64,000 bases of DNA from an uncultured Bacteroidales bacterium (GTDB taxonomy: Bacteria > Bacteroidota > Bacteroidia > Bacteroidales > Muribaculaceae). A model generated the notes under the pieces. That model ran no database searches and was not told the DNA's origin. It worked only from the letters and a program-made list of their open reading frames with translations. A program made the translations under genes and the position numbers. Shown in pieces: positions 1-64,000 of this stretch. The stretch is from positions 27,786-91,785 of the forward strand of contig CACWID010000016.1 of assembly GCA_902760865.1 (NCBI GenBank), in the 5' to 3' direction. Position 1 is the stretch's first letter. Every line of letters begins with the position of its first letter.

Positions 1-633
1 TACGTGTATGACGGCATCTTCAAGAGCCAGGACGAGATCGACAACCATGCCGACCAGAATGGTGCCGGCCTGGGCCGCATCCGCTGGAAAGACCTGAACG
101 GTGACGGTGTCATCAACGAGAAGGACCAGAAGTGGATCTACTCGCCCGTGCCCGACTTCACTTGGGGTCTGAACATCTATCTTGAATACAAGAACTTTGA
201 CTTCACCATGTTCTGGCAGGGTGTACAGGGCGTTGACGTGATCAGCGACCTGAAGCGTGAGACCGACCTGTGGGCTGGTCTGAATATCACCAACCTGAAC
301 AAGGGCCGTCGCCTGCTCGACGCATGGACTCCCATGAACCCCACTTCCAATATTCCCGCTGTCAGCACGATGGACAACAACAACGAGAAGCGTGTCAGCA
401 GCTACTTTGTGGAGAACGGTTCCTTCGCCAAGATGCGTAACATCCAGCTGGGTTACAATTTCGGCACCGGCGTGTGTGACAAGTTGCACATCGCGCGCCT
501 GCGCATGTATGTGTCAGCCCAGAATCTGCTGACCATCAAGAGCAAGTCATTTACCGGTGTGGATCCCGAGAATCCCAACTTCGGCTATCCTATCCCCCTC
601 AATGTCACCTACGGTCTTAATGTTTCATTCTAA
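1..633 (+). CDS. SusC-like TonB-dependent outer membrane receptor, C-terminal part
   Basis: The frame is open from the first base, so the gene starts before the window; only about 210 C-terminal residues are visible. They show the end of a SusC/RagA beta-barrel: a GDGVINEKDQ calcium-loop-like turn typical of SusC, then alternating aromatic strands (NFDFTMFWQG, MRNIQLGYNF, LRMYVSAQNLLTI) and a terminal VTYGLNVSF strand ending in Phe, the usual signal for barrel assembly. SusC proteins import oligosaccharides across the outer membrane using TonB energy. It lies 16 bp before a SusD gene and heads a fructan locus, so levan or inulin oligosaccharides are the likely cargo (inference from neighbours). 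The matching ExbB/ExbD/TonB genes are at 44.2-46.5 kb. Confidence 0.93.
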   Translation, partial: YVYDGIFKSQDEIDNHADQNGAGLGRIRWKDLNGDGVINEKDQKWIYSPVPDFTWGLNIYLEYKNFDFTMFWQGVQGVDVISDLKRETDLWAGLNITNLNKGRRLLDAWTPMNPTSNIPAVSTMDNNNEKRVSSYFVENGSFAKMRNIQLGYNFGTGVCDKLHIARLRMYVSAQNLLTIKSKSFTGVDPENPNFGYPIPLNVTYGLNVSF

Positions 634-649
634 AAATTCAAGATTCACT

Positions 650-2389
650 ATGAAAAAGATATTCAATATATTGTGCGTCGGCCTGGTTTGCTGCAGTGCC
701 ACCACATTGTTTACCTCTTGTGACGATTTTCTCGACGAGCACAAGCCTCAAGCCACACTCAGTGACGAGCAGGTAAAGTCGCCCGAGAATGCCGAGGCCA
801 TGGCCATCTCGGCCTACGCCATCTTCACATCTGCCGAGGACATCAACTCATCATTCTCGATGTGGAACTTCGACGTCCGTAGTGATGACGCCTACAAGGG
901 TGGTAACGGTACCAGCGACGGTGACGTCTTCCATCAGCTGGAGGTCCAGCAGGGCGTGCTCACCACCAACTGGAACATTAATGACATGTGGGTGAGGTTG
1001 TACAACAGCCTGTCTCGCGTGAACAGTGCCATCGCCCTGCTCAAGGAGACTGACGACAGCTTTACCATGAAGGCCCAGCGCCTGGCCGAGATGAAATTCT
1101 TGCGTGCCTATGGCCACTTCCTGCTCAAGCGCCTGTACAAGAACATCCCCTTTGTCACCAACGAGAACCTGACCTACGACGAGTATAACGAGCTGTCCAA
1201 CACCCAGTACACCAACGACGAGGGCTGGCAACTCATCATCGACGACCTGATGGAGGCCTACAACACCCTGCCCGCAGTGCAGCAGGACAAGGGCCGCCCC
1301 ACCCGTGCCGCCGCTGCCGCTTTCCTGGCTAAGGTTTATCTCTACAAGGCTTACCGTCAGGATGATGCCAACAGCAATCAGGTGACGAGCATCAACCAGG
1401 CTGACCTGGAGAAGGTGATCGAGTTCACCAATCCCGCCCTGTATTCCAACTACGGTCTGGAGGCTGACATCCACAACAACTTCCGTCCCGAGGAAGAGTA
1501 CGAGAATGGTATCGAGAGCATCTGGGCCATCCAGTACTCCCGCAACGACGGTTCCACCTATGGTAACCTGAACTGGAGCTACGGCTTGATTCCGCCCAAC
1601 ATCCCCGGTGCTACCGACGGTGGCTGCGACTTCTACAAGCCCTCGCAGAACCTGGTGAATGCCTACCGTACCGGTGCCGATGGTCTTCCCCTGCTCGACA
1701 CCTTCAACGAGAAGGATTATAGCATCGCTGAGGACAATGCCGACCCGCGTCTGTTCCTGACCGTCGGTATGCCCGGACTGCCCTACATGTTCAACCGCAA
1801 GTACATGATGGAGGAGACCAGCATCTGGAGCCGCAGCAACGGTCTGTATGGCTACTACGTGTCCCTCAAGCACAATGTTGACCCCGCCCTCATCGGCAGC
1901 TACCTCATCAAGGGCTCTTATTGGGCCAGCTCGATGAACCGCATCGTCTTCCGCTATGCCGACGTGCTGTTGATGCGTGCCGAGGCTTATGCACAGCTGG
2001 GCCAGGCCGACCAGGCCATCAACCTCGTGAACCAGCTGCGCTCGCGTGCTGCCACCAGCACCCAGATGATTTCCAGCTATCCCAACGCCTATGGCGTGAA
2101 GATGTTCATCAGCAACTATCGCGGCAGCTATTCCAAGGATCAGGCTGTGAAGATCGTGAAGATGGAACGCCGTCTGGAGATGGGTATGGAGAGCGAGCGC
2201 TTCTTCGACCTCGTGCGCTGGGGTGATGCCGCCACGGTGCTCAACAAGTACTACTCTGAGGAAATCGGCAGCTGTGCCATTTACAGTGCCGCCCATTTCA
2301 CGGCCAACAAGGACGAGTACCTGCCCATCCCGTTCAGTCAGATTTCGGCTTCCAACGGCCATTACACACAGAACATTGGCAACTGGTAA
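650..2389 (+). CDS. SusD/RagB-like surface glycan-binding lipoprotein
   Basis: This 579-residue protein starts at the ATG at 650, which gives a clean lipoprotein signal (MKKIFNILCVG, lipobox ending at Cys24 in FTSCDDFLD); an upstream in-frame start at 557 lies inside the susC gene and has no signal. The N-terminal SusD core with TPR-like helices is visible (AEMKFLRAYGHFLLKRLY, TRAAAAAFLAKVYLYKAY), and the C-terminal part has the family's RYADVLLMRAEAYAQLG and ERRLEMGMESERFFDLVRWGDA blocks. SusD proteins sit as a lid on SusC and hand over glycan. Its position matches BT1762 of the B. thetaiotaomicron levan locus. Length is normal for the family. Confidence 0.95.
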   Translation: MKKIFNILCVGLVCCSATTLFTSCDDFLDEHKPQATLSDEQVKSPENAEAMAISAYAIFTSAEDINSSFSMWNFDVRSDDAYKGGNGTSDGDVFHQLEVQQGVLTTNWNINDMWVRLYNSLSRVNSAIALLKETDDSFTMKAQRLAEMKFLRAYGHFLLKRLYKNIPFVTNENLTYDEYNELSNTQYTNDEGWQLIIDDLMEAYNTLPAVQQDKGRPTRAAAAAFLAKVYLYKAYRQDDANSNQVTSINQADLEKVIEFTNPALYSNYGLEADIHNNFRPEEEYENGIESIWAIQYSRNDGSTYGNLNWSYGLIPPNIPGATDGGCDFYKPSQNLVNAYRTGADGLPLLDTFNEKDYSIAEDNADPRLFLTVGMPGLPYMFNRKYMMEETSIWSRSNGLYGYYVSLKHNVDPALIGSYLIKGSYWASSMNRIVFRYADVLLMRAEAYAQLGQADQAINLVNQLRSRAATSTQMISSYPNAYGVKMFISNYRGSYSKDQAVKIVKMERRLEMGMESERFFDLVRWGDAATVLNKYYSEEIGSCAIYSAAHFTANKDEYLPIPFSQISASNGHYTQNIGNW

Positions 2390-2413
2390 TCACTGCAACA
2401 TAGTTAAATTCCG

Positions 2414-3844
2414 ATGAATAAAATAACAATGATTATGAAAGCTAAGTTATTATATATATTCTGTGCGTGTCTTGCCTGCTGCGGACTCGCCTCAATGCTC
2501 AGTTCATGCTCTGATGACAACGTCAGTGACCTGCAGTTGTCGGGCAACTGCATGATTGATCAGCTCTCCCTTGACAATTTTGAGGGAATCATCGACTTGC
2601 CCTCGCGCTCCATCATTGTCCGTCTGCCCGAGGTCTATGAGACATCGGCCATGAAGGTCACGGCATTGAAGATGTCGGATGGCGCCGTGTGCAACATTAA
2701 CCAGGGCGAGACCGTCAACATGGATGCCGCCAAGGTGCTCCGCGTCAAGAACGGTGACGTCTTCATGGACTGGACGCTGTCTGTCCTCCACGACGAGGCC
2801 CGCATCACCGAATTTGTGATCAACGACATCTACACGGGTACCATCGACCAGGAGGCCAAGACGATTATTGTCTATATCCCTGCTACGCTCGATATCACCA
2901 ACCTGGTACCGACCATTACCTATAGCAAGAATGCTACGATCACCCCGTCGTCGGGTGTGGCTCAGGACTTCTCGCAGCCTGTCACCTACACGGTGAAGAA
3001 CAACTCTGCCGAGAGCGTCTATACCGTCAGGGTTATCGCCATCAGCAAGCCCAAGGCCCTCTTCCTGGGCTCCGCTCCCACGATGAACGAGCTTGATCCT
3101 GAGGCTCAGGCTGCCTGCCAGTGGATGCTGGGCAATGTCGAGAGCTCGCTCTATGCTTCGTTTGCCGACCTGCGTGCCGGCACGCTCGACCTGTCGGAGT
3201 GCAAGCTCATCTGGTGGCACTGGCACGTTGACGGCGGCGTGGATGGCCATGACAACTTTGTCGCCAAGGCTACCGACGCGATGAACACCCTGAACGAGCT
3301 GCGCCAGTTCTACGAGAACGGCGGCGCCCTGCTGCTCACCCGCTATGCTGTCAACCTGCCGTCCTTCATCGGTACCACCGGTGACGACGAGTGGACGACG
3401 CCCAACAACTGCTGGGGTCAGGACGAGGCTTATGCCGAGCTGTGCGGCGGCCCGTGGACCTTCCGCATCTTTGACGGCCAGAACGACCATCCCCTCTATC
3501 AGGGTCTTGTGGCTGGTGACAACCCCAACGAGGTTTATTGCACCGATGCCGGTTACCACATCACCAACTCCACCGCCCAGTACCACATCGGTACCGACTG
3601 GGGAGGCTATGACAACTATGACGTATGGACCGGCCGCACCGGCGGTAAGGTTCTCGGCGTAGGTGGCGACGGCGCTATCGTCCTCTGGGAGTATCCCGCT
3701 CATGACGGCAAGGGTGGCATCATCTGCGTCGGCTCGGGCTGCTACGACTGGTATTCCTATACCTACGAGGCTGGTTACTCCGAGAAGTACCACAAGAACA
3801 TTGAGATTATGACCAAGAACGCTATCAACTATTTAACTCACTAA
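2414..3844 (+). CDS. Surface glycan-binding lipoprotein, DUF4960 type
   Basis: A 476-residue lipoprotein in the SusE-like position after SusD. A start at 2414 puts the lipid Cys at residue 32 (LSSCSDDN); the in-frame ATG at 2435 gives a more usual signal length with Cys25, so the true start is uncertain. Residues about 35-215 look like two Ig-like strand-rich domains (ITEFVIND, YTVKNNSAESVYTVRVIA), and the C-terminal half (from ALFLGSAP) has the Rossmann-like, Trp-rich pattern of DUF4960 (IWWHWHVDGG, WGGYDNYDVWTG, GCYDWYSYTYEAGY). In the B. thetaiotaomicron levan locus this slot is held by BT1761, a fructan-binding surface protein. Binding of fructan here is inferred from that synteny. Confidence 0.8.
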   Translation: MNKITMIMKAKLLYIFCACLACCGLASMLSSCSDDNVSDLQLSGNCMIDQLSLDNFEGIIDLPSRSIIVRLPEVYETSAMKVTALKMSDGAVCNINQGETVNMDAAKVLRVKNGDVFMDWTLSVLHDEARITEFVINDIYTGTIDQEAKTIIVYIPATLDITNLVPTITYSKNATITPSSGVAQDFSQPVTYTVKNNSAESVYTVRVIAISKPKALFLGSAPTMNELDPEAQAACQWMLGNVESSLYASFADLRAGTLDLSECKLIWWHWHVDGGVDGHDNFVAKATDAMNTLNELRQFYENGGALLLTRYAVNLPSFIGTTGDDEWTTPNNCWGQDEAYAELCGGPWTFRIFDGQNDHPLYQGLVAGDNPNEVYCTDAGYHITNSTAQYHIGTDWGGYDNYDVWTGRTGGKVLGVGGDGAIVLWEYPAHDGKGGIICVGSGCYDWYSYTYEAGYSEKYHKNIEIMTKNAINYLTH

Positions 3845-3851
3845 TTGACTC

Positions 3852-5473
3852 ATGAAACAGTACAAGAATATTTTCAGCGCATTGCTGCTGTGTTGCTTTA
3901 TGGTCGCCTTGTCGGCATGCAGCGAGGAGAAGTTCGGTCCCGATCCCTCCAAGGACTGGGACGGTTCGACCGCTTTCTTCAACTCGGTGGACGAGGCTGG
4001 TTTCGAGACCTACTACAATCCGGCCATCGGCCGTTGTGGTGACCCGATGCCTTTCTATGACGCTAAGGCAGGTCACTTCAAGGTACTCTACCTGCAGGAG
4101 TTTGACAACAATGCCGCGTTCAACTACCACCCCTTCTGGGGCGTGTACACTGTTGACGGCGCATACTATCAGTCGCTGGGCGAGGTTCTGCCCACCGGCT
4201 CCTCTCCCGACGAGCAGGATGCTGCCCTGGGTACGGGCTGCTGCGTCTATAATGAGAAGGACGGTATGTACTACATCTATTATACGGGTCATGACCGTTA
4301 TGGCCGCGAGGCCGTGATGAGGGCTACCTCGTCTGACTTCAAGGACTGGTCCAAGGACGCCTTGTGGATGTTGAAGGGCTCGACCTATGGCTACTCGGAC
4401 AACGACTTCCGCGACCCGCAGATCTTTGTTGCCGACGACGGCCAGTACCGTATGGTCATCTCCAGCAACCTGAAGTTCGCCGAGTTCAAGTCCAGCGACT
4501 TGAAGACGTGGGAACACGTCGGCAACTTCCCGATGATTTGGGACCGCATGTGTGAGTGCCCCGACATCTTCAAGATGGGCAACTACTGGTATCTCGTCTA
4601 CAGCGAGGGCTACCGTGCTTCATGGAGCCGCAAGGTGAAGTATATGATGGCTAACTCATGGGAGGCCCTGAAGGCCTGCTTCAACGATCCCGGTGCCAAC
4701 TGGCCCCGCGACGGCCATGAGGGCGTACTCGACACCCGTGCTTTCTATGCCGGCAAGACGGCAAGCGACGGTGTGGACCGCTACATCTGGGGTTGGTGCC
4801 CCTACCGCACCGGCAACACCATCCACGACAAGAACATCAACGTGGGTGCCGGTGGCGAGCCCAACTGGTCGGGTGCGCTGGTATGCCACAAGATCATCCA
4901 GCAGCGCTGGTATGCCACAAGATCATCCAGCACGCCGACGGTACGCTCACCGTGGGTGAAGTGCCTGCTATCGCAGCTAAGTTCAACAAGGAGCAGAACG
5001 TCAAGGTGATGGCCAGCAACGGCGCTCAGATGAGCGGTGTCAATGGCAAGCTCTCGGGTGATGGCGCCTATGTGCTCTACAACCGCCTGGGTACCTGCAA
5101 CCACATCTCGTTCACGGTGACCACCTCCAACAACTGGGACCGCTTCGGCATCTCGCTGGTGCGCGGTACCGACAGTGACCGTTATTACACGATGATGGTC
5201 AACCCCGAGGACGAGAATCACCGCAAGGTGAACTTCGAGCAGGAGGGTAAGGCCGGTAAGGGCTTTATCGAGGGTATCGATGGCTACTGGTTCGAGCGTC
5301 CCGCCGACAACGTTTACCACATCAACATCTACACCGACAACTCGGTGATGGTGATGTACATCAACGACGTCTGCGCCTACACCAACCGTATCTACGGCAT
5401 CCAGAAGAACTGCTGGAGTATCAACAATTATGGTGGCAATATCACCATTTCTGACCTGAAAGTATTCCAGTAA
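3852..5473 (+). pseudogene. Surface GH32 fructanase (endo-levanase position), frameshifted by a 29-bp duplication
   Basis: The frame opening at 3852 encodes a lipoprotein (MKQYKNIFSA, lipid Cys23 in LSACSEEKF) with a GH32 five-bladed propeller. Catalytic candidates are Asp64 in CGDPM (nucleophile, in place of the usual WMNDPNG), Asp188 in FRDPQ and Glu235 in CECPD. At 4875-4932 a 29-bp segment is present twice in tandem; it throws translation out of frame, and it ends at 5009 after 385 residues. The C-terminal beta-sandwich (from HADGTLTVGEVP to SDLKVFQ) continues in another frame to 5473. Removing one copy restores a single 530-residue frame. The slot matches BT1760, the cell-surface endo-levanase. 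Either the gene is broken, switches reversibly, or the duplication is an assembly error. Confidence 0.85.
4875..4932 (+). repeat. Exact 29-bp tandem duplication inside the GH32 gene
   Basis: Bases 4875-4903 and 4904-4932 are identical and abut. Each begins gcgctggtatgccacaag and ends catccagca. Because 29 is not a multiple of 3, the copy moves the downstream codons by two bases, exactly the offset between the two open halves of the gene. Confidence 0.97.
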
Positions 5474-5500
5474 ACGGTAAAAAGTAGTACCTTTACGACC

Positions 5501-7162
5501 ATGAACAGATTCTTAACTATTCTGGCGGCAGTGCTCGTGGCCTTCTCGGCCACGGCACTGGCCCCCCAGTTATTGAGCGAGAACCACGCCATGCTGCGGG
5601 TTGACGCTACGGGCAGGTACCTGTTGCTGCCCGTGCAGGAGAAAGAGGAGAACGCCTACGTGCGCGTCATTGTGAACAACGAGCAGGTGCAGACGCTCAA
5701 CGTGCGTCTTGCGGTGGACAAGGTGGACTACTATGTGCCACTGGATATCCAGCGCTACGGCAACAAGAAGGTGCTGGTTGACATTTCTTTCCATGGCGAC
5801 CGCCGCACGACGGGTGCCGTCAAGGATTTTGTCTGCTGGCGTGAGATGCGGGTGACCGACACGTTTGATGACAGCAACCGTGAGCGTTTCCGTCCCGCCT
5901 ATCATCACACTCCCGCCTATGGCTGGATGAACGACCCCAACGGTATGTTCTACAAGGATGGTGTGTGGCACCTGTACTACCAGTGGAACCCCTACGGCTC
6001 GCAGTGGGAGAACATGACCTGGGGCCACTCGACCTCGACCGACCTGATCCACTGGACCCACCAGCCCACCGCCATCGAGCCTGATGCGCTGGGAACCATC
6101 TTCTCGGGCTCCTGTGTGACCAACGGCGACGAGGTGGTGGCTATCTACACCTCGGCTGGGCAGAACCAGACCCAGTCTATCGCCATCTCGCACGACAACG
6201 GCATGACGTTCGACAAGTATGAGGGTAACCCCGTGCTGACGAGCGATGTGCCCGACTTCCGCGACCCGAACCCCTTCTGGAACAGCGACATCAACGCCTG
6301 GAACCTGATTCTCGCTGCCGGTCAGGAGATGAATATCTACAGTTCCAAGGACCTGAAGAACTGGAAGTATGAGAGTTCCTTCGGCAAGGAATACGGTAAC
6401 CACGGTGGTGTGTGGGAGTGCCCCGACCTGATGAAGATCGACGGCAAGTGGGTGCTCATCTGCAACATCAACCCCGGCGGCCCCTTCGGCGGCTCGGCAA
6501 CTCAGTACTTTGTGGGCGACTTCGACGGCCACAAGTTCACCTGTGAGTCGATGCCCAAGGTCACCAAGTGGATGGACTACGGCAAGGACCACTATGCCAC
6601 GGTATCGTTCTACAACGCGCCTCAGGGCCGCCATGTGGTCATCGCGTGGATGTCCAACTGGCAGTATGCCAACCAGGTGCCCACGCGTCAGTTCCGCAGC
6701 GCCAACTCGATTCCCCGCGACTTGGGCTTGTTCACCGACGGTGAGGAGTCCTATGTCAGCGTGAAGCCTTCGCCTGAGATGCTCGCAGCCCGCGGTGCCA
6801 AGGTGAAGAAGCCGACCGAGACCTGTGAAATCGTTGTGGATGTGAAAAACTCGATGGAACTGACCCTGTCCAACGCCAATGGCGAGCAGGTGGTGATGAA
6901 ATATGACGCTGCCAAGCAGACCTTTGTGATGGACCGCACGGCCAGCGGTGACGCTTCGTTCAGCGAGGCCTTCCCTGTGGTGACCGAAGCTCCCACCCAT
7001 GGTGCCATCAAGCAGCTGCGCATCTTCGTTGACCGTTGCAGCATCGAGGCCTTTGATGCCGACGGCAAGATGGCGATGACCAACCTCGTGTTCCCCACCA
7101 CGCCTTACACCAACCTCAAGGTCAAGGGCGGCAAGGCCACGATTTACCAGATTAGCTATTAG
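5501..7162 (+). CDS. GH32 exo-fructanase (levanase/inulinase family), secreted
   Basis: A 553-residue protein with a cleavable signal peptide (MNRFLTILAAVLVAFSATALA) and no lipobox Cys, so probably periplasmic. Residues about 25-125 form an N-terminal beta domain often seen before Bacteroides GH32 enzymes. The catalytic propeller follows with all three GH32 motifs: WMNDPNG with nucleophile Asp145, FRDPN with Asp255, and WECPDL with acid/base Glu306. The C-terminal beta-sandwich ends with the family's RIFVDRCSIEAF motif. It corresponds to BT1759 in the levan locus and would release fructose from imported oligosaccharides. It lies 27 bp after the frameshifted GH32 gene, so the two may be co-transcribed. 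Confidence 0.94.
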   Translation: MNRFLTILAAVLVAFSATALAPQLLSENHAMLRVDATGRYLLLPVQEKEENAYVRVIVNNEQVQTLNVRLAVDKVDYYVPLDIQRYGNKKVLVDISFHGDRRTTGAVKDFVCWREMRVTDTFDDSNRERFRPAYHHTPAYGWMNDPNGMFYKDGVWHLYYQWNPYGSQWENMTWGHSTSTDLIHWTHQPTAIEPDALGTIFSGSCVTNGDEVVAIYTSAGQNQTQSIAISHDNGMTFDKYEGNPVLTSDVPDFRDPNPFWNSDINAWNLILAAGQEMNIYSSKDLKNWKYESSFGKEYGNHGGVWECPDLMKIDGKWVLICNINPGGPFGGSATQYFVGDFDGHKFTCESMPKVTKWMDYGKDHYATVSFYNAPQGRHVVIAWMSNWQYANQVPTRQFRSANSIPRDLGLFTDGEESYVSVKPSPEMLAARGAKVKKPTETCEIVVDVKNSMELTLSNANGEQVVMKYDAAKQTFVMDRTASGDASFSEAFPVVTEAPTHGAIKQLRIFVDRCSIEAFDADGKMAMTNLVFPTTPYTNLKVKGGKATIYQISY

Positions 7163-7199
7163 CCTTTAGCTGAATTCCAATAACTTAAAACTAAATAAT

Positions 7200-8366
7200 A
7201 TGGCTAAGACAAACAAAATCGCGATCATCTCGGTCATGCTGTGCTTCTTCTGCATGGGCTTTGTTGACCTCGTGGGTATCGCCTCCAACTATGTGAAAGA
7301 AGACCTCCAACTCTCGGACTCGGTGGCTAACATCTTCCCCTCGCTGGTATTCTTCTGGTTCCTCATCTTCAGCGTTCCCACGGGCATGCTGATGAACAAG
7401 ATCGGTCGCAAGAAGACGGTGCTCCTGTCGCTTGTAGTGACCATCCTCTCGCTGATGATTCCGTTGTTCGGCAACAGTTTCCCCGTGATGCTCATCGCCT
7501 TCTCGCTGCTGGGCATCGGTAACGCGCTGATGCAGACCTCGCTCAACCCGCTGGTATCGACCGTGATGGGTGGCGGCAACCTGGCATCGACGCTCACCTT
7601 CGGCCAGTTCATCAAGGCCATCGCCTCGTTCCTCGCGCCTTATCTGGCCATGTGGGGTGCAACGCAGGTGATTCCCAGCCTGGGACTCGACTGGCGCGTG
7701 CTGTTCGCCATCTACTTTGTGGTAGGTACTTTCTCGGCTGTCTTGTTAGGAGTGACCCCCATCCACGAAGAGAAGATCGAGGGCAAGCCTTCGACCTTTG
7801 TGGAGTGCTTCAAGCTGTTGGGCACGCCCATCGTGCTGCTCTCTTTCCTGGGCATCATGTGCCACGTGGGTATCGACGTGGGCACCAACACCACCGCTCC
7901 CAAGATTCTCATGGAGCGTCTGGGCATGACACTGAACGATGCCGCATTTGCCACCTCGCTGTACTTCATCTTCCGTACCATCGGTTGCTTGACCGGCTCG
8001 TTCTTCCTGCGCGTGCTCAAGATGAGGACGTTCTTCATCATCAGTGTCATCATGATGGCTTTGTCGATGTGCGGCCTGTTCTTCGGCCACGAAAAGTGGA
8101 TTCTCTACACTGCTATTGCTCTCGTGGGTTATGGTAACTCCAACATCTTCTCGATGTGCTTTGCCACCGCTCTTGAGTCGATGCCCAAGAAGCAGAACGA
8201 GGTGTCCGGCCTGATGATCATGGGCCTGTTCGGCGGCACGATTTTCCCGCTGCTGATGGGCTTCGCCAGCGATGCCGTTGGCCAGGCAGGTGCCGTAGCA
8301 GTGATGGCCATCGGTGTCATCTACCTGTTCACCTACATCAAGCAACTCAATCCCGTGAAGGGTTAG
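7200..8366 (+). CDS. MFS sugar:H+ symporter, probable fructose transporter (FucP/FHS type)
   Basis: A 388-residue inner-membrane protein with about twelve hydrophobic segments. The start MAKTNKIAIISVMLCFFCMGFVDLVG resembles the FHS (fucose/hexose symporter) group, with MNKIGRKKTVLLS as the MFS loop 2-3 motif and a long central cytoplasmic loop around residue 190 (PIHEEKIEGKPSTFVE). Place and type match BT1758, the fructose importer of the levan locus. It would take up fructose freed by the periplasmic GH32 enzyme and pass it to the kinase encoded next. Specificity is inferred from the locus. Confidence 0.88.
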   Translation: MAKTNKIAIISVMLCFFCMGFVDLVGIASNYVKEDLQLSDSVANIFPSLVFFWFLIFSVPTGMLMNKIGRKKTVLLSLVVTILSLMIPLFGNSFPVMLIAFSLLGIGNALMQTSLNPLVSTVMGGGNLASTLTFGQFIKAIASFLAPYLAMWGATQVIPSLGLDWRVLFAIYFVVGTFSAVLLGVTPIHEEKIEGKPSTFVECFKLLGTPIVLLSFLGIMCHVGIDVGTNTTAPKILMERLGMTLNDAAFATSLYFIFRTIGCLTGSFFLRVLKMRTFFIISVIMMALSMCGLFFGHEKWILYTAIALVGYGNSNIFSMCFATALESMPKKQNEVSGLMIMGLFGGTIFPLLMGFASDAVGQAGAVAVMAIGVIYLFTYIKQLNPVKG

Positions 8367-8390
8367 GCTTTAGGTTTTAGAACCGCTAAC

Positions 8391-8446
8391 AACTAGAAAC
8401 TAGGGACTAGAAACTAGGGACTAGAAACTAAAAACTAAAAACTGAA
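8391..8446 (+). repeat. Degenerate CTAG-word tandem tract before fructokinase
   Basis: The words aactagaaactag, ggactag and aaactaaaaact are repeated head to tail with small changes and stop 13 bp before the fructokinase ATG. Closely similar text precedes genes at 18.3, 37.6 and 45.0 kb. No protein is encoded. Confidence 0.8.
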
Positions 8447-8459
8447 AAAATTGACAACT

Positions 8460-9353
8460 ATGAGTGACAAACGTTATGTAGTGGGCCTGGGTGAGGCCCT
8501 GTGGGATGTCCTCCCCGAAGGTAAGAAACTGGGCGGTGCCCCCGCCAACTTCGCCTATCATGCCGGACAGTTCCTGGGCAGTGACAACGCCATTGCCATC
8601 AGTGCCCTGGGCGAGGACAAACTCGCCGAGGAGACCATCAGCGCCCTCGAGGAGCATGGCCTCAAGTACCTCATGCCGCGTGTGCCCTATCCCACCGGCA
8701 CCGTGCAGGTAACGCTTGATGAGCAGGGTATTCCCACCTATGACATCAAGGAGAATGTGGCATGGGACAATATCCCCTTCACGCCCGAGATCGAGGAGAT
8801 TGCACGCAACTGCCGCGCCGTGTGCTACGGTTCGCTGGCTCAGCGCAACGTCGTTTCGCGCGAGAACATCCAGCGTTTCCTGGATGCCACTCCCGGCGAC
8901 TGCATGAAGATCTTTGACATCAACCTCCGTCAGCAGTTCTATAACAAGGAGATCATCCAAGAGTCATTGCGCCGTTGCAATGTCCTCAAGATCAACGACG
9001 AGGAGTTGGTGATCATCGGTCGCATGTTCGGCTATCCCGGCCTTGACATGGAGAACAAGTGCTGGCTCATCCTGGGCAAGTACAACCTCGACATGCTGGT
9101 ACTCACCTGTGGCACCAATGGTTCCTATGTGTTCAAGCCCGGCGAGATGTCCTTCCAGGCGACCCCCAAGGTTGAGGTGGCTGATACCGTCGGCGCCGGT
9201 GACTCGTTCACGGGCTCCTTCTGCGCCGCCATCCTGGCAGGTAAGCCCATTCATGAGGCCCACAAACTCGCAGTAGAGGTCAGCGCCTACGTCTGCACCC
9301 AGAACGGCGCCATGCCCACCCTGCCCGCCGAGCTCCTCGACGCAGCCAAGTAA
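8460..9353 (+). CDS. Fructokinase, PfkB/ribokinase family
   Basis: A 297-residue cytoplasmic kinase that would phosphorylate fructose for glycolysis. The ATG at 8460 is chosen over a TTG three codons upstream. N-terminal GEALWDVLPEG and LGGAPANFAYH are the sugar-binding PfkB motifs; near the C-terminus DTVGAGDSFTGSF is the PfkB signature with the catalytic Asp (GAGD). It is last in the fructan locus, like BT1757, and a hairpin follows. The locus regulator (a hybrid two-component sensor in Bacteroides) is not in this window, so it may lie upstream of susC. Confidence 0.93.
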   Translation: MSDKRYVVGLGEALWDVLPEGKKLGGAPANFAYHAGQFLGSDNAIAISALGEDKLAEETISALEEHGLKYLMPRVPYPTGTVQVTLDEQGIPTYDIKENVAWDNIPFTPEIEEIARNCRAVCYGSLAQRNVVSRENIQRFLDATPGDCMKIFDINLRQQFYNKEIIQESLRRCNVLKINDEELVIIGRMFGYPGLDMENKCWLILGKYNLDMLVLTCGTNGSYVFKPGEMSFQATPKVEVADTVGAGDSFTGSFCAAILAGKPIHEAHKLAVEVSAYVCTQNGAMPTLPAELLDAAK

Positions 9354-9380
9354 AGCAAATTACCTGCTCAATCAATAAAC

Positions 9381-9419
9381 GGACCCGACTCGATTAACCC
9401 CCAGCCGGGCCCATTTTTT
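9381..9419 (+). terminator. Probable terminator of the fructan locus
   Basis: Imperfect GC stem (ggacccg with cgggccc, one mismatch) followed by a run of six T at 9414-9419, 27 bp after the fructokinase stop. Confidence 0.55.
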
Positions 9420-9474
9420 AGCATCGAGTATCAATTGGCAGCAGGGACCGACGCCGACCCATTGATAAGATCAA

Positions 9475-9551
9475 CCGCCCTACGGGCGGGAAATTAAACA
9501 AATTTTAATTTTAAAATTAATTTCATTTTAATTTCCCGTGCGATAGCACGG
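9475..9551. repeat. Cluster of three nested hairpins in a gene-free stretch
   Basis: The 9354-9894 stretch has no gene. Inside it, ccgccc/gggcgg (9475-9489) and ccgtgc/gcacgg (9536-9551) are perfect short hairpins, and gggaaattaaa at 9488-9498 pairs perfectly with tttaatttccc at 9527-9537 around an A/T-only palindromic core. Together they could fold as a long arm between two stem-loops. The function is unknown. Confidence 0.7.
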
Positions 9552-9596
9552 TTATATTACCGAGTCGCAATTATGGCACACCCTCATTGCCGAAGA

Positions 9597-9722
9597 AATG
9601 AATAATCCTTAGCGGCTTGGCGACTTAGCGTGGGGCCCGGTGGAGAGCGGATGCCAATCAGAAAAATCAGATTATTCAGTTGTTTTTAAAACCTTGGCGT
9701 CTTAGCGGCTTAGCGTGGGGCC
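9597..9722. repeat. Interspersed composite repeat (cttagcg words and gcggatgcc block)
   Basis: Contains the words cttagcggcttggcgacttagcgtggggccc and, at 9648-9722, gcggatgcc...cagattattcagttg...cttagcggcttagcg in the same order as a copy at 49.56-49.68 kb. It is non-coding. The run of similar words marks it as a dispersed intergenic repeat family of this genome. Confidence 0.65.
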
Positions 9723-9818
9723 CTAGGGGCTGCATTTGCCGCATTTTACGGGACACAATAAAATAAAAACAAGTTTTTATGACATTGGACTTGCATAAAA
9801 AAAGGCGATTTCGTTCTA

Positions 9819-9844
9819 TTTGCACTATTTTTTGTTTATCTTTG
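9819..9844 (+). promoter_or_regulatory. Promoter for the small protein and 5'-nucleotidase pair
   Basis: A strong -7 box tatctttg at 9837-9844 lies 50 bp before the ATG at 9895. A TTTG at 9819 is only 14 bp upstream of it, closer than the usual 19-23, so the -33 element is uncertain. Confidence 0.55.
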
Positions 9845-9894
9845 CACCCAAAGCTTTTTCAGAATGCTATAAACCCTATAATTATCTAAAGAGT

Positions 9895-10095
9895 ATGACG
9901 GTTATAGTAAACAACTCCAAAATAAGGATTTTCAAGGGTGCCAAAGTCGGTGATGCGGTTCTGCGTTGGGCCGTGCGTAACAGGTTTGACATCAGCCAAG
10001 TATCATCGCTGCAAGTGACCGACCAATGGGGGCACCTGCTTGATAACGCGGCTCCCCTAAAAGATCAGCAAAGCATTAACATTTTAAACCAGTAA
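9895..10095 (+). CDS. Small beta-grasp-like protein, unknown function
   Basis: A 66-residue cytoplasmic protein. The ATG at 9895 is preferred because the promoter -7 box lies just upstream, within the longer frame. The pattern MTVIVNNSKIRIFKGAKVGDAVLRW, a helix, then LQVTDQWGHLLDN and QSINIL, looks like the strand-helix-strand order of ubiquitin/ThiS-like beta-grasp folds, but it lacks the C-terminal Gly-Gly of ThiS or MoaD. This is a fold guess from the pattern only. Its stop is four bases before the 5'-nucleotidase ATG, so the two are surely co-translated. Confidence 0.7.
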   Translation: MTVIVNNSKIRIFKGAKVGDAVLRWAVRNRFDISQVSSLQVTDQWGHLLDNAAPLKDQQSINILNQ

Positions 10096-10099
10096 TATT

Positions 10100-11527
10100 A
10101 TGAAAAAGAACTTTTTGTCGATCGCGGCTTTAGTATTGGCCTCGTTCTTTGGCATAGCCCATGGTGAGACCGTGAGGATTTTGTCATCCAATGATATGCA
10201 CTCGGCTATTGAGAAGATGCCCCAATATGCCGCTATCGTTGACAGCCTGCGAGCCATTGACCCGTTTGTACTGATTTTCTCGGCAGGAGACAACCGCACG
10301 GGTAATCCTTACAACGACCTGTACGAGCCGACCACCTACCCCATGATCTCGATGATGAACCTCATCGGCTTTGACGCATCTGCACTCGGCAACCACGAGT
10401 ATGACTCCAGTGTTGAGGGTCTCGCGAGGGTGATTTCGTTGTCTAATTTCCCCTATCTTGCCGCCAACATCAGTTGCCCGCCCGAGAGCGGAATCCGGGT
10501 GCGTCCTTATCAGGTGTTTGATGTCAAGGGCATCAAGGTCGGTGTGCTCGGCATCACACAGGTGGGCATAGACGGGATCCCCGACACACACCCCGACAAC
10601 GTGAAAGGCCTGTCTTTTCAACGGCCCGAGGAGGTGATACCGCAGTACAAGTGGCTCACCGAGCAGTGCGATGTCAACGTGTTGCTCACCCATGTGGGCT
10701 TTGATGTGGATGTTGAACTGGCCAAACAGTTCCCTTACTATGACCTTATCATCAGCGGCCATACCCACACACAGCTCGAAGGCGGGGAAATCCACAGTGG
10801 CGTACTGATCACCCAAAACGGTTACCAGCTGCCTCGCGTCACCCTCACGACCCTGGAGGTCGAAGGCGGCAAAGTGGTAAGCAAGAAGGCCGAGAACATC
10901 TTTTTGAACAACCCCGACCGTCACGCTGACGCCGCCGAGGCGTTGCTCAAGCACTTCAAGAACAGCCCTGAGATGGAACGTGTCATCGGCCACTTCGAGA
11001 GCGACATCAACGGGTATGACCCTCTGGGCGTGATGATGTGCGACGCCTGGCGGGAGGAGTGCGAGTGTGACATCGCCCTCGAGAACTACGGCGGCGTACG
11101 CTACGACTTCATCAAGGCGGGTCCCATCACAGTGAAGGACATCATCAACCTCGACCCGTTCCTGAACAGTCCGGTAGTGATGACCTTGACGGGCAAAGAA
11201 CTCCACGACATGCTCATCGCTTGCTTCAGGGCAGACCGCAACCGCTTCCCTGTCACCAGCGGATGCACGGCGGCGGTGACCTATGCCGACTCCACCAAGT
11301 CGTCAATCAAGAAACTGGAACTTTTTGACGCCAACGGCAAGAAGCTCAACATGAAAAAGAAATACCGCGTGGTGACCAACAACTATGTGGCATCAATCGC
11401 CGACTCTCCCCGCCAGGACCAGGGCGTGCGCGGTGACGTGACCACTAGCGACCTCATCATACACTGGCTCGAGAAAAAGGGGACCGTGGACTATCAAGGC
11501 CGCTCCAGCTTTACCGAGAAGTGGTAA
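10100..11527 (+). CDS. 5'-nucleotidase / metallophosphatase, UshA family, secreted
   Basis: A 475-residue protein with a signal peptide (MKKNFLSIAALVLASFFGIAHG). The N-terminal metallophosphatase domain carries the metal-binding motifs SSNDMHS, SAGDNRTGN, LGNHEYD and SGHTHTQ; the C-terminal 5'-nucleotidase domain (from about residue 290) includes ALENYGGVRYDF and the YRVVTNNYVA segment. The family removes phosphate from extracytoplasmic nucleotides, usually in the periplasm. In many Bacteroidetes the two domains are separate genes; here they are one chain. The gene is paired with the small upstream protein. Confidence 0.9.
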   Translation: MKKNFLSIAALVLASFFGIAHGETVRILSSNDMHSAIEKMPQYAAIVDSLRAIDPFVLIFSAGDNRTGNPYNDLYEPTTYPMISMMNLIGFDASALGNHEYDSSVEGLARVISLSNFPYLAANISCPPESGIRVRPYQVFDVKGIKVGVLGITQVGIDGIPDTHPDNVKGLSFQRPEEVIPQYKWLTEQCDVNVLLTHVGFDVDVELAKQFPYYDLIISGHTHTQLEGGEIHSGVLITQNGYQLPRVTLTTLEVEGGKVVSKKAENIFLNNPDRHADAAEALLKHFKNSPEMERVIGHFESDINGYDPLGVMMCDAWREECECDIALENYGGVRYDFIKAGPITVKDIINLDPFLNSPVVMTLTGKELHDMLIACFRADRNRFPVTSGCTAAVTYADSTKSSIKKLELFDANGKKLNMKKKYRVVTNNYVASIADSPRQDQGVRGDVTTSDLIIHWLEKKGTVDYQGRSSFTEKW

Positions 11528-11565
11528 ACCTGTCGTCTTCTCGATAGCAGCGACACCTATCAAAT

Positions 11566-12057
11566 ATGAGGGATTTTGCGGCAATAGATTTTGAGACGGC
11601 CAACAATGAGCGGTCATCGGTGTGCTCGGTGGGCGTGGTCGTCGTGCGCGACGGTGAGATTGTGGACAAGTTCTACTCCCTCATCCAGCCCGAGCCCAAC
11701 TACTACACCTACTGGTGCAGCCGGGTGCATGGCCTGTGCCGTGAGGACACCGAGGACGCTCCCGTCTTTCCTGACGTGTGGGCCCAGATTGAGCCGATGA
11801 TCGCCGGGCTGCCCCTGGTGGCACACAACAGCCCCTTTGACGAGGGGTGCCTCAAGGCCGTCTTCAGGGTCTATCAGATGGACTACCCGGACTATCTGTT
11901 CCTGGACACGCTGCGCGCTTCCCGCCGCAAGCTGCCTGACCTGGAGAGCCACCAGCTGCACATCGTGGCTGCCGCGTGCGGTTACCGGCTGGACCATCAC
12001 CACCATGCGCTGGCCGATGCCGAGGCCTGCGCATGGATCGCCTGCCAGCTTTTATGA
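11566..12057 (+). CDS. DEDDh 3'-5' exonuclease, DNA polymerase III epsilon-like
   Basis: A 163-residue stand-alone exonuclease domain. The DEDDh residues are visible: AIDFET (ExoI), LVAHNSPFDEG (ExoII) and HHHALADAEA (ExoIII His and Asp). It is too short for full DnaQ and has no fused GIY-YIG or helicase domain. It lies 38 bp after the nucleotidase and 75 bp before mfd. It could act in proofreading, repair or RNA processing; the family cannot be narrowed by sight. Confidence 0.85.
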   Translation: MRDFAAIDFETANNERSSVCSVGVVVVRDGEIVDKFYSLIQPEPNYYTYWCSRVHGLCREDTEDAPVFPDVWAQIEPMIAGLPLVAHNSPFDEGCLKAVFRVYQMDYPDYLFLDTLRASRRKLPDLESHQLHIVAAACGYRLDHHHHALADAEACAWIACQLL

Positions 12058-12090
12058 GCGGCAGACTGAGGCCGATTGGCAAATAATGAG

Positions 12091-12098
12091 TACCTTTG
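12091..12098 (+). promoter_or_regulatory. -7 box upstream of mfd
   Basis: tacctttg matches TAnnTTTG and lies 34 bp before the mfd GTG start. No clear TTTG sits at the usual distance upstream. Confidence 0.5.
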
Positions 12099-12132
12099 CA
12101 GTGGAAACGACATGTAACAGCGAGGCACCCAC

Positions 12133-15100
12133 GTGGAAATCAAGGAATTATGTGAACTGTTTAACGGCAAGGCGCGGCTGGCAGCGGTGAAGAAACTGCT
12201 GTCCGGCAGCGGCAATGCGGTAATCGACGGCCTGGCGGGCTCCAGTGCGGCAATGCTGCTGGCGGGGCTGCCGCGGCAGGCGTGCCCCTACCTTGTCGTG
12301 ATGAACGACCTGGACGAGGCCGGCTACATGTACAATGACCTGTGCCAGCTCGCCGGTGACAAGCAGGTGCTGATTTTCCCGTCGGGCTACAAGCGCGACA
12401 TCAAGTACGGCCAGGTGGATGCCCCCAACGAGATCCTGCGCACCGAGGTGCTCAACCGCTGGTATGACGACCCCCAGGTGAGATGGGTCGTGACCTACCC
12501 CGAGGCCCTGGCCGAGCGGGTGCGCCGCCGCGAGGACGTGGCAGCGAGCACCGTGACGCTGCAATCGGGCGGCACGGCCGACCTGGCAGAGACAGCCGCA
12601 CGCCTGCGCGAACTGGGTTTTGTGGCCACCGACTACGTCTATGAGCCGGGACAATACAGCGTGCGCGGATCGATCCTCGACGTGTTCTCCTTCAGCAACG
12701 AGCTGCCTTACCGCATCGACTTCTGGGGCGACGACATCGACTCCATCCGCACCTTCAACGTCGAGACGCAGCTGAGCGAGGAGCGGCTGGAGCGCGTGAG
12801 CATCCTGAACCGCGACCGTGCGGGCGACAGCCCCGAGGACAATGTGTCACTGCTGGACTATGCGGGCGACGACACCATCGTGCTGTGCCGCAGCGAGCAA
12901 TGGCTCACGACACGCATCCGCGAGATTGCCCGCGAGGGCATGTCGGTCAGCGCCATCATCGCCGAGGAGGGCGACACCCAGGCGACGCGCAAGGTTGTCG
13001 ATGCCGACATCTTCACACGACGGCTGCAGGCATTGCGGCGCATCGCCTTCACCTCAGGCGAGACGGCTCCCGAGCGCGGCGTGAAGCGCCTGTCGCTGCA
13101 CTGCCGTCCACAGGGCATCTATCACAAGAATTTCGACCTCATAGGCCAGTCCTTCGGGCAATTCCTGGCCGACGGCTACCGCATCCTCATCCTCTCTGAC
13201 AGCGCCAAGCAGATCGAGCGACTGCACAACATCTTTGAGGACCGCGGCGACGACATCACCTTCGAGCCGGTGCTCAGGACCATCCATGAGGGCTTTGTCG
13301 ATGAGGACCTGAAGCTGTGCGTTTTCACCGACCACCAGATCTTTGACCGCTTCCACAAGTACAACCTCAAGAGCGAACGCGCCCGTTCGGGCAAACTCGC
13401 CTTGTCGCTCAAAGAGTTGAACCAGATCGAGAAGGGCGACTACATCGTCCACGAGGACCTGGGCGTCGGCAAGTTCGGCGGCCTCATCCGCACGTCGATG
13501 AACGGCACGCCCCAGGAGATGATCAAGCTCACCTACCTGAACGGCGACGAGGCCTATGTCTCGATCCACTCGCTGCACAAGCTGTCGAAGTACCGCAGCA
13601 AGGAGGGCGAGGCTCCTCGACTGAACCGCCTGGGGTCCAATGCGTGGGCCAAAATCAAGTCGCGCACCAAGAGCCGCCTCAAGGACATCGCCCGCGAACT
13701 CATCCGCCTCTATGCCGCACGACGGGAGCAGAAGGGCTTCGCCTTCACCCCGGACGGCTACCTCCAGCAGGAGCTGGAGGCCTCGTTCATCTATGAGGAC
13801 ACCCCCGACCAGTTGACGGCAACCCAGGCTGTCAAGGCCGACATGGAGAGCGACAAGCCGATGGACCGCCTCATCTGCGGCGACGTGGGCTTCGGCAAGA
13901 CCGAGATAGCGGTGCGCGCCGCCTTCAAGGCCGCCACCGACGGCAAACAGACTGCCGTGCTGGTGCCCACGACGGTGCTGGCCTTCCAGCACTACCGCAC
14001 CTTCAAGGAACGCCTGCAGGACTTCCCCGTCCGTGTGGACTACCTGAGCCGTGCCCGCAAGCCCAAAGAGGTGAAACAGATTCTTGCCGACCTCAAGGAG
14101 GGCAAGATTGACATCCTCATCGGCACCCACAAGCTCATCGGCAAGACGGTGCAGTTCCATGACCTGGGACTGCTGGTGGTGGACGAGGAACAGAAGTTCG
14201 GCGTCGCTGTCAAGGACAAGCTCAAGCAGATGAAGCTCAACGTGGACACCCTGACGATGAGCGCCACGCCCATCCCGCGCACGCTGCAGTTCTCGCTGAT
14301 GGGCGCCCGCGACCTGAGCACGCTGACCACCCCGCCCGCCAACCGCTACCCTATCCTCACCACCGTCGGCACCCTGAACGACGACATCGTCGCCGAGGCC
14401 ATCAACTTTGAGCTCTCGCGCAACGGCCAGGTGTTCTTTGTCAACCACCGCATCGAGCAATTGGAGCGCCTGGAGAACATGATTCACCGCGTCGTGCCCG
14501 ATGCCCGCGTCGTGGTGGGACACGGACAGATGCCGCCCGAACGGCTCGAACAGGTCATCATCGACTTCGGCAACCAGGACTATGACGTGCTGCTCTCGAC
14601 GACCATCATCGAGAACGGCATCGATATGCCCAACGTCAACACCATCATCATCAACAATGCCGACCGCTACGGACTGAGCGACCTGCACCAGCTGCGCGGA
14701 CGCGTGGGACGCAGCAGCCGCAAGGCTTTCTGCTACCTGCTCGTGCCGCCGGGCAAGCCGCTGGCCACCGATGCGAGACGGCGCCTGCAGGCCATCGAGA
14801 GCTTCAGCGACCTAGGCTCCGGCATCCAGATTGCCATGCAGGACCTCGACATCCGCGGTGCCGGCAACCTGCTGGGCGCCGAGCAGAGTGGATTCATCGC
14901 CGACCTGGGCTACGAGACCTACCAGCGGGTGCTCAAGGAGGCCGTCACCGAGCTGCGCAACGAGGAGTTCTCCACGGTCTTCGCCACTACGGGTGACGGA
15001 GAGAACGGAAATGACGGTTTGGACAGCAACAACGAGTTTGTCACCGATTGTGTCGTGGACACCGACCTGGAGCTGATGTTCCCGGCCAGCTATGTGCCCC

Positions 15101-15504
15101 AGGAGAACGAGCGCATCACCCTCTACCGCGAACTCGACAACATGGAGACCGACGATCAGGTCGAGGCCTTCGAGGAGAGGATGGTGGACCGTTTCGGCAA
15201 GATTCCCGAGATGGCAAGCGAACTCATCCGCATCGTGCCCCTGCGACGCACCGCGCGCCGACTGGGCATCGAGAAACTCGTCATCCGCCAGACCCGCATG
15301 CACCTGTTCATGGTCGGCGAGGAAAACGTCGCCTATTACCAGTCGCCCGCCTTCGGGCGCCTGCTCAACTTCCTGCAGCAGAATCCCAAGCGCTGCAACC
15401 TGAGCCAGAAGAACGGCCGCCGCAGTATCATCGTCTCCAACGTCACCAGCGTCAGCACGGCCCTCTCCATCCTGCGCACCATCACCCATCTTGACAGCAT
15501 TTAA
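12133..15504 (+). CDS. mfd: Transcription-repair coupling factor
   Basis: A 1123-residue protein, normal for Mfd, with a GTG start at 12133. Mfd removes RNA polymerase stalled at DNA lesions and recruits UvrA. The N-terminal third is the UvrB-like module (LVVMNDLDEAGYMYNDL, PGQYSVRGSILDVFSF), followed by the RNA-polymerase-interacting domain (GDYIVHEDLGVGKFGG, near residue 440), the translocase with Walker A GDVGFGKTE at residue 583 and DEEQ at 684, motif VI QLRGRVGRS, and a C-terminal TRCF domain. The -7 box at 12091 supports its own promoter. Confidence 0.97.
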   Translation: MEIKELCELFNGKARLAAVKKLLSGSGNAVIDGLAGSSAAMLLAGLPRQACPYLVVMNDLDEAGYMYNDLCQLAGDKQVLIFPSGYKRDIKYGQVDAPNEILRTEVLNRWYDDPQVRWVVTYPEALAERVRRREDVAASTVTLQSGGTADLAETAARLRELGFVATDYVYEPGQYSVRGSILDVFSFSNELPYRIDFWGDDIDSIRTFNVETQLSEERLERVSILNRDRAGDSPEDNVSLLDYAGDDTIVLCRSEQWLTTRIREIAREGMSVSAIIAEEGDTQATRKVVDADIFTRRLQALRRIAFTSGETAPERGVKRLSLHCRPQGIYHKNFDLIGQSFGQFLADGYRILILSDSAKQIERLHNIFEDRGDDITFEPVLRTIHEGFVDEDLKLCVFTDHQIFDRFHKYNLKSERARSGKLALSLKELNQIEKGDYIVHEDLGVGKFGGLIRTSMNGTPQEMIKLTYLNGDEAYVSIHSLHKLSKYRSKEGEAPRLNRLGSNAWAKIKSRTKSRLKDIARELIRLYAARREQKGFAFTPDGYLQQELEASFIYEDTPDQLTATQAVKADMESDKPMDRLICGDVGFGKTEIAVRAAFKAATDGKQTAVLVPTTVLAFQHYRTFKERLQDFPVRVDYLSRARKPKEVKQILADLKEGKIDILIGTHKLIGKTVQFHDLGLLVVDEEQKFGVAVKDKLKQMKLNVDTLTMSATPIPRTLQFSLMGARDLSTLTTPPANRYPILTTVGTLNDDIVAEAINFELSRNGQVFFVNHRIEQLERLENMIHRVVPDARVVVGHGQMPPERLEQVIIDFGNQDYDVLLSTTIIENGIDMPNVNTIIINNADRYGLSDLHQLRGRVGRSSRKAFCYLLVPPGKPLATDARRRLQAIESFSDLGSGIQIAMQDLDIRGAGNLLGAEQSGFIADLGYETYQRVLKEAVTELRNEEFSTVFATTGDGENGNDGLDSNNEFVTDCVVDTDLELMFPASYVPQENERITLYRELDNMETDDQVEAFEERMVDRFGKIPEMASELIRIVPLRRTARRLGIEKLVIRQTRMHLFMVGEENVAYYQSPAFGRLLNFLQQNPKRCNLSQKNGRRSIIVSNVTSVSTALSILRTITHLDSI

Positions 15505-15576
15505 GGCCAAAAAACGCCTTTTGGCGCATCGGCGACGCGGAAAACGGCGCAAAATGCTATATTTATGTCAAATAAA

Positions 15577-15607
15577 TTTGCAAATTGAAAATCTTGTATT
15601 ATCTTTG
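15577..15607 (+). promoter_or_regulatory. Consensus Bacteroidetes promoter
   Basis: TTTG at 15577-15580, exactly 19 bp, then tatctttg at 15600-15607. It lies 73 bp before the ATG of the dockerin protein at 15681. Confidence 0.8.
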
Positions 15608-15680
15608 CCCTCCGTTTGAGCAATGGCTTCACCATGAAAGCCTGCTATACCATTAATATATATAATATCATTTAATCAAC

Positions 15681-17069
15681 ATGACGAAGAAATTTACATT
15701 TACCATGATGGTAATCATGGCCATGTGTTCACTGACCTTAGTGGCACAGAACGTGACCTTACGCGGTGTTTATCAGACAAGCCGAGACAATGCTTATCCC
15801 AACGGCACTTATAGTGAGTATGTAGGTTGGAGCTATACCTACATGAAGCCTATCTTTATCGTACAGCAAGGTCTCTACAAGATGGAATGGAACGGTTCGA
15901 CGCTCACCATGCCCGAGAAGTTCCCTGCCATCAACAAGGAAGAATTCAGCAGCAACGGCACCATCACCGATGAGGCAAAAGCCTTGTGGGTCACCAACTT
16001 CAATATGATGTATGCCAACTCGGGCGCCATCATCGACAACGGCGTCCTCACGACCGTGATGTCGCGCACCGACATGGACAACAACAGCGGCGCCTATGTG
16101 GTTCCCGGTTCCTCGGTCAACGACACCACCCGCTTCTATGTGCGCAAGTGGAATGCCGAGACGGGCGACCTGATCAGCCAGGAGATCCGCCCTGCATGGG
16201 ACTGCCTGCAGTCGGCCGGCATGGCCAAGAACCCCAAGGACGGCAAGGTCTATGGCCTGTTCTACATCGCCAACAAGTACCTGCCCGACACGCTGCTCAA
16301 TGACCCTGACTTCTTTGCCGACGAGGCTGCCGACTCGACCGACTCGGGCTATGCCATCTGCACCATCGACCTCGAGACGATGACCATCGACCAAATCACG
16401 CCTGGCCTGTATTACCAGAACTTCATCACCTTCGCCATCAACAGCGAGGGCCGCGCCTTTGCCTTGACCAGCGGCGGCACTGCCGCGCTGCCCAGCGAGG
16501 ACGGCAAGGTCTATGACATCAACGGCGATCTCACGGGCGCTCATCTCTTTGAGTTTGACCTGGCCAGCGGCCGCATCATTGCCGACAACCGCACCAACAC
16601 GGGCTATATGTCACAGGCAAAGCGCCAGGCTGCTTGTTTCAGCAAGAATGACCCCAACAAGATGTACTGGATGGGTTACTACAACAGCGGCATGGGCTAT
16701 GATGACCACGGCAACTGGAATCCCCTGCCCGACCAGAACTGGATTGCCAACCGCAAGTTTGACACATCGCTCTATGAGGTGGATGTCACTACCGGCGAAG
16801 CCAACCGCCTGGCCACCATCGATGACCGCTACATGTTCGCCTACATGTGGGTTGACGGTGAGGCCGAAATTGTCCCCGAAGTCCTGCGTGGCGACGTCAA
16901 CAATGACAAGGTGGTGAACATCAACGACGTGACGGCCCTGATCAACTATCTGTTGAGCAAAAACGGCAATGGACTGAATCTCCAGAACGCCAACTGCAAC
17001 CAGAACGGTAGCATCGCCATCGACGATGTCACGGCACTCATCAGCTACCTGCTGGCCAAGCACTGGTAA
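15681..17069 (+). CDS. Secreted protein with C-terminal dockerin repeats
   Basis: A 462-residue protein with a signal peptide (MTKKFTFTMMVIMAMCSLTLVAQ). Residues 25-400 are a repetitive beta-rich domain with propeller-like phrases (GLFYIANKYL, ALTSGGTAALPSEDGKVYDING, MYWMGYYNSGMGYDD); I do not recognise the family. From residue 404 there are two dockerin type I calcium loops, GDVNNDKVVNINDVTALINYLL and a matching second one, ending at the C-terminus. Dockerins in Bacteroidales usually occur without cohesins, and their partner is unknown. Its own promoter and a terminator make it a single-gene unit. Confidence 0.82.
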   Translation: MTKKFTFTMMVIMAMCSLTLVAQNVTLRGVYQTSRDNAYPNGTYSEYVGWSYTYMKPIFIVQQGLYKMEWNGSTLTMPEKFPAINKEEFSSNGTITDEAKALWVTNFNMMYANSGAIIDNGVLTTVMSRTDMDNNSGAYVVPGSSVNDTTRFYVRKWNAETGDLISQEIRPAWDCLQSAGMAKNPKDGKVYGLFYIANKYLPDTLLNDPDFFADEAADSTDSGYAICTIDLETMTIDQITPGLYYQNFITFAINSEGRAFALTSGGTAALPSEDGKVYDINGDLTGAHLFEFDLASGRIIADNRTNTGYMSQAKRQAACFSKNDPNKMYWMGYYNSGMGYDDHGNWNPLPDQNWIANRKFDTSLYEVDVTTGEANRLATIDDRYMFAYMWVDGEAEIVPEVLRGDVNNDKVVNINDVTALINYLLSKNGNGLNLQNANCNQNGSIAIDDVTALISYLLAKHW

Positions 17070-17104
17070 TCCTCAAGAACAAACTGAACACTTCTATCGA
17101 CAGC

Positions 17105-17137
17105 ATTGCGCTGGCCAGTCTTCCCGGCCAGCGCAAT
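17105..17137 (+). terminator. Terminator after the dockerin gene
   Basis: Perfect 12-bp stem attgcgctggcc / ggccagcgcaat with a nine-base loop. The same stem core reappears after the second dockerin gene at 21332. Confidence 0.75.
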
Positions 17138-17183
17138 CTCTCATCTATAGTCACTATAGCCACTATCTGATAAAAACTAGCAA

Positions 17184-18092
17184 CTACTCAAACACCGAGA
17201 GGACGGGGCGACCCACCCAGGAGCGGGGCGTGTCGAGTCCCAAGATGTAGGCGATGGTGGCAGCGGTGTCAAACTGCATCATCGGCTCAATAATCTCTAT
17301 ACCCGAGCGGATTCCGGGGCCGTAGATAATAAACGGATGCTCCATCTCGAGCAGTGTCTTGCCTCCATGCCCCTTGTCCACTCCACCGTGGTCCGAGGTC
17401 ATGATGATGACCGTATCATCGTAGATGCCCGCCGTCTTCAAGGCCTGAAAGAGCCGGCCCACATACACATCAAGTTCCGCCAGCTTGTCATAGTACTCGG
17501 GCGTGTCATGGCCGATGGTGTGACCCGTGTGGTCCAACTGGTCCCAGCAGACCGCCATCAGCGTGGGTTTGCGGTCGATGATGAAACGCTCGGCCATCCT
17601 GCACAGGAGCGTAGAATCCTTCTCCCATCCAATGGCGAGGTCATAGTTGTCGATGGACAAGGTGTCCACGACATACTTGATGCCGTCCCACTCGGCAATG
17701 CATCCCGTCACCACATCGGGGCGCGCATCACGCAGAATGGAGAAGATGGTGGGGAAAACGCCATGGCTGTTGCATTCCGCCGAAGGAATCTCGGGGGTGT
17801 GGGAGCCCCAGGTCGTGTAACCGTGCAGCTCGGGGCACGAGCCGTTGAACATCGACGCCCAGTTCACACCCGAGGAGGACGGCAGCACCGAACGCTTCTT
17901 GGTCGTGTAGCAACCGTGCTGCATCAGCCAGGTGATGTTAGGGATATCGTGAGCCTTGGGCAGGCTGTAGCCGCCCCAGCCATCAATACCGATGACCAGG
18001 ACATGGCCGGCACGTTGCTTGAGTTTTTTGGGCTTCGCCTGAATGCCGGTTACCACCAGCAGGCATAACAGGAGCAGAATTACTTTCTTCAT
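17184..18092 (-). CDS. Alkaline phosphatase-superfamily phosphodiesterase, secreted
   Basis: A 302-residue protein from the ATG at 18092 (a TTG three codons upstream is less likely). It has a signal peptide (MKKVILLLLCLLVVTGIQA) and then the nucleotide pyrophosphatase/phosphodiesterase fold: first metal site VLVIGIDGWGG, nucleophile region LPSSSGVNWASMFNG (Ser in place of the usual Thr), CWDQLDHTGHTIGHDTP and MTSDHGGVDKGHGG as metal ligands. It hydrolyses a phosphodiester or phosphomonoester in the periplasm; the substrate is unknown. It converges with the dockerin gene at 15681. Confidence 0.87.
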   Translation of the reverse strand: MKKVILLLLCLLVVTGIQAKPKKLKQRAGHVLVIGIDGWGGYSLPKAHDIPNITWLMQHGCYTTKKRSVLPSSSGVNWASMFNGSCPELHGYTTWGSHTPEIPSAECNSHGVFPTIFSILRDARPDVVTGCIAEWDGIKYVVDTLSIDNYDLAIGWEKDSTLLCRMAERFIIDRKPTLMAVCWDQLDHTGHTIGHDTPEYYDKLAELDVYVGRLFQALKTAGIYDDTVIIMTSDHGGVDKGHGGKTLLEMEHPFIIYGPGIRSGIEIIEPMMQFDTAATIAYILGLDTPRSWVGRPVLSVFE

Positions 18093-18151
18093 AACAGTCA
18101 AGTTTTATATCACTTGGCAAATATACTCATAAAATAGGAGGTGACCAAAAA

Positions 18152-18280
18152 AGCGGGCTGGCGCCCGCTGATTAGTGGTTAGTGATTAGTGATTAGCGAT
18201 TAGCGATTAGTAATTAGAGAACGCGGCAGCCAACTAGAAACTAGGGACTAGGGACTAGAAACTAAGGACTAGAAACTAAT
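18152..18280. repeat. Hairpin plus GATTAG and CTAG tandem tracts between divergent genes
   Basis: In the 306-bp gap between divergent genes, agcgggc/gcccgct forms a hairpin at 18152-18169. Next come about eight gattag words with changing bases between them (18170-18217), then ctagaaactagggactag words (18232-18280), the same text as before fructokinase. Nothing is coded. Confidence 0.75.
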
Positions 18281-18398
18281 TCACCGATTTTATAAGGGAG
18301 TTGATTGAAAAGAATTGCCATTTATAATAATGTTAGATAGTTTTGCGATAATTAATCATGTTTTAGTCACATCCTAACACAATTAAAGCAAAACATTT

Positions 18399-20816
18399 AT
18401 GAAGAAAAGATTCCTATTGGCAATACTGATTGCCATGGCAGGTGTTTTGGCTCAAGCACAGCAGACCATGTGGGTACACACGGGACATGTGCACTGGGCC
18501 TACAACACCGAGTCGGTGGGTACGATGCCGTATTCGTCATCCAGCCTGCTGACGGTGCTTGAGAAGGGGTTCACCCTTGCCGATGTGGACAGTGTGACCG
18601 TCGCCAACGAGACGTTTGCCGACGACAATGTCCTCGTCAAGTACAACAACAATGTGGCCGACGTGTATGTGGCAGGCAACATCGCCAACCACATCACCGC
18701 CGAGGTGACCGGGGCTCGCGTTGCCGTCATGCAGGACGCCGAAGTGGCCACCGAGTACACCTACACCCTGCAGGGAGCCAGCTCGTCGGGCTGCTTCTAC
18801 CATGCGGGAGCCTACAAGATGACGCTCGTCCTGAACGGTGTTAACCTGGTTAACCCCGACAGTGCGGCCATCAACATCCAGAACAGCAAGCGCATCGCCG
18901 TGCAGCTTGCCGACGGCACGACCAACACCCTGGCCGACGGTGCCAACAACACCAAGAAGGCCGCCTTCCTCGTGAAGGGCCATGCCGAGTTTGCCAAGGG
19001 TGGTTCGCTGACCATCACGGGCAACAAGAAGCACGCGCTGGCCTGCAACGAGTACATGGAAGTCAAGAAGACCGTGGGCACGATTACCATCGTCAGCTCG
19101 GTAGCCGACGCCATCAACGTGAGTCAGTACTTCCAGATGAACGGCGGTACCATCAACATCCAGAGCTGCGGTGACGACGGCATCCAGGTCGATGCCGAGG
19201 ATGTCACTCTTCCCGAGGAGGACGGCCATGTGCTCATCAAGGGAGGCACACTCACCATCAACGGCAGCGCTGCCGGCACCAAGTGCATCAAGGCCGAGGG
19301 CAACGTGGATATCCAGGGCGGCACCTTGACGTTGAAGCACACGGGTATCCCCGTCTGGGACGAAGAAGATAGCAAGATCAAGGAGCCGACAGGCATTGGT
19401 ACTGACCGCAACCTCACCATCAACGGAGCCGAGGCCGTGGTTAACATCACCATGACCGGCAACGGCGCTCGTGGCATGAAGTGCGACAGCACAATGACCT
19501 GCACTGCGGGTAACATCGACATCAACTGCTCGGGCGGCGACTGGGCTTACAGCACCATCGACACCAGCAGCGTGAAGTGTGCCAAGGCCGACTATGCCTT
19601 TATCCTGAACGGTGCGAGCATGAAGTGCACCACTGTCAAGGACGAGGCCGTGGGCGTTCACAGCGAGGGCACCGTCCTCATCAGCGACGGCACACTGACG
19701 CTCAACACCTATGACCACGGCATCAAGAGCGACTATGACATGGAGATCACCGGCGGCACCATCACCTACAGCATCAACGGTCCTGCCAGCAAGGCACTCA
19801 AGAGCGAGGGCAACATGCACATTACGGGCGGCAACATCAGCGGTACCGTGAGCGGTGGCGGCGAGACGGCCAGCGACCAGACGACATCGGCCAGCGCCGG
19901 CCTCAAGTGCGACGGTAACGTGACCATCGACGGCGGTACCTTCGACCTCAAGGCCACTGGTAAAGGCGATAAGGGTATGAGCATCGACGGCGAGCTCATC
20001 ATCAACGACGGTAACATCAAGGTGACCACCACGGGTACCCGCTACGGCACGACCAGCAGTGGCGGTGGCATGGGTCCCGGTGGCGGTGGCTCGACGAACA
20101 GCGACAAGCGCTCCTCGCCCAAGGGCATCAAGGTCGACGGCAACATCACCATCAACGGTGGCACCATCACCGTGAGCGCCACGGGCGGTGAAGGCTCGGA
20201 GGGTATCGAGTCCAAGAAGATCATGACCATCAACGGCGGTTACATCGAGGTAAACAGCTATGATGATGCATTGAACAGTGCTTCTCACATGTACCTCAAG
20301 GGCGGTTATATCTATGCCGTAACCACCGGCAACGATGCCATTGACTCTAACGGCAACATGTACCTGAGCGGTGGCTACGTCTTCTGCTGTGGTAAGGAGG
20401 AAGGCCTCGACGCCAACAGTGAGGGTGGTTACACGGTTTACATCCAGAGCGGTACCAACCTGATGGCCATCGGTGGTGAAATGGGTGCTATTGAGAGTGG
20501 TGCCCAAATCAGCCAGACCTGCTATCAGGGCAGCGTCAGTGCCAACAAGTGGATTGCCCTCCGCAGTGGCAGCAACGTAGCCTTTGCGGCCTACACACCG
20601 ACCTTCTCAAGCCAAGGCGGCGGTTACCCGTGGGGTGGTGGCTCGACCTCAAGCAAGACCATTGTTGTGACTGCTCCTTCCACCCCGAGTCTCTACACGG
20701 GTGTGACGGCTAGCGGTACCACTTTCTGGACCGGTAAGGGCGCTACCAATGCAACCGGCGGTTCTCAAGTGAGCCTCTCGACCTATTCTGGCGGTGGCGG
20801 TGGTCCCCATTGGTAA
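18399..20816 (+). CDS. Secreted Cthe_2159-like carbohydrate-binding beta-helix protein
   Basis: An 805-residue protein with a signal peptide (MKKRFLLAILIAMAGVLAQAQ). Residues about 85-660 consist of many short repeats of the form xxINGGTxxI and KxxGNxxIxGG, as in the calcium-dependent polygalacturonate-binding protein Cthe_2159 (DUF4353), a right-handed beta-helix. Gly/Ser-rich linkers occur near residues 550-570 and at the tail. It probably binds acidic or plant cell-wall glycan at the surface or outside; that is inference from the family. A small dockerin protein follows 51 bp downstream and is probably in the same transcript. Confidence 0.85.
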   Translation: MKKRFLLAILIAMAGVLAQAQQTMWVHTGHVHWAYNTESVGTMPYSSSSLLTVLEKGFTLADVDSVTVANETFADDNVLVKYNNNVADVYVAGNIANHITAEVTGARVAVMQDAEVATEYTYTLQGASSSGCFYHAGAYKMTLVLNGVNLVNPDSAAINIQNSKRIAVQLADGTTNTLADGANNTKKAAFLVKGHAEFAKGGSLTITGNKKHALACNEYMEVKKTVGTITIVSSVADAINVSQYFQMNGGTINIQSCGDDGIQVDAEDVTLPEEDGHVLIKGGTLTINGSAAGTKCIKAEGNVDIQGGTLTLKHTGIPVWDEEDSKIKEPTGIGTDRNLTINGAEAVVNITMTGNGARGMKCDSTMTCTAGNIDINCSGGDWAYSTIDTSSVKCAKADYAFILNGASMKCTTVKDEAVGVHSEGTVLISDGTLTLNTYDHGIKSDYDMEITGGTITYSINGPASKALKSEGNMHITGGNISGTVSGGGETASDQTTSASAGLKCDGNVTIDGGTFDLKATGKGDKGMSIDGELIINDGNIKVTTTGTRYGTTSSGGGMGPGGGGSTNSDKRSSPKGIKVDGNITINGGTITVSATGGEGSEGIESKKIMTINGGYIEVNSYDDALNSASHMYLKGGYIYAVTTGNDAIDSNGNMYLSGGYVFCCGKEEGLDANSEGGYTVYIQSGTNLMAIGGEMGAIESGAQISQTCYQGSVSANKWIALRSGSNVAFAAYTPTFSSQGGGYPWGGGSTSSKTIVVTAPSTPSLYTGVTASGTTFWTGKGATNATGGSQVSLSTYSGGGGGPHW

Positions 20817-20867
20817 TTCCTCAAGTAGTTATAAACAATGACATCATTATTTAAAAGACTTAGAAAT

Positions 20868-21299
20868 ATGAAAAAGACGATTATAACGATGCTTATCGCA
20901 CTGGTGGCCATCTGCGCCAGCGCCGAGACCTATAGCTACCTGAAGTTCACCCGGACCAACGGCTCGACCGTGACCTGCTCGGTAGAGGGCCTCAAGCTCA
21001 CCTACGATAATACTAATGTGACCATCACCAATGCCGAGGGCACCACGACCATCGCCCTGGCCGAGGTGCAGGACATGTACTTCAGCAACGAGGCCGGCAC
21101 CGACCCGAGCTACCAGCTTGGCGACGTGAACAAGGACGGCAATGTGAACATTAGCGACGTGACAGCACTGATCAACTACCTGCTGAGCCATGACGACAGC
21201 GCCATCGACCTGGATGCTGCCAACGTCAACGGCGACGAAACTGTGAGCATCGCCGACGTGACAGCACTGATCAACAACCTGCTGAGCCACAACGGCTGA
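20868..21299 (+). CDS. Small secreted dockerin-repeat protein
   Basis: A 143-residue protein; the ATG at 20868 gives a proper signal (MKKTIITMLIALVAICASA), whereas an in-frame ATG at 20838 adds ten charged residues. Residues 20-80 are a small beta domain (YLKFTRTNGSTVTCS..LTYDNTNVTI) common in short Bacteroidales secreted proteins. Residues 85-143 are a dockerin pair: GDVNKDGNVNISDVTALINYLL and VNGDETVSIADVTALINNLL. It may be an adapter that carries a dockerin for the large protein encoded upstream. The partner is not known. Confidence 0.83.
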   Translation: MKKTIITMLIALVAICASAETYSYLKFTRTNGSTVTCSVEGLKLTYDNTNVTITNAEGTTTIALAEVQDMYFSNEAGTDPSYQLGDVNKDGNVNISDVTALINYLLSHDDSAIDLDAANVNGDETVSIADVTALINNLLSHNG

Positions 21300-21331
21300 T
21301 TCTAGACACTTTAACACTACACACGACCATG

Positions 21332-21369
21332 TTGCGCTGGCTGGACCACTCCCGCCAGCGCAATTTTTT
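21332..21369 (+). terminator. Intrinsic terminator with T-run
   Basis: ttgcgctggc pairs with gccagcgcaa at 21354-21363, followed by six T. The stem is the same as that after the dockerin gene at 17.1 kb. Confidence 0.88.
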
Positions 21370-21379
21370 ATCACCCCTA

Positions 21380-21436
21380 CAATAACTATAACCACTATAG
21401 TCACTATAATTACTATAGTCACTATAGCCACTATAC
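21380..21436. repeat. CACTATAG-word tandem tract
   Basis: Seven or so variants of the word cactatagt/taactataac follow each other. A shorter tract of the same word lies at 17145-17167, after the other dockerin gene's terminator. It is non-coding. Confidence 0.75.
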
Positions 21437-21475
21437 CCCCCAATAAAAAGAAAAATCTTAAAAGATGTTAAAACA

Positions 21476-21508
21476 TTTGGTGGATTCAAAACTATTGTTA
21501 TACCTTTG
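21476..21508 (+). promoter_or_regulatory. Promoter of the ABC/GntR operon
   Basis: TTTG at 21476-21479, 21 bp, then tacctttg at 21501-21508. The operator begins three bases after the -7 box, so it covers the expected transcription start. Confidence 0.82.
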
Positions 21509-21510
21509 CA

Positions 21511-21532
21511 GTGTACTATTAAAGTAGTACAC
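21511..21532 (+). promoter_or_regulatory. Operator palindrome, probably bound by the GntR repressor
   Basis: gtgtacta-ttaaag-tagtacac is a perfect 8+8 bp inverted repeat at the start of transcription. YtrA-type GntR proteins bind palindromes of this kind at their own operon, and such a gene lies at 23321, third in this operon. Autorepression is therefore the likely logic (inference). Confidence 0.8.
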
Positions 21533-21570
21533 TAAGACAGTACAAGTTTAACCATTAAATATTATCTGTT

Positions 21571-22413
21571 ATGTTAAGTATCAACAATATCAGCTTCAGT
21601 TACAACAAGCGAAGTGGCGACCTGTTCCACGACTTCTCGCTTGAATTGAACGCCGGCAATGTTTACGGTCTGCTAGGAAAGAACGGTGCCGGCAAGTCCA
21701 CTCTCATCTATCTCATGACAGGCCTGCTGACCCCCAAGAGCGGCGAGGCCCTGCTTGACGGCGTGAATGTGCGCAAGCGTCTTCCCAAGACGATGAGCGA
21801 CATCTTCCTCGTTCCCGAGGAGTTTGAGTTGCCGCGCCTGAGCCTCAAGCAGTATGTGGACATCAATGCCCCGTTCTACCCCAACTTCAGCAAGGAGGAC
21901 ATGCAGCGTTACCTCGACATCTTTGAGATGGACGATGACATGGACGTGAAGCTCCAAGCGCTGTCGATGGGACAGAAGAAGAAAGTGTTTATGGCTTTCG
22001 CCTTTGCCGCCAACACCCACGTGCTCATCATGGACGAACCGACCAACGGCCTGGACATTCCCAGCAAGAGCCAGTTCCGCAAGCTCGTCACCACCGGCAT
22101 GACCGATGACAAGTTGATGCTCATCTCCACCCATCAGGTGCGTGACATCAGCGACATCCTGGACCACGTGACCATCATCGACCAGAGCCGCGTGCTGCTC
22201 AACACCAGTTTTGCCGACGTGATGAACAAGGTGGCCTTCCGCCCGCTGCGTGAAGGCGATCAGCCGCTGTTCGTGCTGCAAAGCCCCTACGGCCCCCTGG
22301 GTGCCGTTCCCGCCGAGGAAGGCGAGGAGACCAAAGTTGACCTGGAGATGCTCTTCAACGCCACCCTCCAGAATCCTGCTGCTATCAACCAATTATTCAC
22401 CACCTCAAAATGA
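21571..22413 (+). CDS. ABC transporter ATP-binding protein (YtrB-like)
   Basis: A 280-residue ATPase with Walker A LLGKNGAGKST, Q-loop region SDIFLVPEEFELP, a slightly unusual signature LSMGQKKK, Walker B VLIMDEPTNGLD and H-loop STHQ. A C-terminal extension of about 80 residues follows. Together with the overlapping permease and the GntR gene it forms a YtrA/YtrB-type system. Such systems often respond to cell-wall antibiotics or envelope stress in other bacteria; the substrate here is unknown. First gene after a promoter with an operator. Confidence 0.92.
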   Translation: MLSINNISFSYNKRSGDLFHDFSLELNAGNVYGLLGKNGAGKSTLIYLMTGLLTPKSGEALLDGVNVRKRLPKTMSDIFLVPEEFELPRLSLKQYVDINAPFYPNFSKEDMQRYLDIFEMDDDMDVKLQALSMGQKKKVFMAFAFAANTHVLIMDEPTNGLDIPSKSQFRKLVTTGMTDDKLMLISTHQVRDISDILDHVTIIDQSRVLLNTSFADVMNKVAFRPLREGDQPLFVLQSPYGPLGAVPAEEGEETKVDLEMLFNATLQNPAAINQLFTTSK

Positions 22414-23258
22414 ACACCACTATGAATACCGTCAATCAAATATTCGACTGGAGCCGTTTCACGGCCACCCTGCGCAAGGAAGTAGTAGAGAACTGGCGCC
22501 CGATCGTTTTCACCCTGCTGGGCGTCTACGGCCTGCTGACCATGATTATGATCCTCGGCAATGCAATTTCGTTTGATGACGCGGTGAGCGATGCTATGTC
22601 AGAAGGGATGGTGCCGCAGAAGGTTGTCTATGGCATCCTTGGGTTTTCTGTTATGATCGTCGCATCGATGGCCTTCAGGAAACTGACCTCTAAGACCGGC
22701 CGCATCGACATGATGACCTCACCGTCATCGACGCTCGAGAAATTCCTCGTCAACGGCGTGGTCTATGTACTGGGATTCTTTGTATCCTTCTTAATCCTGG
22801 CCCAACTGGCTGACCTTACCCGTATCGCAGTCATGCACATCTTCGGATTCCAAGGCTTCATTCCGGGTGTCATTAACTTTACCAATCTGGGTGCTGATTT
22901 CACCTATGGCCTGGGCAGTGAACTGTTTAAAGGCTCCTTGGCTGTCCCCTATGCATGGTGCAGCTTGTTGGCAACCTCTGGCATTTACCTGCTGGGCAGT
23001 GTGATGTGGCCCCGCCTGTCGCTGCTGAAGACCTTTGCCGCCATCTATGCCGTCGAGTTTGTGTTAGGTGTGTTGGCTGTTATCTTCATCTTCGTGTTTA
23101 GCGATATGGAATCTTTCGGCTATTGGGTCTTTATGCACGTTGACGGAATCTTACCCTTCTTGATGACCTTAATGGCTATTCAGGCCATTTTAGGCTGGGG
23201 CCTGGCATGGTACCTGTTCAAGCACAAAGACGTCATTTCACTCAAGTGGTGGAAGTGA
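22410..23258 (+). CDS. ABC transporter permease (ABC-2 type)
   Basis: A 282-residue membrane protein with about six hydrophobic segments (PIVFTLLGVYGLLTMIMILG, VYVLGFFVSFLILAQLA, FVLGVLAVIFIFVF, FLMTLMAIQAILGWGLAWYLF). Its ATG overlaps the stop codon of the ATPase gene by four bases (atga), which indicates translational coupling. It is the membrane partner of the preceding ATPase. Confidence 0.88.
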   Translation: MNTTMNTVNQIFDWSRFTATLRKEVVENWRPIVFTLLGVYGLLTMIMILGNAISFDDAVSDAMSEGMVPQKVVYGILGFSVMIVASMAFRKLTSKTGRIDMMTSPSSTLEKFLVNGVVYVLGFFVSFLILAQLADLTRIAVMHIFGFQGFIPGVINFTNLGADFTYGLGSELFKGSLAVPYAWCSLLATSGIYLLGSVMWPRLSLLKTFAAIYAVEFVLGVLAVIFIFVFSDMESFGYWVFMHVDGILPFLMTLMAIQAILGWGLAWYLFKHKDVISLKWWK

Positions 23259-23320
23259 TATCTGATTAGTGATTAGTGATTAGTGAAATTAGTGAAATTT
23301 CTATTAATCGACATTATATT

Positions 23321-23683
23321 ATGAACTTCAAGGATAATAAAGCGATTTATCTGCAGATTGCAGACCGCATCGGCGACCAGATTCTCTCCGGGGTCTTGGT
23401 TCCCGAGGGCAAGGTGCCCAGCGTGCGCGAGCTTGCAGCCGAGATCGAGGTCAATGCCAACACCGTGGCTCGCACCTACGACCACCTGCAGCAGAACGGC
23501 GTGATCTACACCAAGCGCGGACTGGGCTACTTCGTCTGCCCCGAAGCCAGAGACAAGATCGTGGCTTCGCGACGTGACCAGCTCATGCAAGGCGAAATGG
23601 ACTACTTCCTGGGCCAGCTCAAGGCTGTGGGCATCACCCCCGCCGAGCTCCAGGGACTCTATCAGGAATATCTCAGCAAGTAA
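23321..23683 (+). CDS. GntR-family repressor, YtrA subfamily
   Basis: A 120-residue regulator; the ATG at 23321 is used because the upstream in-frame extension runs through a gattag repeat tract. It has the short YtrA layout: a winged helix-turn-helix at residues 1-70 (AIYLQIADRIGDQI, PSVRELAAEIEVNANTVARTYDHLQQNGVIYTKRGLGYFV) and only two helices after it, with no ligand-binding domain. It lies in the ABC operon, whose promoter carries a matching palindrome, so it very probably represses its own operon. Confidence 0.92.
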   Translation: MNFKDNKAIYLQIADRIGDQILSGVLVPEGKVPSVRELAAEIEVNANTVARTYDHLQQNGVIYTKRGLGYFVCPEARDKIVASRRDQLMQGEMDYFLGQLKAVGITPAELQGLYQEYLSK

Positions 23684-23692
23684 ACATTCATC

Positions 23693-23767
23693 AACTACGA
23701 ATTACGCCAATTGAACTAATCAATCATCAACAATACAAGTTTAGAGATATTAGCGTAATTCGTAGTT
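23693..23767. repeat. 75-bp inverted repeat between GntR and the small membrane peptide
   Basis: aactacgaattacgc at 23693-23707 is exactly complementary to gcgtaattcgtagtt at 23753-23767, with 45 bp between. The word gtaattcgtagtttt occurs again near 49.53 kb. It could be a dispersed palindromic element or an attenuating hairpin before the next gene. Confidence 0.8.
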
Positions 23768-23785
23768 TTTAAAAACAACAGTATT

Positions 23786-23872
23786 ATGGAAAAGCAAGCA
23801 TTTGTAGCAACGGCAACAGTGGCCATCATCGCCCTCTTCTCGTTCATCACCAGCATCATCCTCTCACATTGA
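23786..23872 (+). CDS. 28-residue single-span membrane peptide
   Basis: Starts MEKQAFVATATVAIIAL and ends in a hydrophobic stretch with ITSIILSH; nearly the whole chain is one membrane span. The start context (acagtattATGGAa) is the same as that of the membrane-protein genes at 25142 and 25713, which supports real translation. A second peptide of the same length and style is encoded at 37192. No known family is recognised. It sits between the ABC/GntR genes and four membrane-protein genes. Confidence 0.62.
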   Translation: MEKQAFVATATVAIIALFSFITSIILSH

Positions 23873-23929
23873 GTGACCAGAAACCCGTGACAACAACAGT
23901 ATTATAACCTCCAGAAACAAGACAGCATT

Positions 23930-24478
23930 ATGGAACAGCAAGACACATATATTCCTAACGAGGACAGAACACTTGAGGAACTGTGCCAGGATATCAATCT
24001 CAGGGCCGAGAAGGTGTATATCTTGAAGGGCAGAAAGGATAAAACTATCCTGCTCATTGGCGTTGTGATTATCCTGGGGGTTTTGGCGCTCGCTTGGTAT
24101 CTCATGCGGGTTGAGATTAACTGGTACAGGGAGCCGATTGTGATATCAGCCATCGTGGGGTGGAGCTTTGTTTACATCCTGATCAATAAACTCTTGATTA
24201 ACAGGATGAAGCGTGCAGCAAGTCCCAAGCAGCACCTACGTATCGCCAAATGCCTGAAATGGTGGGACAAGTTTTTTAAAGCTATTGTGCCTGCAATGAT
24301 ATTTCCTTCGATCTGGTTATCGCAAGAAGATGTAGTGAATTATGGTACTTGTCTTTTGATCTTCTTCCCGCTCTTTATCCTCTTCTTTATCATCGCTCGC
24401 ATCGATAAAGATTTCAGTGAAGGCTTGGACGAATTGGAGTACCGACTCCAGGAATGTGTTCTTCCGGACAAGGGATGA
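23930..24478 (+). CDS. Small membrane protein, unknown function
   Basis: A 182-residue protein starting MEQQDTYIPNEDRTLEELCQ, with an amphipathic N-terminal helix, then four membrane spans (ILLIGVVIILGVLALAWYL, IVISAIVGWSFVYILI, AIVPAMIFPSIWL, CLLIFFPLFILFFII) and an acidic C-terminal helix (EGLDELEYRLQECV). Layout matches the three paralogues that follow, but the sequence is more distant. The leader taacctcc...acagcattATGGAacag resembles theirs. Function cannot be assigned. Confidence 0.72.
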   Translation: MEQQDTYIPNEDRTLEELCQDINLRAEKVYILKGRKDKTILLIGVVIILGVLALAWYLMRVEINWYREPIVISAIVGWSFVYILINKLLINRMKRAASPKQHLRIAKCLKWWDKFFKAIVPAMIFPSIWLSQEDVVNYGTCLLIFFPLFILFFIIARIDKDFSEGLDELEYRLQECVLPDKG

Positions 24479-24575
24479 TCTGAAACCTATGTAAATCGTC
24501 GCATGATGGGATTAAATGGGTTCTGGCCTTCAAGCGACATCAGAAAACGGATTTACGGAACCTGCCAATAGAACT

Positions 24576-25085
24576 ATGAAACAGATAGATTTGAACAACC
24601 TCGGCAAGGAAGAGCTGATGGAGCGCATCAAAGCCCAGAATTCCGAAGACTTAAAGGCCAATACAGGCTGCGGAACTATTTTTCTGGTCATCCTTGTGTT
24701 GAATATCTTCTCTTTTGTAGGTCAGAATGAAATTGACTGGAGTAATTGTGCAGTGCCCGCGGTCATCGTTCTGTGGAGCATAATTGAGGTGTGGTGGAAA
24801 AAAAGGTTGAACAAGTGTAATGGCGCCGGGGAATTGGTGAGCATGCATAAGAAATACATCAAGTACCGCAAGACAGAGTTTATCGTTGCCCTCGTGTTGA
24901 TGGTAGTATTGACTTATCCATTATATCTGAAATACACCGCAACTACCGTTCCTGTATGGCTCAGCATAATGGTTTGCGGCCTTTGGGTGGCATTGTTCTG
25001 CTATATCTTATGGCGCTTGCTGAAACCAAAAAAGTCAACAACCGAACAAGAGATTGACCGTCTGCAGGAACTCATCGGTAACTGA
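24576..25085 (+). CDS. Membrane protein, first of three tandem paralogues
   Basis: A 169-residue protein; the ATG at 24576 (MKQIDLNNLGKEELMERIK) is chosen because the next two paralogues begin in the same way. An N-terminal amphipathic helix precedes two pairs of membrane spans, and a C-terminal helix ends TEQEIDRLQELIGN, almost the same ending as its neighbours. It has no recognised domain. The copies probably form hetero-oligomers or specialised variants; this is a guess from the tandem arrangement. Confidence 0.75.
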   Translation: MKQIDLNNLGKEELMERIKAQNSEDLKANTGCGTIFLVILVLNIFSFVGQNEIDWSNCAVPAVIVLWSIIEVWWKKRLNKCNGAGELVSMHKKYIKYRKTEFIVALVLMVVLTYPLYLKYTATTVPVWLSIMVCGLWVALFCYILWRLLKPKKSTTEQEIDRLQELIGN

Positions 25086-25141
25086 CCGTTCAGATATATT
25101 TATCAATAACTAGATACAAACCTCCAAAATAAAACAGTATT

Positions 25142-25657
25142 ATGGAACAGATAAATTTGACAAACCTCAGCAAAGAAGAGCTGATGGAGCTCATCAAGAC
25201 CCGATGTGCCGAAGAACTGAGAAGCAAGAAGCTGTCATTTGGGTTTATCCTCATCACCCAAGTGTTTATGGCTTTCTACATGGTCTTGAGCAACTATGCT
25301 GCAAAATGGGAGTTTCCCCTTTTCCTTATCATTCTTCTTTTCGCAATGATTGAGGCTCTTATTGATGGCTGGGGGTACAATAGGTTGATCAAGTGCGACG
25401 ACGCCGGGACACTGGTGGACACCTATGAGAAGTACCTCAAATTTGAGAATACGCTCTTTATTGTTGCCGCCGTAGTAGCAGTGCTGATCGCTTGTCTTAT
25501 TTTTTCGGGGATTTTACCATTAACGGTAAAATCACCGCTACTCACCGGCTTTCTGGTATGCTGCATTCCCTTAAGCAGTTTAGGTGCCTTATTTTATAGA
25601 AGAAATTCAGCTATCGCTCAAGGTGTCAACCGCCTGCGGAAATTAATCGGTAACTGA
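25142..25657 (+). CDS. Membrane protein, second of three tandem paralogues
   Basis: A 171-residue protein starting MEQINLTNLSKEELMELIK. Four membrane spans, of which the third and fourth (VAAVVAVLIACLIFSGILPL, LTGFLVCCIPLSSLGALF) are nearly identical in protein and DNA to the third copy, while the N-terminal half differs more. Ends NRLRKLIGN. The leader aacctcc...acagtattATGG is shared with the third copy and the small peptide gene. No function is recognised. Confidence 0.75.
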   Translation: MEQINLTNLSKEELMELIKTRCAEELRSKKLSFGFILITQVFMAFYMVLSNYAAKWEFPLFLIILLFAMIEALIDGWGYNRLIKCDDAGTLVDTYEKYLKFENTLFIVAAVVAVLIACLIFSGILPLTVKSPLLTGFLVCCIPLSSLGALFYRRNSAIAQGVNRLRKLIGN

Positions 25658-25712
25658 CCGTTCAGATAAATGATCAATAACTAGTTATTAACCTCCTAAA
25701 CAAGGCAGTATT

Positions 25713-26216
25713 ATGGAACAGATATATGTAATAAAAATCAGCAAGGAAGAGCTGATGGAGCGCATCACAAACCGATGTGCCAAAGACCTGAAAGGCTACA
25801 AGGGCGGAGTTGTTGTTTGCCTCATCTTATTAGTGCTTATGGTCGCCTACATGTTATGGAGCCACAATGCTACAGCATGGGAGTATTCCCTTTTTATTCT
25901 TGCCTTGCTGATTCAGTATCTTATTGAAGGCTGGTGGATGAACAAGATCAGCAAGTGTGATGACGCCAAGACATTGGTGGACACCTATGAGAAGTACCTC
26001 AAATTTGAGAAGGTGTTCTTGATTATTGCCGCAGTTGTTGCAGTGCTGATCGCTTGTCTTATTTTTTCGGGGATTTTACCGTTAACGGTAAAGGCACCGC
26101 TATTATTCGGCTTTCTGGTATGCTGCATTCCCTTAGGCAGCTTGGGTGCCTTCAATAGAAGAAAATCAGCTATCGCTCAAGAAATCGACCGCCTGCGGAA
26201 ATTAATCGGTAACTGA
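25713..26216 (+). CDS. Membrane protein, third of three tandem paralogues
   Basis: A 167-residue protein starting MEQIYVIKISKEELMERIT, with four spans and the ending DRLRKLIGN. The segment from about 25970 to 26110 is almost identical in DNA to 25400-25540 in the copy before it, pointing to a recent duplication or gene conversion. A perfect 18-bp palindrome lies within the coding sequence at 26075-26092. The function is not recognised. Confidence 0.75.
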   Translation: MEQIYVIKISKEELMERITNRCAKDLKGYKGGVVVCLILLVLMVAYMLWSHNATAWEYSLFILALLIQYLIEGWWMNKISKCDDAKTLVDTYEKYLKFEKVFLIIAAVVAVLIACLIFSGILPLTVKAPLLFGFLVCCIPLGSLGAFNRRKSAIAQEIDRLRKLIGN

Positions 26217-26259
26217 TCTATCATCAATAGTTATTAACCATTTTCAATCCTCTTGAACT

Positions 26260-26814
26260 ATGAAAAGAATACCTATCATCACAGCGTTGATCCTGGCAAC
26301 GGTAGCCATCGTCTCCTGTAGCCAGGGCTCTGGCGACAACCCTTACGGCAAGAAAGTATTGATGACCACCATTCAGGTGAAGGCATCCGAAGACCTGATT
26401 GCCGCCAGCGACATTGAAATCACCTATTGGGGCAAGGGGGGCGTTCAAGTCACCGACACGATCACCTCCACCTTCTGGAAAAAAAGAATCCTCAACGACT
26501 CGTTCCCGACCGTAATCGGTTATCCCGAATACCGCTTGCTCATCAAGCCTGACGCCAAGTTTGACAAGGACAGGTGCCAACTGAAATTAGAGATCGCCCA
26601 CATGGACAAAATCTTGAACTTTGGCGAAATACCAATCAGCATCGATGACATCGCGAGCAGCAAGGTCCCGGCCTATCTGGAAGTACATGAAGGCGCAAGG
26701 AACTTGGTCCATAAACAGAGTGACCCTAATGTCTACAAGGTCTATATCAAAGATGGCAAATTGGAATACGATGACTACTCCATGTCTAAACAATCACAAG
26801 AACCCTCTAAATAA
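26260..26814 (+). CDS. Small lipoprotein, first of three relatives
   Basis: A 184-residue lipoprotein with lipid Cys20 (AIVSCSQGSG). The mature part has the pattern VKASEDLIAASDIEITYWGKGGVQVTDTIT, then a Trp, FPTVIGYPEYRLLI; this pattern recurs in the proteins encoded at 26824 and 27637. The chain is beta-rich and ends in a polar tail. I recognise no family. It lies 43 bp after the last membrane-protein gene. Confidence 0.75.
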   Translation: MKRIPIITALILATVAIVSCSQGSGDNPYGKKVLMTTIQVKASEDLIAASDIEITYWGKGGVQVTDTITSTFWKKRILNDSFPTVIGYPEYRLLIKPDAKFDKDRCQLKLEIAHMDKILNFGEIPISIDDIASSKVPAYLEVHEGARNLVHKQSDPNVYKVYIKDGKLEYDDYSMSKQSQEPSK

Positions 26815-26823
26815 AACAGAACG

Positions 26824-27498
26824 ATGAAAAAGCTATTATCATACTCCGCAATCATGATGCTTGCCGCAATGGTGATGACATCCTGTGGCCAGCAGAAACA
26901 GACCGAGACCGTAAAAGAGTATCCGCTGAAGGTCACCTACGTCATTGAGTGCTCTAAGGACTTGTTGAACTTGTGTGATGTGGTGGTCACCTATAAGGGG
27001 GACGATGGCGCCAACGTCGTTGACACTATCACTGCCGACCCCGACGACCCGGCATGGATGCAGACGTGGACCAAGACGGTCGGGACTCACCAGGTCCCTG
27101 TCAAAATCGGATTTGACTACACCCTGGTACAGAAGACCGACACGCTGATTAGCGACAGGGAGTGGATTTCACTCGACGCCAAGGGGTCAATCATTGCCGA
27201 GAAGATCGGCATCAGGAAGGGTATTGCCCGCTTGAGTGATATAAAAATCAACAGCAAGACCAATTTCTTTAAGGACTACTACATCATCCGTGAAAATGTC
27301 ATCAACACCCGCCACAACCTGGCCACCATCATCGATGTCTATAATGAACGACAGGCCTACTACCGTGAAGCAGCAGGAAGCAATACTTGCTATCTCGTCA
27401 CTCCACTCACACACGGCGACGGCTTGAAGGTCAAGACAACCTGCTGGAACGACGATGCCGGCAAGGCCGCTGGCGAGAGCCAAGCTGAAAAGCAGTGA
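26824..27498 (+). CDS. Small lipoprotein, second of three relatives
   Basis: A 224-residue lipoprotein with lipid Cys21 (VMTSCGQQKQ), nine bases after the previous gene. It shares the core YVIECSKDLLNLCDVVVTYKGDDGANVVDTIT, a Trp-Lys pair, and a following PVKIGFDYTL strand with its neighbours, then adds a longer C-terminal half (KINSKTNFFKDYYIIRENVIN). Likely on the inner face of the outer membrane or the cell surface. The function is unknown. Confidence 0.75.
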   Translation: MKKLLSYSAIMMLAAMVMTSCGQQKQTETVKEYPLKVTYVIECSKDLLNLCDVVVTYKGDDGANVVDTITADPDDPAWMQTWTKTVGTHQVPVKIGFDYTLVQKTDTLISDREWISLDAKGSIIAEKIGIRKGIARLSDIKINSKTNFFKDYYIIRENVINTRHNLATIIDVYNERQAYYREAAGSNTCYLVTPLTHGDGLKVKTTCWNDDAGKAAGESQAEKQ

Positions 27499-27547
27499 CA
27501 TCGGTATCATTTTTACCGCTTTTCTTCCTAAGGGTTTAAAAAAAGTG

Positions 27548-27555
27548 TAATTTTG
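27548..27555 (+). promoter_or_regulatory. Possible -7 box before the third lipoprotein
   Basis: taattttg matches TAnnTTTG and sits 81 bp before the ATG, in the only gap over 100 bp among these lipoprotein genes. No clear TTTG lies at the right distance. Confidence 0.35.
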
Positions 27556-27636
27556 TGTAATTTTTCTGCCAGTGGCCGCGTCTAACGGTCAAAAACAAGA
27601 GATCCACAAACAGAATATACTTTTAAAACAACACCT

Positions 27637-28125
27637 ATGATGAACGCTAAGAAAACCATCCGGATGGCAGCAATGCTGGCAATGACAGCCTTGTGTCTCA
27701 CATCTTGCATCAACGAGAGGGTCACCAACTACAGGATGTCTTTCTCGCCCGACTTGATCGAGACGTGTGACGTGACCGTCATCTACAGGGGAGAAAACGG
27801 CATTGAAATGACCGAGAGCGTGACCGACACGCTGTGGGAGAAAAGCTTTACCAACGACACACTGCCGCTGATTTTCGGCCTGGACTACAAGATCCAACCC
27901 AAGCAGGGCGTAAAACCCGCGAAGGAACAACTGGACCTGCAAGCCAAGTATTATTTTGAACTGAAACGTGACAAGCAGATCCTGTTCAGTTCCGGCAGCG
28001 ACAGCCTCATCTACGAGCAGGTGCGCGCCTCGCGGCTCGACAGCGTTATCCAGGAGGAGGCCAAACGCCACGCCGGCCCATTCTATTTCACAGCCAAGAA
28101 GGACGGCGTGTGGGATATGCAGTGA
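27637..28125 (+). CDS. Small lipoprotein, third of three relatives
   Basis: A 162-residue lipoprotein (tandem ATG codons at 27637 and 27640), lipid Cys24 in CLTSCINERV. The core MSFSPDLIETCDVTVIYRGENGIEMTE, the WEKSF block and LPLIFGLDYKI align by eye with the two preceding lipoproteins. The tail is Arg/Lys-rich. Its first codons (MNAKKT) are nearly the same as those of the M16 peptidase encoded next, as is the DNA there. Confidence 0.73.
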   Translation: MMNAKKTIRMAAMLAMTALCLTSCINERVTNYRMSFSPDLIETCDVTVIYRGENGIEMTESVTDTLWEKSFTNDTLPLIFGLDYKIQPKQGVKPAKEQLDLQAKYYFELKRDKQILFSSGSDSLIYEQVRASRLDSVIQEEAKRHAGPFYFTAKKDGVWDMQ

Positions 28126-28208
28126 CGCCACGGCACTCGCCAAGGACGCTCTATTGAATAGAATAACACAGAATTATTAACAATATCACTTTTAACAATT
28201 AATTGATT

Positions 28209-31052
28209 ATGAACGCTAAGAAAACGTTTGTTGTATTGATGTTGATGCTGATGGTATTCAGCACCAACATGGTGATGGCACAGCAGATGCCGCCCATCCC
28301 CGTGGACGACGCTGTGCGCATCGGAAAGCTTGATTGCGGATTGACCTACTACATCCGCCACAACGACTATCCCGAGCACCGTGTGAACTTCTACATCGCA
28401 CAGCGCGTGGGCTCCATCCAGGAGGAGGAGAGCCAGCGAGGTCTTGCCCACTTCCTGGAGCACATGGCCTTCAACGGCAGTGAGCACTTCAACGGCGAGG
28501 GCAAGAGCATCATCGACTACACCCGCTCGCTGGGTGTGAACTTCGGTGGCGACCTGAATGCTTACACCAGCATCGCCGAGACCGTCTATAACATCAACGA
28601 CGTGCCCAGCACCCGCCAGAGCGCCATCGACTCCTGTCTGCTCATCCTCAAGGACTGGAGCAACGGCCTGTTGCTCACCGACGAGGAGATCGACAAGGAG
28701 CGCGGCGTGATCCACGAGGAGTGGCGCCTGGGCCAGAGCGCACAGATGCGTATGCTGGAGCGCCAGCTCGAGACGCTGTATCCCGGCTCCAAGTTCGGCA
28801 AGCGCCTGCCCATCGGCCTGATGAGCGTGGTTGACAACTTCAAGTACAACGAGTTGCGCGACTACTACCACAAGTGGTACCGTCCCGACAACCAGGCCCT
28901 GGTCATCGTCGGCGACGTGGATGTTGACCACATCGAGGCCAAGATCAAGGAGATGTATAAGGATATGCCCGCTCCTGATCCCAATGCTGCCCAGGTGACC
29001 CTCGAGCCCGTGCCCGACAATGATCAGCCCATCATCGTGGTAGACAAGGACAAGGAGCAGCAGTATAGCGACGTAAGCATCATGTTCAAGCATGAGGCAG
29101 TACCCAAGGAGGACAAGGCCAGCATGGAATACCTGCTTGTTGACTACGTGACGAACCTCGCGACTGATATGCTCAACCAGCGCCTGAGTGATATGGCCCA
29201 GGAGCCCGACTGCCCCTTCACCAACGCTTACTGCTATGATGGCGATTATATCCTCGCCAACTCAATGGACGCCCTCACAGTTGACGTGATGCCCAAGGAG
29301 GGCCAGAGCGAAGCCGCTACCCAGGCCGTCATCATCGAGGTGATGCGTGCCGCACAGCACGGCTTCACCGCCAGCGAGTATGACCGTGCCCGTGACGAGG
29401 CCATGAGCCAGCTCGAGAAGCGCTATAACAACCGCGACAAGGTCAGCAATGAGAGTTACGGTCGCGACTACTGCCGCAACTACCTGGACGGCGAGCCCAT
29501 CCCCTCGATCGAGATGCTGTATCAGATCATGGGTATGCTAGCTCCCCAAATTCCCGTTGAGGCCATCAACCAATTCCTGCCTGAAGTCATCAGTACCGAC
29601 GGCAAGAACCTGGTGATTGCCAACTTCAACCAGGAGAAGGACGGTGCCGTATATCCCACTGTCGAGGGACTGCGTGCCGCCTATGACGCTGCTGCCAGCG
29701 CCAACATCGAGCCCTATGTCGACAACGTGAACAACGAGCCCCTGATGAGCACCATGCCCAAGAAGGGCCAGATCACCAAGGAGAGCGAGAACACCACCCT
29801 CGGCTACAAGGAACTGGAGCTGAGCAATGGTGCCCATGTCGTCCTCAAGAAGACCGACTTCAAGCAGGACGAGATCCGAATGAGTGCCTTCCAGCGCGGC
29901 GGCCAGTCGCTCTACGGCGAGAAGGATTGGGCCAACCTGATGATGATCGGTGACCTCGACAGCTATACCGGTGTGGGCAACTTCTCCAACTCCGACCTCA
30001 AGAAGGCGCTGTCCGGCAAGCAGGTCAACGTCGGTCTGAGCATCAGCCAGTTTACCGACGAGCTGAGCGGTAACAGCACCGTCAAGGACCTGGAGACCAT
30101 GTTCCAGCTCATCTACCTCAAGTTCACCGCACTGAACAAGGACGAGAAGAAGTTCAACCAGACCATGACACTGATGGAAACGCAGCTCAAGAACAAGGAT
30201 CTCATGCCCGAGAGTGCCCTGAGTGACTCGCTGCAGTACATCCTGACCAACCGCAGCTGGCGCACCAAGCCCTTCAATGTTGATGACCTGAAGGGTGTCA
30301 ACCTGGACCGCATCATGGAGATTGCCAAGGAGCGCACCGCCAATGCCGCCAACTACACCTTCACCTTCGTCGGCAACTTTGACGAAGCCGTTATCCGTCC
30401 TCTCATCGAGCAGTACATTGCCAGCCTGCCCGCCAAGAAGGGCGTGAAGAGCAACTGGGTGAACGATTTAGACATGCCCGATGGTCAGACCATCTGCCAC
30501 TTCACCAAGAAGATGGAGTCGCCCAAGGAATATGAGGTTGTCATCTGGCACGACAGAAATCTGCCCTACAGCCTGGAGAACGAGATCAAGGCCGACATCC
30601 TGGGTCAAGTGCTGAGCCGCATCTATCTGCAGAAGATCCGCGAGGATGCCGGTGCCGCCTATTCGGTTCAAGCCATGGGCCAGGTCGGCATCTCGGGTGG
30701 CAAGTCCCAGACACTGGTACTCGCTGTGTGCCCCGTGAACCCCGAGTTTGAGCAGATGGCACTGGATATCCTCAACCAGGAGATGGTCAATGCCGGCACC
30801 ACCATCGATGCCACCGCATTCAACGAGGCCGTCGAGAACATGATCAAGGACTACAACACCAACATCAAGGAGAACTGGTTCTGGATGGGCATTCTCTCGA
30901 ATTATCTCATGTACGGTTTTGACCAGATTACCGGTTATGAGCAGATTGTCAAGGCCCAGACGCCCGAGACCATTGCTGCCTTCGCCCGCCAACTCTACGG
31001 CGCCGGCAACAAGATCGAGCTTGTCATGAAGCCGATGACAGTAGACAAATAA
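28209..31052 (+). CDS. M16-family zinc metallopeptidase (pitrilysin type), secreted
   Basis: A 947-residue protein from the ATG at 28209, with a signal peptide (MNAKKTFVVLMLMLMVFSTNMVMAQ). It has the inverted zinc motif HxxEH at His81-His85 (HFLEHMAFNG) and a downstream acidic ligand segment GVIHEEWR near residue 170. Two homologous halves follow, and the second half lacks the zinc motif, as in the family. It probably degrades peptides in the periplasm. A close paralogue lies at 32086, and the terminator at 31062 separates it from the next gene. Confidence 0.93.
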   Translation: MNAKKTFVVLMLMLMVFSTNMVMAQQMPPIPVDDAVRIGKLDCGLTYYIRHNDYPEHRVNFYIAQRVGSIQEEESQRGLAHFLEHMAFNGSEHFNGEGKSIIDYTRSLGVNFGGDLNAYTSIAETVYNINDVPSTRQSAIDSCLLILKDWSNGLLLTDEEIDKERGVIHEEWRLGQSAQMRMLERQLETLYPGSKFGKRLPIGLMSVVDNFKYNELRDYYHKWYRPDNQALVIVGDVDVDHIEAKIKEMYKDMPAPDPNAAQVTLEPVPDNDQPIIVVDKDKEQQYSDVSIMFKHEAVPKEDKASMEYLLVDYVTNLATDMLNQRLSDMAQEPDCPFTNAYCYDGDYILANSMDALTVDVMPKEGQSEAATQAVIIEVMRAAQHGFTASEYDRARDEAMSQLEKRYNNRDKVSNESYGRDYCRNYLDGEPIPSIEMLYQIMGMLAPQIPVEAINQFLPEVISTDGKNLVIANFNQEKDGAVYPTVEGLRAAYDAAASANIEPYVDNVNNEPLMSTMPKKGQITKESENTTLGYKELELSNGAHVVLKKTDFKQDEIRMSAFQRGGQSLYGEKDWANLMMIGDLDSYTGVGNFSNSDLKKALSGKQVNVGLSISQFTDELSGNSTVKDLETMFQLIYLKFTALNKDEKKFNQTMTLMETQLKNKDLMPESALSDSLQYILTNRSWRTKPFNVDDLKGVNLDRIMEIAKERTANAANYTFTFVGNFDEAVIRPLIEQYIASLPAKKGVKSNWVNDLDMPDGQTICHFTKKMESPKEYEVVIWHDRNLPYSLENEIKADILGQVLSRIYLQKIREDAGAAYSVQAMGQVGISGGKSQTLVLAVCPVNPEFEQMALDILNQEMVNAGTTIDATAFNEAVENMIKDYNTNIKENWFWMGILSNYLMYGFDQITGYEQIVKAQTPETIAAFARQLYGAGNKIELVMKPMTVDK

Positions 31053-31061
31053 AGCTTATGT

Positions 31062-31106
31062 CAATAATGAGCCAGGAACGGTACAGAGCCTCCTGGCTCA
31101 TTATTG
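31062..31106 (+). terminator. Strong hairpin after the first M16 gene
   Basis: A perfect 16-bp stem (caataatgagccagga with its complement) and a 13-base loop, ten bases after the stop. There is no long T-run. Confidence 0.75.
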
Positions 31107-31164
31107 CTTAAACAAGCAATAACATTTTTTACTCACTTCACCAAACTTCAAAAAACTACTCATT

Positions 31165-32031
31165 ATGAAACATCTTACACAACATAGAATCCTGATGGCC
31201 CTCGGCCTGTTGGTCATTGTCGGTGCATTGTTCTGCATCACCTCCTGCGGCCCGAAAAAACAAAAAATCGATGACACCACGGTGCTGCCCATCAAGGACA
31301 AAGCCGAACTCGACAAGTTACTTGGCCTTCCCATCCTGCCCGAGTACACTATCGACGGGTATTATACCAAAACCGATTTCATAACCGGTGACGAACAGTT
31401 CGTTTTGTGCTGCAAGTTCGTCAATGAAGTCACCCCCGAGGAGGTCCAGAAAATCCTGGCTCAGGTCGATAGTGTTTACCACCACGGATGGTACTCATTT
31501 GACCTGGGAGAGAAAAACAACATGAGGCTCTTCTTTGACCTTGACACCACATTGGCAGACCGGAAGATGCCCGATCCCCTGGACAACAACATCCATATCG
31601 CAATTGAACTGCGTGCCAGGGAGAAAGACTCATGGAAGGAATTTAACGTCGTGTTCAGGAACAATCGTGCCGACTACAGTGTCATCGTTGACCGCGACAC
31701 TCTCACCAAAGTACTGGGCGTGGAAATGCCCCCGCTGAAAGAAACGACCCGCAGCGACGAGAGCATCTATTTTGAATTTGACACTGTTCCTGGCGAGGAG
31801 TTCTACCAAGCCCTCGAGAAGGCACCTCACTGGAAAGTTTCCCACCGTGGCGATATGACTTTCTATTATTTTGACTACGATGATGGGGAATACTGGACTA
31901 CCGTCGACCTCGTCAAGGGCGAAACCCAGTTGTCCTTCTACCGGGCAAAATCAATGAACAGCACTGAAGACTTCATCGACGAAATGAAGCAGCGCGCCAA
32001 CGATAAGAAAAAGAAGAACGAGTCAAAATAA
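31165..32031 (+). CDS. Lipoprotein between two M16 peptidases, unknown function
   Basis: A 288-residue lipoprotein; its signal is long (MKHLTQHRILMALGLLVIVGALFCITSCG), with Cys28 the likely lipid site. The mature part is acidic and beta-rich, with repeated FxLDxT and FYYFDYDDGEYW patterns, and ends in a Lys-rich tail (KKKKNESK). No family is recognised. It stands 54 bp before the second M16 gene, so co-expression with that peptidase is likely. Confidence 0.75.
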   Translation: MKHLTQHRILMALGLLVIVGALFCITSCGPKKQKIDDTTVLPIKDKAELDKLLGLPILPEYTIDGYYTKTDFITGDEQFVLCCKFVNEVTPEEVQKILAQVDSVYHHGWYSFDLGEKNNMRLFFDLDTTLADRKMPDPLDNNIHIAIELRAREKDSWKEFNVVFRNNRADYSVIVDRDTLTKVLGVEMPPLKETTRSDESIYFEFDTVPGEEFYQALEKAPHWKVSHRGDMTFYYFDYDDGEYWTTVDLVKGETQLSFYRAKSMNSTEDFIDEMKQRANDKKKKNESK

Positions 32032-32085
32032 AGGCCCGAGGCCATCTCTAGGCTAACGCTTACCTGAACTAAAAGAATCTGCATC

Positions 32086-34914
32086 ATGAACAAGAAGAAA
32101 TTTATTCTCTCCCTGTTGCTGATGGTCATGGCGTTCGGCGCCATGACGGTCAAGGCACAGTTGATGGGTCCGATTCCCGTTGACCCGGAGGTGCGTGTCG
32201 GTAAGCTGGACTGCGGATTGACCTACTACATCCGCCACAACGACTATCCCGAGCACCGTGTGGACTTCTTCATCGCCCAGCGCGTGGGTTCCATCCAGGA
32301 GGAGGAAAACCAGCGTGGCCTGGCCCATTTCCTGGAGCACATGGCCTTCAACGGCAGTGAACACTTCAATGGCGAGGGCAAGGGCATCATCGACTATACC
32401 CGCTCGCTGGGTGTCGCCTTCGGCCAGAACATGAACGCTTTAACAAGCATTTCAGAAACCATCTATCTTATTACCCAAGTGCCCAGCACCCGCCAGAGCG
32501 CTATTGACTCGTGCCTGCTCATCCTCAAGGACTGGAGCGGCGGCCTGCTGCTCACCGACGAGGAAATCGACAAGGAGCGCGGTGTCATCCACGAGGAGTG
32601 GCGCCTGCGCCGCAGCGCCAATCAGCGCATGATGGAGAATAATCTCGAGACGCTGTATCCCGGCTCAAAGTATGGCCGCCGCATGCCCATCGGCCTGATG
32701 GAGATTGTGGACAACTTCCCCTATCAGGACCTGCGCGACTACTACCACAAGTGGTATCGCCCCGACAACCAGGCCCTGATTGTCGTGGGAGACGTTGATG
32801 TCGATCACATCGAGGCCCAGATCAAGGAACTGTTTAAAGACTGCGTGCTGGATCCCGACGCCGCCCAGGTGGTGGAGGAGCCCGTTCCCGACAACGAGGA
32901 GCCCATCATCGTCATCGACAAGGACAAAGAGCAGCAATCTAACGATGTGACGATCATGTTCAAGCACGAGGCCACCCCCAGGGAGGCGAAGGGCGACATG
33001 ACGTACCTGCTTGAGAATTTTGCCACAGGCATGATGAGCATCATGCTCAACAACCGTCTCAGCGAAGCTGCCCTGGAGCCCGACTGCCCCTTCCTGTCAG
33101 CCGGTGCCTCCGATGGCCCTTATCTGCTGTCCAAGAATGCCGAGGCTTTCACCTTGAGCGTGTCGCCCAAGGAGGGCCAGACCGAGGCCGCTGTCCAGGC
33201 CGTTGTTACCGAGGCGGTACGCGCTGCCCAGCACGGCTTTACCGAGACCGAATATGAGCGTGCCAAGGAGAATCTCATGAGCATTCTGGAGAGCAGCTAC
33301 AACGAGCGCGACAAGATTCCCAATACAAGTTTTGCCGCTCAATATTGTAACAACTTCCTTAACAACGAGCCCATGCTCTCGATTGAGCAGAGTTACCCGC
33401 TCATGCAGGCGCTCGTTCCTCAGATTCCTGTCGAACTCATCAACATGGTCATTCCCGAGCTCATCAACACCACCGGCAAGAACCTCGTCGTGATGAACTT
33501 CAACCAGGAGAAGGACGGTGCCGTTTATCCCACGCCCGAAGGCTTGAAAGCAGCCATCGACGCGGGTCTGAATGCCCAGGTCGACGCATTTGTCGACAAC
33601 GTGAAGCAGGAGGCCCTCATCAGCAAGATGCCCAAGAAAGGTAAAATCACACGAGAGACCTACAACAGCCAGTTTGACTACAAGGAGCTCGAGTTGAGCA
33701 ACGGTGCCCGTGTCATCCTCAAGAAGACCGATTTCAAGAAAAACGAAATCCAGATGCGAGCCGAGGCTCGCGGTGGCTCTTCGCTCTACGGCGAGGAGGA
33801 CTGGCCCAACATTCAGAAGCTGCCCTTCTTCATGTTGGACTGCGGTCTGGGCAACTTCTCAAAAACCGAGCTCGACAAGGCTACCGCCGGCAAACAGGTT
33901 GATATCTACTTTGCTATGTCTCCATACAATGATTTTGTATCGGCTAACTCCACGGTCAAGGACCTGGAAACCATGTTCCAGCTCACTTATCTCACCTTCA
34001 CCGATATCAAGTTAGACGAGAAAAACTTCAACCAAAGCAAGGCTTTTCTCGAAGACATTTACAAGAACCGTGACCTGGACCATGAATCTGTATTTATGGA
34101 CTCGGTCATTTATATCCTTAACGACCATGACTGGCGTTGCAAACCCTTCAACGTTGAGGACCTGAAGAAGATAAACCGTGAGCGCATGCTGGAAATTATC
34201 AAGGAGCGCACTGCCAATGCCGCCAACTATACGTTCATCTTCGTGGGCAACTTTGACGAGGCGCTGATGCGTCAGTACATCGAGCAGTATATTGCCAGCC
34301 TACCCGGCAAGAAGGGCACGCCCTCCAACTGGATAAACCATACAACCCGTCCCGTAGGCGAGACCATCACCCACTTCTCCCGCAAGATGGAAACGCCCAA
34401 GGCCAGCGCCCAGATCATCTGGTACGACACCAAGACTCCTTATAGTGTCGAGAACAATATCAAGGCCGACATGCTGGGCCAGGTGCTGAGTAAGATTTAT
34501 CTGCAGAAGATCCGTGAGGATGCAGGCGCCGCCTACTCGGCAAGCGCCGGCGGCGGTGCTAGACTCTATGGTGACCGTTGCATTACCAGCATCTCGGCTT
34601 CTTGCCCAGTGAAGCCTGAGTTTGTTGACGTCGCCCTCAAGATTATTAACGAGGAGATGGCCAAGGCTTGCAGCACTATCGATGCCACTACCCTGCAGGA
34701 GATCAAGGAACTCATGATCAAGGAGCACAACACCGAACTCAAGGAGAACTCCTACTGGATGTCTGTTATCTCGGCCTATCTTGATCCAGGTATTGACTAC
34801 CACACCGGCTATGAGCAGATGGTCAATGCCCAGACTCCCGAGACCATCGCCGCCTTTGCCCGCCAGATCATGGCTGCCGGCAACAGGGTCGAGGTGGTCA
34901 TGACCCCAGAGTAA
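32086..34914 (+). CDS. M16-family zinc metallopeptidase, paralogue of the gene at 28209
   Basis: A 942-residue protein with a signal peptide (MNKKKFILSLLLMVMAFGAMTVKAQ). His81-xx-Glu-His85 is at the same position as in the first copy, and long stretches of the N-terminal domain are identical (KLDCGLTYYIRHNDYPEHRV); the C-terminal half differs more, for example the DCGLGNFSKTELDKATAGKQVD region. It is a secreted, probably periplasmic, peptidase. A terminator follows. Confidence 0.93.
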   Translation: MNKKKFILSLLLMVMAFGAMTVKAQLMGPIPVDPEVRVGKLDCGLTYYIRHNDYPEHRVDFFIAQRVGSIQEEENQRGLAHFLEHMAFNGSEHFNGEGKGIIDYTRSLGVAFGQNMNALTSISETIYLITQVPSTRQSAIDSCLLILKDWSGGLLLTDEEIDKERGVIHEEWRLRRSANQRMMENNLETLYPGSKYGRRMPIGLMEIVDNFPYQDLRDYYHKWYRPDNQALIVVGDVDVDHIEAQIKELFKDCVLDPDAAQVVEEPVPDNEEPIIVIDKDKEQQSNDVTIMFKHEATPREAKGDMTYLLENFATGMMSIMLNNRLSEAALEPDCPFLSAGASDGPYLLSKNAEAFTLSVSPKEGQTEAAVQAVVTEAVRAAQHGFTETEYERAKENLMSILESSYNERDKIPNTSFAAQYCNNFLNNEPMLSIEQSYPLMQALVPQIPVELINMVIPELINTTGKNLVVMNFNQEKDGAVYPTPEGLKAAIDAGLNAQVDAFVDNVKQEALISKMPKKGKITRETYNSQFDYKELELSNGARVILKKTDFKKNEIQMRAEARGGSSLYGEEDWPNIQKLPFFMLDCGLGNFSKTELDKATAGKQVDIYFAMSPYNDFVSANSTVKDLETMFQLTYLTFTDIKLDEKNFNQSKAFLEDIYKNRDLDHESVFMDSVIYILNDHDWRCKPFNVEDLKKINRERMLEIIKERTANAANYTFIFVGNFDEALMRQYIEQYIASLPGKKGTPSNWINHTTRPVGETITHFSRKMETPKASAQIIWYDTKTPYSVENNIKADMLGQVLSKIYLQKIREDAGAAYSASAGGGARLYGDRCITSISASCPVKPEFVDVALKIINEEMAKACSTIDATTLQEIKELMIKEHNTELKENSYWMSVISAYLDPGIDYHTGYEQMVNAQTPETIAAFARQIMAAGNRVEVVMTPE

Positions 34915-34946
34915 TCAACAATACAACAAACAGTTTTCATCAATGT

Positions 34947-34986
34947 GAGCGCTGGCAGATGTGATATCTGTCAGCGCTCTTTTTTA
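34947..34986 (+). terminator. Intrinsic terminator after the second M16 gene
   Basis: gagcgctggcagat pairs with atctgtcagcgctc (one G-T pair), followed at once by a T-rich run. Confidence 0.88.
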
Positions 34987-35025
34987 GGTTTCCTATCCCC
35001 CATTCATCGACATGCTGTAAAAGAA

Positions 35026-35112
35026 TTAGACACTAGAGCGTAAAAAAAATAGACAATCGGCAATTTTGGCGCAAAATAGTTTGCCACGTCTGCTGCCCGC
35101 ATGATACTTTTG
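35026..35112 (+). promoter_or_regulatory. Regulated promoter, copy 1 of a shared 87-bp region
   Basis: TTTG at 35080-35083, 21 bp, tacttttg at 35105-35112. Upstream, ttagacactagagcgtaaaa and a second tagaca at 35050 form direct half-sites 23 bp apart. The same layout with no gaps is at 37026-37112. Confidence 0.75.
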
Positions 35113-35210
35113 CCGTTGTCAGCCGCTACGATGACACCTCGGGGCGGGTCATGGCAACAATAGGAGAGTATCATTCACAACCATTATTTAAAAACTAAAC
35201 AATCTGAAAT

Positions 35211-36905
35211 ATGATGAAACACTTTATCTTATCACTATTATGTGTGGGAGCTTGCCTGAGCGCCATGGCAATCAACCCCCGATTGGTCGGCACCGGACAG
35301 TGTGTCGAGGGCAAGGTAACGAAGAATGACCTTGGACTGAAGAAACTCCAGCGCAACGACCTGATGAAGCTCCCCACCCTTCGCGAGGGAAGGAATGTAA
35401 TCACCCCGCAGCAGTTCTTCTCCGAGCGCCAGCTCACCCCCGACGGCAACATGCTGCTCAAGAAGGCCCCCCGCCGACTGAGCGCCGACGACCTGCTGTC
35501 GCCCAAAATCGCCTTCATGCAGTGCTTTGAATACAACGAGGAGACCGGGACGGTAGAGCAGTCGCCGGCCTACTTCGATGGCGGCTGGGACGTGGACATG
35601 GAGCAGGTGGACGACAACAACCTGATGGCTTATCTGTACTATAACGCGGTGCCGGTCAACATCAACGTCGATTACAACGGGCAGAGTGCCGAACTGGTGA
35701 TGGACTGGCTGGGCGGCTGGCACTGGTGTGACACGACAGTCTCTGGCTCCAGTGCGCGCAAGACCTATACCGTCAACGACACGGTGCAGCATCTGTACAT
35801 CATTGACGAGGATTTCTTCTTGAACGACAATGGAGAGTTTACCAACATCAGCGGCAGGATCTATGATGACGGATCCATCTACTTTGCCGACGGTTTCTGC
35901 TTCTACACCGTCAATTATGTGACCCACAGCAAGTACAATTACAACTGGAACCTGACGAGCCAAACGATGGACACCACCTTAGAGATGTCACCCTTCTACC
36001 ACAACACCTACCTGATGACACCCAACGGTTTCCACACCTTTGACATGCAAGCCTCTGAATCATCGTTCTATACCTATGGCAACAACGTGTACATGTACCA
36101 GTATGACGACAGCACGGCTGTGGCGTGGAACCTGTGGGGCCTGGGCGGCCGTGGCGTGTACATGCACATCTATAACGACGGCAGCATGGTATTCCCCACC
36201 AACCAGGTCGTCGCTACCAGCGACGTGGCCGAGCTGGAGGCCTACTACCCGGAGTATGACTGGTCCCTAGGCTATGAGTGGATTGTCAATGGCTATGACG
36301 AGGTGACAGGCGACTACCTGATCGACGACATACCGGGTACCGTGACCCCGACGACAATCTCGTGGGGCGCAGTGCAGCTGTGGCGCTACTGTACCTATCA
36401 GGGCTATTACTATGCCCTGCCCACCGAACCGCTGTACAACAACGTGCTGACCTTCACCGACGGCGAGACATGGAGCACGGACAAATCCAGGACCCCGACC
36501 ATCGTCAGCGAGGTGCTTGACGACTGCGTGGTCGTCACGGCAGTGGCCAGCGCCCCTGGCGGTGAGGTATCCCTCTTTGACTGCTTTGGCGAGGGCATCT
36601 CCAACCCCTGCTACGTGGAGCGCGGCATCGAGGACCAGGTGCTCACCTTCTATGCCATCGAGGTTGACAACGGCATCACCCCGAGCGATGTGGTCTCCGC
36701 CGACATCTTCATCCCGGCCATGCCGGTACAGGTCGGAGACCTGAACAGCGACGGCCGTGTCAGCCTGCAGGACATCCCCGTGCTCATCGACCTGCTACTG
36801 GGCCGCACCAGCGGCGACTCACGCGCTGCCGATGTCAACGGGGACGGAGAGGTCACCATCACCGACCTGGTGGCACTGATCAATCAGATTTTATATGCAG
36901 AGTAA
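35211..36905 (+). CDS. Secreted protein with C-terminal dockerin repeats
   Basis: A 564-residue protein with a signal peptide (MMKHFILSLLCVGACLSAMA). Residues 25-500 are not recognised: an N-terminal basic segment, then a Tyr- and Asp-rich beta domain (YLYYNAVPVNINVDYNGQSAE, NNVYMYQYDDSTAVAWNLWGLGGRG), then an Ig-like region. From residue 509 come two dockerin loops, GDLNSDGRVSLQDIPVLIDLLL and DVNGDGEVTITDLVALINQIL. It is the third dockerin protein in this window. Its promoter is a twin of that of the membrane peptide gene at 37192. Confidence 0.8.
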   Translation: MMKHFILSLLCVGACLSAMAINPRLVGTGQCVEGKVTKNDLGLKKLQRNDLMKLPTLREGRNVITPQQFFSERQLTPDGNMLLKKAPRRLSADDLLSPKIAFMQCFEYNEETGTVEQSPAYFDGGWDVDMEQVDDNNLMAYLYYNAVPVNINVDYNGQSAELVMDWLGGWHWCDTTVSGSSARKTYTVNDTVQHLYIIDEDFFLNDNGEFTNISGRIYDDGSIYFADGFCFYTVNYVTHSKYNYNWNLTSQTMDTTLEMSPFYHNTYLMTPNGFHTFDMQASESSFYTYGNNVYMYQYDDSTAVAWNLWGLGGRGVYMHIYNDGSMVFPTNQVVATSDVAELEAYYPEYDWSLGYEWIVNGYDEVTGDYLIDDIPGTVTPTTISWGAVQLWRYCTYQGYYYALPTEPLYNNVLTFTDGETWSTDKSRTPTIVSEVLDDCVVVTAVASAPGGEVSLFDCFGEGISNPCYVERGIEDQVLTFYAIEVDNGITPSDVVSADIFIPAMPVQVGDLNSDGRVSLQDIPVLIDLLLGRTSGDSRAADVNGDGEVTITDLVALINQILYAE

Positions 36906-36936
36906 GGTTTTATTCATATAATGGAGTCTATTGGAG

Positions 36937-36962
36937 GGTGTGCGATGCCGAAATCGCGCACC
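36937..36962 (+). terminator. Hairpin after the third dockerin gene
   Basis: ggtgtgcgat pairs with atcgcgcacc (one G-T pair) around a six-base loop; a short T-run follows at 36970. Confidence 0.65.
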
Positions 36963-37025
36963 TTCCTGCTTTTTGACACTCCAGGACGGCGCCTTGAAGG
37001 GCTTTGCCGTCACAGTGTCAAAGAT

Positions 37026-37112
37026 TTAGACACTAGAGCGTAAAAAAATTAGACAAACGGCTTTTTTTGAAGAAAAAAGTTTGACACGATGCGCATCCAA
37101 GCCCTAACTTTG
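37026..37112 (+). promoter_or_regulatory. Regulated promoter, copy 2 of a shared 87-bp region
   Basis: TTTG at 37080-37083, 21 bp, taactttg at 37105-37112. Upstream text ttagacactagagcgtaaaa is identical to that at 35026, and a second tagaca lies 23 bp further on. The transcript would start near 37119. Confidence 0.75.
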
Positions 37113-37191
37113 TAACAGCAAAAGGGAAAACCACGGTTTTACCCACAGTGAGAAACAACCCACGGTTATAAACAATAAAAACGATAGAGCT

Positions 37192-37278
37192 ATGAATACG
37201 CAGACTTGTATCTTAACAATCACAATGATTGCCATAGCCGTCATCACCATCATCTCGACGCTCATCACCAGCATCTGA
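37192..37278 (+). CDS. 28-residue single-span membrane peptide, second example
   Basis: Starts MNTQTCILTITMIAIAV and ends STLITSI; one hydrophobic span with no charged residues. Length equals that of the peptide encoded at 23786, and both end in an ITSI-type motif. It has its own strong promoter and a terminator at 37406, giving a transcript of about 320 nt with nothing else coded in it. The RNA itself could also be the active product. No family is known to me. Confidence 0.58.
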   Translation: MNTQTCILTITMIAIAVITIISTLITSI

Positions 37279-37405
37279 TGAACCGGTTGACGGCACCCAG
37301 GCAGCAATTTGGATGGACGTTAATAATTTCTTCATAAACATATACTTAAGCGAATACCTAATTATTTCAAACATTCGGATGAATTAAAACGTGAACGACA
37401 CCCTC

Positions 37406-37442
37406 GGCACCCTCATCGTGGGCAGATGAGGGTGCCTGTTTT
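37406..37442 (+). terminator. Terminator of the small-peptide transcript
   Basis: Perfect 12-bp stem ggcaccctcatc / gatgagggtgcc with a seven-base loop, then tgtttta. Confidence 0.85.
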
Positions 37443-37512
37443 AGCACAAGAAGGCCCATTATCGCGATGATTCACTTTTTCTTGCCGTGGCGTGTAGTTT
37501 TTCAGCGGCCGC

Positions 37513-37544
37513 TTGCGTCTAAAGGGCAAAAAAGATTATCTTTG
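37513..37544 (+). promoter_or_regulatory. Promoter of the NatAB-like operon
   Basis: TTG at 37513-37515, 21 bp, tatctttg at 37537-37544, 59 bp before the ATG. Confidence 0.65.
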
Positions 37545-37555
37545 CAAAACAACCG

Positions 37556-37600
37556 TCAACTGACAACTGAAAACTGACGACTGACAACTAAAAACTAAAT
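37556..37600 (+). repeat. Degenerate tract of aactga/aactaaa words in a 5' leader
   Basis: Words tgacaactga, aaactgacga, ctgacaact, aaaaactaaa run up to three bases before the ATG of the ABC gene. The style matches other pre-start tracts in this window. Confidence 0.7.
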
Positions 37601-37603
37601 AAA

Positions 37604-38521
37604 ATGGCTTACCTAGACATTAACAACGTGGTGAAACGCTATGAGGAGCATACCGCTCTGGCTGGCGTTTCCATGCAGGTGGAGCAAGGCTGCATCTACG
37701 GCTTGCTGGGCCCCAATGGCGCCGGCAAGAGCACCCTGATCCGCATCATCAACCGCATCATCGCCGCCGACGAGGGCACCGTCACCCTCAACGGCAAGCA
37801 GATGACCGATGCCGACATCACCCACATCGGCTATCTGCCCGAGGAGCGCGGCCTGTACAAGAAGATGAAGGTGGGTGACCATATCGTCTATCTGGGGCGT
37901 CTCAAGGGAATGACCAAAGCCGATGCCGTGGCATCGATGCACTGGTGGCTCGACCGCTTTGACCTCAAGGAGTGGGAAAACAAGAAGGTGGAACAGCTGT
38001 CCAAGGGCATGCAGCAGAAGGTGCAGTTCATCGGCACCGTCATCCACCGCCCGCCGCTGCTGATCTTCGACGAGCCGTTCTCGGGCTTTGACCCCGTGAA
38101 CGCCGAGCAGCTGAAGGTCGAGATCCTCGCCCTGCGCGACCAGGGCAGCACCATCCTGTTCTCGACCCACAACATGGCGTCGGTCGAGGAAGTGTGCCAG
38201 CAGATCACCCTGCTCAACCATGCCCAGGTGGTGCTCACCGGCAGCGTCGACGAGGTGAAGCAGCAGCACAAGAAAAACATCATCGCCGTGCAGACCCCCG
38301 ACACCGTCGAGCCCAACCCCGAGATGTTTGCTATTCTCCCCCCCGACCCCGTGAGGAAGGGCGACACCCGCATCAAACTTGCCCAGGGTGTAAACGTGCG
38401 CGACGCCATCAGCTGGCTCAACGAGCACTACCACCTCACCGGATTCTCCGAGGTGCTGCCCAGCATGAATGAGATTTTCATCGAGACCGTCAAATCCAAA
38501 AACACTGAGAACAATGAATAA
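37604..38521 (+). CDS. ABC transporter ATP-binding protein (NatA-like)
   Basis: A 305-residue ATPase: Walker A LLGPNGAGKST, signature LSKGMQQKVQ, Walker B LLIFDEPFSGFDPVN, H-loop FSTHNM, and a C-terminal DUF4162-like extension found in NatA-type exporters. It overlaps the permease gene by eight bases. NatAB systems export Na+ or other small molecules; the cargo here is not known. Confidence 0.9.
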   Translation: MAYLDINNVVKRYEEHTALAGVSMQVEQGCIYGLLGPNGAGKSTLIRIINRIIAADEGTVTLNGKQMTDADITHIGYLPEERGLYKKMKVGDHIVYLGRLKGMTKADAVASMHWWLDRFDLKEWENKKVEQLSKGMQQKVQFIGTVIHRPPLLIFDEPFSGFDPVNAEQLKVEILALRDQGSTILFSTHNMASVEEVCQQITLLNHAQVVLTGSVDEVKQQHKKNIIAVQTPDTVEPNPEMFAILPPDPVRKGDTRIKLAQGVNVRDAISWLNEHYHLTGFSEVLPSMNEIFIETVKSKNTENNE

Positions 38522-39827
38522 GCTACGCCTCATCATAGCCCGCGAATACATGTCGATTGTCGGGCGCAAGTCATTCATCATCATGACTTTGCTATTCCCA
38601 TTCTTGATGATTGCCATCGGTTCCATCCCCGTTGTGATGTCCTACATGAACGACAAGGGAGACCAGACGCAACAGATTGCCGTCATCGATGAGACGGGAC
38701 GTTATGCCGCCGCATTGCCTAACGACAACAAGTTCAACTTTGTCGCCATCAACGGTGACACCGTGACCAATGCCCGTGAGTTCTACAACAAGTCCAACGG
38801 CAGCATCAGTGCCGTGATCATCATCCCTCGCGATGTGGACAGCACTGGCGTGGTCAACATTTATAGCGAGGGCACCATCATCCCCGCTCTGGAATCCACT
38901 GTCAAGAGCGCCCTGACCGACACTATCGAGAACGCCCACCTGGCGGCTATGGGCATTCCCAACCTGCAGCAGATTGTGGACAAGGCCCACGTCAACATCG
39001 ACATTCACGCCATCAAGTGGAGCGATACGGGTGACGAGGAAGAGTCCTCGACCGATATTGCCTTCTTCTTGGGTATCATTCTCTCATTAATCATCTTCTG
39101 GTTTGTATTCTTCAGCGGCACGATGATCATGAACAATGTTGTTGAGGAGAAAACCAACCGCATTGTCGAGGTAGTGGTGAGCAGTTGCCGGCCTTTCCAT
39201 CTCATGATGGGCAAAATCATCGGCGTAGGCTTGTCGGTACTGACCCAGATGGCTATCTGGATTGTACTGCTGGGCATTGCTGGGACAATCGGAGGCAGCC
39301 TGTTAGGAACCGGCGCTGCTGTGCCTAGCCCCGATATGATGGGTGCCGGAGCAGCCGTAACCCCTGAGGTTGAAGGCGAATTTGCCAGCATCATGAGACA
39401 GGCCCTGGCTATCAACTACACGCCCATCATCATTAACTTCCTGCTCTACTTTGTTGAGGGATATCTGCTGTATTGCGCCATCTTTGCGGCCCTCGGCTCG
39501 GCAGTGGACCAGGCCAGTGACACCTCACAGTTCCTGACTCCCGTGATGCTACTCATGATCTTCTCCTTCTATGCCGCAATGGGTTGCGCCGAGAATCCCG
39601 ATGGACCGATGGCATTCTGGTGCTCGATCATTCCGTTCACATCACCCACCGTGATGATGGTTAGGCTACCCTTTGATGTCCCGATCTGGCAAATCATCCT
39701 GAGCCATGTGTTGCTGATTGTAACGGCGCTTGCCATCGTATGGCTCGCTGCACGCATCTACCGCCGCGGCATCCTCAGCTACGGCAAGAAGGCCAGCTTC
39801 AAGGACCTGTTCAACTGGCTCAAGTGA
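38514..39827 (+). CDS. ABC-2 type permease (NatB-like)
   Basis: A 437-residue membrane protein from the ATG at 38514, which overlaps the previous gene (ATGAATAA). One N-terminal span (FIIMTLLFPFLMIAIGSIPVVM), a large extracytoplasmic domain of about 150 residues, then five or six C-terminal spans with the family block NNVVEEKTNRIVEVVVSSCRPFHLMMGKI. Partner of the preceding ATPase. Confidence 0.9.
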   Translation: MNKLRLIIAREYMSIVGRKSFIIMTLLFPFLMIAIGSIPVVMSYMNDKGDQTQQIAVIDETGRYAAALPNDNKFNFVAINGDTVTNAREFYNKSNGSISAVIIIPRDVDSTGVVNIYSEGTIIPALESTVKSALTDTIENAHLAAMGIPNLQQIVDKAHVNIDIHAIKWSDTGDEEESSTDIAFFLGIILSLIIFWFVFFSGTMIMNNVVEEKTNRIVEVVVSSCRPFHLMMGKIIGVGLSVLTQMAIWIVLLGIAGTIGGSLLGTGAAVPSPDMMGAGAAVTPEVEGEFASIMRQALAINYTPIIINFLLYFVEGYLLYCAIFAALGSAVDQASDTSQFLTPVMLLMIFSFYAAMGCAENPDGPMAFWCSIIPFTSPTVMMVRLPFDVPIWQIILSHVLLIVTALAIVWLAARIYRRGILSYGKKASFKDLFNWLK

Positions 39828-39840
39828 ACTCAACCATCCA

Positions 39841-39888
39841 GAATATCTAGAGCCTCTAGAATATCTAGAATATCTAGACCCTCTAGAA
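39841..39888 (+). repeat. Tandem tract of the ATATCTAGA word before dtd
   Basis: Five or six copies of gaatatctag / gcctctaga follow each other, ending 16 bp before the dtd ATG. Each word contains ctaga, so local palindromes form. Confidence 0.8.
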
Positions 39889-39904
39889 AAGAAGACTAAG
39901 AAAA

Positions 39905-40357
39905 ATGAGAATTGTCATTCAACGTGTGACCGAGGCCTCGGTCACCATCGGCGGACAACTGCACAGCACCATCGGCCATGGGCTGATGGTGCTGGTCGGC
40001 GTCCGTGAGGGAGATACCATCGACGACATGCGCTGGCTGGCGCAGAAGACCGTCAACCTGCGCATCTTTGACGACGAGCAGGGCGTCATGAACCGCAGCA
40101 TCATCGATGCCGGAGGCGAGGTGCTGGCCGTGAGCCAATTCACCCTCAACGCCTCGACCAAGAAGGGTAACCGCCCCAGTTACATCCACGCTGCCGGCCA
40201 CGACCTGGCAGTGCCCCTCTACGAGGCCTACTGCGACGAGGTGGCACAGCTGCTGGGCAAGGAGACCAAGAAGGGCGTCTTCGGCGCCGAGATGCAGGTC
40301 GCCCTCGTCAACGACGGCCCCGTCACCATCATCATCGACTCCCGCCTCAAGGAGTAG
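39905..40357 (+). CDS. dtd: D-aminoacyl-tRNA deacylase
   Basis: A 150-residue cytoplasmic enzyme that removes D-amino acids (and glycine from tRNA-Ala) from mischarged tRNA. The family motifs are present: the start MRIVIQRVTEASVTI, catalytic SQFTL and C-terminal LVNDGPVTIIID (variant of NxGPxT). Length and order are normal. Only 77 bp separate it from the permease gene; a CTAGA repeat tract fills that gap. Confidence 0.96.
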   Translation: MRIVIQRVTEASVTIGGQLHSTIGHGLMVLVGVREGDTIDDMRWLAQKTVNLRIFDDEQGVMNRSIIDAGGEVLAVSQFTLNASTKKGNRPSYIHAAGHDLAVPLYEAYCDEVAQLLGKETKKGVFGAEMQVALVNDGPVTIIIDSRLKE

Positions 40358-40635
40358 GCTTCTGGTCCGCAATGCCGGCTCATCACGGCGGCAATCGCCC
40401 TGCTTTACCATAGGGCCAATTGCCGAAAAATACCGATGAAATGGCACTTTTTTGGTTATGTTATCATTTGACAAATCATCTGCTCAAATGATTGACCTCA
40501 CGTTAAGCCGCTAATTATGGAAACAAAAAACTGAGCGCCTTAGCGCCTCGGCGTGAGAGTCAGCTGCCAGAACCGTATCTGCACGATTTTTTTGTCAAAA
40601 AAATCTCGAAAAACGCTTGCAAAGGAAAAAAATTG

Positions 40636-40643
40636 TAACTTTG
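40636..40643 (+). promoter_or_regulatory. -7 box eight bases before an ATG (near-leaderless promoter)
   Basis: taactttg ends at 40643 and the ATG is at 40652. A TTG at 40617 is 16 bp upstream of the box. Transcription would begin at or just before the start codon. Confidence 0.6.
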
Positions 40644-40651
40644 CATTTTGG

Positions 40652-42346
40652 ATGATTAAATATTGGACTCATATCTGTCTCATTCTCACAGCACTGGTGA
40701 CCCTCCTCGTCGGCTGTGATTCTGTGCCCACCTACGACCAGCGACTGGTGCAGGTGGACAGCCTGCTTAACGACAGGACGCCTGACAAACGCAAAGTCGC
40801 CCTCGAGCAGATAGAGGCCATCGCGCCCGATGAACTGACCAATAGTGCCGACAGGGCCTACCATGCGCTGCTGCTCACCCAGGCGCGCTACCTCAACTAT
40901 GTGCGCATCGACAGCGACGAGGACATCAACATCGCCTGCAACTACTACGAGCAACAGGGCAAGGAGCCCGAGAAACTTGCGCGCGCGAACATTTTTAAAG
41001 GAACCACCTACGAGGACTTGAACAAGCCCGATTCGGCCATGATCTTCTACAAGAAGGCCGAAGTCACCGCCGGCGACAGCGACCCCTTCAACCGTGGGTA
41101 CGCCCTGCTGCGCATGGGCAAACTCTACAACAGCCACCACGCCTATGACGGGCGCGACATCGAGAAACTGGAACTCGCCCTGGAGTGCTTCAGAAAGTGC
41201 AACAGCACCTTCTATCAGATCGTCTGCCTGAACGACCTGGGCGCACTCTACCGACCCACCAACAAGCAGAAAGCCGAAATGACCCTCAACGACGCCAACG
41301 AGCTGGCCAGGAGCATCAACGATACTGCCAACATCATCAAGAGTACCCGCCACCTGGCCTATCTCTACTTCATGCAAGGCGTCCACGATAGGTCCTATAA
41401 CTTGAAGGCCTACAAGAAGTTGCAGGAAATCAAGTCCATGAAGCTCTATGGCCTGGACGACAACGTGTACACCACGTTTGCTAACATCTATGCCACCATG
41501 GGGATGCCCGATTCGGCCTTGTGGTACCTCGGACTCTCGGCACACAGCCAGGACTCCATCTACCTGAATTCCAACAACTACCTGGAGTCCAAGGCCCAGA
41601 TTGCCAAAGCCCGCGGAGATTCGCTCACTTACCTGAAACTCAGCTACGAGTGTGACCGCAAGTCTTTCTCGCTGCTCAACGACCCGGACATCGTCAACAT
41701 CATGTACGCCGAGTTGAGGTTCGACGACCAGTACAGGGCCGAGCAGGAAAAACTGCGGCAGAGGCGCAACTACGTCCTCGGCGGCATCATGGCACTGGTC
41801 ATCCTGTCTCTCTTGCTGGCGGCACTGCTGTTCTACCGCCGCTCTCACCGCTACGACCGACTCGTGATTGAGCTCAAGGACCAGTCACAGAGCCAGATGC
41901 AGGACCTCTCAGGCATGCAGCAGAGCATCAACGAGTTGCAGATCAACGATGAACGCCTCAAGGGGTTCATCACGTCACACATGTCCATGATGCGCGAGAT
42001 GATCGAGACCTGCTACCACGAGCCCAACAACCGCATCGCCGAGAACATGAAGCGTATCGTCAAGTTCCAGGACAGCAACAAGGACAACTGGGTCAAGCTC
42101 TACGACTACATCGACCTCGAGCACGACAACATCATGACGCGCACGCGCGAGAACTATCCACAGCTCAACGACCGCGAACTCCTGCTGCTGGCTCTCACGT
42201 GCATGGGCTACTCCTACATCCACATCGCCATCATCATGGGCTACTCAAATGCCACCAGCGTGAGCGTCATCAAGCAGAGGCTCGTCAAGAAGATGGGACT
42301 CGAGTGTACACTCAACGAATACATCCAAAAAAGCGGAAAAATCTAG
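40652..42346 (+). CDS. Membrane-anchored TPR regulator with LuxR-like helix-turn-helix
   Basis: A 564-residue protein. The ATG at 40652 is chosen because the promoter lies inside the longer frame. A signal/lipobox-like start (ILTALVTLLVGCDS) precedes TPR-like helices (residues 30-360), a membrane span (YVLGGIMALVILSLLLAALLFY), a coiled coil and a C-terminal HTH (LNDRELLLLALTCMGYSYIHIAIIMGYSNATSV). This is the layout of Bacteroidales sensor-regulators that couple periplasmic TPRs to a cytoplasmic DNA-binding domain. The target is unknown; the adjacent secreted-protein gene is a candidate. Confidence 0.83.
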   Translation: MIKYWTHICLILTALVTLLVGCDSVPTYDQRLVQVDSLLNDRTPDKRKVALEQIEAIAPDELTNSADRAYHALLLTQARYLNYVRIDSDEDINIACNYYEQQGKEPEKLARANIFKGTTYEDLNKPDSAMIFYKKAEVTAGDSDPFNRGYALLRMGKLYNSHHAYDGRDIEKLELALECFRKCNSTFYQIVCLNDLGALYRPTNKQKAEMTLNDANELARSINDTANIIKSTRHLAYLYFMQGVHDRSYNLKAYKKLQEIKSMKLYGLDDNVYTTFANIYATMGMPDSALWYLGLSAHSQDSIYLNSNNYLESKAQIAKARGDSLTYLKLSYECDRKSFSLLNDPDIVNIMYAELRFDDQYRAEQEKLRQRRNYVLGGIMALVILSLLLAALLFYRRSHRYDRLVIELKDQSQSQMQDLSGMQQSINELQINDERLKGFITSHMSMMREMIETCYHEPNNRIAENMKRIVKFQDSNKDNWVKLYDYIDLEHDNIMTRTRENYPQLNDRELLLLALTCMGYSYIHIAIIMGYSNATSVSVIKQRLVKKMGLECTLNEYIQKSGKI

Positions 42347-42486
42347 AATTTGGCCGAAATTAGTCAAATTTGGTTGAAATTGGTCGTTTTTGACCACCTT
42401 TTTCAGACCCCAAAAACGTGTATTAAAAAAATATTTTTAAAACCCTGTATTACAGAACCTTAAAATTGGTTTGTATTACGAAAAAA

Positions 42487-42518
42487 TTTGGTCATTTCAA
42501 TAATTGACTGTAATTTTG
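42487..42518 (+). promoter_or_regulatory. Promoter of the small secreted protein
   Basis: TTTG at 42487-42490, 20 bp, taattttg at 42511-42518. Just upstream (42353-42395) variants of the word gaaatt-ggtc/agtc repeat three times. Confidence 0.75.
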
Positions 42519-42567
42519 CATCGGAAATCTAAACATAGCTATATACAAATCTAAACATTACTGAATT

Positions 42568-43020
42568 ATGAAACGTTTTATTTACATCGCCATACTCATC
42601 ACCGTCTGCGGAATTACCGCGATGGCTCAAGATAGACCAGATATCACCCACCAGACCGGTGGAGGTGATCGCATAAAATTTGGCATCGTCTATGACAAGC
42701 CGACGTTGACCATTGACAACGAAGCACAGGAAATCATCGTCGAGGGTTCGGATTCTGAGTACTATATCGTCAGCATCACACATGCCAGCACCCAAGCGGT
42801 AATCCTCGAATCAGTCATCGACGGTGTTTACGATATCATCGATATGTCCATGTTGACATCAGGATCTTATATCATTTCCTTGACGAGTTCCCACTGGAAC
42901 ACCTACTCATGGACATACGAGAACGGACAGATTTCGAACTATGGCTCTGCTAGCGTTAATGGCTTGAGATTTAGGTCCATAGGAGGTACATCCATCAGGA
43001 TGTTCGATTTTGATTACTGA
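42568..43020 (+). CDS. Small secreted beta-sandwich protein, DUF3244-like
   Basis: A 150-residue protein with a signal peptide (MKRFIYIAILITVCGITAMAQ). The mature part has strands typical of small Ig-like Bacteroides proteins (QEIIVEGSDSEYYIVSI, LTSGSYIISLTSS), resembling DUF3244, which often sits next to TPR regulators; the family link is by eye only. It has its own promoter and a terminator at 43094. A 13-bp inverted repeat (aaatctaaacatt / aatgtttagattt) flanks the gene at 42547 and 43030. Confidence 0.75.
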   Translation: MKRFIYIAILITVCGITAMAQDRPDITHQTGGGDRIKFGIVYDKPTLTIDNEAQEIIVEGSDSEYYIVSITHASTQAVILESVIDGVYDIIDMSMLTSGSYIISLTSSHWNTYSWTYENGQISNYGSASVNGLRFRSIGGTSIRMFDFDY

Positions 43021-43093
43021 GAAAGAGAGAATGTTTAGATTTTAAATAATTAGGTATTCCTTAAATCAGAGAAGCACACATCATCCAAACTGC

Positions 43094-43122
43094 TGCCCGC
43101 TACCATCCATAGCGGGCGGTTG
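43094..43122 (+). terminator. Intrinsic terminator
   Basis: gcccgct pairs with agcgggc at 43110-43116 around a nine-base loop, followed by ggttgttttta. Confidence 0.75.
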
Positions 43123-43149
43123 TTTTTATACCCATAAGTGAGCATGAAT

Positions 43150-43241
43150 GAGCCATTAATATATTATTCATGACCATTCGTGGACATTCGTGTTTATAGA
43201 AATCATAAATGGGCCATTAAATATTGTTATGACCATTCGCG
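43150..43241. repeat. Two copies of a roughly 32-bp CCATTCGTG repeat
   Basis: gagccattaatatattattc-atgaccattcgtgg at 43150-43183 and a similar block at 43211-43241, with a further ggacattcgtg between. The 43021-43389 stretch holds only the terminator, this repeat and the pdxJ promoter. Confidence 0.75.
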
Positions 43242-43304
43242 CAGTATTATTGCTTTTTTGGCAAAATTCACATTCGTTATCACACCTATGTGAAAAAATA
43301 TGGT

Positions 43305-43312
43305 TAATTTTG
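43305..43312 (+). promoter_or_regulatory. -7 box upstream of pdxJ
   Basis: taattttg matches TAnnTTTG, 77 bp before the pdxJ ATG. The -33 element is not clear. Confidence 0.5.
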
Positions 43313-43389
43313 CAAGTTGTAGTGCGGCAATACTACACACAATCAACCATCATCAACAACACAACCAACATCATATCGCATAGACACAG

Positions 43390-44109
43390 ATGATTAACCT
43401 GAGCGTCAATGTCAACAAGATAGCCACCCTGCGCAATGCGCGCGGCGGCAATATGCCTGACGTGCTGCAGGTGGCCATGGACTGTGAGCGCTTCGGAGCC
43501 GACGGCATCACCGTTCACCCCCGCCCTGACGAGCGCCACATCCGCCGCAGCGACGTGCTAGCACTGAGGCCACTCGTGAGAACCGAGTTCAACATCGAAG
43601 GTTACCCCAGCGAGCAGTTCATGGAACTGGTACTTAGTGTGCGCCCCACCCAGGCCACACTGGTCCCCGATGCCCCCAATGCGCTGACCTCGTCAGCCGG
43701 ATGGAACGTGCAGGACAACATGGAGTTGCTCTGCGGCATCGTCGACCGCCTGAAAGAAGCCGGCATCCGCACGAGCATCTTTGTGGGTACCGACCTCGAG
43801 AACATCCGCGCTGCGGCACGCACCGGCACCGACCGCATCGAGCTCTACACCGGCCCCTTTGCCGAGGACTTCGAGACGGGTTATGACCCCGAGGGGGCCG
43901 TGGCACCCTTTGCCGCTGCTGCTGCCACCGCCCACAGCGTGGGCCTCGGCGTGAACGCCGGCCATGACCTTAACTTGAAGAACCTCAAGTTCTTCCAGCA
44001 GCATGTGCCTCATCTGGCTGAGGTGTCAATCGGCCACGCACTGGTCTGCGACGCCCTCTACCTGGGTCTGGAAGCCACCATCAGGGCCTACAAGGACTGC
44101 TTGAAATAA
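43390..44109 (+). CDS. pdxJ: Pyridoxine 5'-phosphate synthase
   Basis: A 239-residue TIM-barrel enzyme that makes pyridoxine 5'-phosphate from 1-deoxyxylulose 5-phosphate and 3-amino-2-oxopropyl phosphate (vitamin B6). Family motifs: [71 protein letters not shown] and EVSIGHAL near the end. Length is normal. In many Bacteroidetes pdxJ stands before the exbB-exbD-tonB genes, as here. Confidence 0.97.
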
Positions 44110-44160
44110 AAACCGCTTTTTAACGTTAATAATAGAAATAACCAAATATAACAGATTAAT

Positions 44161-44964
44161 ATGTCAATACTTAGCATGATCTTCGCTCAAGGCGAGCCTG
44201 TAGTCGAAACTGTACAGCAGGTCGCCGACTCCGTGCAACAAACTATGGACAGCTCCGTACAGGTGATTACCGACAGTGCAGCCGCCATCGCAGCCGCTAC
44301 AGCACCCGCTGCTGCCGCTGCTGCCGAGCCCGTTATCAAGGAACTCTCGGTATGGGACCTGATTACAGCAGGCGGATGGTGGTTCATGATACCACTGGCA
44401 CTGCTGGCTGTGGTGAGCATTTACATCTTCTTTGAACGACTGTTCGCCATCAATCATGCCAACCGTCAGGACAAGTCCTTCATGGACCGCATCAAGGAAT
44501 ACATCCACCGCGGTGAGGTGGACCAGGCTCTCAAGCTCTGCCAGGACACCAACACCCCCTACTCCCGCATGATCGAGAAAGGCGTGACCCGCATCGGCCG
44601 CCCGATGAACGATGTGCTCGTCGCCATCGAGAACGTGGGCAACATGGAGGTCGCCAAGCTCGAGAAGGGCTTCAACTGGCTGGCTACCACCGCCGCCGGT
44701 GCCCCCATGATCGGTTTCTTGGGTACCGTGGTCGGTATGGTGAACGCCTTCTTCCAGCTGGCCAGCGCCGGCAACAACAGCAACGTGTCCATCCTGGCCG
44801 GTGGCATCTACCAGGCCCTGGTGACCACCGTCGCCGGTCTGATTGTGGGTATCATCGCCCTGTTTGCCTACAACTACCTCACCTCGCGTGTCAACAAGGT
44901 GATGAACAAGCTCGAAGGCAAGACGATGGAGTTCATGGACCTGCTCAACGAGCCTGCCAAGTAA
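44161..44964 (+). CDS. exbB: MotA/TolQ/ExbB proton channel protein
   Basis: A 267-residue inner-membrane protein. An Ala-rich N-terminal region leads to three spans: WWFMIPLALLAVVSIYIFFERL, then the conserved GAPMIGFLGTVVGMVNAFF, and ALVTTVAGLIVGIIALFAYNYL. It forms the proton channel with ExbD and powers TonB. Starts 51 bp after pdxJ. ExbB is preferred to TolQ because exbD and tonB follow. Confidence 0.93.
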   Translation: MSILSMIFAQGEPVVETVQQVADSVQQTMDSSVQVITDSAAAIAAATAPAAAAAAEPVIKELSVWDLITAGGWWFMIPLALLAVVSIYIFFERLFAINHANRQDKSFMDRIKEYIHRGEVDQALKLCQDTNTPYSRMIEKGVTRIGRPMNDVLVAIENVGNMEVAKLEKGFNWLATTAAGAPMIGFLGTVVGMVNAFFQLASAGNNSNVSILAGGIYQALVTTVAGLIVGIIALFAYNYLTSRVNKVMNKLEGKTMEFMDLLNEPAK

Positions 44965-44971
44965 ATATCGG

Positions 44972-45069
44972 GCATTAGACTCTAGACTTTGGGCTCTAGG
45001 TATCAGGCTTTAAGGGCCTCTATTAACCAGGGACTAAGGACTAGAAACTAAGGACTAAAAACTAGAAAA
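44972..45069 (+). repeat. CTAG-word tandem tracts between exbB and exbD
   Basis: tagactctagactttgggctctagg (44976-45000), then ggactaaggactagaaactaaggactaaaaactag up to four bases before the exbD ATG. The second block nearly repeats the texts at 8.39 and 18.23 kb. Confidence 0.8.
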
Positions 45070-45072
45070 ACT

Positions 45073-45573
45073 ATGGCACTCAAGAGACAACACAAAACCC
45101 TGTCGATGTTCAGCATGGCCTCGATGACCGACATCATCTTCCTGCTGCTCATCTTCTTCATGGTCACCTCGACGTTTGTCTTCCCATCGGCGCTGGAGGT
45201 CAATCTGCCGCAGAGCAGCGAGCAGACGGCCATTAAGCCCTCGACACGCATCTATGTGGACAAGGACCTGAACATGTTCGCCACACAGCAGAACCCTGAT
45301 GGCGGCGAGAGCGACCTGCTGCCCATCGCGCCCGAACAGCTCGAAGGCTTCATGCAGGCACTCAAGAACGCCAATCCCAATGAGTTTGTCGCCGTCTATG
45401 CCGACGAGGAAGTGAACTATGGCAAGATTGTCGAGATCCTGGACAAGGGCTCCAAGCAGGGCGTGAAAATCGTCCTCGCTACCAAGCCCAGCGAAGCATC
45501 ATTCGGTCCCCAGACCGTAGAGGAAGTGCCTGTCGATGCACAACCCGTTGAGCCGATTCCCGTCAATCCCTAA
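45073..45573 (+). CDS. exbD: ExbD/TolR biopolymer transport protein
   Basis: A 166-residue protein with a single N-terminal span that carries the essential Asp: SMASMTDIIFLLLIFFMVTSTFVF. A periplasmic domain follows (IYVDKDLNMFA, VYADEEVNYGKIVEILDKG), with a Pro-rich tail. Many Bacteroidetes have two exbD genes here; this locus has one. Confidence 0.94.
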   Translation: MALKRQHKTLSMFSMASMTDIIFLLLIFFMVTSTFVFPSALEVNLPQSSEQTAIKPSTRIYVDKDLNMFATQQNPDGGESDLLPIAPEQLEGFMQALKNANPNEFVAVYADEEVNYGKIVEILDKGSKQGVKIVLATKPSEASFGPQTVEEVPVDAQPVEPIPVNP

Positions 45574-45588
45574 AATCACATCACCACG

Positions 45589-46479
45589 ATGGAAGATAAT
45601 CGCCGCAAACACAGCCTCTGGGCCCTGCTGCTCACCCTGCTCATCACCGTCGGGACGATGGTACTGTTGCTGCGCTACTCGTTGCGCTACGAACAGCTGC
45701 CTGACCAGCCCGACCTGACGCAGCTCGCACAGGACTCCATCCTGTTCGGCGGGGAATTTGTCATGCTGGGCAACACGCTCGACAACGTCCAGAACGACCT
45801 CATGGACGAGGAGTCGGCTGACCCGAGTGCATCCCCCGAGCAGGGAGATGAACCCGATATCGACGCCGATGACATGGAGGATGCAGGCGAGGCTAACCAG
45901 AAGACCCCGCCACTGGTCACCCAGAAGGCCGAATCGCCCCACAAGGTGAAGGAACAGCCCAAGGAGACGGAGCCCAAGAAACCCGGCCCCGTGAAGGAGA
46001 ATGAGAAGAAGGTCGAGAAGCCCAAGGCCAAGGATAAGAACGCCGAGGCCAAGGAAACCAAGGCCAAAAATACCAGCGAGCAAAAGACGCCGACCAACAA
46101 CGCCACCGACAACAGGGTGAAGAACGCCTTCGGCAGCGGTAGCGGCAAGGGCGGCGGACAGCAAGGCACCGCAGGAGGCAACTCCAGCCAGGGCGTACTC
46201 GCCGGCAAGCCGGGCATCAGCGGTCTCGTGGGCTACACCCTCGAGTACTGGGCCAAGCCCGTGCCCAACAGCAAGTGGTCGGGACGTGTCGCCGTGCGCG
46301 TGACCGTCGATCCGCGCGGCAAGGTCACATCCGCCAAGGCCGTCAGCGCCACCGGAGCCCTCGCCTCCCACACCGAGGTGCGTCGCGCCTGCGAGCAGGC
46401 AGCCTTGAAGTCACAGTTCTCGGTTCCCAAGAACACCATGACCGAGGGCATCGGCACCATCACCTACATCTGGCACTAA
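45589..46479 (+). CDS. tonB: TonB energy-transducing protein
   Basis: A 296-residue protein, 15 bp after exbD. One N-terminal span (LWALLLTLLITVGTMVLLLRY), a long Lys/Pro/Glu-rich linker that crosses the periplasm (KEQPKETEPKKPGPVKENEKK), a Gly-rich hinge, and a C-terminal TonB domain (SGRVAVRVTVDPRGKVTSAKAV to GTITYIWH). It passes proton-motive energy to receptors such as the SusC protein at the window start. A strong terminator follows. Confidence 0.92.
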   Translation: MEDNRRKHSLWALLLTLLITVGTMVLLLRYSLRYEQLPDQPDLTQLAQDSILFGGEFVMLGNTLDNVQNDLMDEESADPSASPEQGDEPDIDADDMEDAGEANQKTPPLVTQKAESPHKVKEQPKETEPKKPGPVKENEKKVEKPKAKDKNAEAKETKAKNTSEQKTPTNNATDNRVKNAFGSGSGKGGGQQGTAGGNSSQGVLAGKPGISGLVGYTLEYWAKPVPNSKWSGRVAVRVTVDPRGKVTSAKAVSATGALASHTEVRRACEQAALKSQFSVPKNTMTEGIGTITYIWH

Positions 46480-46503
46480 ATTCCCGCCCTCACAACACAG
46501 AGC

Positions 46504-46547
46504 ACAAGCCCTATGTTTGCACGGTCAAAGGCAAACATAGGGCTTGT
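46504..46547 (+). terminator. Terminator of the pdxJ-tonB operon
   Basis: Perfect 17-bp stem acaagccctatgtttgc with its complement at 46531-46547, ten-base loop, T-rich end. Confidence 0.88.
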
Positions 46548-46610
46548 CTTTCATCAACCCGAATCCGATAACAGGAGAGGAGTTAACCATCCACAGCTCC
46601 CCCTCTAAGA

Positions 46611-46815
46611 TTAACGTGAGTTCGACGAAATTATTAATTGTCAATCAGTGCGTTAGCAGCTCCCCCTCTAAGATTAGAGGGGGCCGGGGGGCGTTGATGC
46701 CCCAAGAGTAAGTGCATTGAGGGTGAATCATACTCCTCCGGCGCTACGCGCCACCTCCCCTATCTTAGGGGAGGAATTGATCATCAGCAACTTACTTTCG
46801 TCGAACTCACGTTAA
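46611..46815. mobile_element. Short MITE-like element with 20-bp terminal inverted repeats
   Basis: ttaacgtgagttcgacgaaa at 46611-46630 is exactly complementary to 46796-46815. The 9-bp word taagattaa stands at both ends (46606-46614 and 46813-46821), as expected for a target duplication. The element splits another repeat: agctccccctctaaga lies on its left and gattaaagggagccagaggg on its right. It carries no gene, but includes its own copy of the agctccccctcta repeat at 46659-46700. A transposase elsewhere in the genome must move it, if it still moves. Confidence 0.78.
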
Positions 46816-46854
46816 GATTAAAGGGAGCCAGAGGGCCTGTGGGCACAAAAGCAA

Positions 46855-46886
46855 GTCCCCGGCAATCATCGCTGATCGTCGGGGAC
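46855..46886 (-). terminator. Terminator of the tRNA-Leu gene
   Basis: gtccccg / cggggac hairpin seven bases beyond the tRNA 3' end, followed on the minus strand by ttgctttt. Confidence 0.75.
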
Positions 46887-46892
46887 CCTTGT

Positions 46893-46977
46893 TGGTGCCC
46901 AGGGCGGGACTCGAACCCGCACACCTCGCGGCACACGCACCTGAAACGTGCGCGTCTACCAATTCCGCCACCTGGGC
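46893..46977 (-). tRNA. tRNA-Leu, anticodon CAG
   Basis: Read on the minus strand: acceptor stem GCCCAGG / CCTGGGC, D-arm GTGGCGGAATTGGTAGAC, anticodon stem CACGT/GCGTG with loop TTCAGGT (anticodon CAG at 46941-46943), a long variable arm typical of Leu, T-arm GGGTTCGAGTCCC, discriminator A and encoded CCA. Length 85 nt. It closely resembles known Leu(CAG) tRNAs. Confidence 0.96.
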
Positions 46978-47014
46978 GTGTGACTTTGCGCAATTCGTTT
47001 TGCGTTTAGCGGTG

Positions 47015-47022
47015 CAAAGGTA
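47015..47022 (-). promoter_or_regulatory. -7 box of the tRNA-Leu promoter
   Basis: On the minus strand tacctttg; a CTTG lies 18 bp upstream (47041-47044). The tRNA starts 37 bp downstream. Confidence 0.6.
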
Positions 47023-47136
47023 GTACTTTTTTTTAACATGCAAGCATTTTTGCAAAAAAAAGTTCAAAAAGTTTTATCGAATACCATTTTTTACCCCCAT
47101 TTCCGCCACCTAAAGCCTAAAACCTAACACCTAAAA

Positions 47137-49230
47137 TCACCTATTCAACTGACGACGGTTGGTCTTCGTGTCCTTATACTTGTCGCCGGTATAGGAATCG
47201 GTGATGCCAGTCGAGAACTCGTCATCCTCCTCGTCGCCCTCGCCATTCTTGTTCTTGTCCTGCTTCTTGTCGAGTTTGTTCTTCGACTGCTCAGGCTTGT
47301 TGCGGCGGATGTCCTCAGGCTTCTGCAGATCGAGGGCGGTCTGGTAGATGTTCCAGTCCTCGTCCAGGTCCCAGTTGGCGCGTAGCTTGAGCCGCTTGGG
47401 GTAGTAATACACTTCCTCGGGCTGCAGGTGCTGCAGGTAGTTACCCGTGTCCCACTTGCCGTTGCCGTTGCTGTCGATGGTCAGCCTCAGGAAGTAGTTG
47501 CCGGGAGGCACATTGCTGAACTCAAAATTCCCGCCATGGACCGTTGCGGTGCGCATGATCTTCTCCCCGCTGCCCAGCAGCTCCACAAAGGCGCCCTCAG
47601 GCACATTTACCTTGAAATATACGTTGGCATATTCCTCCAGGCCCTTGACCTTGAGGTCCTTGCTGAGTTTCTCGTTGTATAGCCCATAAATCGAGGTGAC
47701 GGCGGCACTGTCGATGGTGAGCCGGTAGGTCGAGTCGGGTTGGAGGGACACGGGCAGCCAGTAGCGCATCGGGTCGCAGTCGTTCACAGGTCTGAGAGTG
47801 GGCGTATGGCCCGGATAGGGTACCCACAGGGTGTCGCGCTTGACCTCGAGGTGGACTCCCCGCGGGTCGATGCCGGCAATCGGCGTGTCAAACTTGAGGA
47901 TAATCGAATCCCCCACGTCAAAGGAGCCGCTCTTCGACAGGTCCATCTTCAGTTTGGGCGTGTCGTCGGGGCCCACATGCTGCAGTTCCTTGAGTTCTTC
48001 CAGGTCGCCCTCGCTAAGTTCCTTGCCCTGCTCGGCGGCCTTCTGCTGCTTCTCCAGCAGCTGGGCGAGACGTTTGGCGCGGTCCTCACGTTCCTTGGCC
48101 TTCTTTTCCTCCTCCTTGACCTGCGAGGCGGGTTTGCGGTAGCCGAAGCGGATTGTGTCGGTGACCTGCTCGAGGCTGTCGTTCTTATTGCTGCGCAGGT
48201 AGGTCATCGCCACGATGACGGTGTCGGTCTTGATCAGCGCCGAGTCGGTCATCCAGTAGAACAGCGAGTCGTTGTCCTCGGTGCGCTGCACGCGGTACCA
48301 GTCGCGGGCATGGTCGGCAGGGCGGATGATGTCCAGGTGCGGCAACGTGTCGTTCGGCGCGCCGAACAGCACATGCAGCTTGTTCGCCTCGGGGCGGCCG
48401 GTCTGCTTCACGTAGTGCGAGCGGTAGCCCTCGTTGAACATGCACAGCAACAGGTCGTTGGGCAGGTACAGCGTGTGGGTAGCAGTCATCACCGTGTCCA
48501 CGCGGCGGTCAAAGGTGAATACCGTGTCCTGTGACGTGTATTCGCTCGTCGTGGGAACGACGATGCTGTCCAGGAAGGCGATGTCCTCGGTACGCGCCAT
48601 GCGGTAGTCGCCGTCCACATCGTTCAGGGCAAACAGGTGATAACGGCCGGGCTTGAGGTTGCGCAGGGTGAACTTGCCGCGGTCGTTGGTGCGGCTCACG
48701 CGCTCCAGCGGCACGTTGGTAAAGGCCGTGTCGTCGAGGTTGCTGTGCAGGCCGACGATGACGTGCTGCATCGGTTCCAAGTCGTTGGCGCGCAGCACGA
48801 TACCCGAAACCGCCAGCGTGTCGATCTCTTCGCCTGTCGAGAAGGCGAAGGTGTAGCCGTCCAGCTGGTTGCCCTCGTTGTTGTCCTCGATGGCGTTGGC
48901 AAAGTCGATGACATAGGTCGTGTTCTCCTCCAGCGGTTCGCGGAACTCGATGGTAAGTTTGTGTCCCACAGTGCGGATAAGGGGCTGCGTCTTCGGGGCC
49001 GGCGAGACGACAACCTTCTTCTGCTGGTCCTTGAGGACGATGATCTCGTCAAAGGTGATTTCCACCTTCTGCCCCTTAAAGTTGACCGAACCTGACTCGG
49101 GCGACATCTTCACCACTCGGGGTGGCGTGTAGTCACGAGGGCCACCCTCGGGAGAGCCGATGCTGGCACACGCCACGAGCAGCAAGCCCACAGCGACCGT
49201 CAGCAGCCAATATGTCCACCGTTTTGTCAT
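47137..49230 (-). CDS. Ig-like domain lipoprotein (SbsA-type Ig domain)
   Basis: A 697-residue protein from the ATG at 49230 (MTKRWTYWLLTVAVGLLLVACAS, lipid Cys21). Residues 25-140 form a bacterial Ig-like domain (PPRVVKMSPESGSVNFKGQKVEITFDEII..LEENTTYVIDFANAIEDNNEGN). A carboxypeptidase-like strand block follows (TNDRGKFTLRNLKPGRYHLFALND), then a Lys/Glu-rich helix and a further beta region with LTIDSNGNGKWDTGNYL. Close homologues are very widespread in Bacteroidetes, but the function is unknown. The promoter is only nine bases from the ATG. Confidence 0.85.
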   Translation of the reverse strand: MTKRWTYWLLTVAVGLLLVACASIGSPEGGPRDYTPPRVVKMSPESGSVNFKGQKVEITFDEIIVLKDQQKKVVVSPAPKTQPLIRTVGHKLTIEFREPLEENTTYVIDFANAIEDNNEGNQLDGYTFAFSTGEEIDTLAVSGIVLRANDLEPMQHVIVGLHSNLDDTAFTNVPLERVSRTNDRGKFTLRNLKPGRYHLFALNDVDGDYRMARTEDIAFLDSIVVPTTSEYTSQDTVFTFDRRVDTVMTATHTLYLPNDLLLCMFNEGYRSHYVKQTGRPEANKLHVLFGAPNDTLPHLDIIRPADHARDWYRVQRTEDNDSLFYWMTDSALIKTDTVIVAMTYLRSNKNDSLEQVTDTIRFGYRKPASQVKEEEKKAKEREDRAKRLAQLLEKQQKAAEQGKELSEGDLEELKELQHVGPDDTPKLKMDLSKSGSFDVGDSIILKFDTPIAGIDPRGVHLEVKRDTLWVPYPGHTPTLRPVNDCDPMRYWLPVSLQPDSTYRLTIDSAAVTSIYGLYNEKLSKDLKVKGLEEYANVYFKVNVPEGAFVELLGSGEKIMRTATVHGGNFEFSNVPPGNYFLRLTIDSNGNGKWDTGNYLQHLQPEEVYYYPKRLKLRANWDLDEDWNIYQTALDLQKPEDIRRNKPEQSKNKLDKKQDKNKNGEGDEEDDEFSTGITDSYTGDKYKDTKTNRRQLNR

Positions 49231-49239
49231 TTTGTTCCG

Positions 49240-49247
49240 CAAAGATA
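49240..49247 (-). promoter_or_regulatory. -7 box nine bases before an ATG (near-leaderless promoter)
   Basis: Minus-strand tatctttg, then cggaacaaa, then the ATG at 49230. Also removes the longer upstream start from consideration. Confidence 0.6.
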
Positions 49248-49330
49248 GTGATTTTTTAGTTTCCAGTTGACATCCCCACCCCCCCAAAAAAGGAACACAA
49301 CAAACCCAAGAAAAACAGAACAGCATTATC

Positions 49331-49685
49331 TAATTGACAATCAACACATTGCGCCGCATACCCTTCTTATCCTCAAAAACCAATATAACCATACATTATG
49401 CACCTGAGATTTCCCCACCCCAAGGCGCCCCCAAGCGCACAGACGCCAATTTGTTCAATTGGTCACGCCGAGCAAAAAATTAGTGTAATTCGGAAGAATA
49501 AAAAAAGAAATGCGGATGCCAATTAGTATAATTCGCGTAATTCGTAGTTTTATAAAATCAGCGCGGATGCCTCAGAAATTTCAGAATATTCAGTTGTTTT
49601 AAAAAAACCTTAGCGTCTTAGCGTGGGGCCAAGAGCGCGGATGCCTCAGAAACTTCAGAATATTCAGTTGTTTGATTGAGTTGTC
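49331..49685. repeat. Gene-free stretch filled with dispersed repeats
   Basis: Contains aaggcgccccc and gacgccaatttgttcaattgg words, aattcgcgtaattcgtagtttt (near 49530, as at 23753), and two direct copies of gcgcggatgcctcagaaa-tttcagaatattcagttgttt (from about 49561 and 49636), the first followed by cttagcgtcttagcgtggggcc. No frame looks real here. Confidence 0.7.
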
Positions 49686-49689
49686 TGAT

Positions 49690-50298
49690 TCAGACTGCCG
49701 GCTCGATGCTGGACCCGGCGATGACGATGCCCACCAGCAGGATAATCAGCAGCAAGATAGTGACATAGGCAAAAATCTTGAACCCCTTGCTGGGCATCTC
49801 GTCACGGTCGTGCATCCTGGGGTGCATGCCGCTATAGTGGTGAGCCACAGTGCGCAGTTTCTCCTCCACGCCCGGCTCATGCTGCGGGCGAGGCTTCTTT
49901 TCGGGTTGAGGGCGCGTTTCGGCGGGTTTTTCCTGCTTGACCGGCTCGACAGGCTTCTTCGGCTGCACGGGGGCGGCAGGCTGCACGGGCTCAGCCTTCT
50001 TCTGGTCAGGCGATTCGAACGGCGCACTCAGGTCCACACCGCAGTAGGGGCAGAAGCTGATGCCTTCGGGCAGCTTCTTGCCACAGCTGTGACAGAATTT
50101 CGTCACCTCACGTTTGTCGCTCTCGACGGCTGCATTGTGGCGGTAGGGGGCGTAGGAATCGTCTCGAACGACGAGCTCGCCACCCTCATACAGGCACACG
50201 GCAAGGCACTGGGGGCACACGACCTGACAGTCATGTATCAGCAGCTCCTCCTGTGAGACGGCCATCCATTTTCCGCACTGTGGGCACTTGAGTTCCAT
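49690..50298 (-). CDS. Zinc-ribbon membrane protein, unknown function
   Basis: A 202-residue protein; the ATG at 50298 is chosen because the promoter lies within the longer frame. Two or three zinc-ribbon pairs: CPQCGKW, CPQCLAVC, then CHSCGKKLPEGISFCPYCG. A Pro/Lys/Glu-rich linker follows (residues about 100-150) and a C-terminal membrane span (IFAYVTILLLIILLVGIVIAG). Probably a tail-anchored protein with its zinc domains in the cytoplasm. The role is unknown. Confidence 0.82.
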   Translation of the reverse strand: MELKCPQCGKWMAVSQEELLIHDCQVVCPQCLAVCLYEGGELVVRDDSYAPYRHNAAVESDKREVTKFCHSCGKKLPEGISFCPYCGVDLSAPFESPDQKKAEPVQPAAPVQPKKPVEPVKQEKPAETRPQPEKKPRPQHEPGVEEKLRTVAHHYSGMHPRMHDRDEMPSKGFKIFAYVTILLLIILLVGIVIAGSSIEPAV

Positions 50299-50323
50299 AC
50301 GATAATCTTTCTTGAAGTAGCCG

Positions 50324-50331
50324 CAAAGGTA
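50324..50331 (-). promoter_or_regulatory. -7 box of the zinc-ribbon gene
   Basis: Minus-strand tacctttg, 25 bp before the ATG at 50298. Confidence 0.55.
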
Positions 50332-50431
50332 ATGCTTTGACTCCAAAAATGCAAATAAAAAATCCTTTTCTACCTCTGTTTAGGGCAAAAAGAGGGGCGA
50401 AAAATACATGAAAAACAAAAAATGTTCGCTT

Positions 50432-50467
50432 TTTGCTTTTCAATGTTAAGAATATCTATTACTTTTG
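50432..50467 (+). promoter_or_regulatory. Promoter of the TPR protein gene
   Basis: TTTG at 50432-50435, 24 bp, tacttttg at 50460-50467, 43 bp before the ATG. Confidence 0.7.
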
Positions 50468-50510
50468 CAGCCGCAAAACTGTAGAAAACATTAAAATTTA
50501 ACGCAATACA

Positions 50511-51191
50511 ATGGCAAAAAAACAGAATCAAGGTGCCCGCACGACGCTTGAAGAGGTGAACGAATCACTCACCAGTGCGGCCCAACGCATCGAAGACAAC
50601 AAGAAGTACATTAACTGGGCTATGATCGCTATCGCAGTCCTCGCACTGCTGGCTATCGGCTACATCTACGGAATCCGCAACCCGAATATGAAAGACGCCG
50701 AGAAGATGATCGGTGATGCCGACATGGAGTTGCTCCAGGGCAATCAGGACGAAGCACTCAAGGCCTATGAGATGGTTGCTGACAAGTATAGCAACAAGCC
50801 CGCTGAGCGCGCTCATCTCAACGCCGCTATCCTGCTTTATCAGAAGGGTGAATATGAGAAGGCCATCAAGCATCTCGAGAGCTTTGAGCCCAGCGACAAG
50901 CTCGTCGCTCCCGCCAGCAAGTCGCTGCTCGGTGACTGCTACGTCAACCTCAAGAAGCTCGACAAGGCCATGAGCGCCTATGACCAGGCGATCAGCCTCG
51001 CCGACGGCAATGAGGTCTATGCTCCGGCTTTCATGATCAAGAAGGCTACCATCCTGCATGAGCAGAAGAAGTATGCCGAGGAGGCCGCTATCTATCAGGA
51101 CATCAAGGACAATTATTACCTGTACACCCAGCAGAACCGTTTCGACGTTGACAAGTATCTGGAGCGTGCAAATGCTCTCGCTGGAAAATAA
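50511..51191 (+). CDS. Membrane-anchored tetratricopeptide protein (YfgM-like)
   Basis: A 226-residue protein. One N-terminal span (INWAMIAIAVLALLAIGYIYGI), then about four TPR helix pairs (AEKMIGDADMELLQGNQDEALKAYEMVADKY, AERAHLNAAILLYQKGEYEKAIKHLESF, KSLLGDCYVNLKKLDKAMSAYDQAI, ATILHEQKKYAEEAAIYQDI). Its layout is like YfgM, a periplasmic companion of the SecYEG translocon. It is a single gene with its own promoter, 85 bp before pyrH. Confidence 0.88.
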   Translation: MAKKQNQGARTTLEEVNESLTSAAQRIEDNKKYINWAMIAIAVLALLAIGYIYGIRNPNMKDAEKMIGDADMELLQGNQDEALKAYEMVADKYSNKPAERAHLNAAILLYQKGEYEKAIKHLESFEPSDKLVAPASKSLLGDCYVNLKKLDKAMSAYDQAISLADGNEVYAPAFMIKKATILHEQKKYAEEAAIYQDIKDNYYLYTQQNRFDVDKYLERANALAGK

Positions 51192-51276
51192 TTGCCGAAC
51201 ATAATGAATCATTGAATCATGGGTTGGACAAAACATCGTTTTGTGCCAACCTTTTTTTAAACCCATTACATGTAAC

Positions 51277-51990
51277 ATGAAACCTATTTATCATCGCATA
51301 TTGCTCAAGCTCAGCGGCGAGTCGCTGGCAGCAGAACAGAGTAGCGGCATCGATCCGCAGCGTGTGGCCGACTATGCCAACCAGATCAAGGAAATCGTGG
51401 ATGCCGGCGTTCAGGTAGCCATCGTCGTGGGCGGCGGTAACATCTTCCGCGGCCTCAAGGGTGCCGCCCAGGGATTTGACCGCGTCAAGGGCGACCAGAT
51501 GGGTATGCTCGCCACCGTCATCAACGCATTGGCACTCTCATCGGCGCTTGAGGGCATCGGACAGCCCGCCCAGGTATTCACCGCCATCGGCATGTTCCCC
51601 ATCGGCGAGCCTTACAGCAAGTGGCGCGCCATCGAGGCCATGCAGGCCGGCAAGGTCGCCATCTGCTCCTGCGGCACGGGCAGCCCCTTCTTCACCACCG
51701 ACACGGGCAGCACGCTGCGCGCCATCGAGGTCGAGGCCGACGTCATGCTCAAGGGCACCCGCGTGGACGGCATCTACACCGCCGACCCCGAGAAGGACCC
51801 CACGGCCACCAAGTTTGACCGCATCACCTATGACGAGATCTACAACCGCGGCCTCAAGGTCATGGACATGACCGCCACCGTGATGGCCCGCGACAACAAG
51901 CTGCCCATCCACGTGTTCAACATGGACGTGGTCGGCAACCTCAAGAAGGTGATGAGCGGCGAGCCCATCGGCACCGTAGTCACCCTCTAA
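51277..51990 (+). CDS. pyrH: UMP kinase
   Basis: A 237-residue hexameric kinase that makes UDP from UMP in pyrimidine synthesis. The ATG at 51277 gives the normal start (MKPIYHRILLKLSGESL). Motifs: VAIVVGGGNIFRG, GDQMGMLATVINALAL, FTTDTGSTLRAIEVEADVMLKGTRVDGIYTADPEKDP and the C-terminal VFNMDVVGNLKKV. No frr gene follows, although the two are often adjacent. Confidence 0.97.
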   Translation: MKPIYHRILLKLSGESLAAEQSSGIDPQRVADYANQIKEIVDAGVQVAIVVGGGNIFRGLKGAAQGFDRVKGDQMGMLATVINALALSSALEGIGQPAQVFTAIGMFPIGEPYSKWRAIEAMQAGKVAICSCGTGSPFFTTDTGSTLRAIEVEADVMLKGTRVDGIYTADPEKDPTATKFDRITYDEIYNRGLKVMDMTATVMARDNKLPIHVFNMDVVGNLKKVMSGEPIGTVVTL

Positions 51991-52041
51991 CCGCCATCCC
52001 GTCACTCACGCTAAGGCGCAAAGCCGCTAAGAATATAAAAC

Positions 52042-52106
52042 AACAAGAAGTACAATAAATACAAATTGTTGATCGACAAGCAATTGTATTTATTGTACTT
52101 CTTGTT
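52042..52106. repeat. 65-bp near-perfect inverted repeat between convergent genes
   Basis: A 23-bp arm at 52042-52064 (begins aacaagaagtacaataaa) is exactly complementary to 52084-52106; pairing goes on inward with one bulge. AT-rich, lying between pyrH and the convergent LOG gene, so it could stop transcription from both sides. A diverged relative is at 57691-57745. Confidence 0.8.
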
Positions 52107-52173
52107 TTCCCTTTATTCTTGTTTTCCTTATTATTATGTCGCAAAATTTTGCGTCTCTACAGGTCTCAGATGG

Positions 52174-53136
52174 CTAATTCATTGATTCTTGACGGCTGAA
52201 GGCTTGCAGGGTGGCGACCACCTCGTCGATGTCATCGGTGAGGGTGAGCAGCAGGTTGCGGTATTTGCCGGTCTCCATCAGGTGTTCCAACAGCGGATAA
52301 ACGGGAATCTCCTCGGTCCAAAAGTGCTTGCCCAGGAAGATCATCGGGCTCGCGAAGCCATAGGTGAGGTAGTGGTTCTGCACCGCTTCCTGGAAGATCT
52401 CCTGCAAGGTGCCCGCACTGCCCGGCGTATAGATAATGCCGCCGAAGGCCAGGGTGAGGATGTTGTCCTCGCGGATGCTGTTCTCAAAGAATTTGGCAAC
52501 GTGCGTGGCAAACGGCGTTGACGGCTCGTGTCCGTAGCGCCATGTGGGAATACCCAGGCTCACAGACTCTTGCTGGGGGTACTTTTCAACCACGCTGAAG
52601 GCGGTTCGCAACCATCCTGCATCCTTGAACGACGGCGAGGGCATCATCGTCTCGAGGGCATCATCCATCTCCTGGCGTGAGAACCCCGCCATCCATGCCC
52701 CCAGGTGAGTCGCCTCCATGGCTCCGGGACCGCCGCCGCTCAGCATGATGAATCCCTCCTGAGTGAGCCGCTGGCTCAGCAAGGCGATGTCGCGGTAGAT
52801 CCTGTCGGTCCTGAGCAGGGCGTGACCGCCCATGACGCCCACGCAGCGGCGGTGGTCGTAGGTCTTGAAGAAGCGCGCCAGTGCCGTGTGGATGCTGTGG
52901 TCGTGCAAGGTGCGCGCCAACAGCTCATTCACGTTGTTGGTGTGCTGACCCATCGACGTGTAGCGCCGGTAAATGATGCTGTCAAAACACTGGCTGTAAC
53001 TGCTCTCGTCGTCGGGATTGAAACCCTCATAGAGTTCCATCGGGTGATAGAGCGACTTGCGCGACACGTCATAGGGCACCTCGGCAAGGTAGGCCATCAC
53101 ATCCTTCAGTTCGTCATATCCTGCTGCTGTAATCAT
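52174..53136 (-). CDS. LOG-family protein (lysine decarboxylase-like fold)
   Basis: A 320-residue protein. The Rossmann-like LOG core is visible: VGVMGGHAL, GFIMLSGGGPGAMEATHLGAWMAG and, in place of PGGxGTxxE, TPGSAGTLQEIFQ, followed by MIFLGKHFW. Many LOG proteins hydrolyse nucleoside monophosphates to free bases; longer members such as this one, with an N-terminal extension of about 95 residues, resemble the PpnN-like side of the family. The exact reaction is not clear by sight. Confidence 0.82.
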   Translation of the reverse strand: MITAAGYDELKDVMAYLAEVPYDVSRKSLYHPMELYEGFNPDDESSYSQCFDSIIYRRYTSMGQHTNNVNELLARTLHDHSIHTALARFFKTYDHRRCVGVMGGHALLRTDRIYRDIALLSQRLTQEGFIMLSGGGPGAMEATHLGAWMAGFSRQEMDDALETMMPSPSFKDAGWLRTAFSVVEKYPQQESVSLGIPTWRYGHEPSTPFATHVAKFFENSIREDNILTLAFGGIIYTPGSAGTLQEIFQEAVQNHYLTYGFASPMIFLGKHFWTEEIPVYPLLEHLMETGKYRNLLLTLTDDIDEVVATLQAFSRQESMN

Positions 53137-53279
53137 CTTCTTTTCGGTCTATGGGTTCATACATGAATCACAAAATTACCAATAATTTGCCGTGTTTTCC
53201 TGCGTTTTTAACAATTTGGGACTGTTAAAAAATGTAATAATGTGGCGATATGGGGCAAATGGCCCATTTTTTCTAACTT

Positions 53280-53314
53280 TTTGCACAGTTTTTTGGGGTA
53301 TGATAGTAATTTTG
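53280..53314 (+). promoter_or_regulatory. Promoter of the FadL-like gene
   Basis: TTTG at 53280-53283, 23 bp, taattttg at 53307-53314, 55 bp before the ATG. Confidence 0.7.
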
Positions 53315-53369
53315 CAGTTCTAAAATCTCCAATTCAGGTTTATCTATATAATATATAAATGTGATAGCA

Positions 53370-54833
53370 ATGAAAAGAATTACGACATTAGTGCTCTCTC
53401 TCGCAGCATTTGGCCTGACGGCTTTTGCCGGTGGCCTGCTCCACAACACCAACCAGCATATCGCCTTCATGCGCATGATGGCCCGTGGTGCCAGCCACGA
53501 GATCGACGGCGTTTATACCAACCCTGCCGGACTGGCCTTCATGGACCACGAGGGCTGGACCCTGTCGCTGAATATCCAGAGCGCCACCCAGTCGCGTGAC
53601 GCCCTCACGACGTTTGCCCTCTTCCCCGAGGCCGACCACACCCGTCTGTACAAGGGCAAGGCTTCGGCTCCCGTCATTCCGTCGCTCTACGGCGCCTACA
53701 AGCGTGACCGCTGGACCTTCTCGGGTTTCTTCGGTTTCACTGGTGGCGGCGGCAAGTGCTCGTTCGACAATGGTCTTCCCGTGTTTGATGCCAGCATCAT
53801 GGCAGGCATCTACGGCCAGACCGCAGGTCTGAAGAAGACCCTGGCCGACAATCCCCTCACGGCTCCCATCCTCGCCGACCCGCGCATCGCTGGCCTGCTG
53901 CCGCTGACGGCCGACAAGTATGACATCAACTCGTCGATGAAGGGCCGCCAGTACATCTACGGCCTGCAGCTCGGTGCTACCTACAGGATTATGGACTGGA
54001 TGAGCGCCTATGCTGGTGCCCGCATGAACTACTTCGACGGCAACTACACCGGCTTTGTCAAGGTGATGCCCAAGCCCGAGATGGCTGCTACCGTTCAGCA
54101 GATTGTCCTTGCCTATCCCCCCCTTGCTCAGACCTTGAGCACACTGGTGAACCAGAACGGCGAGATGGCCAACATCGACTTGAACTGCTCTCAGACCGGT
54201 TGGGGCATTACTCCCATCATCGGCCTGGACCTCGTATGGAAGGGCTTTACCCTGGCCGCCAAGTATGAGTTCAAGACCAACCTCAGCATCGAGAACGACA
54301 CCAAGACCGCTACGGCCGAGCCCGCCGCCTTCGAGTCAGCCCTGGCCGACTACAAGCACGGCGTAAACACGCCCAACGACCTGCCCGCAGTGCTCTACAC
54401 CGCCCTGGGCTATGAGTTCATCCCCAACAAACTGCGCGCCACCGTCGAGTACCACTATTATGACGACAAGCACGCCGAGATGGCCCACGACAAGCAGAAG
54501 GCCCTGCGCCACGGCACCCACGAGGTGCTCGCTGGTGCTGAGTGGGACATCAACAAGATTTTCACCGTGAGCGCTGGTTTCCAGAACACTGACTACGGTC
54601 TGAGCGACGCTTACCAGACCCACACCTCCTTCTCCTGCGACAGCTACTCCATCGGCTTCGGCGGTGCTGTCAACGTGACCGAGAAAATTAAGGTCAACGT
54701 GGGCTACTTCTGGACCACCTACAAGGACTACGACCGCAGCGAGGAGAACTACTTCAACACCACGATGCCCGGTAAGGACACCTACAGCCGCACCAACAAG
54801 GTATTCGGTGCCGGCATCGACTTCAAGTTCTAA
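53370..54833 (+). CDS. FadL/OmpP1-like outer membrane transporter
   Basis: A 487-residue protein from the ATG at 53370 with a signal peptide (MKRITTLVLSLAAFGLTAFAG). The N-terminal hatch region FMRMMARGASHEIDGVYTNPAGLAFM is typical of FadL-family porins, which admit long-chain fatty acids or other hydrophobic compounds. Strands follow (IYGLQLGATYRIMDWMSAYAGARM, WKGFTLAAKYEFKTNL), and the chain ends in the barrel signal GAGIDFKF. It has its own promoter and a strong terminator. Confidence 0.9.
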   Translation: MKRITTLVLSLAAFGLTAFAGGLLHNTNQHIAFMRMMARGASHEIDGVYTNPAGLAFMDHEGWTLSLNIQSATQSRDALTTFALFPEADHTRLYKGKASAPVIPSLYGAYKRDRWTFSGFFGFTGGGGKCSFDNGLPVFDASIMAGIYGQTAGLKKTLADNPLTAPILADPRIAGLLPLTADKYDINSSMKGRQYIYGLQLGATYRIMDWMSAYAGARMNYFDGNYTGFVKVMPKPEMAATVQQIVLAYPPLAQTLSTLVNQNGEMANIDLNCSQTGWGITPIIGLDLVWKGFTLAAKYEFKTNLSIENDTKTATAEPAAFESALADYKHGVNTPNDLPAVLYTALGYEFIPNKLRATVEYHYYDDKHAEMAHDKQKALRHGTHEVLAGAEWDINKIFTVSAGFQNTDYGLSDAYQTHTSFSCDSYSIGFGGAVNVTEKIKVNVGYFWTTYKDYDRSEENYFNTTMPGKDTYSRTNKVFGAGIDFKF

Positions 54834-54864
54834 AAGGAAAGAATAAAATCTATTTCCTATGAAT

Positions 54865-54906
54865 TGCCGCCGCTCGACTAACCATCGGGCGGCGGCATAA
54901 TTTTTT
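54865..54906 (+). terminator. Intrinsic terminator of the FadL-like gene
   Basis: tgccgccgc pairs with gcggcggca at 54889-54897, followed by taattttttt. Confidence 0.9.
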
Positions 54907-54922
54907 CCAAAAAGCCTAAAGC

Positions 54923-55465
54923 CTAACGCAGCAGATTACTCATCATCGTGTTCCAGTCCTGAGCGTCCGACACGCTTCCCAGCACCCCATCATGGACCGG
55001 GAAGGCCAGGCTGTCGTTCAACGTATAGGACACCTGCGGCAGTTTCACATACAGGGCCAGCGTGTTCAACGTCTCGCCGGTCTTGTACTGTTCGCCCAGC
55101 TGCTTGAAATCCTCGGCATTGATATAGTACAGCCGGTCGCCCTTGTTGCACAGGTAGATGCGCGAGAAGTCCCGATCGCCCAGTTCCTGGGCGCACTGCA
55201 GCAGGCACCGCGTCACGTCGAAACGGTCAAAGCTGCGCCCGTCGGCCTCGCCCACGTTGAACGCCAGCTCCTTGTGAGGATTGAACCACGGCTGAGTCAC
55301 CTCGATGTTGATGCCGTTGTTGGCCGGATCGAGGTTCTTCAGCTCCACCCGTGAGATGACCTTGCGGCCGCCTTTCACCACGCCCATCGACACGAAGACG
55401 TTAGCCACGATAATTGCCAGCACCACGATGATGGCAAGCAACAGCCATTTATCCTTCCTTGTCAT
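54923..55465 (-). CDS. Single-span membrane protein, unknown function
   Basis: A 180-residue protein from the ATG at 55465 (a TTG two codons upstream is less likely). One N-terminal span (WLLLAIIVVLAIIVANVFVSMGVV), then a soluble domain outside the membrane (VELKNLDPANNGINIEVTQPWFNPHKELAFNV..DRDFSRIYLCNKGDRLYYINAEDFKQ). No family is recognised. Its start lies 14 bp after the LD-carboxypeptidase gene, so they form one transcript. Confidence 0.75.
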   Translation of the reverse strand: MTRKDKWLLLAIIVVLAIIVANVFVSMGVVKGGRKVISRVELKNLDPANNGINIEVTQPWFNPHKELAFNVGEADGRSFDRFDVTRCLLQCAQELGDRDFSRIYLCNKGDRLYYINAEDFKQLGEQYKTGETLNTLALYVKLPQVSYTLNDSLAFPVHDGVLGSVSDAQDWNTMMSNLLR

Positions 55466-55479
55466 TGACAAACAGGCGG

Positions 55480-56538
55480 TTAATGCGATTCTATCTGATA
55501 GTAATGCAGCGACACGCCCTCAGGGGTGACCTTAAGGGTGGCGTAGCACCCTTCAATCATCGGGTAGTTCCAGCTCTCGTCGTGGCTCACGGGGAAGTCA
55601 TAGCACACGGGGATGCCGTAATTGTTCAGGGTCTCGGCGAGCATCTCGTTCATGTCGTTATAACCGTCGCGCGGCTCATATTCGGTAAAGCGGCCCACGA
55701 TGATGCCACTGACACGGTCTAGCACGCCCTTCAGGCGCAGCTGCTGCAGCATGCTGTTCACGCGAGGCAGATTCTCGCTCACGTCCTCAAAGAACAGGAT
55801 GATTTGCCTCTTACGGATGTTTTCGCGGTCCAGGAAGTCCCACTCATAGCTACCGCCGATGTTGGAGAACACCGCCATGTTGCCACCGACGATGATGCCT
55901 GTGGCCGTTCCCATCTTATTCAACGGATGGGCAGGAACGTTATAAGTGGGCAGATTGCCCATCAGCACGTCTTTCAGCATGAGGTTGATGCTATCGTTGG
56001 GGCCGCGCTCACCCAGGGCGCCGCCCATGTTGGCATGCAGGCTCATCACGCCGTTGCACACCATCGCGCTGTGCAGGGCAGTGATGTCACTGTAGCCCAC
56101 AATCCACTTGGGATTGTTTCTGAATTCTTCACGATTCACATAGCCAAGGAGCATCGAGGAGCCATAACCGCCTCGTGTACACACAATAGCCTTGATGGAT
56201 GGATCCCTGAGGGCCCACCGCAGGTCGGCAGCGCGTTCCTGGATGGTACCGGCATACATGTGATACTTGGAGAGGGCGTGCGGACCGATGACGGGTTCAA
56301 AACCCCAAGCCCGCAGTGTGGCGGCAGCTTTCGCGGGATTTTCCTCGCCAGGGGTGCTGGCAGGAGAGATAATGGCGATCTTGTCGCCCACCTTCAGCGG
56401 TGCTGGCATATTATTTTCCAGCGGGAGCGCCGGAATTGTAGCAGCGGGGATCTCTGGATTGCTGGACGGTTTCTCGGTAGCCGTTGTGACCACCGAAGCG
56501 AGTAATGCGATTACGGCAATGATAAATACACGTTTCAT
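55480..56538 (-). CDS. LD-carboxypeptidase, peptidase family S66, secreted
   Basis: A 352-residue protein with a signal peptide (MKRVFIIAVIALLASVVTTA). The S66 fold: KVGDKIAIISPAST, CTRGGYGSSMLLGYV, nucleophile Ser in WIVGYSDITALH, Glu in the ILFFEDVSE block and a His in FPVSHDESWNYPMIEG. The enzyme removes the terminal D-Ala from murein tetrapeptides (E. coli LdcA is cytoplasmic; this one has an export signal). It stands 17 bp downstream of a GH3 hexosaminidase gene, so both act in cell-wall turnover. Confidence 0.92.
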   Translation of the reverse strand: MKRVFIIAVIALLASVVTTATEKPSSNPEIPAATIPALPLENNMPAPLKVGDKIAIISPASTPGEENPAKAAATLRAWGFEPVIGPHALSKYHMYAGTIQERAADLRWALRDPSIKAIVCTRGGYGSSMLLGYVNREEFRNNPKWIVGYSDITALHSAMVCNGVMSLHANMGGALGERGPNDSINLMLKDVLMGNLPTYNVPAHPLNKMGTATGIIVGGNMAVFSNIGGSYEWDFLDRENIRKRQIILFFEDVSENLPRVNSMLQQLRLKGVLDRVSGIIVGRFTEYEPRDGYNDMNEMLAETLNNYGIPVCYDFPVSHDESWNYPMIEGCYATLKVTPEGVSLHYYQIESH

Positions 56539-56555
56539 ATCTATATACTTTGATG

Positions 56556-57674
56556 TTATTGATTAAGCTTTTCTTGTAAACGGGCTACCCTGTCGTGGGA
56601 CTCCTGCAGGCGTTCCCACGGGATGCGGCCTTCCTTGACCGAATTGACGATCATGTCCACGAGCTTGAAGGGGCGGTCGGCCTCAAAGCCCGTGCTGATG
56701 TTGTTCCCCACGCAGATGAGGTCGGCCCCGGCATTGATGGCCAGCTCCAGCGCGGTGGGGATGCTGTACTGGTTGCGGATGGCCTGCATGTACAGGTCAT
56801 CGGTTACCACCACGCCGTCATAGCCCATCTCGCCGCGCAGCAGGTCGGTGAGGGTCTTCTTGGACAATGTGGCGGGATATTCGTCGTCGATATGGCGGTT
56901 GAACAGGTGTGCAGTCATGATCAGGTCTGCCTTGCCGGCATCGATGAGCATCTTGAACGGCTCCAGCTCCTGAGCGGTCCAGCCGTTGGTCACATCCACA
57001 AAGCCGTAGTGCGAGTCATCGATGGCGTTGCCGTGCCCGGGGAAATGCTTCAACGTGCATAATACGCCCTCGCGGTGACACTCGTCGATAAACCACCCTG
57101 CATGGCGGGCAATCACCTCTGGCTCAGTGGAGTAGCAGCGGTTGTAATGACCCACCGCGGCACAGTCGTGGTTCAGCACATCGACCACGGGAGCCAGGTT
57201 GACGTTCACTCCTGCCTCGCGCATCTCACGGGCCAGCCTCGCGGCATAGTAGCGCGTCGTGTCCTCGTTATCGACAGTGCCCAGGTATTCGGCGGTCACC
57301 GTCGGCAGGAAGCCATATTGCGGCTTCAGCCGGGCAACGCGTCCTCCCTCCTGGTCGGTGGCGATGAGCAGGGGATAGTCGGCCCACGCCTGCAGCTGCG
57401 CGGTCATGCGCGTCAGCCGCTCCTTGCTCGTGATGTTGCGCGAACCCAGCGTGGCATCGCCCGTCATGTCGATGTCAAACAGCACGATGGCGCCCACCTT
57501 CAGGTCGCGCACATAGCGCGCCGCGTCACAGTCCTCGGTCACGCTGTCGCCCTTGAAGCCCACCATCAGCATCCCCGCGGCATAGCGCCGCAACACCGAG
57601 TCGGCCGGCAGTTGAGCAAAAAGGCTATTGGCCGCTAGCAGCACAATAGCCAGTATCATCAATATCCTCTTCAT
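56556..57674 (-). CDS. GH3 beta-N-acetylhexosaminidase (NagZ-like), secreted
   Basis: A 372-residue protein with a signal peptide (MKRILMILAIVLLAANSLFAQ). The GH3 N-terminal TIM barrel only: LLIATDQEGGRVARLKP, NVNLAPVVDVLNHD, the NagZ motif KHFPGHGNAIDDSHYG with the catalytic His-Asp pair, and nucleophile Asp in GVVVTDDLYMQAI. It cleaves GlcNAc from muropeptides or other glycans. First gene of a minus-strand unit with the LD-carboxypeptidase and the membrane protein. Confidence 0.93.
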   Translation of the reverse strand: MKRILMILAIVLLAANSLFAQLPADSVLRRYAAGMLMVGFKGDSVTEDCDAARYVRDLKVGAIVLFDIDMTGDATLGSRNITSKERLTRMTAQLQAWADYPLLIATDQEGGRVARLKPQYGFLPTVTAEYLGTVDNEDTTRYYAARLAREMREAGVNVNLAPVVDVLNHDCAAVGHYNRCYSTEPEVIARHAGWFIDECHREGVLCTLKHFPGHGNAIDDSHYGFVDVTNGWTAQELEPFKMLIDAGKADLIMTAHLFNRHIDDEYPATLSKKTLTDLLRGEMGYDGVVVTDDLYMQAIRNQYSIPTALELAINAGADLICVGNNISTGFEADRPFKLVDMIVNSVKEGRIPWERLQESHDRVARLQEKLNQ

Positions 57675-57690
57675 TGACTGTCACTTAATA

Positions 57691-57745
57691 AAAAGAAGAC
57701 AATAAAATCAATAATTGTTGTGATTGCATTTATTGTTTTCCTTTA
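57691..57745. repeat. Diverged inverted repeat related to that at 52042
   Basis: gaagacaataaaatcaataa and its imperfect complement ttgcatttattgttttcctt face each other; the words match the 52042-52106 element (acaataaat/atttattgt). Lies between the beta-flower gene and the GH3 gene. Confidence 0.6.
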
Positions 57746-58174
57746 CTTCTCAAAGAAATGGAAGAAGTAATAGCAGGCAATCCAGTCCACACGCACCCCG
57801 CGGGCAAAGCCCAGCGTATTCTTTCCCGCGTCAGACACCTTGCCGTCGTTGATGCTGATGTAGCCCAGCACGTTGCTCTCGCCGTCGCGCACGGTGCCGT
57901 CGGTGTTGATATAGCCGATGCGGGTGCCGTTGGTGTCAAAGATCTCCAGGTCCTTGATCACGCCCACGGCATTGCCCTTCACGTCACGCACCGTACCATC
58001 GGCGTCAAACGAGCCTGCCGACCGGCCGGCCTCGTTCCTCACCACGCCGTTGCCGCTGATGCGACCGATGCTGTTGAAGTCCGCATCACGCAGCACCTGG
58101 GCACTGGCACCCGTCGTCATGATACCGGCAATCGCCAGCACCACAATACTCATGTATAATCTAATCCGTTTCAT
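57743..58174 (-). CDS. Secreted 5-fold beta-flower protein
   Basis: A 143-residue protein with a signal peptide (MKRIRLYMSIVVLAIAGIMTTGASAQ). The mature part is about five repeats of the form xIGxIxxNGxVRxxxG (SIGRISGNGVVRNEAG, SAGSFDADGTVRDVKG, RIGYINTDGTVRDGES, VLGYISINDGKVSDAG), each giving a small beta-meander; the NCBI name for such proteins is 5-fold beta-flower. The chain ends IACYYFFHFFEK. The function is unknown. Confidence 0.85.
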   Translation of the reverse strand: MKRIRLYMSIVVLAIAGIMTTGASAQVLRDADFNSIGRISGNGVVRNEAGRSAGSFDADGTVRDVKGNAVGVIKDLEIFDTNGTRIGYINTDGTVRDGESNVLGYISINDGKVSDAGKNTLGFARGVRVDWIACYYFFHFFEK

Positions 58175-58478
58175 AGTCGTCTCCTCCTAGTTATCTTTTT
58201 TACGTTTTTTGTAACCATTAGACTCACAACAAGCCACAAAGTTAAATCATTTTTTCCAATTCCCCCAATAAAATGCCATTGTTATCCAGGAAAAAGCCCC
58301 CTCACTCCCCCACCGGTCATCCCGCTCCCCCATGCCGAGCCTCCCTCTCGCCCCACTGGTCAGCCCGGTCCCCTGTGCCGAGGCTTCGCCTCGGCCAGCA
58401 ACTGTTAATAAGCCTGCCACGGTGGTTAATTTTGGTCAAATATCACCCCTTGAGGGGCTTGGTTTGAAATATTATGAG

Positions 58479-58486
58479 TAATTTTG
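58479..58486 (+). promoter_or_regulatory. -7 box before the DUF2723 gene
   Basis: taattttg, 64 bp before the ATG at 58551. The region 58175-58478 upstream has a C-rich stretch and a gccgaggcttcgcctcggc hairpin at 58377-58395 but no gene. Confidence 0.55.
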
Positions 58487-58550
58487 CCGTTTAGTACAAG
58501 AATAATCAACTAAAAAACCAAATAAAACCAATTTTTTACAACAGAGGACG

Positions 58551-61500
58551 ATGAAGAAATACAATCTCATCAACAATGTGCTGGGATGGCTCATCTTTGT
58601 GGTGGCAGCAGCGACCTATCTGCTCACCATCGAGCCCACAGCCAGCTTCTGGGACTGCCCAGAGTTTATCGCTCAAGGTTTCAAGACTGAAATCGGCCAT
58701 CCGCCCGGCAACCCGATCTTTATCCTTGCCGCCAACTTCGCCAGCAAGTTTGCCGGCGGTGACGTGATGGCTGTCGCCAAGTGTGTCAACGCGATGTCGG
58801 CTATCTTCAGTGCGTTGACGATTTTGCTGCTCTTCTGGTCAATCACCCACCTAGTCAAGAAACTTGTCGTCAAGGACGGCGACGAAGACCAGATGACCCT
58901 CGCCCAGTACCTCGTGGTCATGGGCAGCGGCATCTGCGGCGCTCTGGCCTACACTTGGAGTGACACCTTCTGGTTCAGTGCCGTCGAGGCCGAGGTTTAC
59001 GCCTTCTCGTCTTTCTGCACCGCACTGGTATTCTGGCTCATCCTCAAGTGGGAGAACCGGGCCACCGAACCGGGCAGCGACCGCTGGCTCATACTGATTG
59101 CCTACGTCTTCGGCGTGTCGCTGGGCGTGCACCTGCTCAACCTGCTGTGCATCCCGGCCATCGCCCTGATTTTCTACTACCGCCAGTGCCGTCTGCATGA
59201 CAAGGAATCGACGGTGAAGGGCTCTTGCATCACCCTGCTGCTGTCGTTTGTCATCGTTGGCCTGATTCTCTACGGACTGGAGCCCGGCTTCGTGGAGTGG
59301 GGACAGAAGTTTGACCTCTTCTTTGTCAACACGTTAGGCATGTCGTTCAACTCGGGCGTGCTGGCCTATGCCATCCTGCTCATCGCCGTGCTCGCTTGGG
59401 CACTATGGGAACTCTACAGCAACAAGAGCGCGCTCCGCATCAAGGTGGCCTTCGCCCTGTCCATTCTCCTGTCCGGCATGTTGCTGCTGGGCGACAGCAT
59501 GCTCATTCCCCTGGTGCTGTTCATCGCCCTGTGCGTCTATCTGTTCAAGTTCTGCAAGCAGGTGCCCGTCCGCGTGTTCACCAACATCGTCTCGTGCATC
59601 CTGGTGATCTTCATCGGCTTCAGCTGCTATGCGCTGATTTTGATCCGCAGCTCCCAGAACACGCCGCTCGACGAAAACTCGCCCAACAACACCTTCGCCC
59701 TGGCCAAGTACCTGAGCCGCGAGCAGTATGGTGAGACGCCGCTGCTCTATGGCCGCACCCTCTATAGCGACATCATGTACCAGGAGACCGGCAACGGCAT
59801 CCGCCAGCCGGCCGTCAAGGAGGGCCCCATGCAGTATGCCCCCGAGGTGAAGAATTCTCCCGACGAGCCCGACCGCTACAAAGAGCTGGGCCGCAAGAAG
59901 AACTTCAAGTACAGCCCCGAGCAGAACATGCTCTTCCCGCGCATCCACGACGATAAGCACGCCCAGGAATACATTGACTGGCTCGGCATGCAAGGCACAC
60001 AGGTACAGGCAACGACCATCCTGGATGCCAACGGCAATCCTGCCGGCTCCGAGACTCGACTCAAGCCCACCATGATGGAGAACCTGCGATTCTTCGTGGA
60101 CTACCAGATGAACTATATGTACTGGCGCTACTTCATGTGGAACTTCGTCGGTCGCCAGAACGACCTCCAGGGCATGGGTGAGATTACCCACGGCAACTGG
60201 ATTTCGGGCATCTCATTCATCGACAACCCGCGCCTGGGTGACCAGAGCCTCCTGCCCGACGACCTGGGCAAGGGCAACAAGGGACACAACGTGTTCTACA
60301 TGCTGCCGCTGCTGATGGGTCTCATCGGATTGTTGTGGCAGGCCTACCGCGGTCGCCGCGGCATCGAGCAGTTCTGGGTCATCTTCTTCCTGTTCTTCAT
60401 GACGGGTATCGCCATCGTGCTCTACCTGAACCAGACACCTAGCCAGCCTCGTGAGCGTGACTATGCTTACGCCGGTTCGTTCTATGCCTTCAGCATCTGG
60501 ATCGGTATGGGTGTTGCCGGACTGTGGAGCCTCGTGATGTGGCTGCTCAACAGGAACAAGAAGCAGGCCAAGAAGGAAGCTGCTGTCGCCGAAACGGCCA
60601 ATAACAATGGCATGGCCACCGCCATCGCTGCTGTCGCTGCCCTGATCGGCATCCTCGTGCCCCTGCAGATGGTCAGCCAGACCTGGGACGACCACGACCG
60701 CAGCGGACGAACCGCGGCTCGTGACTTCGGCCGCAACTACCTCTCGAGCGTCGCGCCTAACGGCATCATCTTCTGTAACGGCGATAACGACACCTTCCCC
60801 TTGTGGTACCTCCAGGAGGTAGAGGGCTACCGCACCGACGTGCGCGCCGTCAACCTGAGTTATCTGGCCACCGACTGGTACATCAGCCAGATGCAGCGTG
60901 CCGCCTATGAGTCGGCACCGCTGCCCATGCTTGCCGACAGCAAGACCTATGCCTACGACAACCGCCAGTTCTGCTACTTCATTCAGCCCGACCAGACGCC
61001 GACCGAGGCTCTTAAGTCGCTGGAATTCACCTACAGTCCCGCAGGACAGGCCAATGACTATGGCGTGACCGAAATCCGCTACCCGAGGGTTTACATCCCC
61101 GTTGATGCCGACCAGGCCATCAAGGCCGGCGTCGTGCCCGAGGTACAACGCGACATGATCGAGGAGACCATCAATCTCGACCTGCAGCGACTCGGAAGCG
61201 GTCTGTCGGCCAGCCAGCTGATGTCGTTCGACTACATCGTCAGCAGCATCGCACAGGGCTGGAAGCGTCCCTGCTATTTCGCCATGACAGTGCCCAACAG
61301 CTACTACCTGGGTCTGGATCCCTACTTGAGTCTGACGGGTCTTGCCTATCAGGTGACCCCCATCGTCGGTGACATGAGAGTATCGACCGACATCATGTAT
61401 GACAACGTGGTCAACAAGTTCCGCTGGGGCGGCCTCGACACGGCAAAGCCCGGTGAGATCTACCTCGACGAGACCATCAGCCGCATGGTCACCACCATGC

Positions 61501-62108
61501 GCAGCGCCCTGATCGACCTGGTCTCCAGCCTCACTCAGGAAGGCCTCAGCGCTCAGCGCGGCTCACAGCCCGTGCCCGCCGGCATGACACAGGAGGCCTA
61601 TGTTGCCGACCGCTTCAAGAAGGCTCGCCACATCCTGGATCTCATGATGGAGAAACTGCCCATCACCACGTGTCCCTTCACCGTTCAGATGGGCCAGCAG
61701 GTAGCTCGACTCTACCTCAACCTGGGCAAATCCAGCGGTGATGACGCCTGCATTGCCAAGGGCACCAAGCTTCTCGAGGACGAGATCATGCGCTACGGTA
61801 ATTATGTGCGCTTCTACCAGTCGCTCGATCCCTCACAGTATGAGCGCCTGACCCGCATCGACAAGTACATCGACCAGCAGTACCTGCTCGACCTGCTAGG
61901 CGACTATGGCCAGCACTGCGACGAGAAGCAGTACCAGGAACTGGCACAGAAACTCCAGGCTAACGGCGTGAACATGGAGCGTCAGCAGTCATTCCAGCGT
62001 GCCTACGAGCAGTCGATGCGCCAGCAGTACGAGGCACAGGTTGCTGCTCAACAGCAGCAGGAGGAAGAAGAAGCCTCAGTGAGCCTCGACGAGGCCATGG
62101 GCAATTGA
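58551..62108 (+). CDS. DUF2723 (TMEM260-like) membrane glycosyltransferase
   Basis: A 1185-residue protein. It begins with a GT-C-type membrane domain: [15 protein letters not shown], then [13 protein letters not shown] with candidate acidic catalytic residues and GHPPGNPIF, followed by about twelve spans to residue 740. A soluble region from residue 750 ([46 protein letters not shown]) and a Gln-rich C-terminal coil follow. The human relative TMEM260 is a protein O-mannosyltransferase; in Bacteroidetes the family is near universal and probably takes part in protein O-glycosylation (inference). Confidence 0.88.
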   Translation: [1185 protein letters not shown]

Positions 62109-62143
62109 TGTTCAACACCCCACCTGACTCATAACGAGAAATC

Positions 62144-62761
62144 GTGTTAGTTGAACGTCCTCCTCTGCTCTACAGAATGTTATTTCCCGAGACCGTGTGG
62201 CGCATACACAAGCGCGACCACACGGTCTATTTGACCTTTGACGACGGACCCATTCCCGAGGTCACTCCCTGGGTTCTCGACACCCTCGACCGCTATGGCG
62301 TGAAGGCGACCTTCTTTATGGTCGGCGAGAATGTCGAGCGGCATCCCGAACTGCTCGAGGAAGTCCGGCGCCGCGGGCACTCGGTGGGAAACCACACGAT
62401 GAGCCACCTCCAGGGCGCCCATGTGGGAACCAAACACTACCTGCACAATGTCTTCCGGGCCAACGAACTGATCGGAAGCACGCTCTTCCGTCCCCCGCAC
62501 GGCCTGCTGCGATGGGGGCAGTCCCGGGTGCTGCGTTCGCGTTTCGCCATCATCATGTATGACCTGGTCACACGCGACTACAGCCGCAAACTCACCGGGG
62601 AACAGGTGCTTGACAACGTGAAGCGATATGCCCGCAACGGCTCCATCATCGTCTTTCACGACTCGCTCAAGGCCGAGAAGAACATGAAATATGCCCTGCC
62701 GCGCGCCATCGAGTGGCTGCAGAGCCAGGGTTACAGATTCGATGCCATCCCTGAATTGTAA
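62144..62761 (+). CDS. Polysaccharide deacetylase, NodB domain
   Basis: A 205-residue enzyme with a GTG start at 62144. NodB motifs are in order: TFDDGP (metal and catalytic Asp), HSVGNHTMSH (metal His pair), FRPPHG, and the late IIVFHDS with the catalytic His. No signal peptide is visible from this start, so it may act in the cytoplasm or be tethered. Its end overlaps the queG start by 20 bp. Confidence 0.9.
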   Translation: MLVERPPLLYRMLFPETVWRIHKRDHTVYLTFDDGPIPEVTPWVLDTLDRYGVKATFFMVGENVERHPELLEEVRRRGHSVGNHTMSHLQGAHVGTKHYLHNVFRANELIGSTLFRPPHGLLRWGQSRVLRSRFAIIMYDLVTRDYSRKLTGEQVLDNVKRYARNGSIIVFHDSLKAEKNMKYALPRAIEWLQSQGYRFDAIPEL

Positions 62762-63701
62762 TATCGCATCACTGATCAAGTCCCAGGCCATGAGTCTGGG
62801 ATTTGACGCTTGTGGCTTTGCGGCTGCCACGCCTGTCGACGACCAGGCGGTGGCACGATATGACCAGTGGATTGAAGCGGGGCACAACGGGTGCATGGCA
62901 TGGGCGACGGGGCATCGCGACCTGCGACATGACCCGGCATTGTTGCTCGAGGGAGCCAAGACTGTCATTTCGCTCGCCCTGAACTACTACCCAGCCCGTT
63001 TCCAGCCCGAGGGGACATTGCGGGTCGCCTACTATGCCTATGGCCGCGACTACCATGAGGTCCTTCGGGAGAAAATGACCGAATTAGCCCATTTCATCGA
63101 AGAAAACACCCACTGCCCCACTCGGCCGTGTGTCGATTCTGCACCCGTCCGCGAGCGGTACTGGGCACAACAGGCGGGCATCGGCTTTGTCGGACGCAAC
63201 AACTGCCTGATCATACCGGGCAAGGGGTCCTTCTTCTTCCTCGGCGAAATCATCACCACGGCCCAGTTGCCGCCCGACGAACCCTGCACCATGACTTGTG
63301 GCGACTGCGGCAAGTGTGTCGAGGCTTGTCCCACCGGGGCGCTGGTCCAGGAGGGCGGGGCCGATGCGTCGCGATGCCTCTCGTGCCTGCTGATCGAGGA
63401 CCACGCCGACCACCTTCCCGACTGGGTAGCCGATGTCATCGGCGACAGGGTCGTCGGCTGTGACGACTGTCAGCTGTGCTGCCCCCACAATGTCCATGCC
63501 ACAGCGACCACCGTCGAGGACTTCGCCATGACCGATGCCGTCATGACCCTCACGCGCGACCGCATCGCCCAGATGAGCAACAGCGACTTCCGCCGCACCT
63601 TCGCCCACAGCGCCATCTCACGCCTGCGCCCGGCCACCCTCCGCCGCAACGCCGCCCTCACCACCCCACACCTTCCCATAAACAACAAAAAAAACAGATA
63701 A
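62742..63701 (+). CDS. queG: Epoxyqueuosine reductase
   Basis: A 319-residue cytoplasmic iron-sulfur/cobalamin enzyme for the last step of queuosine tRNA modification. The ATG at 62742, inside the end of the deacetylase gene, gives a normal N-terminus (MPSLNCNIASLIKSQAMSLGFDACGFA). Motifs: VISLALNYYPA, AYGRDYHEVLREKM, VDSAPVRERYWAQQAGIGFVGRNNCL, the two 4Fe-4S clusters CGDCGKCVEACPTGAL and CDDCQLCCPHN. It ends without the HEAT-repeat tail of some homologues. Confidence 0.95.
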   Translation: MPSLNCNIASLIKSQAMSLGFDACGFAAATPVDDQAVARYDQWIEAGHNGCMAWATGHRDLRHDPALLLEGAKTVISLALNYYPARFQPEGTLRVAYYAYGRDYHEVLREKMTELAHFIEENTHCPTRPCVDSAPVRERYWAQQAGIGFVGRNNCLIIPGKGSFFFLGEIITTAQLPPDEPCTMTCGDCGKCVEACPTGALVQEGGADASRCLSCLLIEDHADHLPDWVADVIGDRVVGCDDCQLCCPHNVHATATTVEDFAMTDAVMTLTRDRIAQMSNSDFRRTFAHSAISRLRPATLRRNAALTTPHLPINNKKNR

Positions 63702-63720
63702 TACCTGTATTATCTGCCTT
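63695..63720 (+). terminator. Terminator overlapping the queG stop codon
   Basis: cagataata pairs with tattatctg at 63708-63716 and is followed by a run of T. The left arm contains the taa stop. Confidence 0.75.
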
Positions 63721-64000
63721 TTAACAAACTCCCCCTCTTAGATAAGAGCTGGCCGAGGGGCGTTGATGCTACCGAAAAAGCTGTTAATCACAGCAGCACG
63801 AAACCATATTTGATTAATTCGTAAAATTCGCCGACAGCCCACACAACGCGGACGCCATTTGTTTGAGTTGTTTAAGTAGTCGTATAAAATTCCGCTACGC
63901 TCCGGATGGCCTTGTAATTATTGCTTCCTAAGTTGTTAGGCAAGCATTTTGATGCTTTTTTTTCGGAGAATATTGAAATTTTATTGAAATTGGTACATGA
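63721..64000. other. Gene-free window end with repeat remnants
   Basis: Holds a diverged copy of the ctccccctcttaga...gaggggcgttgatg repeat (63728-63768), and acgcgg-acgccatttgtttgagttg and aattcgtaaaattcg words like those near 49.5 kb. No coding frame is convincing. Confidence 0.6.

What the first reader, a model, noticed from the sequence alone, without database searches (positions are those of the whole stretch)
21571..28125. Candidate undescribed envelope system: ABC/GntR operon plus small membrane proteins and lipoproteins
Behind one regulated promoter lie an ABC exporter, its repressor, a 28-residue membrane peptide, four small four-span proteins and three related lipoproteins, nearly all on one strand with short gaps. 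None of the last eight has a known family. The setting suggests a stress- or antibiotic-induced envelope module with inner-membrane and outer-membrane parts.
Basis: inference. Interest (0 to 1): 0.78.

Follow-up and report, generated by a model that had tools for sequence, protein, structure and literature searches.

The report
YtrA-type envelope regulon with membrane micropeptide
In a group of rumen bacteria, one small repressor appears to control an inner-membrane pump, an undescribed 28-residue membrane peptide, small membrane proteins and lipoproteins, and, from a second site, an outer-membrane barrel, so it may link both membranes in one stress response.

Summary
The genes are there as described, and more lies outside the interval. 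A consensus Bacteroidota promoter (TTTG-N21-TACCTTTG) sits 2 nt before GTGTA-N12-TACAC, nearly the YtrA operator of Bacillus subtilis. GntR and operator co-occur: 73 of 74 same-genus genomes with GntR have the site, 1 of 27 without. The 28-residue peptide is a real, genus-restricted gene family: 24 core members in 73 loci, behind GntR, dN/dS about 0.3; found in 36 of 101 genomes, none lacking GntR. LP-type lipoproteins follow GntR in 26 of 73 loci, with an M16 peptidase after them in 19 of the 26. The four-span proteins sit here in only 2 of 73, but their family occurs only in GntR-bearing genomes, and a second copy of the promoter-operator precedes an outer-membrane barrel operon, often with a four-span gene first. 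In 13 of 73 loci the barrel instead lies directly behind GntR, never with the peptide/lipoprotein form.

In other genera tblastn found none of the eight small proteins beside ABC/GntR (0 of 36 loci). So this is a lineage-specific variant of a YtrA-type ABC regulon reaching both membranes. Induction by cell-wall stress is inferred, not shown.

The parts
21476..21508 (+). Bacteroidota-type promoter TTTG-N21-TACCTTTG
   Evidence: Only match of this form on the + strand in 21400-28300; TAnnTTTG lies 2 nt before the operator in 67 of the 68 same-genus loci in which the operator pattern was found (73 scanned)
21510..21533 (.). YtrA-type operator AGTGTA-N12-TACACT (core GTGTACTA-N6-TAGTACAC at 21511-21532)
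   Evidence: B. subtilis YtrA site AGTGTA-13bp-TACACT (PMC8060467, passages seen)
21571..22413 (+). ABC ATPase
   Evidence: PF00005 7e-26
22410..23258 (+). putative ABC permease, 7 hydrophobic segments, no Pfam/NCBIfam match
   Evidence: 4-nt overlap with ATPase; found by tblastn in 34 of 40 sampled loci
23321..23683 (+). GntR repressor, YtrA-sized (120 aa)
   Evidence: PF00392 1.5e-14; the 8 best solved chains are 113-134 aa
23693..23767 (+). 19-nt inverted repeat between GntR and the peptide
   Evidence: fold z-score -5.05
23786..23872 (+). 28-residue single-span membrane peptide, family member A
   Evidence: 24 core members (window included) in 73 loci, dN/dS about 0.29; 36 of 101 genus genomes; 1 of 118 in the family sample, the own genome
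23930..24478 (+). small multi-span protein M1
24576..25085 (+). small four-span protein M2
25142..25657 (+). small four-span protein M3 (66% identical to M4)
25713..26216 (+). small four-span protein M4
26260..26814 (+). lipoprotein LP1
   Evidence: Lipobox; family behind GntR in 26 of 73 loci; alignment
26824..27498 (+). lipoprotein LP2
   Evidence: Lipobox
27637..28125 (+). lipoprotein LP3 (138-nt gap before it; a lone TAnnTTTG at 27548 without a -33 TTTG)
   Evidence: Lipobox; (one search prints the TAnnTTTG position 30 too high)
28209..31052 (+). M16 peptidase, frequent downstream neighbour
   Evidence: PF00675/PF05193; M16 in 31 of 73 fetched loci
37192..37278 (+). second membrane peptide (family member B) with a consensus promoter at 37080-37112, upstream of a second ABC transporter
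37604..39827 (+). second ABC transporter (ATPase 37604-38521, permease about 38514-39827)
   Evidence: ATPase PF00005; ORFs; the relative of the permease in L151 has ABC2_membrane_3

Best explanation
This is a YtrA-type GntR regulon of a rumen Muribaculaceae genus, adapted to a two-membrane envelope. The repressor binds a palindrome overlapping the start of transcription of its own operon (site and geometry shown by sequence and conservation; binding inferred). When an envelope signal, most likely a disturbed lipid-linked cell-wall precursor or a membrane-active compound, releases it (inferred from B. subtilis YtrA), the cell makes an ABC exporter, a single-span 28-residue peptide that sits against the exporter or another inner-membrane partner (inferred), small multi-span proteins, and lipoproteins; in trans, from a second operator, it makes an OMP_b-brl_3 outer-membrane barrel with its lipoprotein and, in most cases, a four-span protein. 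Exporter and barrel act in one response (inferred), since the barrel stays behind the same operator whether it is encoded after GntR or elsewhere.
For: Operator/regulator co-occurrence 73 of 74 vs 1 of 27 genomes. Promoter 2 nt before operator in 67 of 68 loci. Match to the published YtrA site and to a two-operon YtrA regulon with a small membrane protein, YtrG (PMC8060467, PMC12772383, passages). A second operator precedes a barrel operon in the own genome and in 10 of 14 further regions fetched; the same promoter was printed for 10 of these 11 (L254 was not matched by the pattern). A four-span-family gene is first behind that operator in 7 of the 11 and just upstream in 3. Barrel directly behind GntR in 13 of 73 loci, 0 of 13 with peptide, LP or M16; cis and trans barrels 51.5% identical over 726 residues. 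Peptide and four-span families in 36 and 45 of 74 genomes with GntR, 0 of 27 without.
Against: No expression data. Four-span genes stand behind this operon in only 2 of 73 loci, and most of their many other copies were not checked for an operator (place list cut). LP family occurs without GntR (13 of 27). In 7 of 26 LP loci no M16 is visible nearby. Thirteen of 73 loci have none of peptide, LP, M16 or cis barrel by my gene calls (one of them, L032, does have the barrel). In the own genome the four-span genes at the second site lie upstream of the operator, not behind it. A stable hairpin between GntR and the peptide could end or attenuate transcription. The genomes are related, so co-occurrence tests overstate independence; the 2-mismatch operator pattern has chance hits (reversed control 0-3 per genome). 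In B. [quoted passage not shown]
Confidence: 0.6

Rival explanations
1. Only ABC/permease/GntR (plus the peptide) is a unit. The stretch up to the M16 peptidase is a variable zone in which duplicating lipoproteins and small membrane proteins accumulate with no shared function.
For: Content behind GntR changes from species to species, including other 131-143-residue multi-span proteins, an alpha/beta hydrolase, an S41 peptidase and a thioredoxin-like protein; M family here in 2 of 73; LP family also elsewhere.
Against: LP follows GntR in 26 loci, with M16 after it in 19, and neither occurs with the cis barrel; the four-span family recurs at the second operator; the peptide is tied to the locus.
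Confidence: 0.3
2. The 28-residue peptide is the cargo: a leaderless peptide exported by the ABC pump, which also relieves GntR, like the phenol-soluble modulin/PmtR arrangement; M16 peptidases process or degrade it.
For: ATPase and GntR have sub-threshold matches to the NCBIfam models of the modulin exporter ATPase PmtA and its regulator PmtR; that modulins relieve PmtR is recalled, no paper on it was opened (listing only). M16 peptidases are near; a second peptide precedes a second ABC transporter.
Against: The peptide is uniformly hydrophobic with low hydrophobic moment (0.18-0.24; mean hydrophobicity 0.72-0.79), the profile of a membrane span rather than of a surface-active peptide; curated Pmt scores not reached.
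Confidence: 0.12
3. Ordinary GntR/ABC drug-efflux operon with unrelated neighbours; the peptide is a remnant of the one-span protein that is the usual fourth gene.
For: The usual fourth gene in other genera begins with a short polar start and a span; in G003 (L068) the fourth gene is a 43-residue one-span ORF.
Against: Purifying selection on the peptide; the barrel operons and the second peptide group are not explained.
Confidence: 0.1

Closest known systems
Bacillus subtilis YtrA regulon (ytrGABCDEF and ywoBCD)
   Same: GntR repressor with ABC genes, operator AGTGTA-N12/13-TACACT, two target operons, a small membrane protein in the operon (YtrG); the second operon codes for a membrane protein, a hydrolase and an MFS transporter (passages)
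   Different: Here one ATPase and usually one permease, no YtrE/YtrF in the window; the second operon codes for an outer-membrane barrel and lipoprotein; no similarity of the peptide to YtrG was tested
Sulfolobus acidocaldarius YtrASa
   Same: Represses its own operon and one more locus, both coding for membrane proteins, with the site over the start of transcription (PMC6746942, passages)
   Different: Archaeal; 14-bp core motif; membrane protein instead of ABC genes in its operon
Staphylococcus PmtR/PmtABCD
   Same: GntR regulator with ABC exporter; weak profile similarity
   Different: Curated scores not reached; that its cargo is amphipathic is recalled, the peptide here is not amphipathic
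MacB-type ABC / HlyD / TolC-like sets behind the same GntR in other genera (L036, L049, L053, L059, L325)
   Same: Same ABC-permease-GntR core (permease not seen in L059) followed by export-type genes
   Different: No peptide, four-span or LP family by tblastn; the names MacB, HlyD, TolC are my recognition by size, spans and N-termini, not a family search

Membership tests
YtrA subfamily of GntR regulators | GntR winged-helix domain at the N terminus | tested here: met
   PF00392, residues 10-72, 1.5e-14
YtrA subfamily of GntR regulators | Short C-terminal part of about 50 residues | tested here: met
   48 residues follow the domain in a 120-residue protein; feature as given in PMC4494728 (passages)
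YtrA subfamily of GntR regulators | Operon with an ABC transporter | tested here: met
YtrA subfamily of GntR regulators | Long palindrome with GT/AC far from the centre | tested here: met
   AGTGTA-N12-TACACT, spacer 12 instead of the 13 of B. subtilis
YtrA subfamily of GntR regulators | Binding of the palindrome and release by lipid II-cycle antibiotics | not testable with these tools
   Needs protein and live cells
YtrBCDEF transporter | Second ATPase YtrE and MacB-like YtrF in the operon | tested here: not met
   No such gene between 21571 and 28125
PmtR/PmtABCD | Curated scores of NF047563 and NF047565 | tested here: not met
   53.4 of 200 and 110.9 of 350 bits
OMP_b-brl_3 (PF14905) for the second operon | Pfam gathering score | tested here: met
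   213.6 vs 27 bits, own genome, L106
Known small-protein families (Pfam, NCBIfam) for the 28-residue peptide | Any model above its cut-off | tested here: not met
   None; best is a SecE model at E 0.095, 12.5 of 126 bits
Anti-phage defence (PADLOC) for permease, GntR, M1-M4, LP1-LP3 | Model match at E 0.01 | tested here: inconclusive
   No match but one weak GntR/Csa3 match at E 0.002, 16 bits, probably the shared helix-turn-helix; ATPase and peptide were not sent

The most novel reading that the evidence does not exclude
The peptides are a new class of ABC-transporter-associated micro-subunits (A behind the YtrA-type pump, B before a second ABC pump of the same locus), and the regulon builds one trans-envelope machine: inner-membrane exporter, peptide, four-span protein, outer-membrane lipoprotein and OMP_b-brl_3 barrel, moving a lipid-linked or amphipathic substrate across both membranes under control of a YtrA-type sensor.
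Probability: 0.22. Interest if true: 0.78.

Novelty: new variant of a known kind. Interest (0 to 1): 0.56.

Why it matters
The comparative study of YtrA regulons that I saw in passages lists no Bacteroidetes YtrA regulator in its table and found most such regulons to be a single ABC operon (PMC4494728). Here the cis-regulatory evidence ties an inner-membrane ABC pump to an outer-membrane barrel that is encoded now in cis, now in trans, but behind the same operator, and adds a selected 28-residue membrane peptide. If right, it gives a tractable diderm counterpart of the Ytr response, whose function is still unsettled in Bacillus, and a handle on OMP_b-brl_3 barrels of unknown role.

Tried and rejected
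One unit of all eleven genes everywhere: rejected; family-wide the core is ATPase-permease-GntR, in 22 of 36 other-genus loci followed by a 200-350-residue one-span protein (my reading; sequences of 18). Defence system: no support. Amphipathic-peptide reading of the 28-mer: disfavoured. A conserved helical face in the peptide: not significant (p 0.43). Known RNA element in 21000-38000: none in Rfam at gathering score. GCGTCTAA as a shared promoter box before LP3 and the second ABC gene: 2 sites, 1.34 expected by chance. Sigma-70-type promoter and terminator scans: close to shuffles (9 vs 10.2 and 8 vs 5.9). Solved structures for permease and lipoprotein profiles: none useful (none; one at E 0.53). 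Literature: searches listed nothing on this locus judging by titles and abstract starts (81: no paper at all); of these only PMC4494728 was opened, in passages.

Limits. The place lists were cut, so second sites in G200 and G208 are unseen. Of 19 listed operator sites that are extra or lie on another contig than GntR in other genomes, I fetched 14; the other five are four 2-mismatch sites and one in G186. The E-values refer to a tiny set; besides the M-like proteins, five larger (212-230-residue) multi-span proteins of the second loci scored 23-32 bits, so the edge of the M family is not sharp; other multi-span controls scored under 7 bits or not at all. Six of the 45 genomes with M matches have only E above 1e-4. 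My gene caller missed the cis barrel in L032. G159 was dropped from the 74 for a 39% match. The seven GntR-less genomes not printed were inferred from the list. Five of 52 peptide matches lie on contigs without GntR; one of 48 looks frame-broken.
Full report
What is there. The window is bases 27786-91785 of a 91,785-base contig of a 3.35-Mb draft genome. Public relatives of the locus are mostly metagenome assemblies titled Muribaculaceae, Bacteroidales or Prevotellaceae; many titles name ruminant gut sites, and RUG is recalled to stand for rumen genomes. On the + strand lie ATPase (21571-22413), permease (22410-23258), GntR (start ATG 23321), a 28-residue peptide (23786-23872), four small membrane proteins M1-M4, lipoproteins LP1-LP3 and an M16 peptidase; gaps are -4, 62, 102, 57, 97, 56, 55, 43, 9, 138 and 83 nt. 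Pfam and NCBIfam identify the ATPase and GntR; no match reaches a cut-off for the permease, peptide, M1-M4 and the lipoproteins sent (LP3 was not sent to Pfam, LP2 not to NCBIfam).

One regulated promoter. TTTG-N21-TACCTTTG ends 2 nt before GTGTACTATTAAAGTAGTACAC. It is the only match to that promoter form in 21400-28300 on the + strand; before LP3 there is a TAnnTTTG at 27548 without the -33 element. TAnnTTTG stands exactly 2 nt before the operator in 67 of the 68 same-genus loci where my pattern found an operator (73 loci scanned). The start of transcription should fall inside the operator, so bound repressor would block it (inference). The published B. subtilis YtrA site is AGTGTA-13bp-TACACT, in front of ytrGABCDEF and ywoBCD (PMC8060467, passages); here the spacer is 12.

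Operator and regulator go together. GntR was found in 74 of 101 same-genus genomes, own genome included. The palindrome with up to 2 mismatches was found in 73 of those 74 (the exception, G159, has only a 39% GntR match) and in 1 of 27 genomes without GntR, that one with 2 mismatches (Fisher test). The reversed control pattern also gave 0-3 hits per genome, so single 2-mismatch sites mean little; the co-occurrence and the fixed promoter geometry carry the argument. Species are related, so the test probability is too small.

The peptide is a gene. Of 73 same-genus loci (all 74 less G159), 37 have a short hydrophobic ORF within 260 nt behind GntR; 24 share one core (M-E-x-Q-A-F-V-A-T-A...), and 21 distinct sequences of these give pN/pS 0.42 and dN/dS about 0.29, against pN/pS 0.58 and 1.83 in the other two frames. 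A 16-sequence profile finds it in 36 of 101 genus genomes, all with GntR, but in only 1 of 118 genomes of a family-wide sample, the own one. In 67 sequences (window, 66 genus loci) all 48 hits at E 0.05 are on the operon strand. They fall in two groups: A behind GntR or near the lipoproteins, and B (9 sequences), of which 7 of 9 lie 0.29-0.60 kb behind an M16 or LPn gene and 5 of the 7 with a visible next gene, the window's 37192-37278 among them, precede an ABC ATPase gene. The helix profile is that of a membrane span, not of an amphipathic peptide.

The tail is real but variable. Behind GntR, LP-family lipoproteins occur in 26 of 73 loci (57 copies), in 19 of these with an M16 peptidase after them in the stretch shown; M16 occurs in 31 of 73; M-family proteins at this place only in the window and one more genome. 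Other loci hold different small multi-span proteins, a hydrolase, a thioredoxin-like protein or none of these. LP proteins also occur elsewhere: 64 of 101 genus genomes, 13 of the 27 without GntR, and 17 of 118 in the family sample, so LP is a wider family that probably expanded here. M-family proteins are multicopy, in 45 of 101 genus genomes, all with GntR, and in 3 of 118 of the family sample with a 4-sequence profile.

A second operon under the same operator. In the own genome the only other palindrome of this kind (up to 2 mismatches) is at contig 10, 74779-74800. It has the same promoter and stands 39 nt before an 852-residue OMP_b-brl_3 barrel followed by a lipoprotein; two M-family genes lie just upstream. 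I fetched 14 of 19 further listed sites in other genomes: 10 show a barrel operon (9 of the same type, 66-79% identical, 8 of these with the lipoprotein; and L259 with a barrel closer to the cis type), 3 turned out to be primary sites on broken contigs and 1 is at a contig end. Counting the own genome, in 7 of 11 a four-span M-family gene is the first gene behind the operator, in 3 it is just upstream, in 1 (L259) none. The nine of these M-like proteins that are not seeds score 29-43 bits (a neighbouring copy 68) with a model of 10 M proteins; most other multi-span controls score under 7 or nothing, but five larger multi-span proteins of these loci score 23-32. In 13 of 73 loci a barrel, 51.5% identical to the trans one over 726 residues in the pair compared, sits directly behind GntR (one is only 439 residues long), and none of these 13 has peptide, LP or M16; a fourteenth, L032, was missed by my gene caller but shows. 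By the counts and places none of these 14 genomes has a second site with fewer than 2 mismatches. So the barrel is either in cis or in trans, but behind the operator.

Beyond the genus. GntR was found in 75 of 119 family genomes. Among 40 loci read in detail (36 of them from other genera), ATPase and GntR were found in 40, the permease in 34, and pep28, M1-M4 and LP1-LP3 in none by tblastn at E 0.001, which is insensitive for a 28-residue query. The operator form GTGTA-N12-TACAC recurs upstream in most of them. The fourth gene in 22 of the 36, and in the Bacteroides, Paludibacter and two Tannerella records where it is visible, is a one-span protein; five tested reach no Pfam cut-off. In four loci plus L325 export genes that look like a MacB/HlyD/TolC set follow (names by recognition).

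How it most likely works. Shown by sequence: regulator, operator, promoter geometry, two target operons, selected peptide. Inferred from YtrA: autorepression, release during cell-wall precursor or membrane stress. Ytr in B. subtilis is induced by lipid II-cycle inhibitors, includes the small membrane protein YtrG, and its benefit is unsettled (PMC12772383, passages). Inferred from anatomy: exporter and barrel act on the same envelope problem in two membranes; the peptide is an accessory span. Membership: the regulator meets every YtrA feature that I could test; the transporter is not filed as YtrBCDEF because YtrE/YtrF are missing, nor as Pmt because curated scores are not reached.

Verdict. 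Observation confirmed; interpretation partly supported and extended. New variant of a known kind, with undescribed parts as far as Pfam, NCBIfam, PADLOC and the literature listings show.

Noticed in passing
window 37192-37278: Second membrane peptide of the same family with a consensus promoter (37080-37112), before a second ABC transporter; nine such sequences listed, window's included.
   Followed up: partly
window 23693-23767: 19-nt inverted repeat with stable fold between GntR and the peptide; the 14-nt arm recurs at 49536-49549. TCGTAG is within 30 nt upstream of the peptide in 15 of 24 core loci. Possible dispersed element or attenuator.
   Followed up: partly
L036, L049, L053, L059, L325: In other genera the GntR core is followed by genes that look like a MacB-type ABC, permeases, HlyD-like and TolC-like proteins.
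   Followed up: no
L068 (genome G003): Fourth gene reduced to a 43-residue one-span ORF, a possible parallel to the 28-residue peptide.
   Followed up: no
L156, L157, L161, L173, L174, L175, L192: Two permease genes in a row between ATPase and GntR.
   Followed up: no
window 27578-27585 and 37515-37522: GCGTCTAA box before LP3 and before the second ABC gene; also before the barrel in L032. Not more than chance in the window.
   Followed up: partly
window 28209-34914: Two M16-type peptidases in tandem with a 288-residue lipoprotein between them; tandem M16 genes also occur in some relatives.
   Followed up: no
L106 6182-8740 and L165 6331-7713: The trans barrel and an alpha/beta hydrolase of the cassette share a similar start QDF(S/N)G(K/T)W, possibly one N-terminal domain on two kinds of protein.
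   Followed up: no
window 21386-21440: Short imperfect ACTATA-type tandem repeats just upstream of the promoter, seen by eye.
   Followed up: no
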